The position numbers were made by a program, and so were the translations under genes. 64,000 nucleotides of DNA from Mesostigma viride (taxonomy: Eukaryota > Streptophyta > Mesostigmatophyceae > Mesostigmatales > Mesostigmataceae), in contig RPFO01000178.1 of the NCBI GenBank assembly GCA_009746045.1, positions 184,255 through 248,254 of the forward strand, given 5' to 3'. A model generated the notes under the pieces. It worked only from the letters and a program-made list of their open reading frames with translations, made no database searches and was not told where the DNA came from. Shown piece by piece: positions 1 through 64,000 of this stretch (position 1 is its first letter; every line of letters begins with the position of its first letter).

Positions 1-1455
1 CGCTGACTCGGGCCATGGCTGACATCATGCTCCGCCGTACGCGGGCTGATTTTGCGGTGCAGCAGGGCTATTAGGCTCCTCCCGTTAGGAGTTTCCATTG
101 GTCTTATCGTAGTATAGAGCTTTGACATGGCTCTGTATATAGGTTTATAGCTGGGCGTTTGCTTTGGTTTGAGTGATTTCACTCTGCTGTAAGTAATTAT
201 ATTTTTAATATATATCTCCTTCGAGATCCTGACCGCGGAAGGTCAATGCAGGCATCAAAGGATTCTGCTGCAGAGGATTGTCGTCGTGTCTACCTAAAGT
301 TCCTCCGAGCCCATGCATTTTTACGCCGCGGATCGATTACCCCCGCCTTCTCGCCCTCGACCTGTCAATGAACCTCGCTTAATTCTACCTAAGCTAGTGG
401 GGCCGCTGGCTTAGCTGAGGATCGAGCTATTCTGTGCGAAAGTGGGACGCGACAATTCATTCAGATCTCAAGGCATTCACATATGTGTATGCCATTATTA
501 TGTGTATGCCATATGTGTATGCCATATGTAAACCAGTTCAATTCTGGATATATTTGACAAAGGAAACACCTAGTAAGCCATGAACCAAGCCAATATGTGT
601 TACAATTCCATAACACACGCCGAGTACCAACACGAGGGGTAGAAAGTGCATAAATGATCACCAACGGGCAAACACGCTCAGGCCGACCATGGCCCTCCCG
701 ACGTGTAGGAACCACGCCGGTCCTCTATTTCTACATGCAAAAAATAAGGACCACTACTAAAGTACGCAGCGCGGCGCGACTGCACAAGCCCACAATACCA
801 TGTACAATAGACACGTCACTGGACCGGGTAACAACCGGTCAAAAGGTCCTAACTACACGTAAGCGTAGGATTAAGCCAACAGTCGTAACCACGTTCGACT
901 GTTTCGGAATAGCTGAGGCCACTAAGAACGAAAGGTCTGAAATTTACGGCGTAACTAACACAGTTTGTTGCCGTAACAACGAATGCTGTACTAATTAATG
1001 TTCGGGAGGAGTACACACCAGGCGGCGTAGTCCGGCGCTTTTTCTTCCTACGAACCGCGGCCATGTGACGATTTTGGCTACTGGCTCATGAACAACACAA
1101 GGTGTGGGACCTAGGGCCCAATGATTGCAAACCCAACCGGCCCCGGGGCTTTTTCATGATCTAACTAATGGGCTGCAGCCAGGTATACTTACCATGATGC
1201 CCCACGACGATATGACAAAGGTCCACTGGCTTCCCCATATGGTCACAGAAATAATAAAAAAAATAACATGACTCCGTTGGGAGATCATGTAGCACATACT
1301 CCTTGCTGGATGGGTGGAGGTGGGCGAAGCCGCGGAATCAAACTAAACTAACTAACTAAGCTATCTTAGAGTCTAGAAAATCCTAACTATACGCGACTCG
1401 GCAAAGCGCCCCTTCCGCTTGGGGGGAGGGGGCTTGCCCACAGGGGCTGGCGTGT
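1..1455. other. Host-like flank, no supported gene
   Basis: No convincing coding region. Holds a short tandem run of ATGTGTATGCCAT units (about 479-530) and a TAAC/ACTAA-type simple run (1341-1360) that, read on the minus strand, could be the 3' tail of the LINE whose body lies at 8286-9351. Lacks the CCACGGG words that mark the DNA right of 9959. Confidence 0.5.
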
Positions 1456-2158
1456 TGTTGCGTCCAAGCCTATTTAATTAGGTTCCTTTAGTGGACAGTT
1501 CGGCGCAACAATGTGAAATAGGCGAAGTCTTAGTGTTCGACTATTTAGGACTATTTGTACAGCCGGTTCATACGGCGTTGTACTTGCTATTCAGTGGTTT
1601 TGTAGTACTTTCGGTACTTTGGTTTATCTGTAGGTGCGCGCGCAGCATGTCAATGTGCGTGGACCTAGTATACGTCGTTTTGGGTCGTACAGTCAATTCG
1701 TGTGAACCGTAGCGCCCTAGAGATCTCGGTTGACCATGCGTCCAAGCCGCCAGTGCTGCTTGGCACTGCTTGGCAACGCCGTGAGACGCCAAGGTTAATA
1801 GTGTGTGGGAACGTTCACCATTGTCACCCCCGGAATGAATGAAATGAATTGAGTTAATCTCTTTCTCTTTCCGGCAGGGTCACGCCCGCGGGTTTAGGAA
1901 ATGCATGGTCCTGAATTCCTGTCGTAAATGCTACATGTACCTCGGGAGGCATTAGCCACGCTTCCCTATAGAGGTTGTCTCACCGCAGGCTATAACCGGC
2001 CAGGGTCAACTGCGCCAGGTTAATTATGTTAGATTAGTTATCGTCCATACTAGTCATGGTGTGGATTGCGTAGATTAATATAGCGACCACTGTTCATAAT
2101 GGTCTATTATGAATCAGGTGTAGATCTTTCGCAGCCGGCAGTCAGCCGGGATGTAAAA
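1456..2158 (+). repeat. 5' LTR
   Basis: Matches 7586-8280 almost base for base. Starts TGTTGCGTCC and ends near GATGTAAAA. It is 8 bp longer than the 3' copy because of two 4-bp differences (CGCG near 1637 and CCGC near 1748). Confidence 0.88.
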
Positions 2159-2176
2159 CTGGACTCGGAGGAATCC
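2159..2176 (+). other. Putative primer-binding site
   Basis: Directly follows the 5' LTR and begins (C)TGGACTCGGAGG. TGG pairs with a tRNA CCA tail. I could not assign the tRNA species. Confidence 0.55.
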
Positions 2177-2699
2177 ACCTGAGTCGCAGAGGTAAATAAG
2201 CGCTGTTTATAAGTTTCTAAAACAACTGTAATGTCACATCGCAGACTGGCCACCTTGCGATTGTGCGTATGTCGTGACCTACACTCTAGAGGTCATGACC
2301 CAGGTTCCTGTCAGGAACGGATTTTTTTTTTCACGAATTTAATTTTTTTCTTTAGGCGGTAGGTCGATTTTCAATTGTCCCTGCCGAAGAGGGGTTATGG
2401 GTTCGGTAGTTATTGAATAAGTCCGGCAATCGGCATCGAGAACCTATAGCGGGTCCATAATCCCCCTATAGTCGACTTTTTAGTGGGGCGGGGTGCTGGC
2501 GAGCGTCCGAGGGAATATCCTCATCATCGGCGACCTCTTTTACTTCGGCAGCGTCCATGGGCACGACACCCGGCAGTCAGCTGGGGGAGTCGAAGACACA
2601 GGTATGCCCGGAGTAGGATTGTTCATTATGATAGAACGCTCCTTCGGCCAGTGCTGCCGAAATTTTAGTTTTTCCTAGACTTGAATTTCTATCAGTATA

Positions 2700-3290
2700 T
2701 GCAGCCCTACCCAGTAGTGTTTCTTTCAGGGTTGCAGCCCTTCCAGCCTGTAGCCCCCTTTTCTTTTTGTCATGCTGCAGCCCTTCCAGGCTGTAGCCCA
2801 TTTTTGTGCTGCAGCCCTTACATGCTGTAGCCCATTGTGGTGCTGCAGCCCTTACAGGCTGTAGCCCCCTTTGTGTGTGTGTGTGTGTGTGTGCTGCAGC
2901 CCTTCCAGGCTGCAGCCCATTTTTGCGTTGCAGCCCTTCCAGGCTGTAGCCCCCTTTTCTTTTTGTCATGCTGCAGCCCTTACATGCTGTAGCCCATTTT
3001 TGTGCTGCAGCCCTTACATGCTGTAGCCCATTGTGGTGCTGCAGCCATTACAGGCTGTAGCCCCCTTTGTGTGTGTGTGTGTGCTGCAGCCCTTCCAGGC
3101 TGTAGCCCATTTTTGCGTTGCAGCCCTTCCCGGCTGTAGCCCATTTTGGCGTTGCAGCCCTTCCTCGGGCTGTAGCCCATTTTCGCGTTGCAGCCTCTCC
3201 CGGCTGTAGCCCATTTAGCGTTGCAGTCCTTCGAGGCTGTAGCCCAAGTGTTTCTTTTAGTGGCAGCCCTTATAGGCTGTAGCCCCTAGC
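2700..3290. repeat. Minisatellite inside the LTR element
   Basis: Roughly 18 degenerate units of about 25-34 bp built on CTGCAGCCCTTCCAGGCTGTAGCCC, interspersed with (GT)n runs near 2871-2892 and 3066-3083. Minus-strand open frames reading MGYSLEGLQ-type repeats here are by-products of the array. Confidence 0.85.
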
Positions 3291-5540
3291 AGCAATAGTG
3301 TACACTGTGGCTTGCTCCTTAATCTTCGGAGCACGCTGAACAGGTCATTCGTGGGTACGGGTGGGGGAGGCAGGTCTTGCCACTCTTGTTCAGGCAGAAG
3401 AGTTAATTCTTATGCACACGGCACTCCTGGGTCACTAGGAGCCACTTGTACCACTCTATGACCTTCACCACCACCTTTGCCTTCTGCCCCAACCCTCCTC
3501 TCACCTGGGTCATCAGTGTAGAGGGTACAGGGAGGGCAACAATTGTTGGATGTACTACGTAGCTGTGACAACAGGTAGTCATATCTGTTGCATGCGCGAG
3601 TGGTGACGCGCAGTAGTAGCTACTTTGGTTGGCTGCTGCACTGTTACAGGTGGTCACACTTGTTCTTTTCCTTCATTGGGTTGTTTTATTTTCTTTAGGT
3701 GCTGGTAGTCATGCCAGTATCTTGGAGACAGGCAGGTACAGTAGTAGCCAGTCTGGCTAGCTGCTGCGCTGTTACGGGTGGTCACACCTGTCCTTCTTCT
3801 TTCTTTTGTTGTTTGGTTATTTCCATATGCTGCTAGTCATGCCAGTATGTTGACACTGTGTCCCTGTGGTTGTAGCCGTTAGCTGCCTTTACCATACCTC
3901 CTTTACAAGGGCCAGGATGGCTTCCTGTGCTCACCTTATAGGTGCTATAGTGACAATTGCTATCTTTAGCAGCATCGTCCCTTGTAGTCTTTAGTGACCG
4001 CAATATTCTAGCAATATTTGCATCAGCTGTGGCAGCAGCTAGTAATAGCTGTGTTGTCTAGGTTGGTCTTAATTGCTACTAGACATCGCAATTAGGGATA
4101 CCCTCATGGCTGTTGCTGTCTCTTTGTTGGGATTAATTAGTTAGAGTGACAGTTGTTGCAACAGTTAGTCATAGCTGGTGCCATCATGAGTATTTTGTCC
4201 CTTTTGCTTCTTTTGGTTCCGGTGTATATGGCCCTCACAGCCGTCCATGTGAAGTGCATCAACACTTTACCTCTTTTGTTTTCTTAGTGGTTGTCGCTGG
4301 CGTTCCACCGGCTTGTTCCTTTGTGCATCATGTCCATCTTCAAGCGTCGGCCTGTTTGGCAAGGGTAATTAATGTTTCTTACCTTTGACGTATCTATGCG
4401 ACGTGGTTGTTTCAGGATGATGCGCTTGGTTGTTGTAGCTCGGGTACATTACTTTTCCTTCCAGTCATGGAGGGTTCTATCAGCACATGCTTTGCAACCT
4501 TCCTAGTTGCAGATTTCACTTTGCTGAAATGCATGCTGTTGTGGACGTTCCTGGACATCATTTCCCACGTGTGGATCCTACAGGGTTCCCAGTACTCCTG
4601 TCATGCACACTTGTCTCCTCGTACTTTTTCCTTCCAGTCAGGGAGGGTTACGTCGCCACAATGTGCAACCTTCTTAGTTGCAGGTTTTAGGCAATGGAGC
4701 ACTTAGCTGCATGACGGGCCTGGGATTGTTGTTGATTTTTGTTGCTTGACATAACAATCTATGGATCCTATAGGGTTAGCAGTACTCCTTCAGTCTGAAG
4801 GCGCTAGTAGCATTTTGTTCTTTTCCCTGTTCTAAGGGGAGTTAGGACTCTTCACATGGGGTGCATTGGGTTCTACCACCACCCCCACATCATCTATCCT
4901 CAGTCGCATTCAGCCCCTTGCCATCACCCCTCCCCTGCACAATCACCGTGCCAAGATCTAGCAATTAAGTAGTAATCCTTGCTGTTAATCGAGGTTGCTG
5001 TTGGTCATACCTCCTGTTTGCTGGGATTGATGTCAGGTGATAATGGGTGTTCCTACCCATTGTTGTGGGTGTGTGGCACGTTTCTGTTGCAGGTAGTCAT
5101 ACCTATTTTTTTTGTACTCAATACTAGCGGTCATGCTGGTAACCGAGGCAATGGTTTATCGTACATCGCCAGCTAGACACATCTACCATGATGACAGGGG
5201 CTCATGATAGCTCAGTACCGGGGAGTTCCTCGACGTGTTTGTAGGGGCAGCCTTGCTTGTGGACCTGATCACTCCACTCTCACTGCCATTCGGACACATG
5301 TTTCGTAGACACTGCCTTGTCCTAACCTTCACACCCCTTTCTCCCCAGTCTGGGGGTACCCTTGTGGGTACAATGTCTTTGTACCTCAGTTGTGGCACGT
5401 CTATTTTGGCTTGATATTCTATCTGTTTGGTTTGTTTGGAATTTTTTTTTTCCTTCCCCCCCCCTCCGGGTGCTTTCCGTCGCGAGGGCGCTCCGATTCC
5501 CATAGAGGGGGGAGGAGAGAAGAAGGAAGAGGCTTCACAG

Positions 5541-5943
5541 CCCCTTAGGGGGGGGAGGAGGCACAGAGATAGGCATCTGTGTGTTACCCAGTTAGTGGTC
5601 TGAAGGGAGAGGCTCCCATCCCCCTTAGGGGGGGGAGGAGTCAGTGTGAGAAAGCACTGAGGTTACTAGTGTTATTACTAGTGGCTCTAGTAGCAACTAG
5701 ATATTGTGTCTGTACTAGTAGTCATACTATAGTGGATGTACGGGGTTGGTTGTCCTTGGTTCGTCAGTGCCTGAGGTCAACTAGGTCATGTAGTAGGTGT
5801 ATGAGGGTGTACGTGGTGTGTGCATAAAGGATTGGAAGATGCGTATGTGTGTCAGAGGAATCTTTCAATTTTTTTTCTTTGAACTTGGTTCGGGTTCCTC
5901 CATGCCGAGGCACACGCTTGGCTCCCCCTTAGGGGGGGGAGGT
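5541..5943. repeat. Dispersed C-run/TTAG/G-run motif
   Basis: Three copies of CCCCCTTAGGGGGGGG, two followed by AGGAG, at about 5541-5560, 5621-5640 and 5924-5942. They resemble the polypurine tract beside the 3' LTR and may be duplicated priming tracts or simply G-rich structure-forming repeats. Confidence 0.6.
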
Positions 5944-7060
5944 ATCTCATCTCTTTCGTGCGATGGATGTGCGCAGTCATGCACACTTGTCTCTTCCCCA
6001 CCACACCAATACCAGCCGCATGTCCGCAAGGAGGAGCTATCTGCTCTTCAGGACCCCGCTCTTCAGGAGGGGTTGGACCTCGGCGTTAGTTCATTCGGCG
6101 CGGAGTCCCCCTTGTAGTCATACGAGGTGGCGAGGGACACCGATTTCATAAGGGTTACGTACGGCGGCGACAAGAGCGCGGGATACGGTGCGCGCAGTTC
6201 GAGCTATGATCGCGCCTCAAGTTGCGACATCTGCGCGACGTCGGCGCAGTGGCGGCAGTCAGCGCTAGGGCAGCCGTCGGGCGAAGTATCACACGCGACT
6301 TCCGTCGCAAGAGTATATTTGTGCAACGGTGGTAAGCCACCGTACATGGAGCCCGCGCTATGCCCCTCAGGTATAGTGGCGACGGGCGACAAGGACAAGG
6401 ATACACAGTTGCCACATCGGCGAGTCGATGGACGCATCGGCGAGTCATTTGTTGGACAACATGGTTTCCGGCATTAACAAGGCGTCCGACCTCTCTTCGC
6501 AGTCCGCGGTGGAGGTCGAGCAGCGGGTTTTCTCCCAGCTGCAAGCGCTGCGTTTAGGTTTGGAGAAACAGATGGTTGCACAGGCAGAGTTTTTTTTTAG
6601 GCGCGGTTGTCCACCACGATGGAAGCGGTACTCCAGAAGGTGATGGAGCGGATGTTGACTCTCCAAGCGGCGGCGGGACCTGGGTCTTCTACACATTCCA
6701 GTGCAGGACCCAATCAGGTCGCGCCTTAAGGGCCGGGCGGGGCAGTCACCAGCGCGACGTTACCGGTGGGTACTGTGACCGTTGCGGGTGGTACTTCAGG
6801 GGTTGCACCGGGGCCGTCAGGTCCCCACGTGGCGGGGCTTTCCAGCTCCTCACACCGACCTTTGGCTCCTGTCCAGGTTCCCCCTCAGGGGTCTGGGTGG
6901 ACCTCCCTATTGCCACGTGTGGCGATAGTACGGGTGTGCGATTGGTCATGGTCACATGACAGTTTACATTGTGTTCTTCACCACATTGTCTTATCGGGTC
7001 GGAGCTTTTGGCACCTTGCTTGCCATTGGTAGACTGTTCTATTTGGGACGTCGTTGAGTT

Positions 7061-7140
7061 GGTGACATTTGGTGACATTTGGCGACATTCGGTGACATTT
7101 GGCGACACTCGATGATCTTTGGCGACTTTTGGCTACTTTA
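7061..7140 (+). repeat. 10-bp tandem repeat
   Basis: Eight consecutive decamers related to GGTGACATTT, becoming more divergent toward the right end. Inside the LTR element interior, with no coding sense. Confidence 0.8.
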
Positions 7141-7570
7141 TTGTAGCATGGCCTTTATTGGCTCTTGTGATGAGAATTTGGAGGTTGAGCCACCTGCGTG
7201 TGATGTATCACCTCGTGCAGTTACAGTGGTGGTCGTGTCGATGCCTGTATTGACTATCCTCACTTTGGATGTGTTACGATTCACGTATGTCCGTGGCTAA
7301 ACTTGTGGTGATCGTGGAGACCTTGGCTCACTGCCCTGTGTCTTGGCCCCTCGCTTCTGTCCTTTGGGCATGCATCCTTCTTCTGCGTGCCGCGCGGCCA
7401 ATGGATGGGATCTGAGTTGGGCTTGCCCGATGGACCAGCTTAGTCGTGCAAGCTGGTCCCTGCCCCATCGGGACCATAGGTCACTCATGGGTTGCACCAT
7501 GCGTATACGGAGTCTAGCATGTTCTGGGCGTGGTTGTCGTTGGGCTAGCGGGGTAGCCGACCTCTCCCCA

Positions 7571-7585
7571 GAGAGGGGGGAGGAG
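7571..7585 (+). other. Polypurine tract
   Basis: GAGAGGGGGGAGGAG lies immediately before the 3' LTR start TGTTGCG, the position expected for the plus-strand primer of an LTR retrotransposon. Confidence 0.8.
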
Positions 7586-8280
7586 TGTTGCGTCCAAGCC
7601 TATTTAATTAGGTTCCTTTAGTGGACAGTTCGGCGCAACAATGTGAAATAGGCGAAGTCTTAGTGTTCGACTATTTAGGACTATTTGTACAGCCGGTTCA
7701 TACGGCGTTGTACTTGCTATTCAGTGGTTTTGTAGTACTTTCGGTACTTTGGTTTATCTGTAGGTACGCAGCATGTCAATGTGCGTGGACCTAGTATAAG
7801 TCGTTTTGGGTCGTACAGTCAATTCGTGTGAACCGTAGCGCCCTAGAGATCTCGGTTGACCATGCGTCCAAGCAGTGCTGCTTGGCACTGCTTGGCAACG
7901 CCGTGAGACGCCAAGGTTAATAGTGTGTGGGAACGTTCACCATTGTCACCCCCGGAATGAATGAAATGAATTGAGTTAATCTCTTTCTCTTTCCGGCAGG
8001 GTCACGCCCGCGGGTTTAGGAAATGCATGGTCCTGAATTCCTGTCGTAAATGCTACATGTACCTCGGGAGGCATTAGCCACGCTTCCCTATAGAGGTTGT
8101 CTCACCGCAGGCTATAACCGGCCAGGGTCAACTGCGCCAGGTTAATTATGTCAGATTAGTTATCGTCCATACTAGTCATGGTGTGGATTGCGTAGATTAA
8201 TATAGCGACCACTGTTCATAATGGTCTATTATGAATCAGGTGTAGATCTTTCGCAGCCGGCAGTCAGCCGGGATGTAAAA
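7586..8280 (+). repeat. 3' LTR
   Basis: Copy of 1456-2158. Followed at 8281 by CGTGT, the same five bases that precede the 5' LTR, which fixes the outer boundary and supports a single insertion event. Confidence 0.88.
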
Positions 8281-8285
8281 CGTGT

Positions 8286-9351
8286 GAGCCTGGACAATCT
8301 TCTGCTGACCTCTTCCTGTTCTGCATAGCAGTCCAAGCAAGAGAGAGGGAGTGAATGGGGTGTTCAAACTGAGCTGGGACCACTAGGTCCACCAGCAACA
8401 TCTGGATGTAGTTCATCATGGCAGGTTTACCCAGCTTTCTAGGAAGGTCCTTGGGGCCAGGCCAGGTCAGGATGTGCCGCCCTGCATGGTTGGCCAAGCC
8501 GCTGGGGGCCGGCCAGACCAAGGGCGGTATCTACTACCTGACTGGTGCGAGCAAGATGTCCTACAAATGCTATCCTACGCTGCCTAATCTCGTCCGAAAT
8601 GCGAGGCATACCCTGATACAAAGACTCTACTAATGACCTACTATGCGTGGAAAACCCTACATTCAGGACCTGTCGGAGCATCCTGTAAACCGTGCCGTCT
8701 AGCTTGGCGGCCAGCGTGTCCGTGAGTGTCCATGCCTCGGCGCCACACATAAGCATGCACCGTGAGGACGAGTACCTTGAAGAGCATGCGCTTGCGGTCG
8801 GGTGCTCGCCCAGTAGGCCCTTCGAGCGCCAGTAGCTAGGTGTTAAGCAAACGAAGCCTAGCCCAGGCCTGGCCGATGCGGATGTCCACATTGTCGGCGG
8901 TGTCGGGGAGCATGCTCCCCAACAGCTTGAAGCGATCGCGGGTACGGGACCTCCGTCCCGTCTAGTGCTCAGCCGCGGCAGCGGCGGGCAACTGGTGGCC
9001 CCAATCACCATCGCCTCAGTTCTGACACTAATCTCCAACCCCACCGCCCGCGCCTCCAAGCCCAGACAGTCCAGCCAGGTCTGAATGTTCTCGGGGCGCT
9101 CGATGAGGGTGGTATCATATCCGCACAAATCAGGTCGGACAGGCGGTAGCCAGGGCTACCGCCGCCGTGTTCGTGCTCGTTAAGGATGTGACTCTAAGCC
9201 GGGATCGAACCCGAGCAGTAAAGCGCGCACGTGCCCGGCTCATGACGTGATCCACGACAATAATGAACAGATACGGGGACAGGACGCAACCTTGCCACAC
9301 CCGGCCGTGGTAAAGGGGGAATGGTGGGGTGGTGCCTTCCGCAGTCGGCAC
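8286..9351 (-). pseudogene. Decayed non-LTR (LINE) reverse transcriptase
   Basis: Minus-strand fragments in two frames read as the second half of a LINE reverse transcriptase. The upstream piece has VWQGCVLSPYLFIIVVDHVM, a recognisable RT palm segment. The downstream piece has YDTTLIERPENIQTWLDC (the region just after the catalytic Asp pair, itself lost at a frameshift) and then the CGAEAWTLTDTLAAKLDG and RISDEIRQRRIAFVGHLAR stretches common in invertebrate and algal endonuclease/RT elements. Frames shift near 9129 and again internally, so it is dead. The sequence stops at the LTR element's right target duplication, so that element probably inserted into this LINE, whose 3' tail would resume left of 1451. 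I cannot assign a clade from this. Confidence 0.8.
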
Positions 9352-9443
9352 TACTGACTGTGAGCCCTCATACAGTCGACGAATGGCAGGTCACAGATTA
9401 TGCGGCAGGTCACAGAATGCGCCCTATAACCCCTTCACCTGTC

Positions 9444-9532
9444 ACATTGTCGTCAGAGAGCAACAAACGTGAAAACGCTAGCTGCCCAAATCTGATGAGA
9501 TTCCGCGAAACACAGAAAGTAAGAAAGCCTAG
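9444..9532 (+). repeat. Direct repeat, copy 1
   Basis: Matches 9872-9958 with one substitution and a 3-bp indel (TGATGAGA versus TGAGA). Host-type repeat of unknown origin. Confidence 0.8.
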
Positions 9533-9871
9533 TAGCTACCAGCAAGGAATCGAACATAGGACCTTTGGCATGATTTCGCGGCTGTGTGAGTCTCCCGATC
9601 CGAAGGCATCTCACTTAACGTTTCGAAACAGCCCAACTGCGAAAACCTCTTTATGTATCGGAGAGGGGTGCCAATATGTCCGATATTGCTGAATCTATAG
9701 AAGATGACTCACCACTAGACCTAAGTGCGCAGGAGTACTACGCACGGACCTGCGCAATATTCTAGTATCGCCGAAGTAGGCAGGTTGACCACGGCTGGAA
9801 TCTCAGTGGTTGTAGTGACATACTAACCTAGAGCTGGACGTAGCCGAATCTAACTAATATCAACCGATCTT

Positions 9872-9958
9872 ACATTGTCGTCAGAAAGCAACAAACGTGA
9901 AAACGCTAGCTGCCCAAATCTGAGATTCCGCGAAACACAGAAAGTAAGAAAGCCTAGT
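9872..9958 (+). repeat. Direct repeat, copy 2, abutting the palindrome
   Basis: Second copy of the repeat. Identity with copy 1 runs through GAAAGCCTAGT and ends at 9958, the last base before the palindrome arm begins with CTACAAAAACC. Confidence 0.8.
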
Positions 9959-10192
9959 CTACAAAAACCTAAAGTGACCCCCTTTTGGAGGGCTGACAGA
10001 CATGCACAGTAACATGGCATTCCTCGTGGTAAAGCATGGAAATAAACACATGTAATGATATTTATTAATGAAACAATTCTTTATTCCAGATTATATTGCA
10101 TGAATGGACTCTGTCACGTGTATTGGTGCTGCCACCACCAAGAAAAAGCCAGCATGGCTGTGCTGGTGCTGCCACACTACCATCATAGCTGT

Positions 10193-11113
10193 CTAGTGTG
10201 CATCTCCCTCGTCATTATCCTCATGCTCCTTATCATCATCATCACCATCATTGTGCCCATCCTTGGCATCCACGTCCTTAGGATCATCGTCCTTGGGATC
10301 ATCGTCCAACGGGATTGCATTGTCGTCGTCGACACCCTCGATGGCTCGCTTCACAGAGGCCTGCCACGCCTCCTTCTCGGCACGGAGTGCTTCCAGCTCG
10401 GCCATGATCTCTTGCTGCTTCCTCTCGCTAGCCCTGAGCTTCATGCCGATGGCCATCGCAGCCCGCTGGGGATCCTCAAACATCTGGCCGTGGCCTGCGC
10501 TCTTGGGGTTCTCCCCGCCGAGCTTGCTTGGAATGGTTGTAGGGGTGCGCTCGCGCGAAACCTGCTCGGTCTTCGTGCGCTTGTAGGCAGGCTCGCTCCC
10601 CCCCTCCGCCTGCCCCGCCTTCTCCTGCATGACAGCCATCCATGCCGTTCTGATAGCAACGTGGTTCGTGCCAAACTTCTTAGCAAACTGGGCGGACTGC
10701 GTTCCAGTGAAGGTGTTGCAGAAATTGATGATCATCTCGTTGCATCCAGGCTCAAAATGTGAGATGGGCAGCCAGTCAAAACGCTGGAGCGATTTGCCCT
10801 GGCGGTTGGCCTTCTGCCTCTCCTCGTCTGTGTAAAACCACTCCACAAGGAGCTCAACAACATTGTCGACCATCTTTGCGTCTATTATTTTGGACACGTC
10901 AAAGTGGTCGTACGAGTCATTATTCGCATCTTCAGCAGGCGCCTTGCTGCCTGAAGCGCGTTTCTTGTCACGATTGTCCGCCCTCACACCCCTCTCTGCA
11001 ACGTTCATTTCCTTTTCTTTTGTTCTAACATCCTCGTCCAGGCGCTTGCCTACGAGAGTGAAAATCGTCTCGTAAGACGCCCTATTTATCAGCTGTGCAA
11101 GGTTGTCCTTCAT
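10193..11113 (-). CDS. Acidic coiled-coil protein, left copy (306 aa)
   Basis: I do not recognise the family. Residues 1-170 look globular, with a basic patch around 30-55 (NRDKKRASG) and Trp-rich segments. A charged linker follows, then a predicted coiled coil around 225-260 (SERKQQEIMAELEALRAEKE). The last 40 residues are almost all Asp/Glu/Lys in DDDPKD-type repeats. Such an acidic tail suits a DNA-mimic, chromatin or histone-binding role, but that is inference. Intact here. The right-arm copy is frameshifted by one base in a C7/C6 tract, so the protein may exist only through this reading or the right copy is misread. Confidence 0.75.
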   Translation of the reverse strand: MKDNLAQLINRASYETIFTLVGKRLDEDVRTKEKEMNVAERGVRADNRDKKRASGSKAPAEDANNDSYDHFDVSKIIDAKMVDNVVELLVEWFYTDEERQKANRQGKSLQRFDWLPISHFEPGCNEMIINFCNTFTGTQSAQFAKKFGTNHVAIRTAWMAVMQEKAGQAEGGSEPAYKRTKTEQVSRERTPTTIPSKLGGENPKSAGHGQMFEDPQRAAMAIGMKLRASERKQQEIMAELEALRAEKEAWQASVKRAIEGVDDDNAIPLDDDPKDDDPKDVDAKDGHNDGDDDDKEHEDNDEGDAH

Positions 11114-11753
11114 CTTTGCCTGTCGACGGCTATGGAGTTTAATTCATCCCACCCATTATTATTAAATTCCTTTGCATTGCGGCTAGGGGCCGAGCATGCA
11201 TTGTGCAAGGGCCAATTGGCCCAGTGCCTAGCGCCGCTCCGTGGGTACTTTGACAGTAATTAGCATTGGTCAAGTGCGCGTACTTTGTCAGTAATTAAAT
11301 TTGCACAAGTCCCGAGCACCGTGTCATACGCCCTTACTTCTGTCGTACGCAGTACCGGCGCGGCGTTAGGCGTGTTTCTGTGCAAAGTCCCGAATTTTCA
11401 CCAAGTCCTGGGCACTAAGGGGGCCGTGCTAGTAAGTGTAGCTCCTAAACGGCTAAGTCTTTTTGAATTCTGTCACTTGCACCCTGTTTTGTATGCTCAG
11501 TATATGCTACGTACCTATTGCATTTGTTAATTGGCCTATTTATAATGCATGAGATGTGAGGACTCTTTGTTTACGTAAACGCTTTTATTAGAAAATAAAA
11601 TACAGTAATCATTTCAACACTCCTTTTCTCAATGTAGGAGTGGAAGTACTTATTTGTACATCGCATGCGCCTTCCTCCGTTCATGGCTTGGCTTCAAAAG
11701 GCTGCACTCCCTGCAGCTGACATAGCCATTGGCCAGTTGGTTCTTCCACACGT
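11114..11753. other. Intergenic: upstream of the acidic-protein gene, 3' end of F-box-like gene
   Basis: AATAAA read on the minus strand near 11584-11589 suits the 3' end of the F-box-like gene. Also holds two copies of a CTTTGNCAGTAATTA word (11250-11300) and a CGGCTAAGT word (near 11450) repeated near 12677 and 23370. No TATA box at the usual 80-bp distance was found for the 11113 start. Confidence 0.45.
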
Positions 11754-12368
11754 CTAACTCCCAATTGCACAGTTCCTCCATCTTCTGCATCCGGGGGGGC
11801 GGTGGTGAGGAGCCACGCTTGTCTCGAGGGCCTTGCGCACCGCCTCCTTCATGCGATTGATGAGCTCGAGACCGTGCTCTTCTGCCGTGCGTTCCTTCTC
11901 GAGATCCGGCACGGACTTGATGTACTCGTGAGCGACAAGGTCAGCGTCGTGTCCGAAGACGATGACAGCCCAGAACATCTTGTCAAACACATTCTGGGCA
12001 AGGCACGCCAGATGCTTCCTGTAGCAGTGAGCCTCGGCGACCCACCTCTTCGCTTGACGGAGAAAGATATAGGGCTTCTTGCCAATCAGCAACCGCTTGC
12101 ACATCTTGAGATCGCATGAAGTCATGTGGCGCAGCTCGCCAGGGTTCCTTCGGCGTCTGCGGGAGCGCATCTGAATCTCCTTCTCAATGGCATTCAGCAG
12201 CTCAGTGGCTTCGATCGTCTTTTCCTCTTTCACCTTCTCAAACTGGACCTGCGTGGCCTTGTTGATTCCACACAGTTTGGGCCACGAGAGCTCCACGAGG
12301 CGGTGCACGATTTCTGCAGGCAGGCTGTCGAAGGTGGCAGCCATAGCTGGTTTCGCGGAGTCAGCCAT
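11754..12368 (-). CDS. F-box-like protein, left copy
   Basis: Start chosen at MADSAKPAM rather than the upstream in-frame Met, because it fits the other genes' distance from a promoter (a GGATATCC element lies about 85 bp upstream). Residues 12-35, FDSLPAEIVHRLVELSW, match the first half of an F-box (LP.EI...I.). F-box proteins bring targets to SCF ubiquitin ligases. The rest is charged and helical with several Cys. After a C7 run near the end, another frame stays open to 11650 and encodes NQLANGYVSCRECS, a Cys-pair tail. The true C-terminus is probably that one, with the run misread in both arms. F-box call is moderate; function is inferred. Confidence 0.65.
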   Translation of the reverse strand: MADSAKPAMAATFDSLPAEIVHRLVELSWPKLCGINKATQVQFEKVKEEKTIEATELLNAIEKEIQMRSRRRRRNPGELRHMTSCDLKMCKRLLIGKKPYIFLRQAKRWVAEAHCYRKHLACLAQNVFDKMFWAVIVFGHDADLVAHEYIKSVPDLEKERTAEEHGLELINRMKEAVRKALETSVAPHHRPPGCRRWRNCAIGS

Positions 12369-12851
12369 AGCTGTTTTCGTGGTAGTGGTGGATGGAGAGG
12401 AGGATAGCTGCGAGAGTTGTTGCGTCTCGCGACTTAATAGACGAAGGGATATCCACAGCTGCCACGGGATTGGTCCGCGTCCTGTGGATAAGCGCGGCGC
12501 GAGCGCGACGCGCGCGTCCTGTGGATAAGCGCGGCGCAAATACGGAACGGCGCGGCGCGAGTACGGACCGGTGCACGTCCACGGGATTCTGCCACGTGGC
12601 ACGTGCCATTCCCCGTGGTGACGGCGCCAGAAGTATAAATATAAAACCGCGCCAAATTCAAATTTTTGCCAAGTCTCAACGGCTAAGTATTATTAAATTT
12701 GGACACTTGGGACGTGTGCAATTGTTAATTTTACTTTGATTGCAAGCATGGAAAATAAGACATGATGTTCGTGTGAATTGTTTTCATTAAAAATATAATT
12801 ACTCTTTAATTGTACACAAGTCCACGGGACTAGAGAGATTCTCTGAACTAT
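12369..12851. other. Regulatory spacer between F-box-like and Cys-rich RING genes
   Basis: Contains CCACGGG words, a G-box-like CCACGTGG (12594-12601), three copies of a GCGCGGCGCGAG word, two GTGGATAAGCGCGGCGC repeats, and the 3' signal of the neighbouring gene at 12780-12793. A TATAAATATAAAA run sits at about 12633-12645. Confidence 0.5.
12780..12793 (-). terminator. Candidate transcript 3' signal
   Basis: Minus strand reads TTTTTAATGAAAAC about 60 bp after the stop of the Cys-rich RING gene. Nearly the same string follows the genes ending at 20378, 25260 and 28323. Confidence 0.45.
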
Positions 12852-14117
12852 TTACAGGGCACGCGGGGCGGCCAGTTGGTTCATGACAGCTGCATAGCAG
12901 GACTCTGCGGAGTCGTAGCGGAAAAACGGGAAGCACAGGTCGTGCTTGGAGTCCTTGCCCTCGCAGATGGGGCAGGAGACACTCTTGGTGCCAGCCTCCC
13001 GCAGAGTGTCGAGGACGCACTCGCTGCAGACGACGTCGTTGTCGATGCTGTGGCCGTTGGCGGTGAAGAGGTAGTGCGCCTTCTTGTTGCACACCTTGCA
13101 GGTCTTGGAGGGCACGTCCAACTGGTGGTTGCAGCCCATCTGCTTGCTGGCAGCCTTGACGCCGCAGAACTTGTTCTTCAGATGCTCGAACTCCTTGGTG
13201 CCGGGAGTGACGGTGCTGGTGAGGTTGGACTCGGACAGCGTGAAAGAGACGAAGCTGAGGTGGGAGACATAGTTGCGCTTCTCGCACTCCCACTTGATCC
13301 TGGAGATCTCCTTGGTGAAGTCGCTCTTGAAGTTCTCGATGTCGACCTTGGGCTTCTTGATGGCGTCGTTGAACAGCCCGCAAGACCTCAGGTAGTCGTT
13401 TGTGTCCTCCTGCTTCCTCTTGTAGCCACCGCGAAGAAAGGGCTGGTCGCGCTCCTCGACCTTGACGTTGACCTTGCCAGGGTCGGTGGGGCCGGTGAGA
13501 GCAAAGTTCGGCTCAGAGACGGTGTAGGTGCCTGGCGTGGGCCACTTGATGAACTCGGCGGTGTCCTCCATATCCGGGTAGATCTGGAGCAGCTCGGGGA
13601 ACCTCTTCTTCGTCCGCTCGTGCTCGAACGCGAACTGCTCGAATGCGGGGTCCCAGCAGCTGATGCAGTGCTCGGCCTTGCCGTTGCAGTCGATCTTGAG
13701 GAGATCCACACGAGTCGGCTTCTTGCACTTGGCGCAGTCCTTCGTGGGGATGCTCTTCAGCATGTTGTTCTGCTGAAGGTACTCGCACGAGTCGCAGAAA
13801 TGGCCGTCGCACGGGGAAAAGCTGTGATTGTTGCGCATCTTGTAATCCTCGTCAAACTCGCAGAAGTGCTTGAGAGACCTCATCTTGTCGCAGCCGACGC
13901 AGCGAATGCGCTTCTTGTTCATCATGATGTTGCTCGTCTCGTAGTGATCCATCATGTCGTTCAAAACGCTGCGAGAAGCCTCAGGAAGGTGGACTTCGCA
14001 TGCATGCTCGCCGGTGACTGGGTGGAAAAGAATGTTGAAGTGGCGAGTTTTCTTGACTTTGGGAGCACTGTGCGGCCCACGCTGGCGAGGAGCAGAGATG
14101 GCGGAGGAGGTAGCCAT
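12852..14117 (-). CDS. Cys-rich RING-like zinc protein, left copy (421 aa)
   Basis: Start at MATSSAISAP, 85 bp downstream of a minus-strand TATAAAT. Residues 73-154 hold paired cysteines (C73/C76, C103, C108/C111, C128/C131, C144, C151/C154) that could bind two or more zinc ions. The C-terminal 60 residues have a RING-like order: CKVC, then a His in NGHS, then CSEC, then CPIC. The middle is basic and unrelated to anything I know. A RING suggests ubiquitin E3 activity or protein bridging; inference only. Divergently arranged with the intron-bearing RING gene across an 830-bp shared promoter array. Identical copy on the right arm. Confidence 0.8.
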   Translation of the reverse strand: MATSSAISAPRQRGPHSAPKVKKTRHFNILFHPVTGEHACEVHLPEASRSVLNDMMDHYETSNIMMNKKRIRCVGCDKMRSLKHFCEFDEDYKMRNNHSFSPCDGHFCDSCEYLQQNNMLKSIPTKDCAKCKKPTRVDLLKIDCNGKAEHCISCWDPAFEQFAFEHERTKKRFPELLQIYPDMEDTAEFIKWPTPGTYTVSEPNFALTGPTDPGKVNVKVEERDQPFLRGGYKRKQEDTNDYLRSCGLFNDAIKKPKVDIENFKSDFTKEISRIKWECEKRNYVSHLSFVSFTLSESNLTSTVTPGTKEFEHLKNKFCGVKAASKQMGCNHQLDVPSKTCKVCNKKAHYLFTANGHSIDNDVVCSECVLDTLREAGTKSVSCPICEGKDSKHDLCFPFFRYDSAESCYAAVMNQLAAPRAL

Positions 14118-14195
14118 TGGAGCTGGTTGGTTTTGGTTGCTGAGAGAGCTGGGTGGATGCGAGTGGGATGCGAGGCGAGGTGGTGCAAGTCCTGC

Positions 14196-14202
14196 ATTTA
14201 TA
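14196..14202 (-). promoter_or_regulatory. TATA box of Cys-rich RING gene, left
   Basis: Minus strand GGGTATAAATG, 80-85 bp before the ATG at 14117, directly beside a CCCGTGG word. Confidence 0.7.
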
Positions 14203-14221
14203 CCCACGGGGCTGCAATTCC

Positions 14222-14760
14222 CGTGGTCTAGAAGAATTCAGCAGATCGACGGCTCGTGGCTCGCCACGAGGTTTGTAACGGGAAACGGTATGACGGTTAC
14301 GAGGAAAATTTTCCCGTGGCCATACATTTTGAGCGTTATTTTGCCACGGGATTTGTAACGTAAAAAATCTTTCCCCGTGGCAAAAATATCCGACAGTTAC
14401 TTTGCCGCGGGACCGGAATCGGATTTTTTTCTGTCCCCGTGGACGGATATTTTCGAGCGTTATTTTGCCACGGGATTTGTAACGTAAAAATCTTTCCCGT
14501 GGCAAAAATATCCGACAGTTACTTTGCCACGGGGCCCGAATCGGTTTTTTTTCTGTCCCCGTGGACGGATATTTTCGAGCGTTATTTTGCCACGGGATTT
14601 GTAACGTAAAAATTCTTTCCCCGTGGCAAAATATCCGACAGTTACTCTGCCACGGGGCTCAAAACCGAAAATCCTTAATCCCCGTGGACGGATATTTCTG
14701 ACCGTTACGCTGCCACGGGACTTGTAACGTAAAAAAACGCGTCCCGTGGATAAGGTTTCG
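14222..14760. repeat. Bidirectional promoter array, left
   Basis: About three to four copies of a ~122-bp unit. Within it CCACGGG or CCCGTGG alternates with GTAACG/GTTAC words and AATATCCG blocks. It fills the space between two divergent genes, so it probably serves both as an upstream activating region. It contains one of the two arm differences (T3 at 14493). Confidence 0.75.
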
Positions 14761-14866
14761 GCGCATAAACGACGAACGCGCTTCCACGTAGCCAGATTGC
14801 CCGTGCAAGACCACGTAGATAGCCTGGCAGCCACGGGACCGTCTCGTCAACCAAGGCCTGCGCAGG

Positions 14867-14873
14867 TATAAAG
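14867..14873 (+). promoter_or_regulatory. TATA box of intron-bearing RING gene, left
   Basis: CAGGTATAAAGACC, 80 bp before the ATG at 14947. Confidence 0.7.
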
Positions 14874-14946
14874 ACCAGACTTCCTCGTCTCCTCGCCACT
14901 CGCTCACCTCACATCAGCTCAGCACACCAAAACTCTCTCACTGGAT

Positions 14947-16131
14947 ATGGCTTCCCGCCCCAGATACGCAGCTAGCTACAACTTTGGCCGTGGTGTTACT
15001 GGAGCTAGTGGCAGTGGCAGTGGAAGTGGCAGGGGAAAGCGACGTGCTGCGAGGAACACGGCTACTGGAGAAGCAGGTTTGTGACGAGCCTTTGTTTTTT
15101 TGCACCCAAAAGCGCTTTTTCTTGTCGTTTCCGCCTTTTGGTACTCATTTCTTGTTATGTTTTCTTGCCCCCACACACCCGTGCATGCAGAACTGACCGC
15201 TGAACAACGGCAGCTTCACAGGGCTAACAAGCCTGTGCCCGTGCACGATAATCACGGGGACTTCGACACAAGAAACAACGTGTTTCCCTATCTGGAGAAC
15301 ACTTTCAAGGTGGCGAAGCTCGTCCTGGACTTGAGCAAGATCGAATGCGCCATTTGCGCGGAGGAGAGAGACAAGTATGTCACTCTCATGCTGGAGAACG
15401 AGCCCGCGCACGCATGCTCCATCATCATCTGCGACACCTGTGCCACTACCAAGCTTCACACGTTCAGAAACCAGTGCCCGCAGTGCCGCAAGCCGCTGAG
15501 CTCGTCTGGGCAGCTGTTCGTCCCCAACCCGCAGCTCAACAGCCTGGCGTCGAGGACGCAGTACAGGGCCTGCGAACACCCCGGCTGCTTTACGATCATC
15601 CCAAGCAACATGATGGCGGCGCACGAGGAGGAGTGCGAGTACAACGTCTACACCTGTGGCAACACCGTCTCGTTCCGCCTGCTGGACAACGAGACGCTTT
15701 CTTCCAAGATGTGCTGCGGCTATGAGGGCAAGAAACGCGCCGTCGAGGAGCACATGGAGACTTGCCCGGAGGCTGAGTCTGCGAAGAAGCTTAGCGCAAT
15801 GATGGGCGTGTTTGACAAGGTGGAGGCGCTCTCAGCTGCAATGGAGCGCGACAGCCCAGACGTCTTCAAGCGCATGGCTCAGTTGTTTGGGGTGACCACG
15901 GAGAAGGCCAGGCGCATCCTTGCCAGCCTGCCTGGAGCGAGTGCTGCCGGCCCTTCTTCCCAGCGTGCTCCTCGTCCAGGGGAAGCAGTGGACACAGCAA
16001 TCCCCGTCGACGCCCCCACTGACCCAATCAGTGATCTCGTGGACGCCATAGACGCTGACGTTGCTGCACAGGGCGTCGACGACGAGGCTGCAGACCCCAC
16101 CTGGACTCCGGCTGGCAACCAGGACGACTGA
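14947..16131 (+). CDS. RING/TRAF-like zinc protein with intron, left copy (356 aa spliced)
   Basis: Exon 1 is 14947-15076 and exon 2 is 15191-16131. Without splicing, exon 1 stops at a TGA inside the intron; splicing joins G to AA in frame. Residues 1-43 are a basic Gly/Ser/Arg tail. A RING follows at about 96-142: C96/C99, H117-x-C119, C124/C127, C139/C142, the third and fourth ligands being in H-x-C order. Next come more Cys/His pairs (YRACEHPGCF, HEEECEYNVYTC, then a later CCGYEGKKRAVEEHMETC) like TRAF-type zinc fingers, then an acidic, Pro/Asp-rich tail. Probable E3 ubiquitin ligase; substrate unknown. The splice-dependent N-terminus implies nuclear transcription. Confidence 0.82.
15077..15190 (+). 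other. Spliceosomal-type intron, left
   Basis: 114 bp, GTTTGT...TGCAG, with a pyrimidine-rich stretch before the acceptor and an in-frame TGA 8 bp in. Phase 1. Confidence 0.75.
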
Positions 16132-17097
16132 ACAGTTACAGCTGACAGCATTGGATGTCAAAAACCCCTCTAGTTTAGAGACAAGGGCCATAGTTAGAAA
16201 CCAGCCCATCCACGGGGTTTAGGTGACAGGCAGTAGAAGAAACACCCCACACACTGGGGACTTGGACAGGAAAGATGTGGATGTTTGTAATAAAGATGTG
16301 GATGTTTGCAAAACCAGTTTGAAAAAATATCTAAGCTGCACATTAGTATAAGTATGGTAAGTTTCCAGCAGGCCACGTGGCAGCCACAAAGCCCGATCCC
16401 CGTGGTAGCCGGCGCAGTACGGATCCCGTAGGAATCCACGAGATATTTCCGAGATATTTCCGAGATATTTTAGATATTTTCAGATATTTTGAAAATATCC
16501 CAGGGACCCCGTGGACTCCCAGGGGAATCGTAACCGAAAATCGGACTCGCGGCCGGCGATCGGAGGAGCCACCACGGGAAAATCCCGTTTTTTTTTCGGG
16601 TGTGTCCTCAGAACGTTCTGAGGACACACCCGAAAAAAAAACGGGATTTTCCCGTGGTGGCTCCTCCGATCGCCGGCCGCGAGTCCGATTTTCGGTTACG
16701 ATTCCCCTGGGAGTCCACGGGGTCCCTGGGATATTTTCAAAATATCTGAAAATATCTAAAATATCTCGGAAATATCTCGGAAATATCTCGTGGATTCCTA
16801 CGGGATCCGTACTGCGCCGGCTACCACGGGGATCGGGCTTTGTGGCTGCCACGTGGCCTGCTGGAAACTTACCATACTTATACTAATGTGCAGCTTAGAT
16901 ATTTTTTCAAACTGGTTTTGCAAACATCCACATCTTTATTACAAACATCCACATCTTTCCTGTCCAAGTCCCCAGTGTGTGGGGTGTTTCTTCTACTGCC
17001 TGTCACCTAAACCCCGTGGATGGGCTGGTTTCTAACTATGGCCCTTGTCTCTAAACTAGAGGGGTTTTTGACATCCAATGCTGTCAGCTGTAACTGT
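16132..17097. other. Non-coding palindrome core between the two RING genes
   Basis: Each half holds an AATAAAGATGTGGATGTTTG duplicate (AATAAA signals near 16288-16293 and its mirror), a CCACGTGG box, CCGTGGTAGCC words and AT-rich GAGATATTTCC repeats leading to the axis. Mirror-image 169-codon frames cross the axis but are symmetry artefacts. Confidence 0.7.
16440..16790. other. Palindrome centre, zero-nucleotide loop
   Basis: Symmetry axis lies between 16614 and 16615 within GAAC|GTTC. Flanks are GGGTGTGTCCTCA, then T9 (mirrored A9), then CGGGATTTTCCCGTGG, then AT-rich repeats of GAGATATTTCC. A perfect foldback with no spacer is what a covalently closed hairpin end, or a head-to-head concatemer junction, gives when read through both strands. 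Confidence 0.9.
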
Positions 17098-18282
17098 TCA
17101 GTCGTCCTGGTTGCCAGCCGGAGTCCAGGTGGGGTCTGCAGCCTCGTCGTCGACGCCCTGTGCAGCAACGTCAGCGTCTATGGCGTCCACGAGATCACTG
17201 ATTGGGTCAGTGGGGGCGTCGACGGGGATTGCTGTGTCCACTGCTTCCCCTGGACGAGGAGCACGCTGGGAAGAAGGGCCGGCAGCACTCGCTCCAGGCA
17301 GGCTGGCAAGGATGCGCCTGGCCTTCTCCGTGGTCACCCCAAACAACTGAGCCATGCGCTTGAAGACGTCTGGGCTGTCGCGCTCCATTGCAGCTGAGAG
17401 CGCCTCCACCTTGTCAAACACGCCCATCATTGCGCTAAGCTTCTTCGCAGACTCAGCCTCCGGGCAAGTCTCCATGTGCTCCTCGACGGCGCGTTTCTTG
17501 CCCTCATAGCCGCAGCACATCTTGGAAGAAAGCGTCTCGTTGTCCAGCAGGCGGAACGAGACGGTGTTGCCACAGGTGTAGACGTTGTACTCGCACTCCT
17601 CCTCGTGCGCCGCCATCATGTTGCTTGGGATGATCGTAAAGCAGCCGGGGTGTTCGCAGGCCCTGTACTGCGTCCTCGACGCCAGGCTGTTGAGCTGCGG
17701 GTTGGGGACGAACAGCTGCCCAGACGAGCTCAGCGGCTTGCGGCACTGCGGGCACTGGTTTCTGAACGTGTGAAGCTTGGTAGTGGCACAGGTGTCGCAG
17801 ATGATGATGGAGCATGCGTGCGCGGGCTCGTTCTCCAGCATGAGAGTGACATACTTGTCTCTCTCCTCCGCGCAAATGGCGCATTCGATCTTGCTCAAGT
17901 CCAGGACGAGCTTCGCCACCTTGAAAGTGTTCTCCAGATAGGGAAACACGTTGTTTCTTGTGTCGAAGTCCCCGTGATTATCGTGCACGGGCACAGGCTT
18001 GTTAGCCCTGTGAAGCTGCCGTTGTTCAGCGGTCAGTTCTGCATGCACGGGTGTGTGGGGGCAAGAAAACATAACAAGAAATGAGTACCAAAAGGCGGAA
18101 ACGACAAGAAAAAGCGCTTTTGGGTGCAAAAAAACAAAGGCTCGTCACAAACCTGCTTCTCCAGTAGCCGTGTTCCTCGCAGCACGTCGCTTTCCCCTGC
18201 CACTTCCACTGCCACTGCCACTAGCTCCAGTAACACCACGGCCAAAGTTGTAGCTAGCTGCGTATCTGGGGCGGGAAGCCAT
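17098..18282 (-). CDS. RING/TRAF-like zinc protein with intron, right copy
   Basis: Mirror of 14947-16131: exons 18153-18282 and 17098-18038 on the minus strand, with the same predicted protein. As this arm is contiguous with the rest of the viral terminus, it is probably the native copy. Having two convergent copies facing the axis may double the dose or may reflect an inverted dimer. Confidence 0.8.
18039..18152 (-). other. Spliceosomal-type intron, right
   Basis: Mirror of 15077-15190, with the same GT/AG ends and in-frame stop. Confidence 0.75.
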
Positions 18283-18355
18283 ATCCAGTGAGAGAGTTTT
18301 GGTGTGCTGAGCTGATGTGAGGTGAGCGAGTGGCGAGGAGACGAGGAAGTCTGGT

Positions 18356-18362
18356 CTTTATA
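18356..18362 (-). promoter_or_regulatory. TATA box of intron-bearing RING gene, right
   Basis: Minus-strand GGTATAAAG, 80 bp before the ATG at 18282. Confidence 0.7.
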
Positions 18363-18468
18363 CCTGCGCAGGCCTTGGTTGACGAGACGGTCCCGTGGCT
18401 GCCAGGCTATCTACGTGGTCTTGCACGGGCAATCTGGCTACGTGGAAGCGCGTTCGTCGTTTATGCGC

Positions 18469-19008
18469 CGAAACCTTATCCACGGGACGCGTTTTTTTAC
18501 GTTACAAGTCCCGTGGCAGCGTAACGGTCAGAAATATCCGTCCACGGGGATTAAGGATTTTCGGTTTTGAGCCCCGTGGCAGAGTAACTGTCGGATATTT
18601 TGCCACGGGGAAAGAATTTTTACGTTACAAATCCCGTGGCAAAATAACGCTCGAAAATATCCGTCCACGGGGACAGAAAAAAAACCGATTCGGGCCCCGT
18701 GGCAAAGTAACTGTCGGATATTTTTGCCACGGGAAAAGATTTTTACGTTACAAATCCCGTGGCAAAATAACGCTCGAAAATATCCGTCCACGGGGACAGA
18801 AAAAAATCCGATTCCGGTCCCGCGGCAAAGTAACTGTCGGATATTTTTGCCACGGGGAAAGATTTTTTACGTTACAAATCCCGTGGCAAAATAACGCTCA
18901 AAATGTATGGCCACGGGAAAATTTTCCTCGTAACCGTCATACCGTTTCCCGTTACAAACCTCGTGGCGAGCCACGAGCCGTCGATCTGCTGAATTCTTCT
19001 AGACCACG
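18469..19008. repeat. Bidirectional promoter array, right
   Basis: Mirror of 14222-14760: CCACGGG/CCCGTGG with GTAACG and CGGATATTTT words in ~122-bp units. One base longer than the left copy (A4 at 18734-18737). Confidence 0.75.
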
Positions 19009-19027
19009 GGAATTGCAGCCCCGTGGG

Positions 19028-19034
19028 TATAAAT
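19028..19034 (+). promoter_or_regulatory. TATA box of Cys-rich RING gene, right
   Basis: GTGGGTATAAATGC, 85 bp before the ATG at 19113, right after CCCCGTGG. Confidence 0.7.
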
Positions 19035-19112
19035 GCAGGACTTGCACCACCTCGCCTCGCATCCCACTCGCATCCACCCAGCTCTCTCAGCAACCAAAAC
19101 CAACCAGCTCCA

Positions 19113-20378
19113 ATGGCTACCTCCTCCGCCATCTCTGCTCCTCGCCAGCGTGGGCCGCACAGTGCTCCCAAAGTCAAGAAAACTCGCCACTTCAACATTC
19201 TTTTCCACCCAGTCACCGGCGAGCATGCATGCGAAGTCCACCTTCCTGAGGCTTCTCGCAGCGTTTTGAACGACATGATGGATCACTACGAGACGAGCAA
19301 CATCATGATGAACAAGAAGCGCATTCGCTGCGTCGGCTGCGACAAGATGAGGTCTCTCAAGCACTTCTGCGAGTTTGACGAGGATTACAAGATGCGCAAC
19401 AATCACAGCTTTTCCCCGTGCGACGGCCATTTCTGCGACTCGTGCGAGTACCTTCAGCAGAACAACATGCTGAAGAGCATCCCCACGAAGGACTGCGCCA
19501 AGTGCAAGAAGCCGACTCGTGTGGATCTCCTCAAGATCGACTGCAACGGCAAGGCCGAGCACTGCATCAGCTGCTGGGACCCCGCATTCGAGCAGTTCGC
19601 GTTCGAGCACGAGCGGACGAAGAAGAGGTTCCCCGAGCTGCTCCAGATCTACCCGGATATGGAGGACACCGCCGAGTTCATCAAGTGGCCCACGCCAGGC
19701 ACCTACACCGTCTCTGAGCCGAACTTTGCTCTCACCGGCCCCACCGACCCTGGCAAGGTCAACGTCAAGGTCGAGGAGCGCGACCAGCCCTTTCTTCGCG
19801 GTGGCTACAAGAGGAAGCAGGAGGACACAAACGACTACCTGAGGTCTTGCGGGCTGTTCAACGACGCCATCAAGAAGCCCAAGGTCGACATCGAGAACTT
19901 CAAGAGCGACTTCACCAAGGAGATCTCCAGGATCAAGTGGGAGTGCGAGAAGCGCAACTATGTCTCCCACCTCAGCTTCGTCTCTTTCACGCTGTCCGAG
20001 TCCAACCTCACCAGCACCGTCACTCCCGGCACCAAGGAGTTCGAGCATCTGAAGAACAAGTTCTGCGGCGTCAAGGCTGCCAGCAAGCAGATGGGCTGCA
20101 ACCACCAGTTGGACGTGCCCTCCAAGACCTGCAAGGTGTGCAACAAGAAGGCGCACTACCTCTTCACCGCCAACGGCCACAGCATCGACAACGACGTCGT
20201 CTGCAGCGAGTGCGTCCTCGACACTCTGCGGGAGGCTGGCACCAAGAGTGTCTCCTGCCCCATCTGCGAGGGCAAGGACTCCAAGCACGACCTGTGCTTC
20301 CCGTTTTTCCGCTACGACTCCGCAGAGTCCTGCTATGCAGCTGTCATGAACCAACTGGCCGCCCCGCGTGCCCTGTAA
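19113..20378 (+). CDS. Cys-rich RING-like zinc protein, right copy (421 aa)
   Basis: Same protein as 12852-14117, with zinc-ligand pairs at residues 73-154 and a RING-like C-terminus. The upstream array, TATA box and downstream TTTTTAATGAAAA signal are all present, so this copy has a complete transcription unit. Confidence 0.8.
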   Translation: MATSSAISAPRQRGPHSAPKVKKTRHFNILFHPVTGEHACEVHLPEASRSVLNDMMDHYETSNIMMNKKRIRCVGCDKMRSLKHFCEFDEDYKMRNNHSFSPCDGHFCDSCEYLQQNNMLKSIPTKDCAKCKKPTRVDLLKIDCNGKAEHCISCWDPAFEQFAFEHERTKKRFPELLQIYPDMEDTAEFIKWPTPGTYTVSEPNFALTGPTDPGKVNVKVEERDQPFLRGGYKRKQEDTNDYLRSCGLFNDAIKKPKVDIENFKSDFTKEISRIKWECEKRNYVSHLSFVSFTLSESNLTSTVTPGTKEFEHLKNKFCGVKAASKQMGCNHQLDVPSKTCKVCNKKAHYLFTANGHSIDNDVVCSECVLDTLREAGTKSVSCPICEGKDSKHDLCFPFFRYDSAESCYAAVMNQLAAPRAL

Positions 20379-20861
20379 ATAGTTCAGAGAATCTCTCTAG
20401 TCCCGTGGACTTGTGTACAATTAAAGAGTAATTATATTTTTAATGAAAACAATTCACACGAACATCATGTCTTATTTTCCATGCTTGCAATCAAAGTAAA
20501 ATTAACAATTGCACACGTCCCAAGTGTCCAAATTTAATAATACTTAGCCGTTGAGACTTGGCAAAAATTTGAATTTGGCGCGGTTTTATATTTATACTTC
20601 TGGCGCCGTCACCACGGGGAATGGCACGTGCCACGTGGCAGAATCCCGTGGACGTGCACCGGTCCGTACTCGCGCCGCGCCGTTCCGTATTTGCGCCGCG
20701 CTTATCCACAGGACGCGCGCGTCGCGCTCGCGCCGCGCTTATCCACAGGACGCGGACCAATCCCGTGGCAGCTGTGGATATCCCTTCGTCTATTAAGTCG
20801 CGAGACGCAACAACTCTCGCAGCTATCCTCCTCTCCATCCACCACTACCACGAAAACAGCT
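20379..20861. other. Regulatory spacer, right-arm mirror
   Basis: Mirror of 12369-12851: 3' signal, G-box-like CCACGTGG, GCGCCGCGC words, CCGTGG words and a GGATATCC element about 85 bp before the F-box-like start. Confidence 0.5.
20437..20450 (+). terminator. Candidate transcript 3' signal
   Basis: TTTTTAATGAAAAC about 60 bp after the stop at 20378; mirror of 12780-12793. Confidence 0.45.
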
Positions 20862-21476
20862 ATGGCTGACTCCGCGAAACCAGCTATGGCTGCCACCTTC
20901 GACAGCCTGCCTGCAGAAATCGTGCACCGCCTCGTGGAGCTCTCGTGGCCCAAACTGTGTGGAATCAACAAGGCCACGCAGGTCCAGTTTGAGAAGGTGA
21001 AAGAGGAAAAGACGATCGAAGCCACTGAGCTGCTGAATGCCATTGAGAAGGAGATTCAGATGCGCTCCCGCAGACGCCGAAGGAACCCTGGCGAGCTGCG
21101 CCACATGACTTCATGCGATCTCAAGATGTGCAAGCGGTTGCTGATTGGCAAGAAGCCCTATATCTTTCTCCGTCAAGCGAAGAGGTGGGTCGCCGAGGCT
21201 CACTGCTACAGGAAGCATCTGGCGTGCCTTGCCCAGAATGTGTTTGACAAGATGTTCTGGGCTGTCATCGTCTTCGGACACGACGCTGACCTTGTCGCTC
21301 ACGAGTACATCAAGTCCGTGCCGGATCTCGAGAAGGAACGCACGGCAGAAGAGCACGGTCTCGAGCTCATCAATCGCATGAAGGAGGCGGTGCGCAAGGC
21401 CCTCGAGACAAGCGTGGCTCCTCACCACCGCCCCCCCGGATGCAGAAGATGGAGGAACTGTGCAATTGGGAGTTAG
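20862..21476 (+). CDS. F-box-like protein, right copy
   Basis: Same protein as 11754-12368. The stop at 21476 follows a shift at the C7 run 21431-21437. In another frame the gene would run to TAA at 21580 and end with a CRECS-type Cys pair and basic tail. Both arms show the same seven C residues, so either the short ending is real or the miscall is systematic. Confidence 0.65.
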   Translation: MADSAKPAMAATFDSLPAEIVHRLVELSWPKLCGINKATQVQFEKVKEEKTIEATELLNAIEKEIQMRSRRRRRNPGELRHMTSCDLKMCKRLLIGKKPYIFLRQAKRWVAEAHCYRKHLACLAQNVFDKMFWAVIVFGHDADLVAHEYIKSVPDLEKERTAEEHGLELINRMKEAVRKALETSVAPHHRPPGCRRWRNCAIGS

Positions 21477-22116
21477 ACGTGTGGAAGAACCAACTGGCCA
21501 ATGGCTATGTCAGCTGCAGGGAGTGCAGCCTTTTGAAGCCAAGCCATGAACGGAGGAAGGCGCATGCGATGTACAAATAAGTACTTCCACTCCTACATTG
21601 AGAAAAGGAGTGTTGAAATGATTACTGTATTTTATTTTCTAATAAAAGCGTTTACGTAAACAAAGAGTCCTCACATCTCATGCATTATAAATAGGCCAAT
21701 TAACAAATGCAATAGGTACGTAGCATATACTGAGCATACAAAACAGGGTGCAAGTGACAGAATTCAAAAAGACTTAGCCGTTTAGGAGCTACACTTACTA
21801 GCACGGCCCCCTTAGTGCCCAGGACTTGGTGAAAATTCGGGACTTTGCACAGAAACACGCCTAACGCCGCGCCGGTACTGCGTACGACAGAAGTAAGGGC
21901 GTATGACACGGTGCTCGGGACTTGTGCAAATTTAATTACTGACAAAGTACGCGCACTTGACCAATGCTAATTACTGTCAAAGTACCCACGGAGCGGCGCT
22001 AGGCACTGGGCCAATTGGCCCTTGCACAATGCATGCTCGGCCCCTAGCCGCAATGCAAAGGAATTTAATAATAATGGGTGGGATGAATTAAACTCCATAG
22101 CCGTCGACAGGCAAAG
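21477..22116. other. Intergenic, right-arm mirror
   Basis: Mirror of 11114-11753. Contains AATAAA at 21641-21646 after the F-box-like gene and the repeated TTACTGNCAAAG words. No gene of its own apart from the possible F-box-like tail to 21580. Confidence 0.45.
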
Positions 22117-23036
22117 ATGAAGGACAACCTTGCACAGCTGATAAATAGGGCGTCTTACGAGACGATTTTCACTCTCGTAGGCAAGCGCCTGGACGAGGAT
22201 GTTAGAACAAAAGAAAAGGAAATGAACGTTGCAGAGAGGGGTGTGAGGGCGGACAATCGTGACAAGAAACGCGCTTCAGGCAGCAAGGCGCCTGCTGAAG
22301 ATGCGAATAATGACTCGTACGACCACTTTGACGTGTCCAAAATAATAGACGCAAAGATGGTCGACAATGTTGTTGAGCTCCTTGTGGAGTGGTTTTACAC
22401 AGACGAGGAGAGGCAGAAGGCCAACCGCCAGGGCAAATCGCTCCAGCGTTTTGACTGGCTGCCCATCTCACATTTTGAGCCTGGATGCAACGAGATGATC
22501 ATCAATTTCTGCAACACCTTCACTGGAACGCAGTCCGCCCAGTTTGCTAAGAAGTTTGGCACGAACCACGTTGCTATCAGAACGGCATGGATGGCTGTCA
22601 TGCAGGAGAAGGCGGGGCAGGCGGAGGGGGGAGCGAGCCTGCCTACAAGCGCACGAAGACCGAGCAGGTTTCGCGCGAGCGCACCCCTACAACCATTCCA
22701 AGCAAGCTCGGCGGGGAGAACCCCAAGAGCGCAGGCCACGGCCAGATGTTTGAGGATCCCCAGCGGGCTGCGATGGCCATCGGCATGAAGCTCAGGGCTA
22801 GCGAGAGGAAGCAGCAAGAGATCATGGCCGAGCTGGAAGCACTCCGTGCCGAGAAGGAGGCGTGGCAGGCCTCTGTGAAGCGAGCCATCGAGGGTGTCGA
22901 CGACGACAATGCAATCCCGTTGGACGATGATCCCAAGGACGATGATCCTAAGGACGTGGATGCCAAGGATGGGCACAATGATGGTGATGATGATGATAAG
23001 GAGCATGAGGATAATGACGAGGGAGATGCACACTAG
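22117..23036 (+). pseudogene. Acidic coiled-coil protein, right copy, frameshifted
   Basis: Same gene as 10193-11113 but with G6 at 22626-22631 where the left arm has seven. The first frame leaves the family sequence after about residue 170 and ends at 22788; the coiled coil and acidic tail continue in another frame to 23036. The single homopolymer difference between otherwise matching arms makes a base-calling error likely. Confidence 0.75.
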
Positions 23037-23406
23037 ACAGCTATGATGGTAGTGTGGCAGCACCAGCACAGCCATGCTGGCTTTTTCTTGGTGGTGGCAG
23101 CACCAATACACGTGACAGAGTCCATTCATGCAATATAATCTGGAATAAAGAATTGTTTCATTAATAAATATCATTACATGTGTTTATTTCCATGCTTTAC
23201 CACGAGGAATGCCATGTTACTGTGCATGTCTGTCAGCCCTCCAAAAGGGGGTCACTTTAGGTTTTTGTAGTAAGGCACCTACCGCGGGATTCCCGTGGCA
23301 AAACATCTTCGGGCCCTTACTACGCTCCGCGAAAGTGACCCGTTTTCCCGGGTTGCGCGACTTGTGAAAATCGGCTAAGTCCCGTGGTCTCCCAGCGGGT
23401 GGGGGG
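23037..23406. other. Palindrome right edge and spacer
   Basis: AATAAA at 23143-23148 follows the acidic-protein gene. A hairpin-like pair of CCAGCACAGCC / GGCTGTGCTGG halves lies at about 23060-23080. Palindrome symmetry ends at 23270; CCCGTGG words continue at 23293 and 23383, showing that the DNA style does not change here. Confidence 0.6.
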
Positions 23407-23610
23407 TTAGCGCCTCCAAGGCCCCCCGAATAGGACCATGGCCGGAATAAATACGGGCGTGAACAATGCAAGCTTAATACGTTTAGATAAGGGGTAGTTT
23501 TCGTACGATTCGCGCGTGTGCCCTGAATACAGGTGGTCGTATGCTAAGGCTATGTTCGCGAGTATGAGATAGTACAGCAGTAGTGCTTTGATGATGGACA
23601 CAATGATCAT
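23407..23610 (-). CDS. Small membrane protein A of tandem pair (67 aa)
   Basis: One hydrophobic N-terminal helix (IIVSIIKALLLYYLILANIA) then a polar middle with GHTRESYENYP and a second hydrophobic stretch near the C-terminus. Paralogue of the next gene. Function unknown; two membrane segments expected. Confidence 0.65.
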   Translation of the reverse strand: MIIVSIIKALLLYYLILANIALAYDHLYSGHTRESYENYPLSKRIKLALFTPVFIPAMVLFGGPWRR

Positions 23611-23653
23611 TGTCTTTTCATTATGGACATAATTTTGCCAATCGGGGTTGCGC

Positions 23654-23842
23654 CTAAAAGCCGAGTAACCCGAACGGGACTGCGGGGGAGAACACCAGCA
23701 CTAGGAGAATACGCTTATTCCAAGGGAATTTGTCAAACGATTTGCGCGTGTGTTCCATGTACAAGTGTTCCCATGCTAAGGAGAGGTTGACGCAAATGAG
23801 ATAGTACAGCAATAATGCTTTGATGATGGACACAATGATCAT
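23654..23842 (-). CDS. Small membrane protein B of tandem pair (62 aa)
   Basis: Starts at the same MIIVSIIKALLLYYLI as protein A and keeps the EHTRKSFDKFP middle and hydrophobic end, so the two are a tandem duplication. Upstream Met-less extension ignored. The DNA of the two starts (TTTGATGATGGACACAATGATCAT on the plus strand, shortened here) is also nearly the same, so duplication is recent. Confidence 0.65.
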   Translation of the reverse strand: MIIVSIIKALLLYYLICVNLSLAWEHLYMEHTRKSFDKFPWNKRILLVLVFSPAVPFGLLGF

Positions 23843-23897
23843 GGTCTTTTTATTATAAAAATAAATAATATCACTCAATCGTGTTTCCTATACTGCA

Positions 23898-24875
23898 TCA
23901 CTTGCGCCCGAAGAGCGTAGGAATTCCCTCAGTCACGAGAAGGTCAAGCACGCCGCGGAGGAACTGCTTCTCCTCGGCTCTGTTCATGGGCTGCAAGTTG
24001 ACTCCAAAGGGGACAAACTCGTCCCTCTGGTCTTTGGGTTTTTCCAGGAGCTTCTTCAAGCCGTTGTCTTGGCTGTACCCCTCCAAGAGGATCTTCGCCT
24101 TGAAGGGCGCGTTCCTTGCGCAATTGTGGCAGCGGACGCGGATCTGGTCCGAGAACTGGTCCGGGACAATATAGGCAGACATGACGTCGTGCAAGAACCT
24201 CACCGTGCAGGTGGAGCACTCCTTCGGGGGCCAACAGCTCGCAACGTTCGAGTTCTGCAGGTAGAGAGAAGTCCCTTGCTCACCGGCCTGCGTGTCCATC
24301 TTCCAGTCCCTCACGAAACTCTGCACGAGCTCGTTCTCCTTTTCTGTTCTGACTTCGTTGTCGGCCACTTTCAACTTGCGAATTGCGATCACGACCTTCT
24401 TTTGGTAGCAGGGCTCGCACAGAGTGGTCTTGTTGCGCATGTGCTGCGTTGCAGGCGTATCGTGGACGAAGGCAGCTCCAGTGACGTACGACATGCACTC
24501 CACGCACGAATAGGAGCGGCGAGGTGGCGTATCTTGCTCAGGGACTCGGTAGCGCATGAGCGAATCCGAGTACTTGTGCACGAAGTCGGCGATTTGAGGG
24601 ATGGCCTTGACGCAGCCATCGCACTTGCACTCGACGGAGCCTTGGTCGTTTTTGAAGAGGTAGAAAAAGTCCGTCGGCATGTGGAAACAGGTGTCGCAGA
24701 TACGCGGCCTCACCAAGTCGAAAGCGGAGTCCTTGACGGGGTTCGACTCGTCGCTGTGCTCCACGAGGACAGGCTTCTTGCAGGCGTGCTTCTTTCGCTT
24801 GGATATGGCTGCCAAGGAGAGAGGGAACAGCGGGGTGTTGTTGAGGCGAACAGAGGACCTGGTAGCGGGAGCCAT
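23898..24875 (-). CDS. Cys-rich zinc-binding protein (325 aa)
   Basis: Not recognised by family. Start at MAPATRSSVR, 83 bp after a GGTACAAAG promoter element. Seven Cys pairs are spaced along it: RICDTC, ECKCDGC, YSCVEC, LCEPC, ECSTC and RCHNC, with histidines between, suggesting three or more zinc sites like the Cys-rich RING gene in the palindrome but without a clear RING order. Basic N-terminus (KRKKHACKK). Likely an intracellular regulator; inference only. Confidence 0.72.
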   Translation of the reverse strand: MAPATRSSVRLNNTPLFPLSLAAISKRKKHACKKPVLVEHSDESNPVKDSAFDLVRPRICDTCFHMPTDFFYLFKNDQGSVECKCDGCVKAIPQIADFVHKYSDSLMRYRVPEQDTPPRRSYSCVECMSYVTGAAFVHDTPATQHMRNKTTLCEPCYQKKVVIAIRKLKVADNEVRTEKENELVQSFVRDWKMDTQAGEQGTSLYLQNSNVASCWPPKECSTCTVRFLHDVMSAYIVPDQFSDQIRVRCHNCARNAPFKAKILLEGYSQDNGLKKLLEKPKDQRDEFVPFGVNLQPMNRAEEKQFLRGVLDLLVTEGIPTLFGRK

Positions 24876-24951
24876 GGATGGATGAGAGTGCAAGAGGGAT
24901 TGCGCGAGAGAAAACGAGAGCGAGATGGGAAACAAGTCGCAAACTTGGAGT

Positions 24952-24958
24952 CTTTGTA
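24952..24958 (-). promoter_or_regulatory. Variant TATA element (TACAAAG)
   Basis: Minus-strand GAGGTACAAAGACT, 83 bp before ATG 24875, the spacing shared with the canonical boxes. Confidence 0.5.
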
Positions 24959-25225
24959 CCTCTCGGGAGCGGCTGTCCACGGGGACACAGAGTTTCGGTT
25001 ACTTATCCACTGGATTTCGGTTACGAGCGGCGCGGCGCTGTACGGCCTTAACGACGGGAATACGGTTACAAACGACGCGACGCCGTACGGACTTATCCAA
25101 AGGGTTTCAGTTACGACTTACGGATAGTGTACGGACCCGTCCTGAAATACTACTTGAAGTAATTTGCCACTTGGCATGCAATTGTGATTGACTCATTGTT
25201 GGTATTCAAGTTTATGTGAAAATGG

Positions 25226-25243
25226 TTTTTCATTAATAAAAAT
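25226..25243 (-). terminator. Candidate transcript 3' signal
   Basis: Minus strand ATTTTTATTAATGAAAAA about 20 bp after the stop at 25260; related to the TTTTTAATGAAAA string after other genes in this region. Confidence 0.45.
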
Positions 25244-25259
25244 AATACACAAGGATCAT

Positions 25260-26141
25260 TTACTGAACCAGAGATACATCCACTTGCTTTCCAGCAACGA
25301 CAATTTCAGTGGAAGGATTGGCCTTGGCCATCTCGGCGTGCATCCTAGCAATGTGGTCTTCCCGGATCCTCTGGCACTGCTCCTGCCAGGCACGATTCTC
25401 AGCATCCCGAATCTCCCCCCAAGCCATCGCATTCTCGAGTTGAATTTCCTTGATTTTTGCAGGGGGGTCCTCGAGCTGGCTAACGGAAGTCAGGTACGTG
25501 GTGATAGGCGTCCACGAACCGGGCATGGGGAGGTGAAACTTTTCATGAACTCTCTCCAAGCGCGTCTTCGGCGCGCCGGGGGCGGAGGGAACCATATCCT
25601 CCTGGGTAAAGTTGAACATCGTGAACCAATCCAGCACGGAGTAGGCCGGAGCCCAGATGATGCCCACCTTGAGAATCGGTTTAGGCTGCCGGGAGGATAC
25701 GGGGAAGTTGACCTTGAGCGGAATCGGGTTGCCAATCGGATCCAATTCATGATGCCAAAACGCTTCATAGGCGAGAGGCCTTATCTTCTTAAGAACGGGC
25801 CCTTGTTTTATTTTCCCGGGCAGCATGGTCTCCTCATGAGAGCGCACGGAACGGCCGTTCTTGAGCTGAGTCGGGGAAACGAGCGCGCAGTGGGCAAAAA
25901 GCATTTCCAAAGAGTCTGGAAAGCCCCCCATTACTGCAAATTGATCCATAACGTGAGCTGTCACCTTGGTCATCATCCTCATCCCCGTTTCCGCGGTTTG
26001 AGCCACCAGTTGACCCACCTCAGCGAACTCCCCCACGCACAAGACCCTGAACTCGGAGAAGTCACCAAATGGATCCGTTTTCTCACGGAGTTCGTAAAGC
26101 TCTGGGACTTTGTACACTTGAGAAACGATCTGGTTGGCCAT
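25260..26141 (-). CDS. Unknown protein (293 aa)
   Basis: No family recognised. Mostly globular with aromatic and Pro-rich stretches (IIWAPAYSVLDWFTMFNFTQ) and a helical C-terminal third (EIRDAENRAWQEQCQRIRED). No signal peptide or membrane segment, no Cys clusters. Preceded by TATAAAA 80-85 bp upstream and followed by a 3' signal, so the unit is complete. Confidence 0.72.
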   Translation of the reverse strand: MANQIVSQVYKVPELYELREKTDPFGDFSEFRVLCVGEFAEVGQLVAQTAETGMRMMTKVTAHVMDQFAVMGGFPDSLEMLFAHCALVSPTQLKNGRSVRSHEETMLPGKIKQGPVLKKIRPLAYEAFWHHELDPIGNPIPLKVNFPVSSRQPKPILKVGIIWAPAYSVLDWFTMFNFTQEDMVPSAPGAPKTRLERVHEKFHLPMPGSWTPITTYLTSVSQLEDPPAKIKEIQLENAMAWGEIRDAENRAWQEQCQRIREDHIARMHAEMAKANPSTEIVVAGKQVDVSLVQ

Positions 26142-26219
26142 AGCTGAGAGAGAGAGAGAGAGAGTTAGAGATCAGGTGATAGTGAGAGCGAGGTGAGAGC
26201 CCCGTGGTCGTGCACCGGG

Positions 26220-26226
26220 TTTTATA
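26220..26226 (-). promoter_or_regulatory. TATA box of the 26141 gene
   Basis: Minus-strand GGTATAAAACC about 80-85 bp before the ATG, beside CCACGGGGC. Confidence 0.7.
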
Positions 26227-26261
26227 CCTTCCAGGCCGCCGCGGCGGTTACAAGGTGCTGA

Positions 26262-26720
26262 ATTAGCCACGTAGCCACTTTTCGGCCGTTACCTGGCCGC
26301 GGTCCACCACGGGGATATTTATTTTCGCGGCCACGCAGCCACGGGAGAACTTTCCGGCGGTTACTTTGTCCACGGGGGCAGGGTTTTTGCGGTTACGGAA
26401 CCACGAGGAAAATATCTGGCGGTTACGTTGTCCACGGGGACAGGGTTTTCGCGGCCACGCAGCCACGGGGAAAAATATCCGGCGGTTACGGAATCGGATA
26501 GTTACGGTTACGCCGCCGCGGAAAAAATCCCGTGGCCTTCCACGGTCTACGGGGACAAGATAGTTACGGTTACGCTTCTAGCGGAAAAAAATCCCGTGGT
26601 CGCCAGTGTCCACGGGGACAAGATATTTACGGTTACGCTTCTAGAAGAAAAATTCCCGTGGTCGCCAGTGTCCACGGGACACTTTTGCGCGGTTACGACG
26701 ACGGTTACGGTTGCACGCGC
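26262..26720. repeat. Bidirectional promoter array
   Basis: About eight CCACGGG/CCCGTGG words alternate with GCGGTTAC/GGTTACG words at 40-70 bp spacing, between divergent genes starting at 26141 and 26896. TTACGGTTACGCTTCTAG occurs twice. Same vocabulary as 14222-14760 without its 122-bp unit. Confidence 0.72.
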
Positions 26721-26808
26721 CTATCTAGCGGCTCGTGGCTCGCCACGAAGCGATATGCGGACTTCAGCACTCGACCACGGGAGATCTCGTCAAGAAGTGG
26801 CAGCAAGG

Positions 26809-26816
26809 TATAAAAG
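26809..26816 (+). promoter_or_regulatory. TATA box of the 26896 gene
   Basis: AAGGTATAAAAGGC, 87 bp before the ATG. Confidence 0.72.
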
Positions 26817-26895
26817 GCGCCTCCCCACCTCGTCTCGCCACTCGCATCCCACTCGCTCAACGCACCCAACACTCTCCTCTCACACTTTCGCAGCT

Positions 26896-28323
26896 ATGGC
26901 GGAATACCAAGGCCCCTCGGATCTCGCCATCCTCCTGTGCGAGCGGGATATCTTCCTCAAGCGCGAAGTTTTTCTGGCCAGAGGCGAGGCGCATTTCGGC
27001 AATTTCAAGAAGCCTATCCCTTTTCTCCTCTACGAGTACAGCGGGAGGCCTTCCACCGACAAGTTCAAGCGCCATCGCACCTCCCTTCACGGCTTGAAGA
27101 AGGCTCGCAGCGTTTTCCAGAAGTCCGTGCAGCTCTACAACGAGCCGCCCAAAATCCGCACCACGCCGACTCCGCGGGGTACCTTCATTACGTGGTCATG
27201 CGACGCCAAGAACTGGAACGACAAGATCGAGCTCGGCCTCAACGACGAGCTGGTGGAGAAGGCGCACATGCAGAGGGAGAAGACGATCGAGCTCCTCTGC
27301 GACACCACCAAGGAGATCTGTTGGAACGGCTTTATGCACGCAAGGAGCGCCAAAGACGCCGAGAAGCTGGGCCAGAAGCTGGACATCAAGGAGCTGGTGC
27401 GCAGGAAGGACTTTTTCGACGAGAGGCGCATCTGGCTCGAGATGAGGGAGGCCGAAGACGGCAAGAAAGAACTCAGCGCGTCCGCGTCGAGGTACTCCAT
27501 CGACTGCGACGGGGGCAGGCCTTCCGCTTTGAAGTTCTTCGTGAACCACAACCCGAGGATGCACTCCAACCTCATCTGGATGCTTACCAAGTCCAGGATG
27601 GAATTCAACATGTCCGCGCCTTCGGAGGAGCAGCTCGACACCAGCGAGAGCATCAAGCCGGCGATCAAGAACATGGAGGAAGTCGTTCGCAGGCTGAGGG
27701 ATATCCGGTTCAAGGTGCACATGCGGAATCCCTCCCGGGACCCGATGGAATCCGAGAGGATGGAGAAGGCCTCCGAGTGCGTCCCCTATTGGGTCCACAA
27801 GGGGTTCAGGGCCTTGCCCGCTTGGTGCCTGACCCCGGTGCTGGCGGAGATCAAGAAGGAGCGCGCTGCGATCCCTTTGGAGCAGAGGGTCATGTACGAG
27901 TTTCCAATCTACCAGGCGCGGTTGCAGGAGGAGTGCTTGGAGGAGCTGAGGGAGTATGAGAAGCACCCAGCAACGACGGAGGAGGAGGTCGCAGAAATGC
28001 GTGCCGAGCGCTTGATGCACAAGACCATGATGCTGTCGAGGCTGTTTGAGCAGGAGGAGAGGGAGCTGCAGGAGGAGAGGAGGCAGAAGGAGAAGAAGGA
28101 GCGCGAGGAGAAGATGTTGCAGGAGGAGAGGAGGAAGGCAGAGGGCATTCCGTCCGCCTTCTGCATGTGGCGCCAGGAGGAGCAGGCGCCAGTGGTGCAG
28201 GCTGTGGAGCAGGCGCCGGTCGTGCAGATCACACAGATGATCCTGCGCAGCTCCTCGCGGAAGCGCGGGGAGATGGAGAAGATGGTGACCCGTTCTCGCG
28301 CCAAGGTGGCCAGGGTTGTGTAA
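26896..28323 (+). CDS. Unknown protein with coiled-coil C-terminus (475 aa)
   Basis: Start at MAEYQGPSD, set by the TATA spacing; the open frame extends upstream only through the promoter array. No family recognised. N-terminal 330 residues are globular and basic. Residues about 355-420 form a strong Glu/Arg-rich coiled coil (EQEERELQEERRQKEKKER). The tail has a repeated QAPVVQ and a basic RSSSRKRGEMEK end that could be a nuclear signal. Complete unit with promoter and 3' signal. Confidence 0.75.
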   Translation: MAEYQGPSDLAILLCERDIFLKREVFLARGEAHFGNFKKPIPFLLYEYSGRPSTDKFKRHRTSLHGLKKARSVFQKSVQLYNEPPKIRTTPTPRGTFITWSCDAKNWNDKIELGLNDELVEKAHMQREKTIELLCDTTKEICWNGFMHARSAKDAEKLGQKLDIKELVRRKDFFDERRIWLEMREAEDGKKELSASASRYSIDCDGGRPSALKFFVNHNPRMHSNLIWMLTKSRMEFNMSAPSEEQLDTSESIKPAIKNMEEVVRRLRDIRFKVHMRNPSRDPMESERMEKASECVPYWVHKGFRALPAWCLTPVLAEIKKERAAIPLEQRVMYEFPIYQARLQEECLEELREYEKHPATTEEEVAEMRAERLMHKTMMLSRLFEQEERELQEERRQKEKKEREEKMLQEERRKAEGIPSAFCMWRQEEQAPVVQAVEQAPVVQITQMILRSSSRKRGEMEKMVTRSRAKVARVV

Positions 28324-28384
28324 ATTAGGATGTCCTCGTACACACTTAGTCTAGCCCCGTGACGGGGTGTAATCTATCCTTTAT

Positions 28385-28398
28385 TTTTTAATGAAAAA
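28385..28398 (+). terminator. Candidate transcript 3' signal
   Basis: TTTTTTAATGAAAAA about 60 bp after the stop at 28323. Confidence 0.45.
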
Positions 28399-28475
28399 AC
28401 ACAAGTCCAACAATGAGCCCAATCTCAACAATGAGTCACCCAAACTTTCGCGAAAAAACACAAGTCCTAAACAGC

Positions 28476-28770
28476 CTAGGTAGGTGACAGACGCAAGCAT
28501 AGTCCACGGGAGTGACAGATGCGAGCATAGTCCACGGGAGTGACAGACGCAAGCATAGTCCGGCAGGTGACAGACGCAAGCATAGTCCGGCAGGTGACAG
28601 ACGCAAGCATAGTCCACGGGAGTGACAGATGCGAGCATAGTCCACGGGAGTGACAGATGCGAGCATAGTCCACGGGAGTGACAGATGCGAGCATAGTCCA
28701 CGGGAGTGACAGATGCGAGCATAGTCCACGGGAGTGACAGATGCGAGCATAGTCCACGGGAGTGACAGAT
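28476..28770. repeat. 28-bp minisatellite
   Basis: About ten head-to-tail units of AGTGACAGATGCGAGCATAG plus TCCACGGG. Two units carry a shortened CCGGCAGG in place of CCACGGG, the others keep it. No spacers, so not a CRISPR array. Open minus-strand frames here arise from the period. Confidence 0.85.
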
Positions 28771-28789
28771 GCGAGAAGCGCGACGAGGC

Positions 28790-29210
28790 CCGCGGCAGTG
28801 TGGAGTGGAGATGGAGATAGTGGAGATTCATCTCCATACCCCCCCTCCCTTCTCCTAAAACTTTTCTGGCAGGAAATACTCGCGCAAATTCCAATATTGT
28901 CCCGTGGAATCCTAACTGTCCCATTCCAAGTATTTTACGCGATGGTGACAGACGCCAGCACGGGGTGGAGATAGTGGAGATGGAGGTGGAGATAGGTACC
29001 TCCACCACTTTGACCTTTGTGTTTCGAAAAGGAGAAGGATTTCGGAGGAAAGGGACAGCGGGATCGGATAGGGGGAGTCTCTAGGATTCTGATAAACCGG
29101 GTTTCATGACAAGTTTCTCGGTGCTCGAGAGCCAGTCCTCGGGGTTCCACGGAGTGGAGATAGTGGAGATAGTGGAGATGCATCTCCATACCCCCCCCTC
29201 CTTCCAAAAA
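28790..29210. repeat. GGAGAT/ATCTCC repeat region, part 1
   Basis: Holds GTGGAGATAGTGGAGAT simple repeats, GGTATGGAGATGNATCTCC-type palindromes and a segment (about 28855-28960) that is the inverted copy of the tandem unit at 29940-30250. No gene supported. Confidence 0.7.
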
Positions 29211-29264
29211 CTTTTTTGGCTGGAACGGAATGCAGTCTCTGCGCTGGCAGGTGCCGGGAAATGC

Positions 29265-29600
29265 TAAGAATATACATAAAATTTTATGGGCAGCAGAGAG
29301 AAATAGTTATAAATATACAAAATTTTATGGGCAGCAGAGGGAAACTTTTATACTTCCCGTGGAATATATACAAAATTTTATGGGCAGCAGAGGGAAACTT
29401 TTATACTTCCCGTGGAATATATACAAAATTTTATGGGCAGCAGAGGGAAACTTTTATACTTCCCGTGGAATGTATACAAAATTTTATGGGCAGCAGAGGG
29501 AAACTTTTATACTTCCCGTGGAATGTATACAAAATTTTATGGGCAGCAGAGAGAAATAGTCGTAAATATACAAAATTTTATGGGCAGCAGAGAGACAGTG
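29265..29600 (+). repeat. 55-bp tandem repeat
   Basis: Six to seven units beginning ACAAAATTTTATGGGCAGCA, most followed by GAGGGAAACTTTTATACTTC and CCGTGG. Shorter 42-bp variants at the two ends lack the CCCGTGG part. Open frames through it are periodic artefacts. Confidence 0.85.
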
Positions 29601-29629
29601 CTTGGCGGCAGATGCGAGAACTCTGGTCC

Positions 29630-30320
29630 AGGAAAAAGTTTTTCAAGGGAGGGGGGGGTATGGAGATGAATCTCCACTATCTCCACTATCTCCACTCTGT
29701 CGAATGCCGAGAATTCTCCCCACCCGGTGGGAACTGGGTCGAGAGAGGGGCGGGCACGGAAAGCCAGAGAGTCGCCTGATCGCATCCCGCTATCCGTTTC
29801 CTCCAAAATCCTTCTCCTTTTCAGAAAACAAAGGTCGAAGTCGTGGAGGTACCTATCTCCACCTCTATCTCCACTATCTCCACTCCGTCCCCGCCCGGGA
29901 AAGTTTTTCGAGAGGAGGGGGGGGGTGGAGATGCATCTCCACTATCTCCACTATCTCCACCGCCCCGCGCACCCTCTTATGCTGTCACTCGTCACCATCG
30001 CGTAAAATACTTATAATTGGACAGTTAGGATTCCACGGGACAATATTGGAATTTGCATGAGTATTTCCTGCCAGAAAAGTTTTGGGAGAAGGGAGGGGGG
30101 GTATGGAGATGCATCTCCACTATCTCCACTATCTCCACCGCCCCGCGCACCCTCTTATGCTGTCACTCGTCACCATCGCGTAAAATACTTATAATTGGAC
30201 AGTTAGGATTCCACGGGACAATATTGGAATTTGCATGAGTATTTCCTGCCAGAAAAGTTTTGGGAGAAGGGAGGGGGGGTATGGAGATGCATCTCCACTA
30301 TCTCCATCTCCACCCCCTAT
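29630..30320. repeat. GGAGAT/ATCTCC repeat region, part 2
   Basis: CTATCTCCACTATCTCCAC runs, GGAGATGCATCTCC palindromes and a unit of about 166 bp repeated in tandem (from about 29950 and about 30117), containing AATATTGGAATTTGCATGAG and a CCACGGG word. The inverted version sits at 28855-28960. Confidence 0.8.
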
Positions 30321-30448
30321 GCCAGAATTAGAGAAGACTCATTGTGGGCACGCATGTTTGAGACACAAGTCGAGTTTGCATTAAAAATAGGATTACGAGT
30401 TTCATAAATAGGAGAGAGGGGCTGACAGAGTCCTATTCCCCACAGTAT

Positions 30449-31195
30449 TCACAGTTTGACAGAGGCGGCCATCTCGTGCAGGCTCTTGCACGGATCGAAG
30501 GTGGCATCCAAGTCCAGATCGTCAAAGTTGCAGCCGAAGAACGTGTCATCCACGTCCAGATCCTGGCGGGGGGACTTGCTCCCCACCTCCTCCTCCTCCT
30601 CGGAGGAGGTGTAAGAGTACGAGGGGACGGAGCCTTCGAAATCGCTCATCTCGTGATCGGAAGGAGCCTGCTCCTCCTCCTCCTGCTCCTCCTCCTCCTG
30701 CTCGACTTGGTCGACAGAAACGGGGGACTCGCGATTTTCCCTGTCCATCCGGGCCAAACGGGCATTCTCCAGCTCGCGAGCGGCGTTTTCGCGGCCCAAA
30801 ATCTCGTCGCGAGTCACCACCCAGGCGGCAAGCGGGTTGCCGCGAGAGAAATCGGAGCACCGCATGGAGAGTCTGGGCAGATCCTTGACTCTGGCGCCCA
30901 TCCCGTCGTGCGGGGGCTTGAAATCGCGGCGGCGGCGGGAGGGAACGCACACCTTCTTGGGGGCGGGGAAGTTCTCCTCACGGGGCGTTTCGAAGAGCCC
31001 CATTTCGTGCTTCATCCGCTGCCATAGCTCCTCCTCCATCCTCTGCTTCTCGGCCTTGTTGCGCTTTGCGTTGGCGAGGCGTTTGGAGCGGCACTTGGAA
31101 CAGCGACTCGTGCGCTTGCAACCGCGCTTGGGGAGGAACTCGTCGCTGTCCTTCGGGAAACGCAGGCCGCAATCGCGGCAGGCCGCAGTCGCCAT
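30449..31195 (-). CDS. Zinc-binding acidic protein, possible transcription regulator (248 aa)
   Basis: N-terminus has C6/C9 and C32/C35 pairs (ACRDCG, RCSKCR) in a strongly basic setting, like a treble-clef or zinc-ribbon DNA-binding module. The middle is Arg-rich (PSRRRRDFK). The C-terminal 100 residues are highly acidic (runs of E, DLDVDDTFFGCNFDDLDLD), resembling an activation domain. This layout suggests a transcription activator, but I know no homologue. TATAAAA lies 75-81 bp upstream. Confidence 0.72.
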   Translation of the reverse strand: MATAACRDCGLRFPKDSDEFLPKRGCKRTSRCSKCRSKRLANAKRNKAEKQRMEEELWQRMKHEMGLFETPREENFPAPKKVCVPSRRRRDFKPPHDGMGARVKDLPRLSMRCSDFSRGNPLAAWVVTRDEILGRENAARELENARLARMDRENRESPVSVDQVEQEEEEQEEEEQAPSDHEMSDFEGSVPSYSYTSSEEEEEVGSKSPRQDLDVDDTFFGCNFDDLDLDATFDPCKSLHEMAASVKL

Positions 31196-31589
31196 GGCAG
31201 GAAATGGAAAGGGTTCGAGAGCGTGAGAGAGAGAGAGCGAGAGTGCGTGCGACGAGGAGGGCGGCGGGGTTTTATACCCGCGCGGTGCTCGCCTCGCCGC
31301 GTGAAAAAATTACGCGGTCGGCGGTTAGGTTCCGTTACGTGTCCGTGGACACTTATTCGGGCGCGAGACGCGCCACGTCTCCTCCGAAAACCGTTACTTC
31401 CCGTGCCGGGCCGCGGTTACGGACGGACCAAACGGCGGTTACGCGCCGACCGCCAGCCGTTACGGTACCACGGGCCGACCCAGAGACGGTGCACCGCACG
31501 GACCCTGGAGGGGACCCTGAGAGGGACCCAAGGGGGGCTGGAGAGACCCGAGGGGAATTAAAAACACGTATTCTGTTGTAACTGCGGCG
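31196..31589. other. Boundary spacer between the two DNA styles
   Basis: Left part holds the TATA box and GTTAC words (CGGTTACG, CCGTTACG) of the 31195 gene and the last CCACGGG-type word (about 31468-31475). Beyond about 31560 such words vanish. Confidence 0.6.
31270..31276 (-). promoter_or_regulatory. TATA box of the 31195 gene
   Basis: Minus-strand GGGTATAAAACCC about 80 bp before the ATG. Confidence 0.7.
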
Positions 31590-32537
31590 ATGGAGGAATT
31601 GGACGACAGGGGGTTTCTCGTTATGAGGGGTGCGCTGGGAGAATCGGATATTAAAGAAGGAGTAGCGTGCATTCGCAAGAATGAAGTCGATTACGCGGCT
31701 ATGGAGTCCTTCATCCGTCAAAGAATGTTGCAGAGCGTTCGACAACGGCTCGCGTGGGGCAAAGTCGATTTCGTCAAATTTCGAGTAAGCGACAACAACA
31801 ACTCTGCGGATGCGTCGAGTTTCCACAGAGATATCATTTATCAGGGTCGCGAAAATCCGTTTACTCCGCCGTTTTACACGTGTCTCACGTATCTGGACAC
31901 GACAGTGATGGAACTCATCCCCGGCTCTCACAAACGAGTCGCCTATTCTTGGCTTGAACTCCCGAGTCTGCACGCAAGCCGATTGCAACTAGAAATGAAT
32001 CCCGGAGACCTGCTCGTGTTTCACTCTTCTCTACTTCACCGCGGACTGTTCACTGAGAAGCTAGAACACCGGCGTTTGGTGCAGGTTTTCGAGGTTTTTC
32101 TGGACCCGAAGTGCCTCTCCACCGTCGTGCACGTCAGAGGCAGGGAAGCATACAGTGATTTCATGATCCGAGCGAGTCGCACGGGAGGAATTGTAAAGTC
32201 CCTGATCGATTATCTCGCGTTTGCGAACGCTGCAAGGGGTTACGGCGTGGGATTTAGAATTCCAGAGAAGTGCGGATTGGATAACACGCTGTATTTCTCG
32301 TCCGAGGGGCTCAGAGATAGGGTGGAGATCAAGTCGGGGACGTGGCAGGAAATAAACAAGTACGTGATGAACTCGCGACTTGACTTGAGGGATCTTCCAG
32401 AAGAGTCGTATTCGACGTACAATTTTCACGTGTTCGTTCGAACACCGTTGGTGTTTATGATTGTGATCACGCTGCTTTTGGCGCTGACGGGAGTGTACGG
32501 GTTCACAAAATTGTACCGTAATGTTCGGAATGTCTAA
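31590..32537 (+). CDS. PhyH-type Fe(II)/2-oxoglutarate dioxygenase with tail anchor (315 aa)
   Basis: Residues 79-81, HRD, give the H-x-D iron ligands; H150 in LLHRG is the distal ligand and R161/R162 in HRRL the likely 2-oxoglutarate contact. PGSHKR at 111-116 is also typical of the phytanoyl-CoA dioxygenase fold. These enzymes hydroxylate lipids, small molecules or other substrates; the substrate here is unknown. Residues about 288-308 are a transmembrane helix near the C-terminus, so the enzyme probably faces the cytosol from a membrane or virion envelope. First gene on the right side of the style boundary. Confidence 0.85.
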   Translation: MEELDDRGFLVMRGALGESDIKEGVACIRKNEVDYAAMESFIRQRMLQSVRQRLAWGKVDFVKFRVSDNNNSADASSFHRDIIYQGRENPFTPPFYTCLTYLDTTVMELIPGSHKRVAYSWLELPSLHASRLQLEMNPGDLLVFHSSLLHRGLFTEKLEHRRLVQVFEVFLDPKCLSTVVHVRGREAYSDFMIRASRTGGIVKSLIDYLAFANAARGYGVGFRIPEKCGLDNTLYFSSEGLRDRVEIKSGTWQEINKYVMNSRLDLRDLPEESYSTYNFHVFVRTPLVFMIVITLLLALTGVYGFTKLYRNVRNV

Positions 32538-32576
32538 ATCAATCTCGGGATAAAAATTCGTCCCTGTAAAGTATAC

Positions 32577-32690
32577 ATGCCTAAACGCGCCTGCCGGGCT
32601 GTAACGAAAAAGGGCAGAGGAAAACCTCAAAAAAGCATTGACGCTCTCGGAACAAGCTTCGGAAAGGGCGAACGTTCCAGAAGGGGGTGA
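32577..32690 (+). CDS. Small basic protein (37 aa)
   Basis: Starts MPKRACRAVTKKGRGKPQKS, directly after GTATAC. Lys/Arg-rich and reminiscent of the other small basic proteins in this viral segment (48960). May bind DNA or the virion interior. Short, so moderate support. Confidence 0.5.
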   Translation: MPKRACRAVTKKGRGKPQKSIDALGTSFGKGERSRRG

Positions 32691-32785
32691 GAGGCCCATG
32701 CCGCGTGTATAAACAGTTTTGTTGTTTTATAATTATATACAGCGATGCCGAAAAAGTGCAGATAACTCACGGCGCGAAAGACAAA

Positions 32786-32908
32786 ATGCAAAAACAACGC
32801 CGGGAAAAACGGCGTTTGCGCGGTGCACGCCTCTCACACCGCTCGATCCATAAACGCACTACTCCCAGTTACAGGGAATTTGTTGGATCCACACCACCGA
32901 CCCGTTGA
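32786..32908 (+). CDS. Small basic protein (at least 40 aa)
   Basis: MQKQRREKRRLRGARLSHR, then polar tail. An ATG at 32734 after TATATACAGCG opens MPKKCR and stops; a one-base change in the A5 run at about 32738 would join it to this frame, giving a longer N-terminus. The stop overlaps the next start region (TGATAACATG). Confidence 0.45.
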   Translation: MQKQRREKRRLRGARLSHRSIHKRTTPSYREFVGSTPPTR

Positions 32909-32912
32909 TAAC

Positions 32913-33107
32913 ATGCCCCTTTTGGGCCAAATGCTTCCCGAGCTGCCGTTAAGGCCTGTGACTGCGCGTCGACTTTTTCGCCCTTCTGCAGAACTTTTGG
33001 GTGCGGCGTCCACAGAAAGCCGGGCTTCTACTACACTTCCGGGTCATCTTACAATGAACGTGCATCAAAATCGCGCCACGAGGAAACGCCATGCCAGGAG
33101 GCGTTAA
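32913..33107 (+). CDS. Small basic protein with RATRKRH motif (64 aa)
   Basis: C-terminus NRATRKRHARRR shares RATRKRH with the 38-aa protein at 48960. Begins 2 bp after the previous frame's stop, suggesting joint transcription. Function unknown; probably nucleic-acid binding. Confidence 0.5.
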   Translation: MPLLGQMLPELPLRPVTARRLFRPSAELLGAASTESRASTTLPGHLTMNVHQNRATRKRHARRR

Positions 33108-33120
33108 GTCCTGTTTGGGG

Positions 33121-33777
33121 TTAATAGTGATGCCCGGTCCTTTGTTTGTACATATCTTCCAAAGCAGACCGCCGTTCGGCTAAAGCAACTTGATTCTTTA
33201 CATTTTGTATCGCGCGTTCTGACTGACTTGCGACCTTTTTAAGTAATAAATCATGTTTAGCGCTCCATTCTTTATGATCTTCAGTCTCCTGCATGCTTGC
33301 TACGGGTCTTTGGAACCAAGTCCAGGGCTGCGTGAGACGAAACGGAGGACGCTGCGAAACGAAGCGGAACCCCGGCACTGGTGGCGGGTGGTTGGCAGAA
33401 AAATCTTCCAACTCGATTTGAGCATTATCTATTCCTTCACTTGCTTCATTAAACTCAGCGGCTAACGCATTTTGGGTTTGTTTGTTTGTTATTAACAGCA
33501 TCGCTTCAGGAACGCGCGATCTTAACGTTGTGCTCGACGCTTGCAAGTTCATTCTGCTTTCGGGGTCAAGAATTGCGACGACTTGGTTAAACGGTTCGGG
33601 GTTCATCAACTCAAGCTGTGACTGCCCGGCTATAGGGTCGGGCTGCATTACGCGATGCCTGCGAGGCTTCGATCGCTTGCTCATAGTAGCGTGTTGTGTG
33701 CATTTAGTGCTTCTTTTTCCGCAACAGGAACGCGTGCACTGACGCCCTTTGGCCGTAAACGCGCGACACCTGGACAT
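33121..33777 (-). CDS. Cys/His-motif protein 1 (218 aa)
   Basis: N-terminus has C4-x9-C14-x11-C26-x2-H29 in a Lys/Arg-rich setting (CRAFTAKGRQC), a compact putative zinc motif that also opens the proteins at 42936-43700 and 35118. Similar short Cys/His starts occur in viral and bacterial proteins of the DUF5763 kind, from memory. Residues 60-95 (NPEPFNQVVAILDPESRMNL) are F-box-like in feel but weak. The rest is helical. CTATAA lies one base before the ATG. Confidence 0.75.
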   Translation of the reverse strand: MSRCRAFTAKGRQCTRSCCGKRSTKCTQHATMSKRSKPRRHRVMQPDPIAGQSQLELMNPEPFNQVVAILDPESRMNLQASSTTLRSRVPEAMLLITNKQTQNALAAEFNEASEGIDNAQIELEDFSANHPPPVPGFRFVSQRPPFRLTQPWTWFQRPVASMQETEDHKEWSAKHDLLLKKVASQSERAIQNVKNQVALAERRSALEDMYKQRTGHHY

Positions 33778-34027
33778 TTATAGAATGTAACGCAAAAAAA
33801 AAACCACTGACTTCTTCAGAATTTGTGAGTTACTATCGACCAATAAGCAAAGGACAAAGTATACGCAACTTGTGAGTAAAGTATGCAACTTCGTGTAAGA
33901 ACGCGTTCGTTCCGCCCCCGGTTATATGTCCGCCTACGATGACATCAGCGTGTTCGGACAATGAGACTATTTGTTTGTCTTGTGGTTTTGCAAGTCTTCA
34001 CCATACTCTCATCCAAAGAGAGCGGAA

Positions 34028-35074
34028 ATGGCTCTTCTCACCGCTCGAGCCTCTTTTACCCATCCGCTTTTTGTACTCGCTAGGGAGAATTCCAAGCACT
34101 GGATATTTACTCTCAAAAGCCTCCCGGGTTTTACGGTGGATGAAAACAAGGAAATCAAGGTCAGGAAAAATGACCGACTTATTCTCGGGAAGGACCTCTG
34201 CCACGCAGCCTCCAACGGTAAGAGGCTGTTCACGAACTGGTGGAGGCTTGGTACCGTTCAAGAGTTTGTCAAGGAGCTCGAAGAGGATCTGAGGGGTCCT
34301 CTCACATCTGAGACGACCTCCACCACGGTGTATGAAGAGGTCACTACCGGCTTAAACGACGAGCGCGGGTATTGGATTCATCCCCGTCTTGTCACCCAGA
34401 TGGCAGCATGGCTGAGTCCCAAGTTTGCCGTCAAGGCAGGGTCGTGGGTAGACCGCATCCTCGCGGGAGACATCACCATGATGGAGGTAGTGCGAGACGC
34501 TCACGACGCGGCCCACGGCACCACGACGACGGTCGCAATCAAAACCGAACTCGGCGAGTCTCGCAAGCGTCCGAACTACGTGGAGCCTGTCCGAACGCTC
34601 CCTCCGAGCATGCGCGTGATTGCCAAGGATACCCAACACAAGTTCGGCGACTTCGTGTCCTCCGTCCTGCCTAAAGAACGAATCGGCACCATGATGATGT
34701 TCTTGGGAGACAAGGCCTGCGAGGCGGCAACAGGAGACACGGCGAGTGCGCTTAAGCGACTTAATGGTATCAACACTGGCAGCGCCCGAGACGTGATGAA
34801 CGACGAGCAGCTCGAAAACGTTGATTACTTCATGCGCAAAGTCATGAGACGCGCAAAAGCTGCTGGGGATCAAGTCGACCTTCACGAGATTGCAGTCGAC
34901 GTGAAGAGAGACATGGCGACGTTCGTCGCGCCTTCGACGGGGCCGACACCGAAAGAGATCGTGAAGAAGAACAAGCAAGACATGAAAGACGATTTGTCTG
35001 TCACGCGCCCTTTGAACGTCGAGAGGTTCACGAGGCGCGCCTTGATCAAAAGCGCGCAAGAGTCGGCCGTCTGA
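34028..35074 (+). CDS. KilA-N domain protein (348 aa)
   Basis: Start at MALLTARASF; the frame extends upstream only to non-ATG codons. Residues about 45-135 match KilA-N: GKDLCHAASNGKRLFTNWWR, then YWIHPRLVTQMAAWLSPKF and VDRILAGD. KilA-N is a DNA-binding module common in large DNA viruses and phages. The C-terminal 200 residues are helical and charged with no domain I recognise. Probable viral transcription or replication regulator. Confidence 0.88.
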   Translation: MALLTARASFTHPLFVLARENSKHWIFTLKSLPGFTVDENKEIKVRKNDRLILGKDLCHAASNGKRLFTNWWRLGTVQEFVKELEEDLRGPLTSETTSTTVYEEVTTGLNDERGYWIHPRLVTQMAAWLSPKFAVKAGSWVDRILAGDITMMEVVRDAHDAAHGTTTTVAIKTELGESRKRPNYVEPVRTLPPSMRVIAKDTQHKFGDFVSSVLPKERIGTMMMFLGDKACEAATGDTASALKRLNGINTGSARDVMNDEQLENVDYFMRKVMRRAKAAGDQVDLHEIAVDVKRDMATFVAPSTGPTPKEIVKKNKQDMKDDLSVTRPLNVERFTRRALIKSAQESAV

Positions 35075-35117
35075 TCCCGACACGTGTAGTTTTTTTGAAG
35101 TGAATTAGTATGCGATC

Positions 35118-35582
35118 ATGAAGTGCGGACGCACGACGGCTAAGGGAGGAAGATGCGCGATTGTTGTGAAGAAGGGGAGCCAATGTCGGTTTCATGGGAA
35201 GCCGTAACACCGCGGGGCGAGCACGAAGACAAAACGTCGTCGAATCAGACACGTGGCACGCAACACTTCGACAGCGAACGTTTCAATTTTGAACGTTTCC
35301 CACGACTCCAACCGAACGCTCCCAATGTCAAATACCCAGATAGACAATATCGGGGAGATACAATTCGTGGATGGACCCCCCCCTCCCAGATCTCACGAGT
35401 CGGCGCGACGCCCATCGAGCTCTCGCCAACCGTCGCTCCAACGGCGGGCCGTGCCCGACGGCGAGGCGACCGTGCCGATTTCTAACTTAAACACCCCGCC
35501 CAGGACCGGCGGGTACGGTGCTCACCAGGACAACGAGGAATTGCGTGACACTGCGACCTCGCAATATAGACCACTTCGGTAG
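35118..35582 (+). pseudogene. Cys/His-motif protein 2, in-frame stop at codon 30
   Basis: Opens with C3-x9-C13-x9-C23-x2-H26 (MKCGRTTAKGGRC) as in the other two family members. TAA at 35205-35207 then interrupts, but the same frame continues with basic residues (STKTKRRRIRH) as in the paralogues and stays open to 35582. So either a 29-aa peptide is made, the stop is read through, or the gene is dead. Unlike the other breaks in this region, this is a nonsense codon and not an indel. Confidence 0.6.
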
Positions 35583-35611
35583 GGCCGGTTGATATTTAAT
35601 TTCTGAATAAA

Positions 35612-36935
35612 TCATGCATTTTTCTTGCAACACTGAGTCTCGTACGCGCTCCTACTCGCTGTGCCCTTGAGCTCGCCCGTTACTAGCTGCTTCCTCGTGA
35701 TCTGAAACCGCATGCGTCTGTACACGCGCACGAAACGGTCCCTTTCGCACGTGTTGAGGTCCATCAACTTGAACGTCTTCTTGTCCCGAAGCGCGTACGC
35801 GTTCAGATGCTGGTCGATAGCGATCGGGTTGTTCCCTCCGTCCGCCAGAAAGTCGATCAGATGACCGCCCGATAGCGTCTCGAATTCGTACCGATGCGCC
35901 CCGATGTACGCGAAACGCGATTTTGAGACGCGGACGAGCACGCCGTTGTCTCTCGAGCTCGCATCAGCGTCTAATCCTACGCAAACATCACAAGCTTTCG
36001 CGTGATAGCGTGCGAGAGCCTTACAGTCACCCGTGACGTCGACGATCGTGACTGTGTCGTCGGGGTGGGTGCATATGAGCGAGCGGAGGCCGTCCACGTC
36101 GACGTGAAAGAATGACTTACGAATCCCGAGTTGAACCGACTCGTGAATATTTGCTCTTTTTATCAATCTCATGATTTCACGTGAGTACTCATTTGCTTCT
36201 AAGTTCCTTTCTCGAACTGGATTCGACCCATCCATGTCGTGCGCCACTTGTTTTTCAGCAATTTTCATGAGTTCAGTCGGCTCTCCTTTTTCGGCTTCGT
36301 ATAACAGACGGGCTGTCCATGGCGTTCTACTCGCTTGTGGGTTTTTTAAAATAGCAGCGTTGTGGCGAAGACCTGCCATTAGTTTGACGTGTTTTTTATT
36401 TAGTTTTCGGTTTGCAATCGCTTCGATCGCTTTCTTATTATTCTCGTCTGTAAGGTCTACATCTTTGGAGATTCTTAATTTCAGTGGACGTATTTCATTC
36501 GGTTCTGCTCCTCGTTGGCTCAAACCGCCTTTGTTTGCGATTTTTACAGGCTTCCCAACGTTACGAATTGTGTTAAGTTCGGCATTTAACTCAGCGTTCC
36601 AAGAAGGATAGTCCTCGATTTTTGTGCCATTCATCGCAACTCGAACCGATTCATTGTGGTTTTTAGCTAGTCTGAGAGCCAAATCCTCTGCAACAAGTAA
36701 GGCCAGCACATCTTTGGTTTTTCCTATTAATTTATTAACAGATCGAATATCGTTTTTTTTCTTTGCTGCTACGGGGTCTACAGCTACCCTAGAAGGAGGT
36801 TGATTTTTGCTCCCTGGAGGAGGGGGGGGGTGCGACCTGCTTGAGGCCCTGGCGGAGGAGGGGGGGGGTGCGACCTGCTTGAGGCCCTGGCGGAGGAGGG
36901 GGTTTTGGAAGCGCTGGCGGAGGGGGTGGCCCTGG
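35612..36935 (-). CDS. Polyproline protein, C-terminal part (frameshifted from 36789-39746)
   Basis: Continues the long protein on its left after two runs of nine C (36832-36840 and 36870-36878 region). In a proline-coding frame each run would need a length one base different. The part begins near GSKNQPPSRVAVDP and ends QCCKKNA. It is about 400 residues with no family recognised; a Lys-rich start is followed by a mixed globular domain (GLDADASSRDNGVLVRVSK). The upstream Met of the raw frame at 37186 lies inside the other protein and is not a start. Confidence 0.65.
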
Positions 36936-39746
36936 ACTTGCCTTTGACGAATTTTCTTGGATTTTCTGAACATTTTCAATCTCGGGTTTTTCGCCGAACT
37001 CCAATGAAACAGGAAGAAGGCTCTCCAACTGACCCGCAAAACTAGGATCTTTCGTATACACTTTAATTCTATGCTTGTTTTTAAAATCATCAAGACTTGA
37101 TGAAAATTGTTTTTCTGGAAAAAGATTTTTAATGTTGTTGAGCGTTTCTGACGAAAACGCATTGTATTGTTCCAAAGGTCCTCCAAATTTGTTCCGTCTA
37201 TACAATTTGCCTTGAGAAGCTATTATGTAGTCGAGAACAACATCATCCGTTAAGTTTTCTTTCAGTGATGAAACAAAATCGTTGATCGCCTTCACATTAA
37301 GCTCCAAAGTTCCTTGCGAATCATATATGTTTTCTCTGGTAGCCGGGTCCAAGTTTTTTCGGAGCAACGTCTGTAAAGAAATGGAAAGATTTTTGGCGGC
37401 TGTGGCTTCAGACGGATTTGCCTTGAGAACAGACAAATATGAGAGCAATTCTCTGATTGAGTTCGATGGCAGATAAAAGTTTGTATATTTTTCGTCGACC
37501 GGCTCGAGTTTGAAGGGATTTGAGTCGTGGTTAAATGTAGCAAAAACGTCTTTTCCAATAGATTTCTGTTCTGCCTCAAAAATTTTAGCATACGGTTGAG
37601 GATATTGAAGAAATCGTTCGGCCATATCTTCTTCGCTGATTGACGGGTCTTTGTAAACAAGAGGGCTGTTTTTGGCTGCCGACAGTATCATTTTTGCCAG
37701 CTCGATCGTTTCGGGCACCGTAAATTCGTCCTTGGCTTGAAAATCTTGTATATTCCCCGACAAGACGCTTTTTATTCGCAAAGACGCAGCATCCGAGCGT
37801 TGTTTTTGTTTTGGCTGTTCATTTTCTGTTTCAATGATTGACGTATTCGATTTCGGAGCGGCAGATTCGTGGAATTTCTCCCATTCTTCTTCAGAAAGTT
37901 TTAAAAACTTCGGTAATTGGTCGTAAAGTTCCCAAAACGTTTTTTCTACGACGGTTGGATTGGCTTTTTCCGAAATCTTTTTTTGTTTTATGTCCGTCGC
38001 CAAAAATTTAAAGAACGCTCCGGTCCTTTTACTCGGTTCAGGGTTGAGGGTATTCGGAGCTTTTGGAGAGGCGTCTTCGACAAGAGGATCCCCTTCGCCT
38101 GTAGCAGTAGGAGGAGGCCCTTTGCCTTTAGAATTAGGAGGAGGAGGAGGAGGAGGAGGAGGCCCTTTGCCTTTAGAATTAGGAGGAGGAGGAGGAGGAG
38201 GAGGAGGCCCTTTGCCTTTAGAATTAGGAGGAGGAGGAGGAGGAGGAGGAGGCCCTTTGCCTATAGAAGGAGGAGGAGGAGGAGGAGGAGGCCCTTTGAC
38301 TATAGAAGGAGGAGGAGGAGGAGGAGGAGGCCCTTTGACTATGGAAGCAGAAGGAGCAGGCGCTTGTTCGTTTTCTGATACTGTTTGAGGCTCCGACTTC
38401 TCACTCGCAGCAGCTGTTAAACCGTCTTTTGCGTCAGACAAGAATTTTTCTTGTTTTTTCAAAAGTCCTATGACCTTCGCTTGAGTTTCGGGATCTTGAA
38501 ATTCGGGGAGTTTTGAGACGATGTCAAGAAGTCGTACATGAATCCTTACATCGTTAAGCAATTCTTCTTGCGCCCTTTTTATGTCGTTGTTATACGCTGC
38601 CACCACGATAGCTTTACCGTCTTTAATATCTTGCGAAATGATTGGTCCGTTTTCTTGAGAATTTGATGTTTTTTCATCCAGTTGATGTGCGACAAGGTTT
38701 TTTACTAAGGCATACGCTTCATTAACTCTGTCCTTGATCAACTTAATATCTTCGGGTGTATAAATTTCCTTTTTCTTATGACGCTTTTGAAGATGCTGTT
38801 GATCAAACTTCTCGCGTATGCTTTCCAAAACATCTGGAATCGCCGCCGTAATTTCTGTTGTCACGTTTTGTATATTGGAGTACAGGAACGGAAACGTCTC
38901 TAGCAGCATGTTTCCTGACTTGTCGAGCGCATCTTTCATAGAGTACAAGTCTTTTAACGAAGATTCGTATTGTGGTATATTGTCTCGAAATTGTACATCT
39001 TTTCCAAATTTGATGGTCCCGTCTCGTATCTTGTTGATTCTTTTTTGGAACTGGTCGCGGAAATCTTCAAAAGCGTCTTTTCCGGCTTGTATGTACAGGT
39101 TAAGCTCTTCTTCAATCTCCGCGTCGTCAGGATACGCAATGGGAGGTAGCTGTATGTAATTGTTTGTATTATCGCCTTTTTTTGCTTCGTTGCGTTTTTT
39201 GAACATCGAATCTTTTAAGTTTTCGGATTTTACAACAGGATTGTCTTCCCCAGGAGTCGTTTGCTCATTTCCTAGGCTATCTTTTGTTGGAGGAGACGAG
39301 GCTGTTTCAGAACTTTTTTTCGGATCAAGTGACGACAAAGCCTGCTGACTCGCAGAAGGCGTATCACCGGGCAGTTTCGGAAGTTCGGGAAGTTTCGGAT
39401 CCGTTGGAGATTCAGGTGTGGATGCAATCGGTTGAGTGCCAAGAAGCGAATCATCAGAGTTCTTTGAAGCTGTTGTTTTTCGGGGCGTACTAGGCGGAGA
39501 AGGAGTCGAAGAAGGGGAAGTTGTGTTCGGCGAGGACGGGAGAGCCGCAGTTACTGGACTAAGGGGCGAAAAAGTTTCTTCATCGTAACCATTATCCGAC
39601 CCTGGGCCGTGGATCATATCAGGTTTATACTGGTTGATTCGTTTGATCATGTCAGGTTTAAACGGGTTGATTCGTTTTTTACTTTTATGACCTAAGATCG
39701 GATCATCAAAAAGTAGTTTTAAAAGGTGTGAATCGGTAACGTTCAT
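36789..39746 (-). CDS. Large polyproline, coiled-coil protein, N-terminal part (985 aa)
   Basis: Residues 40-60 hold IHGPGSDNGYD, the HGPG motif shared with the 39793 and 43802 genes. Next is a long Ser/Pro/Thr-rich region, then helical stretches, then about six runs of 6-9 prolines separated by NSKGKGP or SIVKGP around residues 490-565, like a formin FH1 or WASP segment that binds profilin or SH3 domains. The remainder is helical and charged. No FH2 or WH2 domain seen. Together with 35612-36935 it forms one gene of about 1380 codons. Could recruit host actin machinery or act as a virion scaffold; inference. Confidence 0.72.
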   Translation of the reverse strand: MNVTDSHLLKLLFDDPILGHKSKKRINPFKPDMIKRINQYKPDMIHGPGSDNGYDEETFSPLSPVTAALPSSPNTTSPSSTPSPPSTPRKTTASKNSDDSLLGTQPIASTPESPTDPKLPELPKLPGDTPSASQQALSSLDPKKSSETASSPPTKDSLGNEQTTPGEDNPVVKSENLKDSMFKKRNEAKKGDNTNNYIQLPPIAYPDDAEIEEELNLYIQAGKDAFEDFRDQFQKRINKIRDGTIKFGKDVQFRDNIPQYESSLKDLYSMKDALDKSGNMLLETFPFLYSNIQNVTTEITAAIPDVLESIREKFDQQHLQKRHKKKEIYTPEDIKLIKDRVNEAYALVKNLVAHQLDEKTSNSQENGPIISQDIKDGKAIVVAAYNNDIKRAQEELLNDVRIHVRLLDIVSKLPEFQDPETQAKVIGLLKKQEKFLSDAKDGLTAAASEKSEPQTVSENEQAPAPSASIVKGPPPPPPPPSIVKGPPPPPPPPSIGKGPPPPPPPPPNSKGKGPPPPPPPPPNSKGKGPPPPPPPPPNSKGKGPPPTATGEGDPLVEDASPKAPNTLNPEPSKRTGAFFKFLATDIKQKKISEKANPTVVEKTFWELYDQLPKFLKLSEEEWEKFHESAAPKSNTSIIETENEQPKQKQRSDAASLRIKSVLSGNIQDFQAKDEFTVPETIELAKMILSAAKNSPLVYKDPSISEEDMAERFLQYPQPYAKIFEAEQKSIGKDVFATFNHDSNPFKLEPVDEKYTNFYLPSNSIRELLSYLSVLKANPSEATAAKNLSISLQTLLRKNLDPATRENIYDSQGTLELNVKAINDFVSSLKENLTDDVVLDYIIASQGKLYRRNKFGGPLEQYNAFSSETLNNIKNLFPEKQFSSSLDDFKNKHRIKVYTKDPSFAGQLESLLPVSLEFGEKPEIENVQKIQENSSKASPGPPPPPALPKPPPPPGPQAGRTPPLLRQGLKQVAPPPSSREQKSTSF

Positions 39747-39792
39747 GCTGTCGTCATTATCATATCAAAAAAAAAAGATCTGTGTTCAATAT

Positions 39793-41289
39793 TCACAGAT
39801 TGAGGTTTTTTTGAGGAGTAACTTTTCTTATCTGTTCTAAAATTGATTGTTTCCTGACTCGAGGTTCATCTGCATAGACGCTTTCAGTTTTTGCGTCTTC
39901 CATTAAAGTGTTATTGACAATGGATAAAGGCAATTTAGTTTTTCTACCTGCTGAATCTAATTCATTTTCATCGTCATCGGACTGAATTATCTGACCATCG
40001 CTCGGTCCTGAAAAGTTATTTGAGGGACGCTGGGAATCTGCGTAAATCTGCATGACTTGGTCGGTGATGCCCTCGCGCTTATCTTCAGATTGCACCTTGT
40101 CTCCCATCAAATCGTCAAGGATTTCGTCCAATACGTCTTCGACGATTTGTTCTTCCTGTCTGTCGATTTCGCCATCTTTCCTGGTTTCGTTTGCTCCCGT
40201 GTTTTCCTTATCTCGCAAAACGTTTTCCACATGAGGACGCACATCCCAATCCACTTCTTTTAAGGCTTTATTAATCTTGTTGGCCGGCGTGCCAAAAACG
40301 AAAGGTTTCAACGCCTTCATTTCTTCGACTGACAAGGAAGACAAATCGACGTCTCCCTTGAGATTAATTTCTGCCACTGTCACCACAAATCGTTTTAAAT
40401 TGTCGCTTTTTTCCGACCTTGTTTTGATCGACTGTGCATCTTTTAAAATTTCAGTCATCGTCTTTGTTTCGGATTCTCCAAATCTGCTCATGTTTGAAAT
40501 CTTAGTCTTGCTATCATTCAGCATCTTCAACGCTCGACGCTCTAAGATTTCTTCGAACACTATCTCAATTTCTTCAGGTACAAGGTCTTTAGCAGCTTCG
40601 AGTATGTTGTCGTCAGCTGGATATACCATTGTAGAAATGTCAAATTGTGTTATGCCGCGATCTTCTACTTGGGAAATGACATCAGCGGCCCTTTCAATCG
40701 ATACAAACTTTTGTAGCAAATCTAAGTTTGTTTTGTTTAATTCTTGATCCTTTTCCATAATCGTGTCTATCACGGAAGCAGCCGATTGCTTTATTTGATC
40801 CAGTTCTTGTTTCCGTCCTGTGTTGTATCCAAGGTTCTTCAAAGAATCTTGTAGCCTGTGGGCGATTCGTTCATATTCATCATTTGACTCAGATGCTGAT
40901 GTATCATCAACAGGATTTATAGACGTATCTTCAGACACGCTTGGTACTCCACCACCTGACATAGACACGTCTGTCGATGACGTCAGAGCGCCGCTTTCGG
41001 ATGATTTGTCTAGCGCTTTCGGAGTCGAAGAGGCGTTTGATGACACACTTTTTCCCGAAGGGCTGGCCGGCTGCGACGGCGCGGGTGAGACAGACGTGCT
41101 CGAGGCGGGAGCGGGGAGAGACACGCTCGAGGATACAGCGTCGACATCGCCGATGTTAAATCCCGGCCCGTGAACCGATCCTGCTAAGTACGGATTGAGA
41201 GACGCGCCATACGCCAACGGGTAAGACGCCCGCTGAAAGTTCGGGACAAACACATTCGATTCTCGACTGAAGCGGTACGGGTTTTGCAT
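39793..41289 (-). CDS. HGPGF-motif coiled-coil protein (498 aa)
   Basis: N-terminus NPYLAGSVHGPGFNIGD matches the HGPGF element of two other large proteins. Residues 50-130 are Ser/Pro-rich and likely disordered. Residues 140-460 are helical with coiled-coil character and alternate acidic and basic patches. No membrane segment. AATATAA directly precedes the ATG. Lies back to back with 41339. A structural or tegument-like virion role is possible; not demonstrable here. Confidence 0.75.
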   Translation of the reverse strand: MQNPYRFSRESNVFVPNFQRASYPLAYGASLNPYLAGSVHGPGFNIGDVDAVSSSVSLPAPASSTSVSPAPSQPASPSGKSVSSNASSTPKALDKSSESGALTSSTDVSMSGGGVPSVSEDTSINPVDDTSASESNDEYERIAHRLQDSLKNLGYNTGRKQELDQIKQSAASVIDTIMEKDQELNKTNLDLLQKFVSIERAADVISQVEDRGITQFDISTMVYPADDNILEAAKDLVPEEIEIVFEEILERRALKMLNDSKTKISNMSRFGESETKTMTEILKDAQSIKTRSEKSDNLKRFVVTVAEINLKGDVDLSSLSVEEMKALKPFVFGTPANKINKALKEVDWDVRPHVENVLRDKENTGANETRKDGEIDRQEEQIVEDVLDEILDDLMGDKVQSEDKREGITDQVMQIYADSQRPSNNFSGPSDGQIIQSDDDENELDSAGRKTKLPLSIVNNTLMEDAKTESVYADEPRVRKQSILEQIRKVTPQKNLNL

Positions 41290-41338
41290 TTATATTAAGG
41301 CGAAGAACATTTCTTCGTTTCTTTGACAGAGAGAGGAG

Positions 41339-41677
41339 ATGGAAAAGGTGTTGAAGACCATTGACGGACTCTCGTGTTCCATTCTCGACGACCCCCATTG
41401 CGACCTTGTGCATCTCTTGTGTCAGGCCGCCCGCGCGCTTGTGAAAGAGAAGTTTCTAGAGGAATACTTCGAGGCCGTGTTGAAAGGCTGTTTGCGCTTG
41501 GCGGATCACGTAATCGAAGAGCTGTGTCCTGAAAACGACGCGCGCGTTGCCAAGCTCGCTTATGCGGTCCGTTATTATGTCCGAGCTCATCGTGACGCAG
41601 AGGCCGTGAGTCCACCGCGGTTGCCGGCTGTGTCCAACGGGAAACTTGTCATTCGCAGCCCGGCTTTGTGCGCGTGA
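41339..41677 (+). CDS. Small helical protein (112 aa)
   Basis: Helix-rich (LVHLLCQAARALVKEKFLEE) with a short Pro/Ser tail. Not recognised. Its TGA overlaps the next gene's ATG by one base (TGATG), indicating co-transcription with 41677. Confidence 0.6.
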   Translation: MEKVLKTIDGLSCSILDDPHCDLVHLLCQAARALVKEKFLEEYFEAVLKGCLRLADHVIEELCPENDARVAKLAYAVRYYVRAHRDAEAVSPPRLPAVSNGKLVIRSPALCA

Positions 41678-42765
41678 TGGTCAAACGCGTTTCTTGCGAC
41701 GAGGCGTGCGGGCCCGAAACGCTCCTCGCCGCTCTTTCGGCACCCTTGTATCGGGATCTTACAGAGGAGGAGCGGTTGCACGCTCACGTTTTCGCTGACT
41801 TCGTGGACTCGAAACGCGTGAACAAAGGTCCCACGCTTTCCGCTTCTACGGAACGAGTGTTCGATGCGTTTTCCGACTTTCTCGAAGATCGCGATTTCCC
41901 AAGGTACGACCACTTTTCGAGGTTTCGAGAGGACAAGTGGTTTTGGAACGCCTTGTTCGATCGCTATGGGTTCTCGACGGGCGGTGGATTGGGTTCGAAG
42001 AGGACGTCGGGTTTTAGCGTGAACGGGTCTCGCGATCCAAAGGACGCGTGCACCGAGTCTGTGTCGCTCGAGGACCCGGACCCTGATCGTTGCGATTTCC
42101 GTGTTTTCTGCGGGAAGACGAGGTTGTCTCTCGTGACGAATGCGCTCATGAAATACGCTGGAGACCTGGTTTCGGACGAGGTCTTGAACGAGATCATAGA
42201 CGCATTCGACAGGACGGGGGTTAACAACCTTACGACCGAGGAGCGGTACCGCACTTCTCATCTCCACGGGCTCGTGACGGCGATGGCGGAGAACGGGGTG
42301 TCTGTCCCCGAGGCGGTCCGTGATTGGATTGTCGACCACAGGGCGGCGTTGAGCGAGAAGATATACAGCCACAACGCCCAGTTTCGGCGGTCGAGGTCAG
42401 GCGACTTTTTCCAAGAAACTTTGCGGTGGCAACGATGGGACGCTCTTTTGCGATCGACGGACAAGAGGCGTCATACGGAGAGCGAGGAGGAGTCTTCGAG
42501 CGAGATCGAGTCGGTGTACACGACAAAGGCCGCGGAGTTCATGCAGCTCGAAAACGTCAAGCAGGACCCGGAGGCGTGGGTGAAAATGAAAGATTTTCGC
42601 CAGGCTTTTTTAGTCGATTTTTGTGGAGAAGACGTGTCTAACAGGAAGAACGCGGTGACAAATGAAGACTTACGCACATTGTTCGAACCTTTCGGCCTGA
42701 AGTTTTTCAGGAACAAGAGGCGCGATGGGGTTAGATCCGATTGGGTGAACGGCATCACGATTTAG
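41677..42765 (+). CDS. Unknown protein with possible winged-helix end (362 aa)
   Basis: ATG taken at the overlap with the previous stop. Middle is helical; two stretches are rich in acidic residues and Ser (TESEEESSSEIES). The last 70 residues (AFLVDFCGEDVSNRKN, LRTLFEPFGLKFFRN, then a basic RRDGVRSDWVNG) are like the C-terminal DNA-binding winged helix of viral primase-helicases, without the ATPase. No confident family. Confidence 0.65.
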   Translation: MVKRVSCDEACGPETLLAALSAPLYRDLTEEERLHAHVFADFVDSKRVNKGPTLSASTERVFDAFSDFLEDRDFPRYDHFSRFREDKWFWNALFDRYGFSTGGGLGSKRTSGFSVNGSRDPKDACTESVSLEDPDPDRCDFRVFCGKTRLSLVTNALMKYAGDLVSDEVLNEIIDAFDRTGVNNLTTEERYRTSHLHGLVTAMAENGVSVPEAVRDWIVDHRAALSEKIYSHNAQFRRSRSGDFFQETLRWQRWDALLRSTDKRRHTESEEESSSEIESVYTTKAAEFMQLENVKQDPEAWVKMKDFRQAFLVDFCGEDVSNRKNAVTNEDLRTLFEPFGLKFFRNKRRDGVRSDWVNGITI

Positions 42766-42864
42766 ACTTTCTCGTTCTGGAATGTTTTCCGCACGTGACT
42801 CTCATCGGCCTCGCTTGAAACTTGCACCTCCGGTTGCAATGGGTCGTGCCTTTGCACCTCATGA

Positions 42865-42907
42865 CGAGGGGTTTTTTATTATTCAATAAAGAAAGAAAGT
42901 TGCATGT
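42865..42907 (+). repeat. 43-bp direct repeat, copy 1
   Basis: Identical to 43763-43805. Contains TTTTTTATTATTCAATAAAG, an AATAAA signal about 100 bp after the stop at 42765. Confidence 0.85.
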
Positions 42908-42935
42908 TCTTGTGAGCAAAGTACATGTTCGCGTT

Positions 42936-43700
42936 TCACCATGTTCGCCCAGTCAGGTTGTTGATAAATTTTGCGAACCGTAGCACATTATGTTCCATTT
43001 CACTCAGTTCGGCCCGTCGTTGTGCTATGCCCGACAGCCCAGGGCGGTTGGGATTTAATGGCGCGTTCCTTAGCGCGTCCACGTCTCCCCACGTGACAGT
43101 TATAGGTACGTTCATCCCGGATCTCCTTCCGTCTGTGTTTAGGATAATTTGACCTAGGCGGTATATTCTTTCAAGCGCCTCTCTTTTTATGCTGTCCAGC
43201 TCGATTTTCTCGCGTTGTCCTTCAATCCATGCGTCCAGTGTTCCATCGCGTCTCATTTCATGTAATTCACCACTAGCAGGCGGTATGTTTTCGAGACGTG
43301 CATTGACTTCATTAAGTTGACCTAGGTAGTGATTGAACAAGTTCTGTCTCATTTGTTGGTCTGCTCCAGGTCCGTTGGCCACACCGTAACTAAGTTTGTC
43401 TTCTGGGCCGACGTTTGACAAAATGTTATCCACCAGCTCCGGATTTCCCAGGATTTCACTGACTGCATTTCGGGAACGGTAATTGGGGTTGGGTCGAGTG
43501 TCAGGCTCGGGGTTGGTTACAGAGGGCGCGGGCTCAGACCCCTCTTCACCTGGGTTCGGCGCACGCATTTTGTGACCCCGCTTATAGCGACGTGTGCTTT
43601 TTTGCGACACAGAGCGTCGACCTTTGTGCAGGTGGCATCTTCCTCTCGCGACTTCTAAATTGCATGTACCTCCAGATCGGGTAGCAGCCATGCACTTCAT
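42936..43700 (-). CDS. Cys/His-motif protein 3 (254 aa)
   Basis: Opens with C3-x9-C13-x8-C22-x2-H25 (MKCMAATRSGGTC...CHLH), then a basic tract (KSTRRYKRGHK), as in the proteins at 33121 and 35118. A Pro-rich linker follows, then EILGNPELVDNILSNVGPED, a segment with F-box-like hydrophobic spacing, then helices. Function unknown; the three genes are a paralogous family spread over 10 kb. Confidence 0.75.
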   Translation of the reverse strand: MKCMAATRSGGTCNLEVARGRCHLHKGRRSVSQKSTRRYKRGHKMRAPNPGEEGSEPAPSVTNPEPDTRPNPNYRSRNAVSEILGNPELVDNILSNVGPEDKLSYGVANGPGADQQMRQNLFNHYLGQLNEVNARLENIPPASGELHEMRRDGTLDAWIEGQREKIELDSIKREALERIYRLGQIILNTDGRRSGMNVPITVTWGDVDALRNAPLNPNRPGLSGIAQRRAELSEMEHNVLRFAKFINNLTGRTW

Positions 43701-43762
43701 AGTAGTTTCACTTTGTAAAGAGCTTAATATATTTAATCGCTAGCTTGCACATCAAGGTTCAT

Positions 43763-43805
43763 CGAGGGGTTTTTTATTATTCAATAAAGAAAGAAAGTTG
43801 CATGT
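43763..43805 (+). repeat. 43-bp direct repeat, copy 2, overlapping a start codon
   Basis: Second copy of 42865-42907. Here its end GCATGT carries the ATG of the gene at 43802, so the same DNA serves as 3' end region in one place and as leader in another. Confidence 0.85.
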
Positions 43806-44146
43806 CGCTATACGCGGATCCATACTCGTACGTGCAGATGTACTTGTCTAATCCTTTGTTGCCTTACCCGATGCACGGGCCAGGTTTTTTCGTGGGAGGA
43901 GATCACTGGTTTTACCCCGCCGCGACTGATCCGCTAGGAATTCCTAAACCGAGGTACGTGGGATGGGTGGGAAGAAACAATTACGGGTCACAACCCGCCG
44001 ACCATGCTTATCAAGCCTACCGTCAAAATGGAAAACGGCAAAACCAGAAATATCCTAACGCTGACAATTTAATAATTCAGCCAGCCAGCTCATCTGTCAC
44101 ACGTCTGAGCTGTCAGGCCATGTGTACTCTTCGAATGCAACCCTGA
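43802..44146 (+). pseudogene. N-terminal fragment of interrupted HGPGF-motif gene
   Basis: MSLYADPYSY start, then PYPMHGPGFFVGGDHW, matching the HGPGF proteins. At 43972 the sequence enters the 465-bp repeat flanking an insertion and the frame ends at 44146. The frame resumed at about 45972 (open through PILVRAREPKSKDAGVG) is probably the continuation. So one gene of about 2.3 kb plus N-terminus seems split by 2 kb of inserted DNA. Confidence 0.65.
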
Positions 44147-44436
44147 ACACACTACCCAACCAAGCAGCACACCAATCAATTGGTGAGTGCTGGTTACATC
44201 AGATTTTATTACAGCTTTTTGACGCAACTTCCGTCAGCATTCAACACATGGCCGGCCGTTCAAACAAACGGCGCCTGACTTACAAAAGGCAAAGCTAGTT
44301 GCCAGTAGGATTCCCCGGTAAACAACAAGCCGTCCCCATTCGTCTAACAAGCCTTTCTGCATGTACAGCCACAAGGTTGTGGCGGCCCTTTCTTTCCCGC
44401 ATGCTGTTTAATAAACTATTTTCAGAGAAATCCGAT
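43972..44436 (+). repeat. 465-bp direct repeat, copy 1
   Basis: Starts AAGAAACAATTACGGG and ends CAGAGAAATCCGAT. Same length and sequence as 45507-45971 as far as compared. Confidence 0.88.
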
Positions 44437-45506
44437 TATGACACTTGAGCTCCCAAGAAAACCAGCATTTGATTGAAAACAATGAGTAGAGCCCCTGCCA
44501 AAGGCAGGTTTAAGTAGTCATCTCGTCTCCCTCGCATGCAGGAGCAAGAGCCCCCCGATCCACCCCAGTCCCTGGCGCCATTACCCTCCTCCCCCGCACT
44601 GTCGCCGCTCAGGAAACAAAACTTGATAGGATCACTGTTGCCCCAATAACAGTGAACAAAGAAAAGGAGAAGACCCCCCCCCTCTTCCGAGCAGCCTCGA
44701 GGGTAGCCGCTTCCATAAAAGACCACAAAGTGGGGCGTGTCGCAACATCTCCTTCATGGCGACTCAGCCCGCACAAGGCTATAATAACCCCCTAAGGGGC
44801 CCGACAATAAAAGGTTAGCGAATCCGCGGAGCCGCCTCAGCAAAATATTATTCCGGATAAAAACCCAGAAAATTCGCATTCCGACGCCACCAGGGTTTGA
44901 ACCGCTACCTGCCGGGTGCTGAGCAGGGAGAGACGACAAGGCCAAACACTGCCACTGTCAGCCGAGACGCCTTTCCGATACTCGGTTCCTTTTGTGGGAA
45001 TTTTGCAAATATATTTTCTTCCGGAACGCAAGAAATTAGCCGGCCGCGCGTCACCCTTATATCCCTCGCTGGCCCATAACAAAAAAGGGCCGCGCACCAA
45101 GCCGAAGGCAGCGCCATGCAGCGCCCTAGGCGGTGGGCCGCTGACTGACTACCAGCGCAGTCTCATGGAATCCAAATTAATCTATTGACCTTCGCACAGT
45201 TTCCGCATCAGCTGCGGACTTCTTAGTCGACATGATTGGCTCCGCTGCTGGAATTACCAGCAGCCGGGGCGGGGCGCCCAGCCCACTTTCTATGACCACC
45301 GAGACGCTGCCCAGCAAGGTGCCAACCAGAACCACTTGGCACATTGGTAACGCGAAATTTCCGTTCCGTTCAAACCGCCCCTACCTGCCGTGAAGTCGCA
45401 AAGCCCGCGACTTCATAGCAGGCAAGGACGGGGTCTTTGCCTAATTTTCTTTAGCCCCGCCGCCATAGCAGCGAGGCCGCGCATACTGCTTCAGTGAGCA
45501 CATTCA

Positions 45507-45971
45507 AAGAAACAATTACGGGTCACAACCCGCCGACCATGCTTATCAAGCCTACCGTCAAAATGGAAAACGGCAAAACCAGAAATATCCTAACGCTGAC
45601 AATTTAATAATTCAGCCAGCCAGCTCATCTGTCACACGTCTGAGCTGTCAGGCCATGTGTACTCTTCGAATGCAACCCTGAACACACTACCCAACCAAGC
45701 AGCACACCAATCAATTGGTGAGTGCTGGTTACATCAGATTTTATTACAGCTTTTTGACGCAACTTCCGTCAGCATTCAACACATGGCCGGCCGTTCAAAC
45801 AAACGGCGCCTGACTTACAAAAGGCAAAGCTAGTTGCCAGTAGGATTCCCCGGTAAACAACAAGCCGTCCCCATTCGTCTAACAAGCCTTTCTGCATGTA
45901 CAGCCACAAGGTTGTGGCGGCCCTTTCTTTCCCGCATGCTGTTTAATAAACTATTTTCAGAGAAATCCGAT
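45507..45971 (+). repeat. 465-bp direct repeat, copy 2
   Basis: Second copy; the right edge meets the open frame that continues the interrupted gene. Confidence 0.88.
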
Positions 45972-47241
45972 ACTTGTACGCGCCAGAGAGCCGAAATCAA
46001 AGGATGCAGGTGTGGGAACTGACCCGGAGAGCGAACCAGTCGCGGCAGAAGAAACGGGAGGCGCAGAAAAAGAGGGCGAAGAAGGCAGTTTACCGGAAGT
46101 AAAAGAAGACGAGGATTCGGTATCATCAGTTAGCGACTCCGAAGTTACTTCCGCAACAGATTACGAATCTGTAGACGAATCCGTGTTAATTTCACCATCC
46201 AATTCTGATGACGAGGACCACATCACTTTTGTAGATGACGAGAGTGTACAATTCGTGAGTGAGAACGGAGAAGAGTCCGACCCTGAGCGGGTAAGAGCAA
46301 TATCGACTGAACCGGGCATGATTGATAGCAAACATCCTCAAGGGCCGCAAGATATCCCCCCGGCGAGACGACTTGTAGTACAACCGAAGGATGCAAATGA
46401 CCAAGATGAAAAAAATCAGATTTTTTGGAGATACGTTAAACGGACTCGAGATGGAGTAATAGTTTCAGACACGAATGTTACCCCGGTACCAGTCGACGCG
46501 CTACAAGAATTGGAGAGACGTTCAGATTCAGAACGAATGCAAATATTAGAGAGGGTAATCGAAACATCGCGAAGACCTTTCCTGGTAAATGGTTTTCCTT
46601 TTAAAGGAAAAGGATCCACAATATCAGACGACGCGGATGTTGAAATACAAATTCTCAGTGTAAGTGACAACCTTCTTGATCCTTCCGTACTCCCTATAGT
46701 GTCCGGGCTGAGTAAAAATGCAATCACTCCTCTAACTCCATTGTCCGACCCCCAGGTTCTGCGAGGGGTGTCCGCGTATACCCCGTTTCAAAATCCGACA
46801 AGCGCGCCCCTTAAACCAAACTCGTTTATTGTACAGCCGAAAACGGTTTTTGATGAAGAACAAAATAAAATTTTTGTTACGAGAAGGCCGGTTCTTGAAA
46901 CACCGATATCTGCAACGCAAAATACAGCGAAATACGTGGTAAATCGAGAACCACGTGCAGCGCAAAATACATCCATAATACGTCCGGACCCTGGCGACTT
47001 GGCAAAAGGCAGTAAAAAACGTTTGCCAGCGGTATTGCAAACGTCGAGAGGTCGAAATGCCTGGGCAGAGGTGGTTCCTGATGACAACAAGTTGGAGGCT
47101 ACGGAGGATATTGATACAAACGAGGTAGCTGTGGATTTACCTGATGGTCCTCTTTCAATGTGGACACAGCTACATTCTCTTATACCACGTGCAAAGCTCG
47201 ATTCGCCCGATCGACCCCCAGTAACGAGCGGGGAGATGTAG
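45972..47241 (+). CDS. Interrupted gene, middle part
   Basis: Open from the insertion edge; the first listed codon start at 46012 is GTG, so this is a continuation and not a new start. The acidic Ser/Glu-rich beginning is followed by a region with a repeated VVQPK...NQIF / IVQPK...NKIF element, about 145 residues apart. The frame ends at 47241, and the protein continues in another frame from about 47220 after a C5 run near 47215. Likely a disordered or filamentous virion protein; family unknown. Confidence 0.6.
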
Positions 47242-48314
47242 TACTTTTGGACATCGAGGACGATGATTTGAATCAAACGTTTCGAGCGCTCCCCACGTCT
47301 CCTTTGTCGTTTGGGGGGCAGACAGGTCCGGTTGAGAAATATGGTCCCTTTGCTCATCCCAAACGAGTTTTGGTAGAAGAACGACCAAACGAGCCGTCTC
47401 TTCCAAGTTCCGTTTTCACGAGGCGTATACCGATTATAAATAATATAGAGGAGGTCGGATTGGATTCAAATGAGATCCCTTTTCGGCCAGATTCAAATGG
47501 CAAATTGAAAGCGTCCATGCGTGATGAAGAAACAGGACTCGTTTTCGCGTCACCGGGAGAAATAATCGGACCTACCCATCTAAAACGTGTTAGATCTGTT
47601 GACGCGAATAAAAGACCGTTTTCTATTCAAGATGCGTGGGCTGCGAACAGTGTTCCCGCTCAAACACAAGAAGAAGAAAAGCCTGAGGCCGTGCAAAAAG
47701 TGATCGCGACATTTACAACCCAGCAAACCCCTCATGTTTGGGCGGTACGGAAGTCTGACCGAGAACGGAACATCGAAATACTGCGTCGCCTGGCGGATGC
47801 AAGTGTCACACCGATCACGTCTCAACCTCGACCTTCTTCTGCTTCCGGAAGGCTGCCGAGCCTTGTATTGAAGGATGTAGAACAGAGACCCCTACATTCA
47901 GATCCACCTGTTCCAGAGCCGAATTCTCCCGTTTTCGAAACGCCCCCTGAATCGCCGCGACCGAGAAACGACACCAATTGGCCTTTCAGGTTTTCTCAAG
48001 GTGAAGAAGTAGAGGCTCGCGGTAACTTCGAACCCGGAGTGAATGTAAAACCTTTAAGCAAATCGGAGATCGAAAAATATAACGCAATAGAAAAAGCCGC
48101 GAGGAGCGAGGTTTTAAAACGTCGTGCGCAAGAAAGGCGACAAGAAGAGTTAAACAAACAACAGGAAAACGCGATTCAGGACAGGCGAGAAAAACGCGAG
48201 CTTGATGAGAGGCTCGAACTTCTAAAACTGGAATGGCAAGCTAATCGAGAAAAAGATGCGCGACAGATCAAAATTCTGATCGACGACTTGCGACGTGAGT
48301 TGCCGTCCCCTTAA
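47220..48314 (+). CDS. Interrupted gene, C-terminal part
   Basis: Continues the same protein after a one-base shift (ERGDVVLLDIEDDD). Pro/Ser-rich stretches precede a strong C-terminal coiled coil (ARSEVLKRRAQERRQEELNK) over the last 90 residues. The raw frame's Met at 47160 lies within the preceding part and is not a start. Confidence 0.6.
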   Translation, partial: SNERGDVVLLDIEDDDLNQTFRALPTSPLSFGGQTGPVEKYGPFAHPKRVLVEERPNEPSLPSSVFTRRIPIINNIEEVGLDSNEIPFRPDSNGKLKASMRDEETGLVFASPGEIIGPTHLKRVRSVDANKRPFSIQDAWAANSVPAQTQEEEKPEAVQKVIATFTTQQTPHVWAVRKSDRERNIEILRRLADASVTPITSQPRPSSASGRLPSLVLKDVEQRPLHSDPPVPEPNSPVFETPPESPRPRNDTNWPFRFSQGEEVEARGNFEPGVNVKPLSKSEIEKYNAIEKAARSEVLKRRAQERRQEELNKQQENAIQDRREKRELDERLELLKLEWQANREKDARQIKILIDDLRRELPSP

Positions 48315-48902
48315 TTAAAGATCCTCGGACGGACTTGCAGCTGCGTAGAACACGATTCGGTGTTGGTTCGATTCGGCGTGTTTAAGAACGACGTAGACGA
48401 TGTTCTCGTCAGCCCCGCCAAGGTTCAGCGGCGCGGTGTTCACCACTTTCCAGGTCGGAGAGTTGGCCACCGCAATAGTATCCACGGCGAAACGGATGTC
48501 CATGTTACGAATCATGTTCAAGGGCGCCGGTTGGAAAGAGAGATTGTTGTACTTGTCGCTCGGCCCGTTGATGATCTGCACGACATCGATCTTTCCGTCC
48601 ATGACAATGATGCGGAGTTGAGGCGGGTTGTCCGACGGAGTTGTTGTAATGGAATTCGTCTTCGCGTCCTTCCACCAAACTCGTGAGAATTCGAGGATGT
48701 TGCGTCGGAACGTTTCGTCGCTCATGACGGCGACAGGGGTCATCACGAACCCTTGGTAGTTCGGGTCGATGCGGTCAGGGGCGACGAGACGAGGGGATGT
48801 TTGGCGATCTTTCAACCACACGATCAACACGAATGCGAAAACGCATATTACAGAAACAGTGACAGCCGCCAGTGCAATTTTCTTTTTAGTGCTGATGTCC
48901 AT
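48315..48902 (-). CDS. Membrane-anchored protein, virion-type (195 aa)
   Basis: Start at MDISTKKKIA, GTATACGG just upstream. Residues 8-28 are an N-terminal transmembrane helix (ALAAVTVSVICVFAFVLIVW) after a basic tail, so the rest is probably outside the cytosol or in the virion lumen. The domain is beta-rich, with no family recognised. Confidence 0.72.
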   Translation of the reverse strand: MDISTKKKIALAAVTVSVICVFAFVLIVWLKDRQTSPRLVAPDRIDPNYQGFVMTPVAVMSDETFRRNILEFSRVWWKDAKTNSITTTPSDNPPQLRIIVMDGKIDVVQIINGPSDKYNNLSFQPAPLNMIRNMDIRFAVDTIAVANSPTWKVVNTAPLNLGGADENIVYVVLKHAESNQHRIVFYAAASPSEDL

Positions 48903-48959
48903 CCGTATACTTCTTTCGGTTGAAATAAAAATCGTAACGAACAAGTATACTATACCATC

Positions 48960-49076
48960 ATGCCGCCGAAACGAAGCAAGATCACGGGCCGTTTTGTGAA
49001 GGGGCACAGTTCCCGGGCAACCCGGAAGAGGCATCGAGCGCGCGCCGTTTACATGCCTTTTACAAGTGAGGCATAA
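48960..49076 (+). CDS. Small basic protein with RATRKRH motif (38 aa)
   Basis: MPPKRSKITGRFVKGHSSR then ATRKRHRAR; shares RATRKRH with 32913-33107. TATACTATACC precedes the ATG. Divergent from 48902. Confidence 0.55.
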   Translation: MPPKRSKITGRFVKGHSSRATRKRHRARAVYMPFTSEA

Positions 49077-49106
49077 ATTTTCTGTTAGATTATACCAAAC
49101 AGGAAC

Positions 49107-49517
49107 ATGGGAGACGTCGCGAACACCGAGGGCGTCCCATTGTCCGTTCCTCAGACAGCCGTACCGCAACCGAAGCCAGATGTACTTCCGACAAAGTTTG
49201 GAGAACCTCCCGCGACCGGCTCGCTGGAGCCTTTGTCGCTTGACAGGTGCACTTACGGCGTTCCGCTTAACGTTGCATCTGACACGATGAAGGGGGAAGC
49301 CCCTTTGCCCGCAATTGCTCTTCCTGAGAAGTCGCTGGAGGTCGACCATCGTCTCATGAGCTCGTTTCCGATGCGCCGTCCCTATCTTACCAACGAACCT
49401 TATCCCGACTCGATTCTTCCTCGTCCAGAAGGACGGGGAGGAGGAGCGGGCGCTGTGAGCGCGAGGATCGACGCTGCCATAAGCATGATCGAAAAAAGCG
49501 CTGTGCGTAAAATGTAA
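49107..49517 (+). CDS. Proline-rich small protein (136 aa)
   Basis: Pro-rich N-terminal half (QTAVPQPKPDVLPTKF) and a short Gly-rich then helical C-terminus. Not recognised. ATTATACC about 20 bp upstream. Co-directional with 49542 at 24 bp spacing. Confidence 0.65.
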   Translation: MGDVANTEGVPLSVPQTAVPQPKPDVLPTKFGEPPATGSLEPLSLDRCTYGVPLNVASDTMKGEAPLPAIALPEKSLEVDHRLMSSFPMRRPYLTNEPYPDSILPRPEGRGGGAGAVSARIDAAISMIEKSAVRKM

Positions 49518-49541
49518 TCTTGTAGCTATATAAAACGAACT

Positions 49542-49892
49542 ATGGATCCCTCGTTTATCCGTGGGATGGTTTTTGCGCCTGGTGCGGGCAACATACGCGC
49601 GGCTAACCGAGCGAACCGTTCAGAAGTGCCTTTTGAGAAAGAGTTTATCGAAGAGAACCGCGAGTCGGCTATCTCTGTTCGCCCCGACGCAGAACCCCAC
49701 TCCTATCGAAAGATTGACGGGGAGACTCTTCGTCAGATGCTAGATCATCGAAACGATGTGCGGACCTGGATCGAAAGTAAAACCGCTTCAGTCAACTCTC
49801 TAAGGAAAGAGGATCGCCGTGTTTTGAGGGATGGAAAAAAGGTAATCCTTTTTGGCGGCCAGTACGAGGATCTGTACGGACTACGTTGGTGA
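49542..49892 (+). CDS. Unknown protein (116 aa)
   Basis: Begins MDPSFIRGMVFAPGAGN; the rest is charged and helical. TATATAAAA is centred about 15 bp before the ATG, one of the clearest short-leader promoters here. Ends 1 bp before the convergent gene's stop. Confidence 0.65.
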   Translation: MDPSFIRGMVFAPGAGNIRAANRANRSEVPFEKEFIEENRESAISVRPDAEPHSYRKIDGETLRQMLDHRNDVRTWIESKTASVNSLRKEDRRVLRDGKKVILFGGQYEDLYGLRW

Positions 49893-49893
49893 G

Positions 49894-50385
49894 CTATCTA
49901 TGTCCATACACAAGTTCGAAAAGAATCGAAAATTTCTCCCCAGATAGATTGAGAAGCTCGCGAGAGGACGCTGGAATCGCGTATAGCTCGACTTCGATCT
50001 CCTTAGCGCTGGAGAGAGGCGGAGAGAACAGAACCGTGTCGTCTCGTTCGTTTTTAGGGGTGTAGGTTTCGGATCCGTTCGGGACGACGAAAAAGTGGCC
50101 TCGGCCCGCGTACACGTGCGAAGGGTCTAAGGACGAAGGCGGGACGGGGATGGCGGCGTGCACTTTGTTGACTTCGAATCCTCCGAGCCTCACGTACACT
50201 GCGGTTGAGACAGGACTCGTGGAAGGTATGGAAGCCCAAATCACGCGAAGGGACTTGACGTCTCTTATCGGAAAAGGCATTTTAAAACACGTGTCGTTAG
50301 GAAGGTTCGATCCTGTTACGAGCACCTGTGTTCTCCTGTCTCTACTAGCGTGTGGTCTTGCTACGCCGTCTATGACACAGTCCAT
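49894..50385 (-). CDS. Beta-rich protein, possible virion component (163 aa)
   Basis: No membrane segment. Alternating hydrophobic strands (LRVIWASIPSTSPV, HFFVVPN, IEVELYAIPA) suggest a beta-sandwich. I recall similar small proteins near capsid genes in large viruses but cannot name a family. Confidence 0.65.
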   Translation of the reverse strand: MDCVIDGVARPHASRDRRTQVLVTGSNLPNDTCFKMPFPIRDVKSLRVIWASIPSTSPVSTAVYVRLGGFEVNKVHAAIPVPPSSLDPSHVYAGRGHFFVVPNGSETYTPKNERDDTVLFSPPLSSAKEIEVELYAIPASSRELLNLSGEKFSILFELVYGHR

Positions 50386-50413
50386 ACTTGTTTACTATGC
50401 GATGATAAAAACT

Positions 50414-50614
50414 TTAGGAATGCGGCAAATTCGTCTCGGACTGTAGGCGATAGCTCACGATGTATCCAGTTTTCTCCTCGCCTTGTGTCTTATGAGTGTA
50501 CCAGTCAATTACATGTTCGGCGCGCCAAAAGGAGCGAACTTCTTTATCCAGTTTGCTCTGTTTGCGACACAACAGCATTGCAGCCGCACCAATGCACAAT
50601 GACAAGATGTTCAT
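50414..50614 (-). CDS. Small membrane protein (66 aa)
   Basis: N-terminal hydrophobic helix (ILSLCIGAAAMLLC) followed by a charged tail. Same strand as its neighbours. Short, moderate support. Confidence 0.5.
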   Translation of the reverse strand: MNILSLCIGAAAMLLCRKQSKLDKEVRSFWRAEHVIDWYTHKTQGEEKTGYIVSYRLQSETNLPHS

Positions 50615-50650
50615 GGTTGATGGTTTATATTACAGTTTAAAAAAATGCAT

Positions 50651-50875
50651 TCAAGCGAATCCATTGTACAATTTCCAAAGAGCTGCTAAAACGATGACTA
50701 CTAGTAACAGAAGGGCCAAACCACCCCCTAAAAGTCCCTTTGTCTTTGTTTCATTAGGATTCGATACTCTCTCGTTTTCTTTTTTTTGAACACGTCCTCT
50801 CCACAGCATAATACTGGCTCCCGCCAATATAAGGAATATCACAAAACCAGTAATTAGATACAGTTTCCAGTCCAT
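50651..50875 (-). CDS. Small two-helix membrane protein (74 aa)
   Basis: Two transmembrane helices (YLITGFVIFLILAGASIML and GLALLLLVVIVLAALW) around a basic loop with LWRGR. LWRG recurs in the next gene, hinting at a shared topology. Confidence 0.65.
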   Translation of the reverse strand: MDWKLYLITGFVIFLILAGASIMLWRGRVQKKENERVSNPNETKTKGLLGGGLALLLLVVIVLAALWKLYNGFA

Positions 50876-50984
50876 CGCACTTGTTGTAAACTTTCAAAAA
50901 AAAAAACGTTCAGTCTTCCGGCAACCATTTCATCAAATAAAGAACGACCGGGGGCAAAAGACGTTATTATAATTCCAATACCGA

Positions 50985-51685
50985 TCAATGCCCCACGTAG
51001 CGCTCTTGTCTGTTATCTTGTTTGATTCTGGCGCCACCTCTCCACAGCAAGATACCGCCTATGGTCGTAAGAACGGTAATAATGACAGCCCAAAGTGTCA
51101 AAGCGAGTTTCCTGTTCGTCACGCCTTTATCAAGTGTCCGCAGAAAAAAATAGAGCAGGCTCGAGGCACTGCATTCTTCCCCCGGCTTCTGTACGTCGAA
51201 TGCGCGGGGTTCGCCTCTCGCCTCGTTACGAGATCCGCTCTTCTCACCGATTTGTTGTACTCCACCGTCTCCTTTGAAACGTGCGTCAAAAGACAATCGT
51301 TCGCGATCAACATTTGCTCGAAAAGGCGCATCGTTTTTTGCGCGTTTTCGCGATCGTAGCGGTTTTCGTTTGCTCTCGTTCTTTCGGCGATGATCGTGTT
51401 GATCCCGAACAACAAAGCGGACTGGACAGAGTCGCACGCAAGAGGGACGCTGTCGACGCCAAACTTGCTCTTTAATTGGCGAGCGGGAAGTCCAGACAGA
51501 GCTTTGGAAACCTCGTTCCAGTGAAACTTGACGTCTTGTAGCGCCTGTTTCTTGCACTCGTTCGCGAAAATCGCGTCGTGCAGAGTTTTTGTCGAGTCCA
51601 GGCAGCTAAGAGTAGGATACTCTTGAAGCCTGCGAGGGCGCAAGTACACCGTGTTTGCAAAAACGGGCTTGTTGGAGGTCTCCAT
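50985..51685 (-). CDS. Tail-anchored protein, frameshifted (about 233 codons)
   Basis: Starts METSNKPVFANTVYLRPRR at 51685 and is helical for about 150 residues. The original frame then drifts to low-complexity codons and stops at 51119. Another frame from about 51240 ends in a transmembrane helix (LALTLWAVIITVLTTIGG) and LLWRGG. A one-base shift near 51240 would give a tail-anchored protein like 50651. Family unknown. Confidence 0.55.
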
Positions 51686-51792
51686 GGCTGCAAAACGCAG
51701 CGGTGACGACCGACGAGGTCTGTCCTGTTTTTATACGTTTTCGATCCTGGTAACCGAATTCAGGATAAAAAAAACGACGATTCATTGTAACA

Positions 51793-51987
51793 ATGCGTCA
51801 AATGGGAGTCTGTTGGTCAGTACCGTTAGACGAACACGTGCAGATGAGGAACTCGTATCCTCTGCGCCGATCTTTAGATTTAATTTTTCCTTCCGAGACG
51901 GTTACGCTTGTACGGCTTGACACCGCCCGAAACAACGATAATCGATCAAAGGAAGAAAACAAATCAAAATTTAAAAAAATCGAATAA
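51793..51987 (+). CDS. Small unknown protein (64 aa)
   Basis: MRQMGVCWSVPLDEHVQ, basic C-terminal tail (KEENKSKFKK). No shadow of another gene here. Weak support. Confidence 0.4.
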   Translation: MRQMGVCWSVPLDEHVQMRNSYPLRRSLDLIFPSETVTLVRLDTARNNDNRSKEENKSKFKKIE

Positions 51988-51991
51988 TTTT

Positions 51992-53976
51992 TCACCCCAA
52001 CCAAAACCCTTCTAAAACAATTTGGCGAATCGGCATGTCGCCGTACCCATGAATTTTGTCGATTTTTTTTATGGATTCTCTGACCTCGCTGATTCCGTCC
52101 CTGAACTCTTTTTCGTTTTCTCGTTTATTCGTTTTTCTGTCGACGTTGAATGTTTTTGCGATCGCCACTATCTGGTCGAAGTCAGCTCGCACGTTTTGTT
52201 TGAAATTTTGACCCGCGCTGGTTGCAAACCGTTTAGCGAGTTCTAGAGATTTTCGAAGAAGGGAAAGTCCCTTTTCTTTTACGTATTTCCTTATCTCTTC
52301 GCCTCTCGTCAATGGGCAATTAATGGCTTCGCGTGCGCCGGCTGCCATCCAGCTGTCTCGATTGTGAACCTTGCTCATGAGTCTGCAGTCAATAGCCGCC
52401 TCTCTCAGTTTTCGCATGAATTTTGTCACACCTTCGGTCTCGTTTTCTTGAATAGCGCGTTCCGTCACGAGTTCGTCTACGCCTCCGATCGTCATGTACC
52501 GGTGCACCGTTACCGTCCAATGTTTCTGGTCGAGCTGCAAGTGACTACAGTGTCGGACAGCGCGCGCGATCGCCTGACGTTCGGCGCTGATATCGAGAAG
52601 CGGCTCCATCAGATGGATGTGACGAACGCTTTTCAGGTCTAAACCTTCGTTGAAACGTTTTCGCGCCAAGATAATATGTAAAAACCGCCCTTTCGCGTTT
52701 TTCTTGTGGTTAAAAACATCCATCACTCTCCGCAACGTCGTGTCAGAAACGGGCATGGCGTCCGAGCCAAGAATGACGAACCTGGGCGCTTCGGTTGTTG
52801 GAAATCCTCTCGAACGGAGAGATGAGTGTATCCTTTCGATTCCAAAATCATAGCGACGTACTTTATTCCATGGGCATTGAACGCCGAGTATAGATACTGC
52901 TTTTCATTGGGATGGTCCGTGATCTCTTTCACGATGCAAGCGATCTTCGGAGAATATTTGTCAAGCTTCTTTGCAGCCTCAGAGGCAGACATTTTAAACA
53001 ACGAGAGCGAGTTTGAAACCCTGCGAGCTTCATACAAAAAACGGTCGCGTCCTCGCGACTCGTCTGGTTCCTTACTTTTGGTTCGGAACACTTTCTGTTG
53101 ACCCGTGCTCATTTCCACCAGGTGGAACTGATCAGGTTGTCGAACGGGGTAAACAGACGAATCGCCGGCGTAATCGACAAAAGAACAAAGGCCTCGAAAC
53201 GCGTCTAACGGAGAGTCGGGCGTGATCGGTGCACCTCTTATCATCGTAAGAAGGCGCTGAATCTCGTTTTCGTTCCTTCCCGGAGTAGCGCTTAGGATCA
53301 CCATGTAAAGACCGCGGTTGTCTTTGGACGGCTTCTCGAGGAAATCGAGTAGAGCTGTGTACTCTTTGGCTTGACCCGGCGGAGGGTTGAATAAATTTTG
53401 AACTTCGTCCATAATAAGGACTCCGTTCTGCAGAAGATCCCGTTTTGCGCGTCCAACGCCCCGATACAAGTCTAGAAGATGCGCAAGTTGAGTAAAACTC
53501 ATAATTCGTCTTTCTTCGACCCGGTTTGCTATCATTCGAACCACTTCTTCGTCAGAAGCGTTCTTGAAACGCGGAAACATGGACGCGCAGCCGCTGTAAC
53601 CCGCAATGGTGTTGTTCACGGCATTCTCTCGACTCGTGACGAGAAATATGCTGCGATTTGTGTCCCAGAAAGCGTCAATGGCTCCCAGCACGGTGCAGGT
53701 CTTACCTGAGCCTGTAGAATGCCAGGCCAGAAAACCTCTGTGTTTGCTTCCGCGTTCTGCGATTCCTCGGAGGTACATATTCACGACGGCTTGCTGAGGA
53801 GCAAGTTTCTTGTCGGAAGGGTTCGAGGAGCACGAGTTTTTTCCAACGGATCTGTGCTCAGGGGGTGGGTTCCCGTATATGCGACCTTCGAAGTAGTTTT
53901 TTATGAACGCCTGTGTGTCCGCTATCTGGGAAGTTTCCGCATCGGGCCATTTGGATGGTAAAGGATGTTTTCCCAT
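51992..53976 (-). CDS. D6/D11-type SF2 helicase, frameshifted (about 661 codons)
   Basis: ATG at 53976. Motif I is WHSTGSGKTCT, motif II LIMDEVQNL, motif III LSATPGRN. The C-terminal half, in another frame from about 52810, has GLDLKSVRHIHLMEPLLD and AIARAVRHCSHLQLD...VTVHRYM, the final motifs typical of nucleocytoplasmic large-DNA-virus D6/D11 helicases. These NTPases act in early transcription initiation or termination, packaged in virions. The frame changes at about 52800-52820. Best single marker of viral origin in the window. Confidence 0.8.
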
Positions 53977-54022
53977 TCTTTATTTCTACTTCTATTAATT
54001 TCCGGCTGTTAGTAATAAAGAC

Positions 54023-57000
54023 ATGGCGAGAAACCTAACGGCTGCTCGAGAAGAAATAGCGTCGATGTGGAGGACCGGGGCGGTGGGCGGGGTCTGATGA
54101 AATTTCACCAGTATGTAACCGCTCCTCCAAGTCCCTTTAACGCGGTCGAACTCGCAAACGCGGTCCATCAAGTCGTTTCAATCGGCAAATTCGCCACATT
54201 CGTCCATCTGCAGTGGGAGGCGGGGATAAAGAACTTAGACTCGAAGTATATCACGACCCAGTTTTCTAAAGATATCGTGTCTGACAAACTCAAGTCGATA
54301 TGGTACAGTCAGCAGAACACGTACGAGGGGATGATGCTCTGTCAGGTGGTCCTAAATTACGCACGTACCATGAGTGTTGAAGAAGTGAATGCCGTCGTAG
54401 ACGCCACGTTTCGTCGTGATCGGTGCACGCTTTACTTGGCCCAAAACGGGGGGCAAAACAGTATTGTAATTCGACAGCTCGGGATATCCACAAAGACGTT
54501 TGTTGACAACAACGACATCAACAAGTGGCTCGGGTGGCATGGAAAACCGACGCCTGCCGCCCCGACAGTGGGCGGTTCAAAATGGGGAATAGAGAACAAA
54601 GTCACCTGGTCTGGGCTCGGTTTCGATATAGCTCCTAGCGGGACAAGCTCGACTACAGCGACAGGAAAGACGATCCAAGAGTGTGCTGAGATTTGCGGAA
54701 GGGACAATGCAAAGTGCGCAGGGTTCACCTGGAAGCCTAACCAAGATGTCGCAAACATCGGCGCTTGCTGGTTCAAGTCGGACGTGAAGACGAATCCGAT
54801 ACCGAGCTCGAACGTTTTCTTCACGTTGACGAACCCGAATTTTCGCAATACCGCCGCTGCAAGTACCCAAATCGGTCAAACTCTCAGTGGATTGGCGACG
54901 GCTGGCCAAACAGCCCCGACAGCCCCGACACTTTCGAACCCGGAGAAGATGAACATTGTGCGTCAAATTTTTTCCAATGCTGCAAAGGACAACAATGCCA
55001 AGTTCAACGTGACTGGTGAAGACAACACTAAAGAGTGGTCTGCTGATACTATAGATGGGTACATAAAGAACGCTATTTACCCGCGCGAACTTACTAATAA
55101 TATAATCCCCCCTAACAATGCCTTTGTCACAACTTGGATTGGGGATGGTGCCGCCGTTACAGGGTTCACGGTTAAGTGGAGGAGTAAAGATCACGGAAAA
55201 CTGTATGAAACAACGCTGAATTCATCTCAGATTTCAAAATACTATACCCCTCCTATCGTTTCCACTGGTTCTTCCTCAAACTCTACGACTGGCTCTACCA
55301 CTTCAACAAATCAAACCGCTTCTACAAATCCGGCAGTTACGTCCTCTAACACGACAGCAGCCGCGGTCGATATACGTCCTACTTACCCAGAGATCGCTGC
55401 GTTATGGGCGACGGACCAAGTTCACAACGCGATAAGCGCTGAATTAGAAAGGGTACAAAAGGGTGCGTGGAGAGAAGAGGATATGCAAAAAATATCCATC
55501 AGAACGGTTCGAAGGAGACTCTATGTCCAGAAACTCCTAACAACGCTCGGAAGAGGACTCTCGATGATGGATCTAGATGTAAACGGGTTGTTGCGGGGAT
55601 ACGTGTCTCGCGAGGCCCTGTCGGCGTTTTTAGACTGGTCGGCCTGGATCGACGCTGTTAAGAAACAACAAGTTCTAGCAGCTCTCGATCAAGAACTCTC
55701 TCTCGTAGAAAAATGGAACCAGGCGACAGGAGAAGCATTCGCGGATGGAGTGCCGTTTCTAAGACCTCTTCGAGCCACGTTGCCCGTTTACACAGCGGGA
55801 CAAGTCTCCGACCCGGTACTGCTGTCCATGTACGCGAGCTTTATAATGTCTTCTGCTCCTTATTCTGAGCGTGCTCTGGTCAGAACAAAAGCCGTATCGC
55901 TGCTTTACCCCGTTCCGAACTTGCCCCCTCCTCCAACTTCTGAGACTTCCAATTCGAACTCCAACCCAGTGACAGGGACTGCTTCTACATCCTCCGTCGC
56001 CCCTGCGACTTTTGAAAACACAGTTTCGAAGATTGCCGGGTTTTGGAACGCGCAGGATGTTGAGTCTGCCATCAAGACCCATCACAGTTACGCAGAGAGT
56101 AACCCTTCGAACGCTTCCAAACTCGTCGAAGAGGTGAAAAAGTTGTCTCCGATGCTCGTTTGGTCAAAGGCTGTTTATGATAAACGCGGTTCGATCGGCA
56201 ATATAGAAAGTAAGTATTTTGCGTCGGCATTCACAAAATCCGCTGTTCTTTCGGAAGTAAACAAGTCGTATTGGATCGATCGCAGACCTCTGGACGCGAC
56301 GTATATCCTGAATGCTGCAATGAAATACGCGGAAGCGTGACCGAGTCGGAAGCCAACAATGTCGCCGATCCCGTGTTTCGTAGAGATCAGGCGACAAGGT
56401 TCATGTCCCTGCCCTCAAACTCGGGTGATGTGGAAAAGATGATCGAGATGTCCGTGAATACCAAAACGTTTACTTCGGCAGACGACGCAAGGAATTGGAT
56501 ACGTCAAGATGGAGCTTCCATCCGTTACAACGGCAATATTCGGTCAAAAAACCCTTCTCAAGTGTGGGGCGTGTCAAACAACGTCACTTGGACGAGTTCC
56601 GGGTTCAACATTACCCCGGCGGGGTCGAGTTCCGACTCGATGACTGGGGTGACTCTGGAGGCATGCGCTGATGCTTGCTCTAAGGACAATGCCAAATGCG
56701 CTGGATTCACGTTTCGGCCTCTTCCTGTCGGTTCGCAAACGGGCAATTGCTGGTTCAAGTCAGATATCGCAAGTAAAGCGATGCCGAGTTCGGGGCTTTT
56801 CTTTACTTTTTCAAACCCTGACTTTGGAAAAGGGCCTACAGTTGACCCGATCACGACATCCGCTGGATCGACTAGTGCGACGAGTGGTACAGGATCGAGC
56901 TCAGGAACGTCTACATCCACGAGTACTAGTGGGACAAGTGGTACAGGATCGAGCACGGGAACGTCCACATCCGCGAGCACCGGTGCAGCAAGTGGTACAG

Positions 57001-57557
57001 GATCGAGCTCGGGAACGTCTACATCCACGAGTACTAGTGGGACAAGTGGTACAGGATCGAGCTCAGGAACGTCTACATCCACGAGTACCGGTGCGACAAG
57101 TGGTACAGGGTCGAGCACGGGAACGTCCACATCCGCGAGCACCGGTGCAGCAAGTGGTACGAGCTCGGGAACGTCCACATCCACGAGTTCGGAGTCAAAT
57201 ACGGGTAGCGGGACGACCACTGAAACGGCATCTACCTCGGGGACAACGACCGGGACGAACGCAAATACGGGTAACGGGACGACTACTGAAACGGCATCGA
57301 CCACAGGAACGACGACTGTGACAAATACTTCGAGTCAAGGAACAACTCTCGACGCAACCACAGTCGCTCAATCGGCGCAGGCAGCGGTGGAGAAAAATCT
57401 CAACGACATGACGACCACTGATATACAAACAACTGAGACAACGGAAAAGGAAAGTAAAGACAAAAAGGACGAGGAAGACAAACAAACAGGTTTGATCGTG
57501 ATTTCGTCTCTGATCGGGGTCTTCATTCTAGTGATGTTCGTGCTAGCTGTGCGTTGA
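54023..57557 (+). CDS. PAN/Apple-domain membrane protein, frameshifted twice (about 1178 codons)
   Basis: ATG at 54023 after TAGTAATAAAG. A first shift occurs in the G-rich stretch near 54080, a second near 56330; between them one frame is open for 750 codons. Two related blocks of about 250 residues occur, at the start and after about 56150. Each ends in a PAN/Apple-like domain (GKTIQECAEICGRDNAKCAG... ACWFKSD and TLEACADACSKDNAKCAG... NCWFKSD), with the Cys spacing that binds proteins or glycans. After the second block comes a Ser/Thr/Gly repeat region (GTGSSSGTSTSTS) suited to O-glycosylation, then a single transmembrane helix (GLIVISSLIGVFILVMFVLA). Likely a virion surface attachment protein. 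Confidence 0.75.
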
Positions 57558-57589
57558 TGAAACTTTTTCTGTGCAGGTTCTATAGTACG

Positions 57590-57925
57590 ATGAACGCCGG
57601 TAACACAATGTCGCGCGGGGTGACGGAGGACGAGCTACGTAGGAAGATGAAGAGACAGCAGCGTCTTGCGAAGGCCGAGTCGGGATTTGGCGTGGGGACT
57701 CTGATCGCAGTTGCCGTTGTGGCTGTTGCAGTCGCGTACTTTATTTTCTTTAGCTCTTCCTCAAAGGGTGAACCAGACGCGGGATCAAAGGGATGGGAGT
57801 TTAACACCGAATCCGGTCCAGAATACGGAAGCGGAGGCCACACAGCGGCTCAGATGGGGGTCCACCTCCGCCCAGCTACGACCAGACTTTCGCGAGCTTC
57901 ATTAATAGCTAAAGGAATAATGTAA
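57590..57925 (+). CDS. Tail/central-anchored membrane protein 1 (111 aa)
   Basis: Basic N-terminus (ELRRKMKRQQRLAKAE), one helix (GTLIAVAVVAVAVAYFIFF), then a Gly/Ser-rich tail. TATAGTACG precedes the ATG. First of three co-directional membrane genes. Confidence 0.68.
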   Translation: MNAGNTMSRGVTEDELRRKMKRQQRLAKAESGFGVGTLIAVAVVAVAVAYFIFFSSSSKGEPDAGSKGWEFNTESGPEYGSGGHTAAQMGVHLRPATTRLSRASLIAKGIM

Positions 57926-57926
57926 A

Positions 57927-58337
57927 ATGGCAAGCGCAAGTGGTGTGGTCGCGGGTTTAGTTGCAAGAGTTGCAACACTAGGAAGATCGGCCTCCGCTGC
58001 TGGAAGGGCCGCGAGTAATGCGGGTCGTAGCGCTCGTGGCGCTACAGGTGCCGGAAAGGTCGCTTCGAAGGCAGGGGAGTCTTCGAAGATTGCGGAAGGG
58101 ACCGCGTCGGGTTTAGAACTTGTTGCGGGCGGCGTTTTGTCCGCCGCTGGAATGTTCTTGGGCGAAAAAGCTTTGAACGCCGTGATCGAAGACGACGAAG
58201 ATATGAAGGATGGCGGAGAGGCGACAACGAACGCTTTTTCGGGATCGTTGTTTGTAATAGTCGTCGCGGGATTCTTCGTAGTGGTGCTGATTCTTTTGAT
58301 ATGGCTGATGGTACGACGGATAAAATCGAGCGAGTAA
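57927..58337 (+). CDS. Membrane protein 2, Ala/Gly/Ser-rich (136 aa)
   Basis: Starts 1 bp after the previous stop. N-terminal half is Ala/Gly/Ser/Arg repeats, then an amphipathic helix, acidic loop and a C-terminal transmembrane helix (SLFVIVVAGFFVVVLILLIW) followed by a basic end. Reads like a small virion membrane protein. Confidence 0.68.
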   Translation: MASASGVVAGLVARVATLGRSASAAGRAASNAGRSARGATGAGKVASKAGESSKIAEGTASGLELVAGGVLSAAGMFLGEKALNAVIEDDEDMKDGGEATTNAFSGSLFVIVVAGFFVVVLILLIWLMVRRIKSSE

Positions 58338-58368
58338 AACTTTCCTTTCCTATTATAGAAATGCTGTA

Positions 58369-58863
58369 ATGCCCCCGAAATTTCAACGGTCTGAGGTTGG
58401 ACAACGGTTGGAAAAATCGCCTACGTTCCCTCCCCGAGACAGACAAACCACTGATGACGAAGTCAGGGACCCGAGCCAAATTTATTTAGAACTCCTTACT
58501 CGATCTAGATCTAGAACCCCTTCGAGCCGACCTAATACGGCGAGAGACAAGGACGAGGACGCTCCATCTGCAAATCCGAAAGCGGACGAGGCCGCTGACG
58601 TCTCCGCGAAGACCGGCATTGAGAAGGCGAAACACTATTCCGCCATAGCCGGGAAGGCGGTAGTCGGCGGAATAGCCACGGTCGGAGGATTCTTTGTTTT
58701 TGACAAACTTGTGAGCTTGTTTTCCAACTCAGACTCCACTGAAGAGGAAACTACGACAGAAAATTCAAGAGGCTTGAACATATTTTATGGAATTTCAATT
58801 ATAATCATTTTACTCGTAATCATTTTCCTGTTCTACAAATATTTCACTCGCTCGTCTACTTAA
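58369..58863 (+). CDS. Membrane protein 3 (164 aa)
   Basis: Pro/Arg/Ser-rich N-terminus, a Gly/Ala/Val segment (VVGGIATVGGFFVFD) and a C-terminal transmembrane helix (ISIIIILLVIIFLFYKY). TATTATAG lies 15 bp upstream. Overlaps the end of the convergent RNR gene by 8 bp. Confidence 0.68.
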   Translation: MPPKFQRSEVGQRLEKSPTFPPRDRQTTDDEVRDPSQIYLELLTRSRSRTPSSRPNTARDKDEDAPSANPKADEAADVSAKTGIEKAKHYSAIAGKAVVGGIATVGGFFVFDKLVSLFSNSDSTEEETTTENSRGLNIFYGISIIIILLVIIFLFYKYFTRSST

Positions 58864-60888
58864 CAGGGCATGCTCCGTTCGGACAATCGGAGGAAAACAT
58901 GTCCTCGTAGGACATGATCCCCGAGTATGATACGGGGCGCAAAGATGCCACATAGGACTCGAACTTCGTCTTGGTCACCACTTCCTGTGGGAGATATGCG
59001 TACCCGAGATCGGCCGCGTTCTTCGTCGGATCGCACCTCAAAAGGAACGAAACCCCGACGTACTCGTCCCAGTGCCGGTCTAGCCAGTCCAAGATGGACG
59101 GGATCTCGCTCGGGTCATACGAAATCGTGCAGCTGACGTTCTGCTCGCAGAAACTGTCCATGACCTCACGATATCTCTCGAGCTGATCGACGGCAGTCTC
59201 GACGTTCACCTCGACCTCCTCCACAGTCCCGTCCTTGCGAGTCACCGTCTTTTTGACGAAAGGGACGTTGTCGAAAGAAACTGGGAAAGTCACCAACACC
59301 GATTCAGGCTCGAAAGGTTTGTCGATGACGCGGTATCCTGCTTCCAAAAACCGCCGGACAAGCTCGTCGTGCTTCGAAAACGTGACGTTGTTGAAAACGT
59401 ACTTCCCCAGCGGCTTATGGATGCCTTCCGGGACCTCTCCCCACTCCTTGGTGGACATGATCTTGGAAAGCGTCCCGCTCGGCTTGATGCACGTGACGTT
59501 CTTGGGCAGAGGGCGGTGGAGTTCCATGGCCATCGAGTAGGCTGCCGTCACGATGATGTTGCGCATCCTCCTGAAATCGTACGACTGAAGGTCAGGCCTC
59601 GTGACGATCCCCGTCAGACCCACTCCGCAGAGGTGCAGAAACCGTTGTTGAGATGCCACGCCTCTTGCAGAATCTCGTCCTGCAAGTTGACGCACGTCTG
59701 GCGGTAGTTCATCCTAGCCGTGAGGTATAACGACCGCTCGAGGTTTCCCTTGTCGCACGCGCGAAATGCAGCGAGGTTGACTTCGGAAAGGTTGCAGAAA
59801 GACTTGTTGCCTAACAGGATCTCGGAACATGGATTCACGCCCGCACACCACGGTGCGCGACGGAGAGCGGTCTCCATGTTGATGAGCCCCGGCTCGCTGC
59901 CACCCGACTCGAGCATGATGTCGAAAATCTCGACGAGCTGATCGGTAGTTGGCTTCGAGTAGAACACGAGACTGTTGTTAGACTGCTGCCTGTGCGGATT
60001 ATCCTTCCAGAACTCCTTCTTCGCATACGCGAATTCGCGCCATTCAGGAGACCCGTACTTGATAAGAGCGATCTCCGCCGAACGACGACTGCTCAAGATC
60101 GTTCCGATGTGGTTCACGATGTCGACAATGTCCATTTTCGTCAACAGCTGGTCGGAACGCTTGGACAGAAGTCGGGCGATCTTTTCGAACGCGGTGGCAA
60201 TCTGCGCGTCTCCGCTCGATGTCCATGCGTACCCGGACAGCCTCTCTCCGGCTGGTCGGATTTCGCTGAAGTCAAGAATGAGCGTCTTGGCAGGGAACTT
60301 GCCCGCAAGGAGTTTGCCTACGCTTTTTGCCCAAGCGATAGCTGAATCCCCGACGCTGATCGTCCAAACCTTCGACTCGCTGTCGAACGTCTCTTTGTTG
60401 ATCTCTCGCCCTCCCTTAGTCGTGCGTTTGGACCGAATCACCTGCACGTCGTCGATAGCGTTTGCAAACCCGTTGAGCGTTCCGGTAATGGGTGCGAATC
60501 CGACTCCGCATCCTTGGAGCAAAAGCCAGGTCACGTCCACGACGTCGTAGACCGTCTCGACGTTTGTGAATGCGCAGTTGAACATTGAGGACTCTCTGCG
60601 CCGAGAAAGTTCGGTGCCGCCGAGCCAGAGCGTGCGACCAGCAGGTGCCACACGGCGAGAAAGAATGAGAGAGCGAACCTCTTCGAGCTCCGCTTCCTCT
60701 TGTGCAGTAAGGTTTTCGCCTTTGGCTCGCACCCACAGCCATCGCTGATGGGACATGACGCGGTCGACGACCTGCTGCCATGTCTCGAGACCCTTTCCTC
60801 CCTGGTCGAGTGGGCGGTGGTAGGTACGTAGGGCGATGGCCATCGCCCGATCCGTAGGAGTGGTGTCCATGGCCGCGGGTGCTTGCAT
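58856..60888 (-). CDS. Adenosylcobalamin-dependent ribonucleotide reductase (class II, monomeric type), frameshifted
   Basis: Reduces ribonucleoside triphosphates for DNA synthesis without a small subunit. MFNCAF gives the first reducing cysteine. QGCGVGF is a conserved substrate-site loop. NPCSEI carries the Asn, radical Cys and Glu, and SFCNLSEVN the partner cysteine. The C-terminus ends SDCPNGACPVK, a Cys pair of the kind that re-reduces the active site. Two frames join near 59640; a single base appears missing there. Length of about 677 codons fits the RTPR-like family (around 700-740). Needs vitamin B12 from host or medium. Class II enzymes are uncommon in eukaryotic large viruses. Confidence 0.85.
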
Positions 60889-60929
60889 GCCTCGTGAAGA
60901 GAAGAGACTTTTATCGTTGCCGGATAACC

Positions 60930-61798
60930 TTACATGCGAGATCCGGAGAACTGAATGACGACGCCGATGTCGTTGCCGTCGGAATCGTAACCGCCGATGG
61001 TGACGTAGAAGGAGTCGCCCGATGCAAAAGTTTGAGCGTTTAGGAGTTTTTTTGAGCCCACGACGGCAAATTTGCCGTTCAACAGAATCTTATACGAGTC
61101 AGAAATCGAAACCGTGTCAGAAAGAACAATCTGTCCGTTTAAAGCGTTGTGTACGGTAATCAAGAACTGATGGTTTGCTAACGGTTTTGAAGGCACGTTG
61201 TTTGCGCTTACGGCGATTGTGTCTATGGCAGCGGAAAACGGAAAAGCCGGCAACAGAATATTTTGAGAACCCGATCCCGTGACAGCGGTCACTGTCGTGG
61301 ACCCGTCGAGTTGTGAACCAGAGTAGTGAAATACCTCAGTGGCGACTGGAGTGAACACGTTCGCGTTCACCCATTTGCCGTTCAAGAAATTCAGAACTTG
61401 TCCGGTCTGAGGGTTGTTAATTTCCACGTCTGAAATGCCTTCAAGCACGCTAGGAGTGAGACTATCTATGTACGCTTTGTTAACCGCGTCGTACGGAGTT
61501 AGAGGCGGGGATTGGACCATAACTTTGCCGCCTTCCGATATTGTTAACGAGCGACCAGGGGATAGCAACACGTCCCGATGGAACACAAATGTGCCAAGGG
61601 GTGCTGCCATAGAAGGCCCTTGCGAAAAATCTGTCGAAAAGTTTTGGATGTCTTCATAAGCCCCCACTGCAGAATATCTACGATGGATAGATTCTGGTTA
61701 TCAACCGTGATTTGAAATTCGCCCACTTCGGGACCTAACGCGACATCGTTTACTAACATCAACGACCGGGTGCGAAGGGTCCCGGACGTGGTCGTCAT
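60930..61798 (-). CDS. Tail-fibre-like protein, frameshifted (about 290 codons)
   Basis: Start MTTTSGTLRTR at 61798; a shift at the G5 run near 61668 moves it to the frame ending 60930. Contains DAVNKAYIDSL and ISDVEINNPQTGQVLNFLNG, both common in phage tail-fibre collars and fibre shafts, then a beta-rich C-terminal domain (SGSRM end). Suggests a host-binding fibre on the particle. Confidence 0.68.
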
Positions 61799-61836
61799 TT
61801 TTGCGTAATCATCAATTAGATTCCATAAAAAAATAA

Positions 61837-64000
61837 TTACGAAATAGACCCGCAAAAACGGACTGAACCTACCGTAGAGATGCTAGCAAACACAAAACGA
61901 ACAGGGCCGGAGAAATCGGCAGGATGGTTGTACTCGAGAGATGTGGAACCGGTCCCTCCGCTCGCAGCTGCTGTTGTCGGAGATGACATGGAGTGCATTT
62001 CGGAGACGCGGTACGGCCTATCTTTGCCTGTAGAAATATACTGCCTTATTTGACTGCCAGATCTTTGAAACGCTACAAAAAAGGACTCGCCGGCCATAGG
62101 AACGCGAAGTCCAGTGCTTTCGATGGACACGAGGTTGCGTTGATATCCTTGACCTCTTGCGTGGTAGAATTTACCAACTCCGCTAGCCGGTAAAAACGAG
62201 GCGAGGCCCAGTCGCTCGCCGGTTCCGTAATTAAGGTACCTCCCAAACACATTAAGGTTCGGGTCAGTGACGGTAAGAACGTTGTCGTACAAAACGGCCT
62301 AGCAGAGTCGTCCACCATCACGACGCCCGTGTTGATGTCCAAGGGCCGAACTCCGGACTGCTGGTATTAAACAAGACGGCAAAGTCGACGCCAGTGTTGA
62401 AACGAATGTCCGTGAACACGCACATGCGAGAATGTGCTTCCTCAAACCCTTGATGGAGTAATAACTTCCGTTGAGCGTGAACAGATCGTCGGCGGAATTA
62501 TCGGGCCCGAACTCAATCGTGTCTACCGCTGACCCCCCAAAACCGTGGTTTGGTCCCACGTAGGGTGAATAATGCCAAATGTTGATCTCGCCGAATCGTC
62601 TCCAGAAAACGCGTACCACGAATAACCAGAGGGAACCGGAAACTTTGAAACCGTACGTGTCGTGATTTTTGAGCCAATAGGGAGACTTGCAAACAACCAA
62701 TAGGTCTTCAAAGGTGTGAGGCTTGATCCACCCGTTCCATCCGCAGGGTTTCCAGAGTTGTCCCACGTGCCATTTCGTCCGATCCATATTTTAGCGTCCG
62801 TATCGATAGCAAACATGTACGTCCCGTTTGCTGTGATGGAAGGCGTTAGAGCGATGCTTTGGCCAGCCCCGTCAAACCTGTCTACTCCAAGCGTGAGGCT
62901 CCCCGGTAACCCCTGTAACATCGAACTCGAAATAGAAACGGCCGTTGGGCAGAAAATCGCGCATATACACTCTTGCAAGTTCCCGATGCCGTTTTCCCGT
63001 GCGGAAAGGCCGTTGTCAAGGAACGACACGCCGTTAAGATTGGAAGCCGAAACTGTGCCAGAGTTCATCACGTGAGTTCCATCCTCGTCCCAAGCATGGC
63101 TGCCGGGTATGTGGCCGTGAACGCGGATCAAATCCCTGCCCGAGCCCGACGTGGTGTAGGGGTCGTTCATCGCAAGAGCGAGGCGGAGAGGACGAAGCGA
63201 TCCGAACACGCCGAGACATAAAACAATGTCGTCGATCTCAAACGAAGGTGATGTCCACACCCCGTCCCGTCCGCCGATGAAAAGGGAAGGGAGAGAAGGG
63301 AGATTAGGACTGTTTATCGTTACCGACGACCCCTGAATCCCGTCAACGGCGACTCGGATTGTCGACAATGAACCGTCCGTCTCGAAGGTCACAACGAGGT
63401 AGTGCAGGTTTCCGTCAGCCAAGGTGACGCCACCTGGAAGAGAAAGCAACACGTTGGAACCTTGTGGCGATCCAATCCCGTTTTTACGAGCGTGGATCGT
63501 TAGCGAGGAAGATGATGACAAAGAAATCTGGTAGAAATTCGCAGCGTCCCCGTAACCGATGACCGCCCCAGTTCCTGTTGTCTTAAGTCGAAAACCGATT
63601 GAAAATGGACTTTCGTTGTTAGGAAACGTCCCTGGCAGACTTGCAAACGCTCCCGAAGAAGACGAAGCCGCAATCTGTAGCATGTTATTAGCGAATAATG
63701 AAGGTAGCACAGGGACGATAGTTGCTCGCCCTCCAGACCCGTTGTTGAGGCCAGATCCGTTTGAAAACGACCATCGGCCTAGAACTTCGCCTCCCAGAGA
63801 CCTGACTCATCAGGGTCGGTCCACGTTCCCAAAGAAAAACAATTTTGAGTCGAAATTCTCGTCATCTGCGACAAATCGCGCGGTCGTTTTGTCCCTGCGC
63901 TTAGGTACATCCTCCAATGGCCCCAAACGTCTCTTGTCGACGCTAACCAATATTTGCTGCGTTCGCAAAAGTTTTCGTTGTGAAACGCAGCCAGACAAGG
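61837..64000 (-). CDS. LamG/SPRY-like fibre or adhesin, frameshifted, runs off the window
   Basis: The longest frame, 62523-63710, starts after an upstream frame that is open from the window edge (CERSKYWLASTRDVWGHW) to about 63780. Residues of the 395-aa part show a LamG/concanavalin-like fold (FSIGFRLKTTGTGAVIG ... HYLVVTF ... VAVDGI) and a SPRY-like end (FAIDTDAKIWIGRNGTWD). Shifts occur at about 63790, 62530 (T4G6 run) and 62310, after which the last frame ends at 61837. Repeated similar segments suggest an elongated carbohydrate-binding surface protein. The true N-terminus lies outside the window. Confidence 0.65.

Follow-up and report, generated by a model that had tools for sequence, protein, structure and literature searches.

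The closest printed precedent for the locus described here, as far as its published description goes, is the internal telomere site of EVEc, a phaeovirus provirus of Ectocarpus (PMC13236599). EVEc is described as an integrated large algal virus opened at an attachment site other than its genome end, whose linear ends meet within the provirus at a palindromic site for which a hairpin telomere (telRL-like) was proposed; the description also gives an inverted repeat whose palindromic core measures 6 bp, a tyrosine recombinase and a CC-CC junction (PMC13236599). In green algae, Punuivirus of Chlamydomonas is reported as a transposon-like provirus with large terminal inverted repeats and a target site duplication, and its integrase is described as retroviral-like (PMC13236599; PMC12993054). 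Poxviruses, asfarvirus and Kaumoebavirus are reported to have linear genomes that carry terminal inverted repeats and whose ends are covalently closed; concatemer intermediates are reported for poxviruses (PMC7909422).

The window analyzed here, a stretch of 64,000 nucleotides of Mesostigma viride, contains a 13.3-kb palindrome in which, very probably, the two ends of a large DNA virus are joined together and retained in an integrated provirus. As described for EVEc, the junction lies inside the provirus and away from the host junctions, and joints in other elements suggest that its axis, X, was a linear end. Unlike EVEc, to the extent that it is described, the Mesostigma locus has arms of 6.7 kb (part of a free-genome repeat that would reach 14.9 kb), facing tips, a 49-bp spacer that is lost, a 2-bp duplication and a streptophyte host. 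The tyrosine-recombinase mark given for phaeovirus-like proviruses, a CC or GC dinucleotide, differs from the Mesostigma dinucleotides, which vary and are exactly repeated at both ends in 12 of 12 paired elements. The Kaumoebavirus hairpin is described as incompletely paired (PMC7909422), whereas in Mesostigma, where the ends may also have been hairpins, the joint shows perfect pairing and has become part of a chromosome. Punuivirus and the Mesostigma provirus are both green-algal and transposon-like; joined internal ends go unmentioned in the descriptions of the former cited above.

Transposon circles of the IS3/IS30 type have two inverted tips that face one another; the short spacer between them disappears when the circle inserts, with a short target duplication. 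The Mesostigma tips T and Vtip likewise face across a spacer lost on insertion, but their carrier is virus-like and up to ~250 kb long, and the spacer is fixed in length and sequence.

Structure of the Palindrome

In a BLASTN comparison of the window with itself, positions 9959-23270 matched their own reverse complement over 13,314 columns with 99.97% identity and 0 mismatches, an inverted match far beyond chance. The left arm A (9959-16614, plus strand, 6656 bp) runs from its outer end T at 9959 to its inner end X at 16614, and the right arm (16615-23270, minus strand) from X at 16615 to T at 23270. Aligned to each other, the arms span 6657 columns with 0 mismatches and two gap openings, both single-base length differences. 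At the axis (16614/16615) there is no spacer, and the longest uninterrupted perfect run extends 2122 bp per side; the edges are exact, as the flanks start to differ at 9958/9959 and 23270/23271. The original prediction of a loopless palindrome of two 6656-bp arms, identical except at two homopolymers and ending at 9959 and 23270, was thus borne out. The axis core, AGAAC/GTTCT (16610-16619), is read here as the joined viral genome ends.

It had also been claimed that such a structure is unstable as ordinary DNA, which fits poorly with the presence of two inverted arm matches 8.5-8.9 kb apart in 11 contigs, some of them with a common flank. The X.X copies that were read (14 of the 18 stretches with X; C113, C1535 and C1657 were left out of these reads) have their axis at one and the same base, and this base was found at unrelated host sites.

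Each arm carries four long ORFs. In the left arm, gene 1 (10193-11113, minus strand, 306 aa) gave no match in a family search and is swapped for a different module in arms designated A'. Gene 2 (11754-12368, minus strand, 204 aa) has an N-terminus that is F-box-like by eye only, and the longer ORF around it (11754-12602) had no Pfam match. Gene 3 (12852-14117, minus strand, 421 aa) is cysteine-rich by eye and was without match in a family search, and gene 4 (15100-16131, plus strand, up to 343 aa) resembles RING/Sina-type zinc fingers, both matches being below the Pfam cut-offs. The mirror copies lie at 17098-18129 (minus strand), 19113-20378, 20862-21476 and 22117-23036 (plus strand). The last of these is split into two ORFs, so that the expectation of four complete genes per arm holds for the number of long ORFs but not for the outermost one of the right arm. 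An arm protein had no homologues at E<=0.001 among 1302 candidates, a 451-aa arm ORF had no relative in IMG/VR, and AlphaFold models of two arm proteins, built without alignments, reached a mean pLDDT of 35 and 49, too low to be informative.

Provirus Bounds and Integration Tips

The provirus occupies C2067:194213-297891 (103,679 bp), with the layout host-GT|T ... Vtip|GT-host, and is closed by a second Vtip 103.7 kb after its T. The last two bases of the left host flank (1-9958), GT at 9957-9958, are the left copy of a 2-bp target duplication, and the right flank begins GTAGCTACC. An uninterrupted host site is visible in a tandem host copy at 9444-9592, which is best fitted by the joined flanks minus 2 bp (score 273 vs 262-268 for 0, 1, 3 or 4 bp). 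The edge at 9958/9959 is the edge of integration and not of the viral terminal repeat. The palindrome had been interpreted as the terminus of a molecule, an interpretation contradicted by its position inside a provirus with host DNA on both sides and the GT duplication; the related proposal of a gene-bearing genome end or head-to-head junction survives in that the axis acts as a viral end, although not as the free terminus of the sequenced molecule. The left host flank contains no ORF longer than 229 aa; its ORF 8439-9128 resembles a retroelement remnant by reading only, without Pfam match.

The outer end T, CTACAAAAACC..AAAGTGACC, has an exact boundary at 20 distinct genome flanks, including that of the window, where its tip, CTACAAAAACCTAAAGTGACC, lies at 9959-9979 (plus strand) with a mirror copy at 23250-23270. 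Beyond the palindrome a 49-bp spacer (23271-23319, plus strand), which begins with TAAGG and finishes with CCTTA, separates T from the second integration tip, Vtip (CTACGCTCCGCGAAAGTGACC, 23320-23340, plus strand), which is inverted relative to T and has 57 exact copies in the genome vs 0 for a control pattern. Both tips contain the motif CTAC-8nt-AAAGTGACC. Fetched loci outside the window contained 10 detected T-spacer-Vtip junctions, of which some are allelic, and all 10 had an identical spacer; at integrated ends the spacer was missing (3 of 3 tips in one set, 19 of 20 in another). Inverted terminal tips and a target duplication of fixed length, as in DDE-type transposon-like integration, are both present. 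Vtip opens the inner portion of the terminal inverted repeat of the virus (23320-31537, plus strand). The inverted partner of this portion lies outside the window and terminates the provirus at C2067:297891; these 8.2-kb copies differ by 0 mismatches and 1 gap. The arm was viewed at first as an independent mobile element running from T to X, and then as a simple terminal repeat; discovery of the second tip and of the far end led to both views being given up.

Related Elements in the Genome

An exact 2-bp target duplication was present in 12 of 12 paired T-to-Vtip elements, in 8 of which it had been predicted before the flanks were read; the duplicated dinucleotides were GT, AA, TG, TA, AT, CA and GA. 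Two of the paired elements (C1073 and C113) sit in microsatellites. The C113 and C1535 proviruses are longer than that of the window, and the small elements C2100, C1073 and C1956 have one T, one Vtip and a single arm.

In five elements (C2100, C1073, C1956, C1912, and C1391) the sequence joined to X is viral but is not the mirror arm, evidencing that X behaves as a physical end. The bases kept past the axis at these joints (5, 4, 1, 4, and 3) are such as would be left by the opening of a hairpin or by staggered cutting close to the axis, and, judged from the joints, a covalently closed hairpin at X is plausible. The C1391 joint has ~8-11 bases of filler, and some of the bases retained in C2100 could be common with its partner. 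Among seven further arm copies, X was seen only at C1391; C2096 shows mirror-arm sequence, four copies fall short of X at the expected place and one is a stretch of N.

Some loci depart from the layout of the window. C1657 has an additional, truncated arm-T-49-Vtip in its interior. The first Vtip follows T after 22 kb in C1414 and 18.6 kb in C2096 vs 13.4 kb, C1457 has no exact Vtip at the expected distance after T, and C1413 shows a second T with a 95%-like flank. In C80 two Vtips lie 80 kb apart with flanks AC and GT, which form no duplication pair.

Viral Interior and Affiliation

The ORFs of the viral interior (31590-64000) include a PhyH oxygenase (31590-32537), KilA-N (33971-35074), two helicase ORFs (DEAD/ResIII, 52723-53976 and 51992-52756) and a ribonucleotide reductase ORF (59614-60888), the adjoining ORF 58856-59695 being without Pfam match; PCNA and SET were found at other loci (C1478 and C113, respectively). 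KilA-N, helicase, ribonucleotide reductase, PCNA and SET are not exclusive to Nucleocytoviricota, and a mirusvirus may also fit. No transposase, integrase or telomere resolvase was detected among the ORFs scanned with Pfam, which cover the smaller part of the viral interior. A helicase ORF compared with IMG/VR, singly and as an alignment, had no relative, and Mesostigma gene models made up 16 of 19 rows of the helicase search and 14 of 16 of the PCNA search. Within one open library, no paper found on Mesostigma and viruses describes such a provirus by title or abstract, and none was found that brings together Mesostigma viride and Nucleocytoviricota.

Origin of the Palindrome

We infer a linear free genome, X-A-T-49-Vtip-(8.2 kb)-unique-(8.2 kb)-Vtip-49-T-A-X, with inverted terminal repeats that would measure ~14.9 kb and with X as the physical ends. 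Before integration these would be joined X to X, either within one molecule, giving a circle (the favoured option), or between two, giving a head-to-head concatemer. A transposase-like enzyme would recognise the facing tips T and Vtip, 49 bp apart and 6.7 kb inside the ends, and would cut at both, the 49 bp being discarded; the opened molecule would enter host DNA through a 2-bp staggered cut. Cutting at T and Vtip would yield the full provirus, with T first, X.X 6.7 kb inside and Vtip last, and the left arm would stop at 9958/9959 because integration cut there. As a general model, the evidence leans somewhat towards a virus that integrates by paired subterminal tips 49 bp apart, cut only after end joining, with loss of the spacer and the telomere-telomere joint kept in the host chromosome as the perfect 13.3-kb palindrome, and whose truncated genomes produce mini-proviruses of 12-16 kb by the same reaction.

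Joining between two genomes, in a poxvirus-like concatemer integrated from T of one unit to Vtip of the next, is a possible but less likely origin. The resulting sequence would be indistinguishable from that of a circle opened once, and this origin is favoured by C1657, in which two T-49-Vtip junctions of the same direction are 98 kb apart within one T-to-Vtip span. However, the three small single-arm elements need T and Vtip to be brought across 49 bp while X is joined to a break of that same unit, an arrangement that follows directly from a circle. Moreover, both arms of C1478 have the A' module and a shorter tandem array, and these common markers point to an origin of that palindrome from one genome; at most loci the arms are too similar to be used as markers.

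It is improbable that the palindrome was created by foldback or missed-adapter PacBio reads that doubled one arm. The subread N50 of this long-read assembly, 11.2 kb, is below the 13.3 kb of the palindrome (PMC6947507), and the arms differ in single-base lengths only, like one sequence read twice; nevertheless, random foldbacks would turn anywhere, in contrast to the constant axis base, the X-to-virus joints have their end at the same place as the axis, and both outer edges fit an insertion with a 2-bp duplication. Equally improbable is a separate 13.3-kb T-to-T transposon that inserted 49 bp away from the virus tip and has been carried along with it: the palindrome has exact, Vtip-like T ends on both sides and T alone meets host DNA at many sites, but no complete host-flanked T-to-T element occurs among the fetched loci (the second T is unread in C1457, C1414, C874 and C2096, and truncated away in C2210/C730 and C1413), the small elements use one T and one Vtip with a single arm, and X acts as an end, unlike the centre of a transposon. 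Inverted duplications with near-centre joints are known in eukaryotes and could in principle account for a palindrome that arose in the algal chromosome after integration; this is scarcely credible given that the same axis base recurs at unrelated host sites and that the target duplication flanks the whole unit, both arms included.

Implications

The joined-end reading of the palindrome provides a sequence-level map of a large green-algal virus passing between free and integrated form; a single genome offers dozens of natural tip sites as well as truncated derivatives. The idea of viral telomeres joined inside a provirus, put forward for brown algae in 2026, finds support in a distant host with a different integration signature. 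In addition, the assembly of one alga contains very long perfect palindromes at several chromosomal sites, so that their stability can be tested directly.

Palindrome and distribution of the arm

The original prediction of a 13.3-kb palindrome without a loop, placed at a hairpin end or a head-to-head junction, was borne out in its structure: the palindrome occupies positions 9959-23270, and its 6656-bp arms meet at the axis 16614/16615 without any spacer and, as anticipated, are nearly identical (0 mismatches, two gap openings). Virus-type genes (KilA-N, PhyH, DEAD/ResIII helicase and ribonucleotide reductase) are located to its right, and repeat-rich DNA with ORFs all of 229 aa or less to its left. 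Each arm contains a tandem array with a unit of ~123 bp (14326-14735 and 18494-18904).

The assembly searched (G000) comprises 439.9 Mb in 2243 contigs; the published genome of Mesostigma viride NIES-296 (PMC6947507), built from PacBio RSII and Illumina reads together with optical maps, amounts to 442 Mb in 2363 scaffolds. A 501-bp arm probe produced 40 scored matches (65 candidates), and on 11 contigs, some with a common flank, two matches in inverted orientation were 8.5-8.9 kb apart. Twenty stretches around matches were examined for the outer end of the arm (T, starting with CTACAAAAACCTAAAGTGACC) and its inner end at the axis (X). X was present in 18, followed by the mirror arm in 14 of these and not in the other 4, while T was detected in 17, meeting other flank sequence in 13 and the viral side, as at window 23271, in 4. 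With contigs sharing a flank merged, T is an exact boundary at 20 different flanks: C2067 (the contig of the window, which occupies 184255-248254), C1478/C1818, C2102, C113, C1535 (two), C1657/C257, C2210/C730/C1668, C1457/C874, C1414, C1413, C1073, C2100, C1956, C1912, C1106, C1580, C1807, C1391 and C2096. Among seven further arm copies, which contributed to this count through flanks judged by eye to be distinct, X was present in one, C2096 was mirror-arm sequence, four did not extend to X at the expected place and one stretch was N. The right arm is truncated in C2210/C730 and C1413.

A second tip and a 2-bp target duplication

To the right of 23270 there are 49 bp (TAAGG...CCTTA) followed at 23320 by a second tip, Vtip (CTACGCTCCGCGAAAGTGACC), which shares CTAC-8nt-AAAGTGACC with T in the opposite orientation. 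This spacer was identical in all ten T-spacer-Vtip junctions detected at loci outside the window, and the genome contains 57 exact Vtip copies (control pattern, 0). Of the loci with the full order host-T-X.X-T-49-Vtip, where X.X denotes two arms joined at the axis, C2067, C1478 and C2102 had the axis itself read; for C113, C1535 and C1657 it was deduced from the distance between the arms. The first Vtip is 22 kb (C1414) and 18.6 kb (C2096) from T, versus 13.4 kb in the window, and no exact Vtip was found at the expected place after T in C1457. In C2210 (L009 8160-8200) sequence resembling the Vtip interior (GTGACCCCGTTTTCC) starts at the right-arm break and is perhaps a third tip type. In C1657 (784551-793260, L017) a truncated 3.2-kb arm with T-49-Vtip, preceded by viral-looking sequence, lies within a longer element, 98 kb past the first T-49-Vtip and in the same direction.

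The far end of the C2067 provirus is an inverted Vtip at C2067:297891, 50 kb past the window, followed by GTAGCTACC, and window 23320-31537 recurs in inverted orientation as the final 8.2 kb of the provirus (0 mismatches, one gap). The left host flank ends in CCTAGT, and a tandem host copy at 9444-9592 (CCTAGTAGCTACC) gave the best match when the flanks were joined minus exactly two bases, delimiting an element of 103,679 bp with the duplication GT. A matching pair of bases was also found at both ends in C2100 (AA), C1073 (TG) and C1956 (TA), where Vtip stands directly against other flank sequence and the 49-bp spacer is absent. After pairing T with Vtip by contig, orientation and nearness, the dinucleotide was predicted from the T flank, and written down before the Vtip flank was read, in C113, C1535, C1657, C1457, C1391, C1106, C1580 and C1413; all eight agreed. 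Paired elements measure 12.4-249.8 kb, that of C1413 being 65.0 or 49.3 kb because TA precedes two T sites. Against a 2-bp duplication, two inward-facing Vtips 80 kb apart (C80:97826 and C80:177788; L073, L074) have the flanks AC and GT, which do not match each other. Altogether 20 of the 57 Vtip flanks were read: the eight predicted, the two of C80, nine of host type outside the T pairing and one (C1912) with the spacer. A pyrimidine-purine dinucleotide precedes T in 11 of 20 flanks.

In C1413:1568753-1586000 (L022, L023, L043) the truncated right arm is followed by a repeat of the left host flank at ~95% identity, and next to this repeat come the second T and an arm that is 95.6% similar; the arrangement may reflect a tandem duplication, joined haplotypes or an older copy.

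Joints at the axis and a proposed history

X behaves as an end, being followed by other sequence instead of the mirror arm in five elements: in C2100 by sequence near window 31224 (5 bases retained beyond the axis, part possibly from shared bases), in C1073 by window 32923 (4 bases), in C1956 by window 29256 at 93% identity (1 base), in C1912 by sequence absent from the window with a lectin-domain ORF next (4 bases) and in C1391 by sequence near 63.7 kb (3 bases, with filler at the joint). Since the joints of C2100, C1073, C1956 and C1391 are enclosed by the target duplication, they were formed before integration.

The simplest history is that of a linear genome, with terminal repeats of ~14.9 kb (6656 + 49 + 8218), whose ends became joined, leaving one T-49-Vtip site per terminal repeat. 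One such site would be cut at both tips with loss of the spacer, and the opened molecule inserted with a 2-bp stagger. The resulting provirus would border the host with T on one side and with Vtip on the opposite side, and X.X would lie 6.7 kb inward from T, as observed. Truncated genomes, in which one end was natural (X) and the other a break, may have self-closed and inserted by the same reaction. A circle and a head-to-head concatemer predict an identical provirus. C1478 points to joining inside a single genome or a product of its replication, as both arms carry a variant module (A') and a shorter tandem array; the array lacks roughly one ~123-bp unit in each, a lineage marker. At the other loci arm differences are too few to tell within- from between-genome joining. 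In such variant arms (L014, L016, L018-L021, L025) a different module of ~1.37 kb, in at least two versions, replaces the outermost arm gene (window 10102-11279), with T and the remaining arm retained.

We infer hairpin ends and the enzymes. Kaumoebavirus ends are described as hairpins (PMC7909422). For Ectocarpus, a tyrosine recombinase, excision as a circle and linearisation at an internal telRL-like site have been proposed (PMC13236599); the Mesostigma provirus resembles that one in layout, but differs in integration signature and repeat length. Punuiviruses are reported to have target duplications (PMC13236599 and PMC12993054) and large inverted repeats (PMC13236599). A passage search of PMC10120064 returned no mention of Mesostigma.

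Viral interior and related host gene models

Overlapping ORFs split the helicase (51992-53976) and, apparently, the ribonucleotide reductase (58856-60888), by decay or by long-read homopolymer errors; the reductase weakly matches a B12-dependent insertion-domain profile. The interior contains a 465-bp perfect direct repeat (43972-44436 and 45507-45971), and dense nested direct and inverted repeats (units of 28, 53 and 178 bp) occupy 28479-30317 within the viral terminal repeat. A database search with the helicase ORF at 52723-53976 gave 19 relatives at E<=0.001, of which 16 carry the label Mesvir1. Mesvir1 models related to viral proteins (P0001-P0019, P0020-P0035), some of them fragments, form 16 helicase and 14 PCNA clusters, and therefore the host probably harbors many related proviruses.
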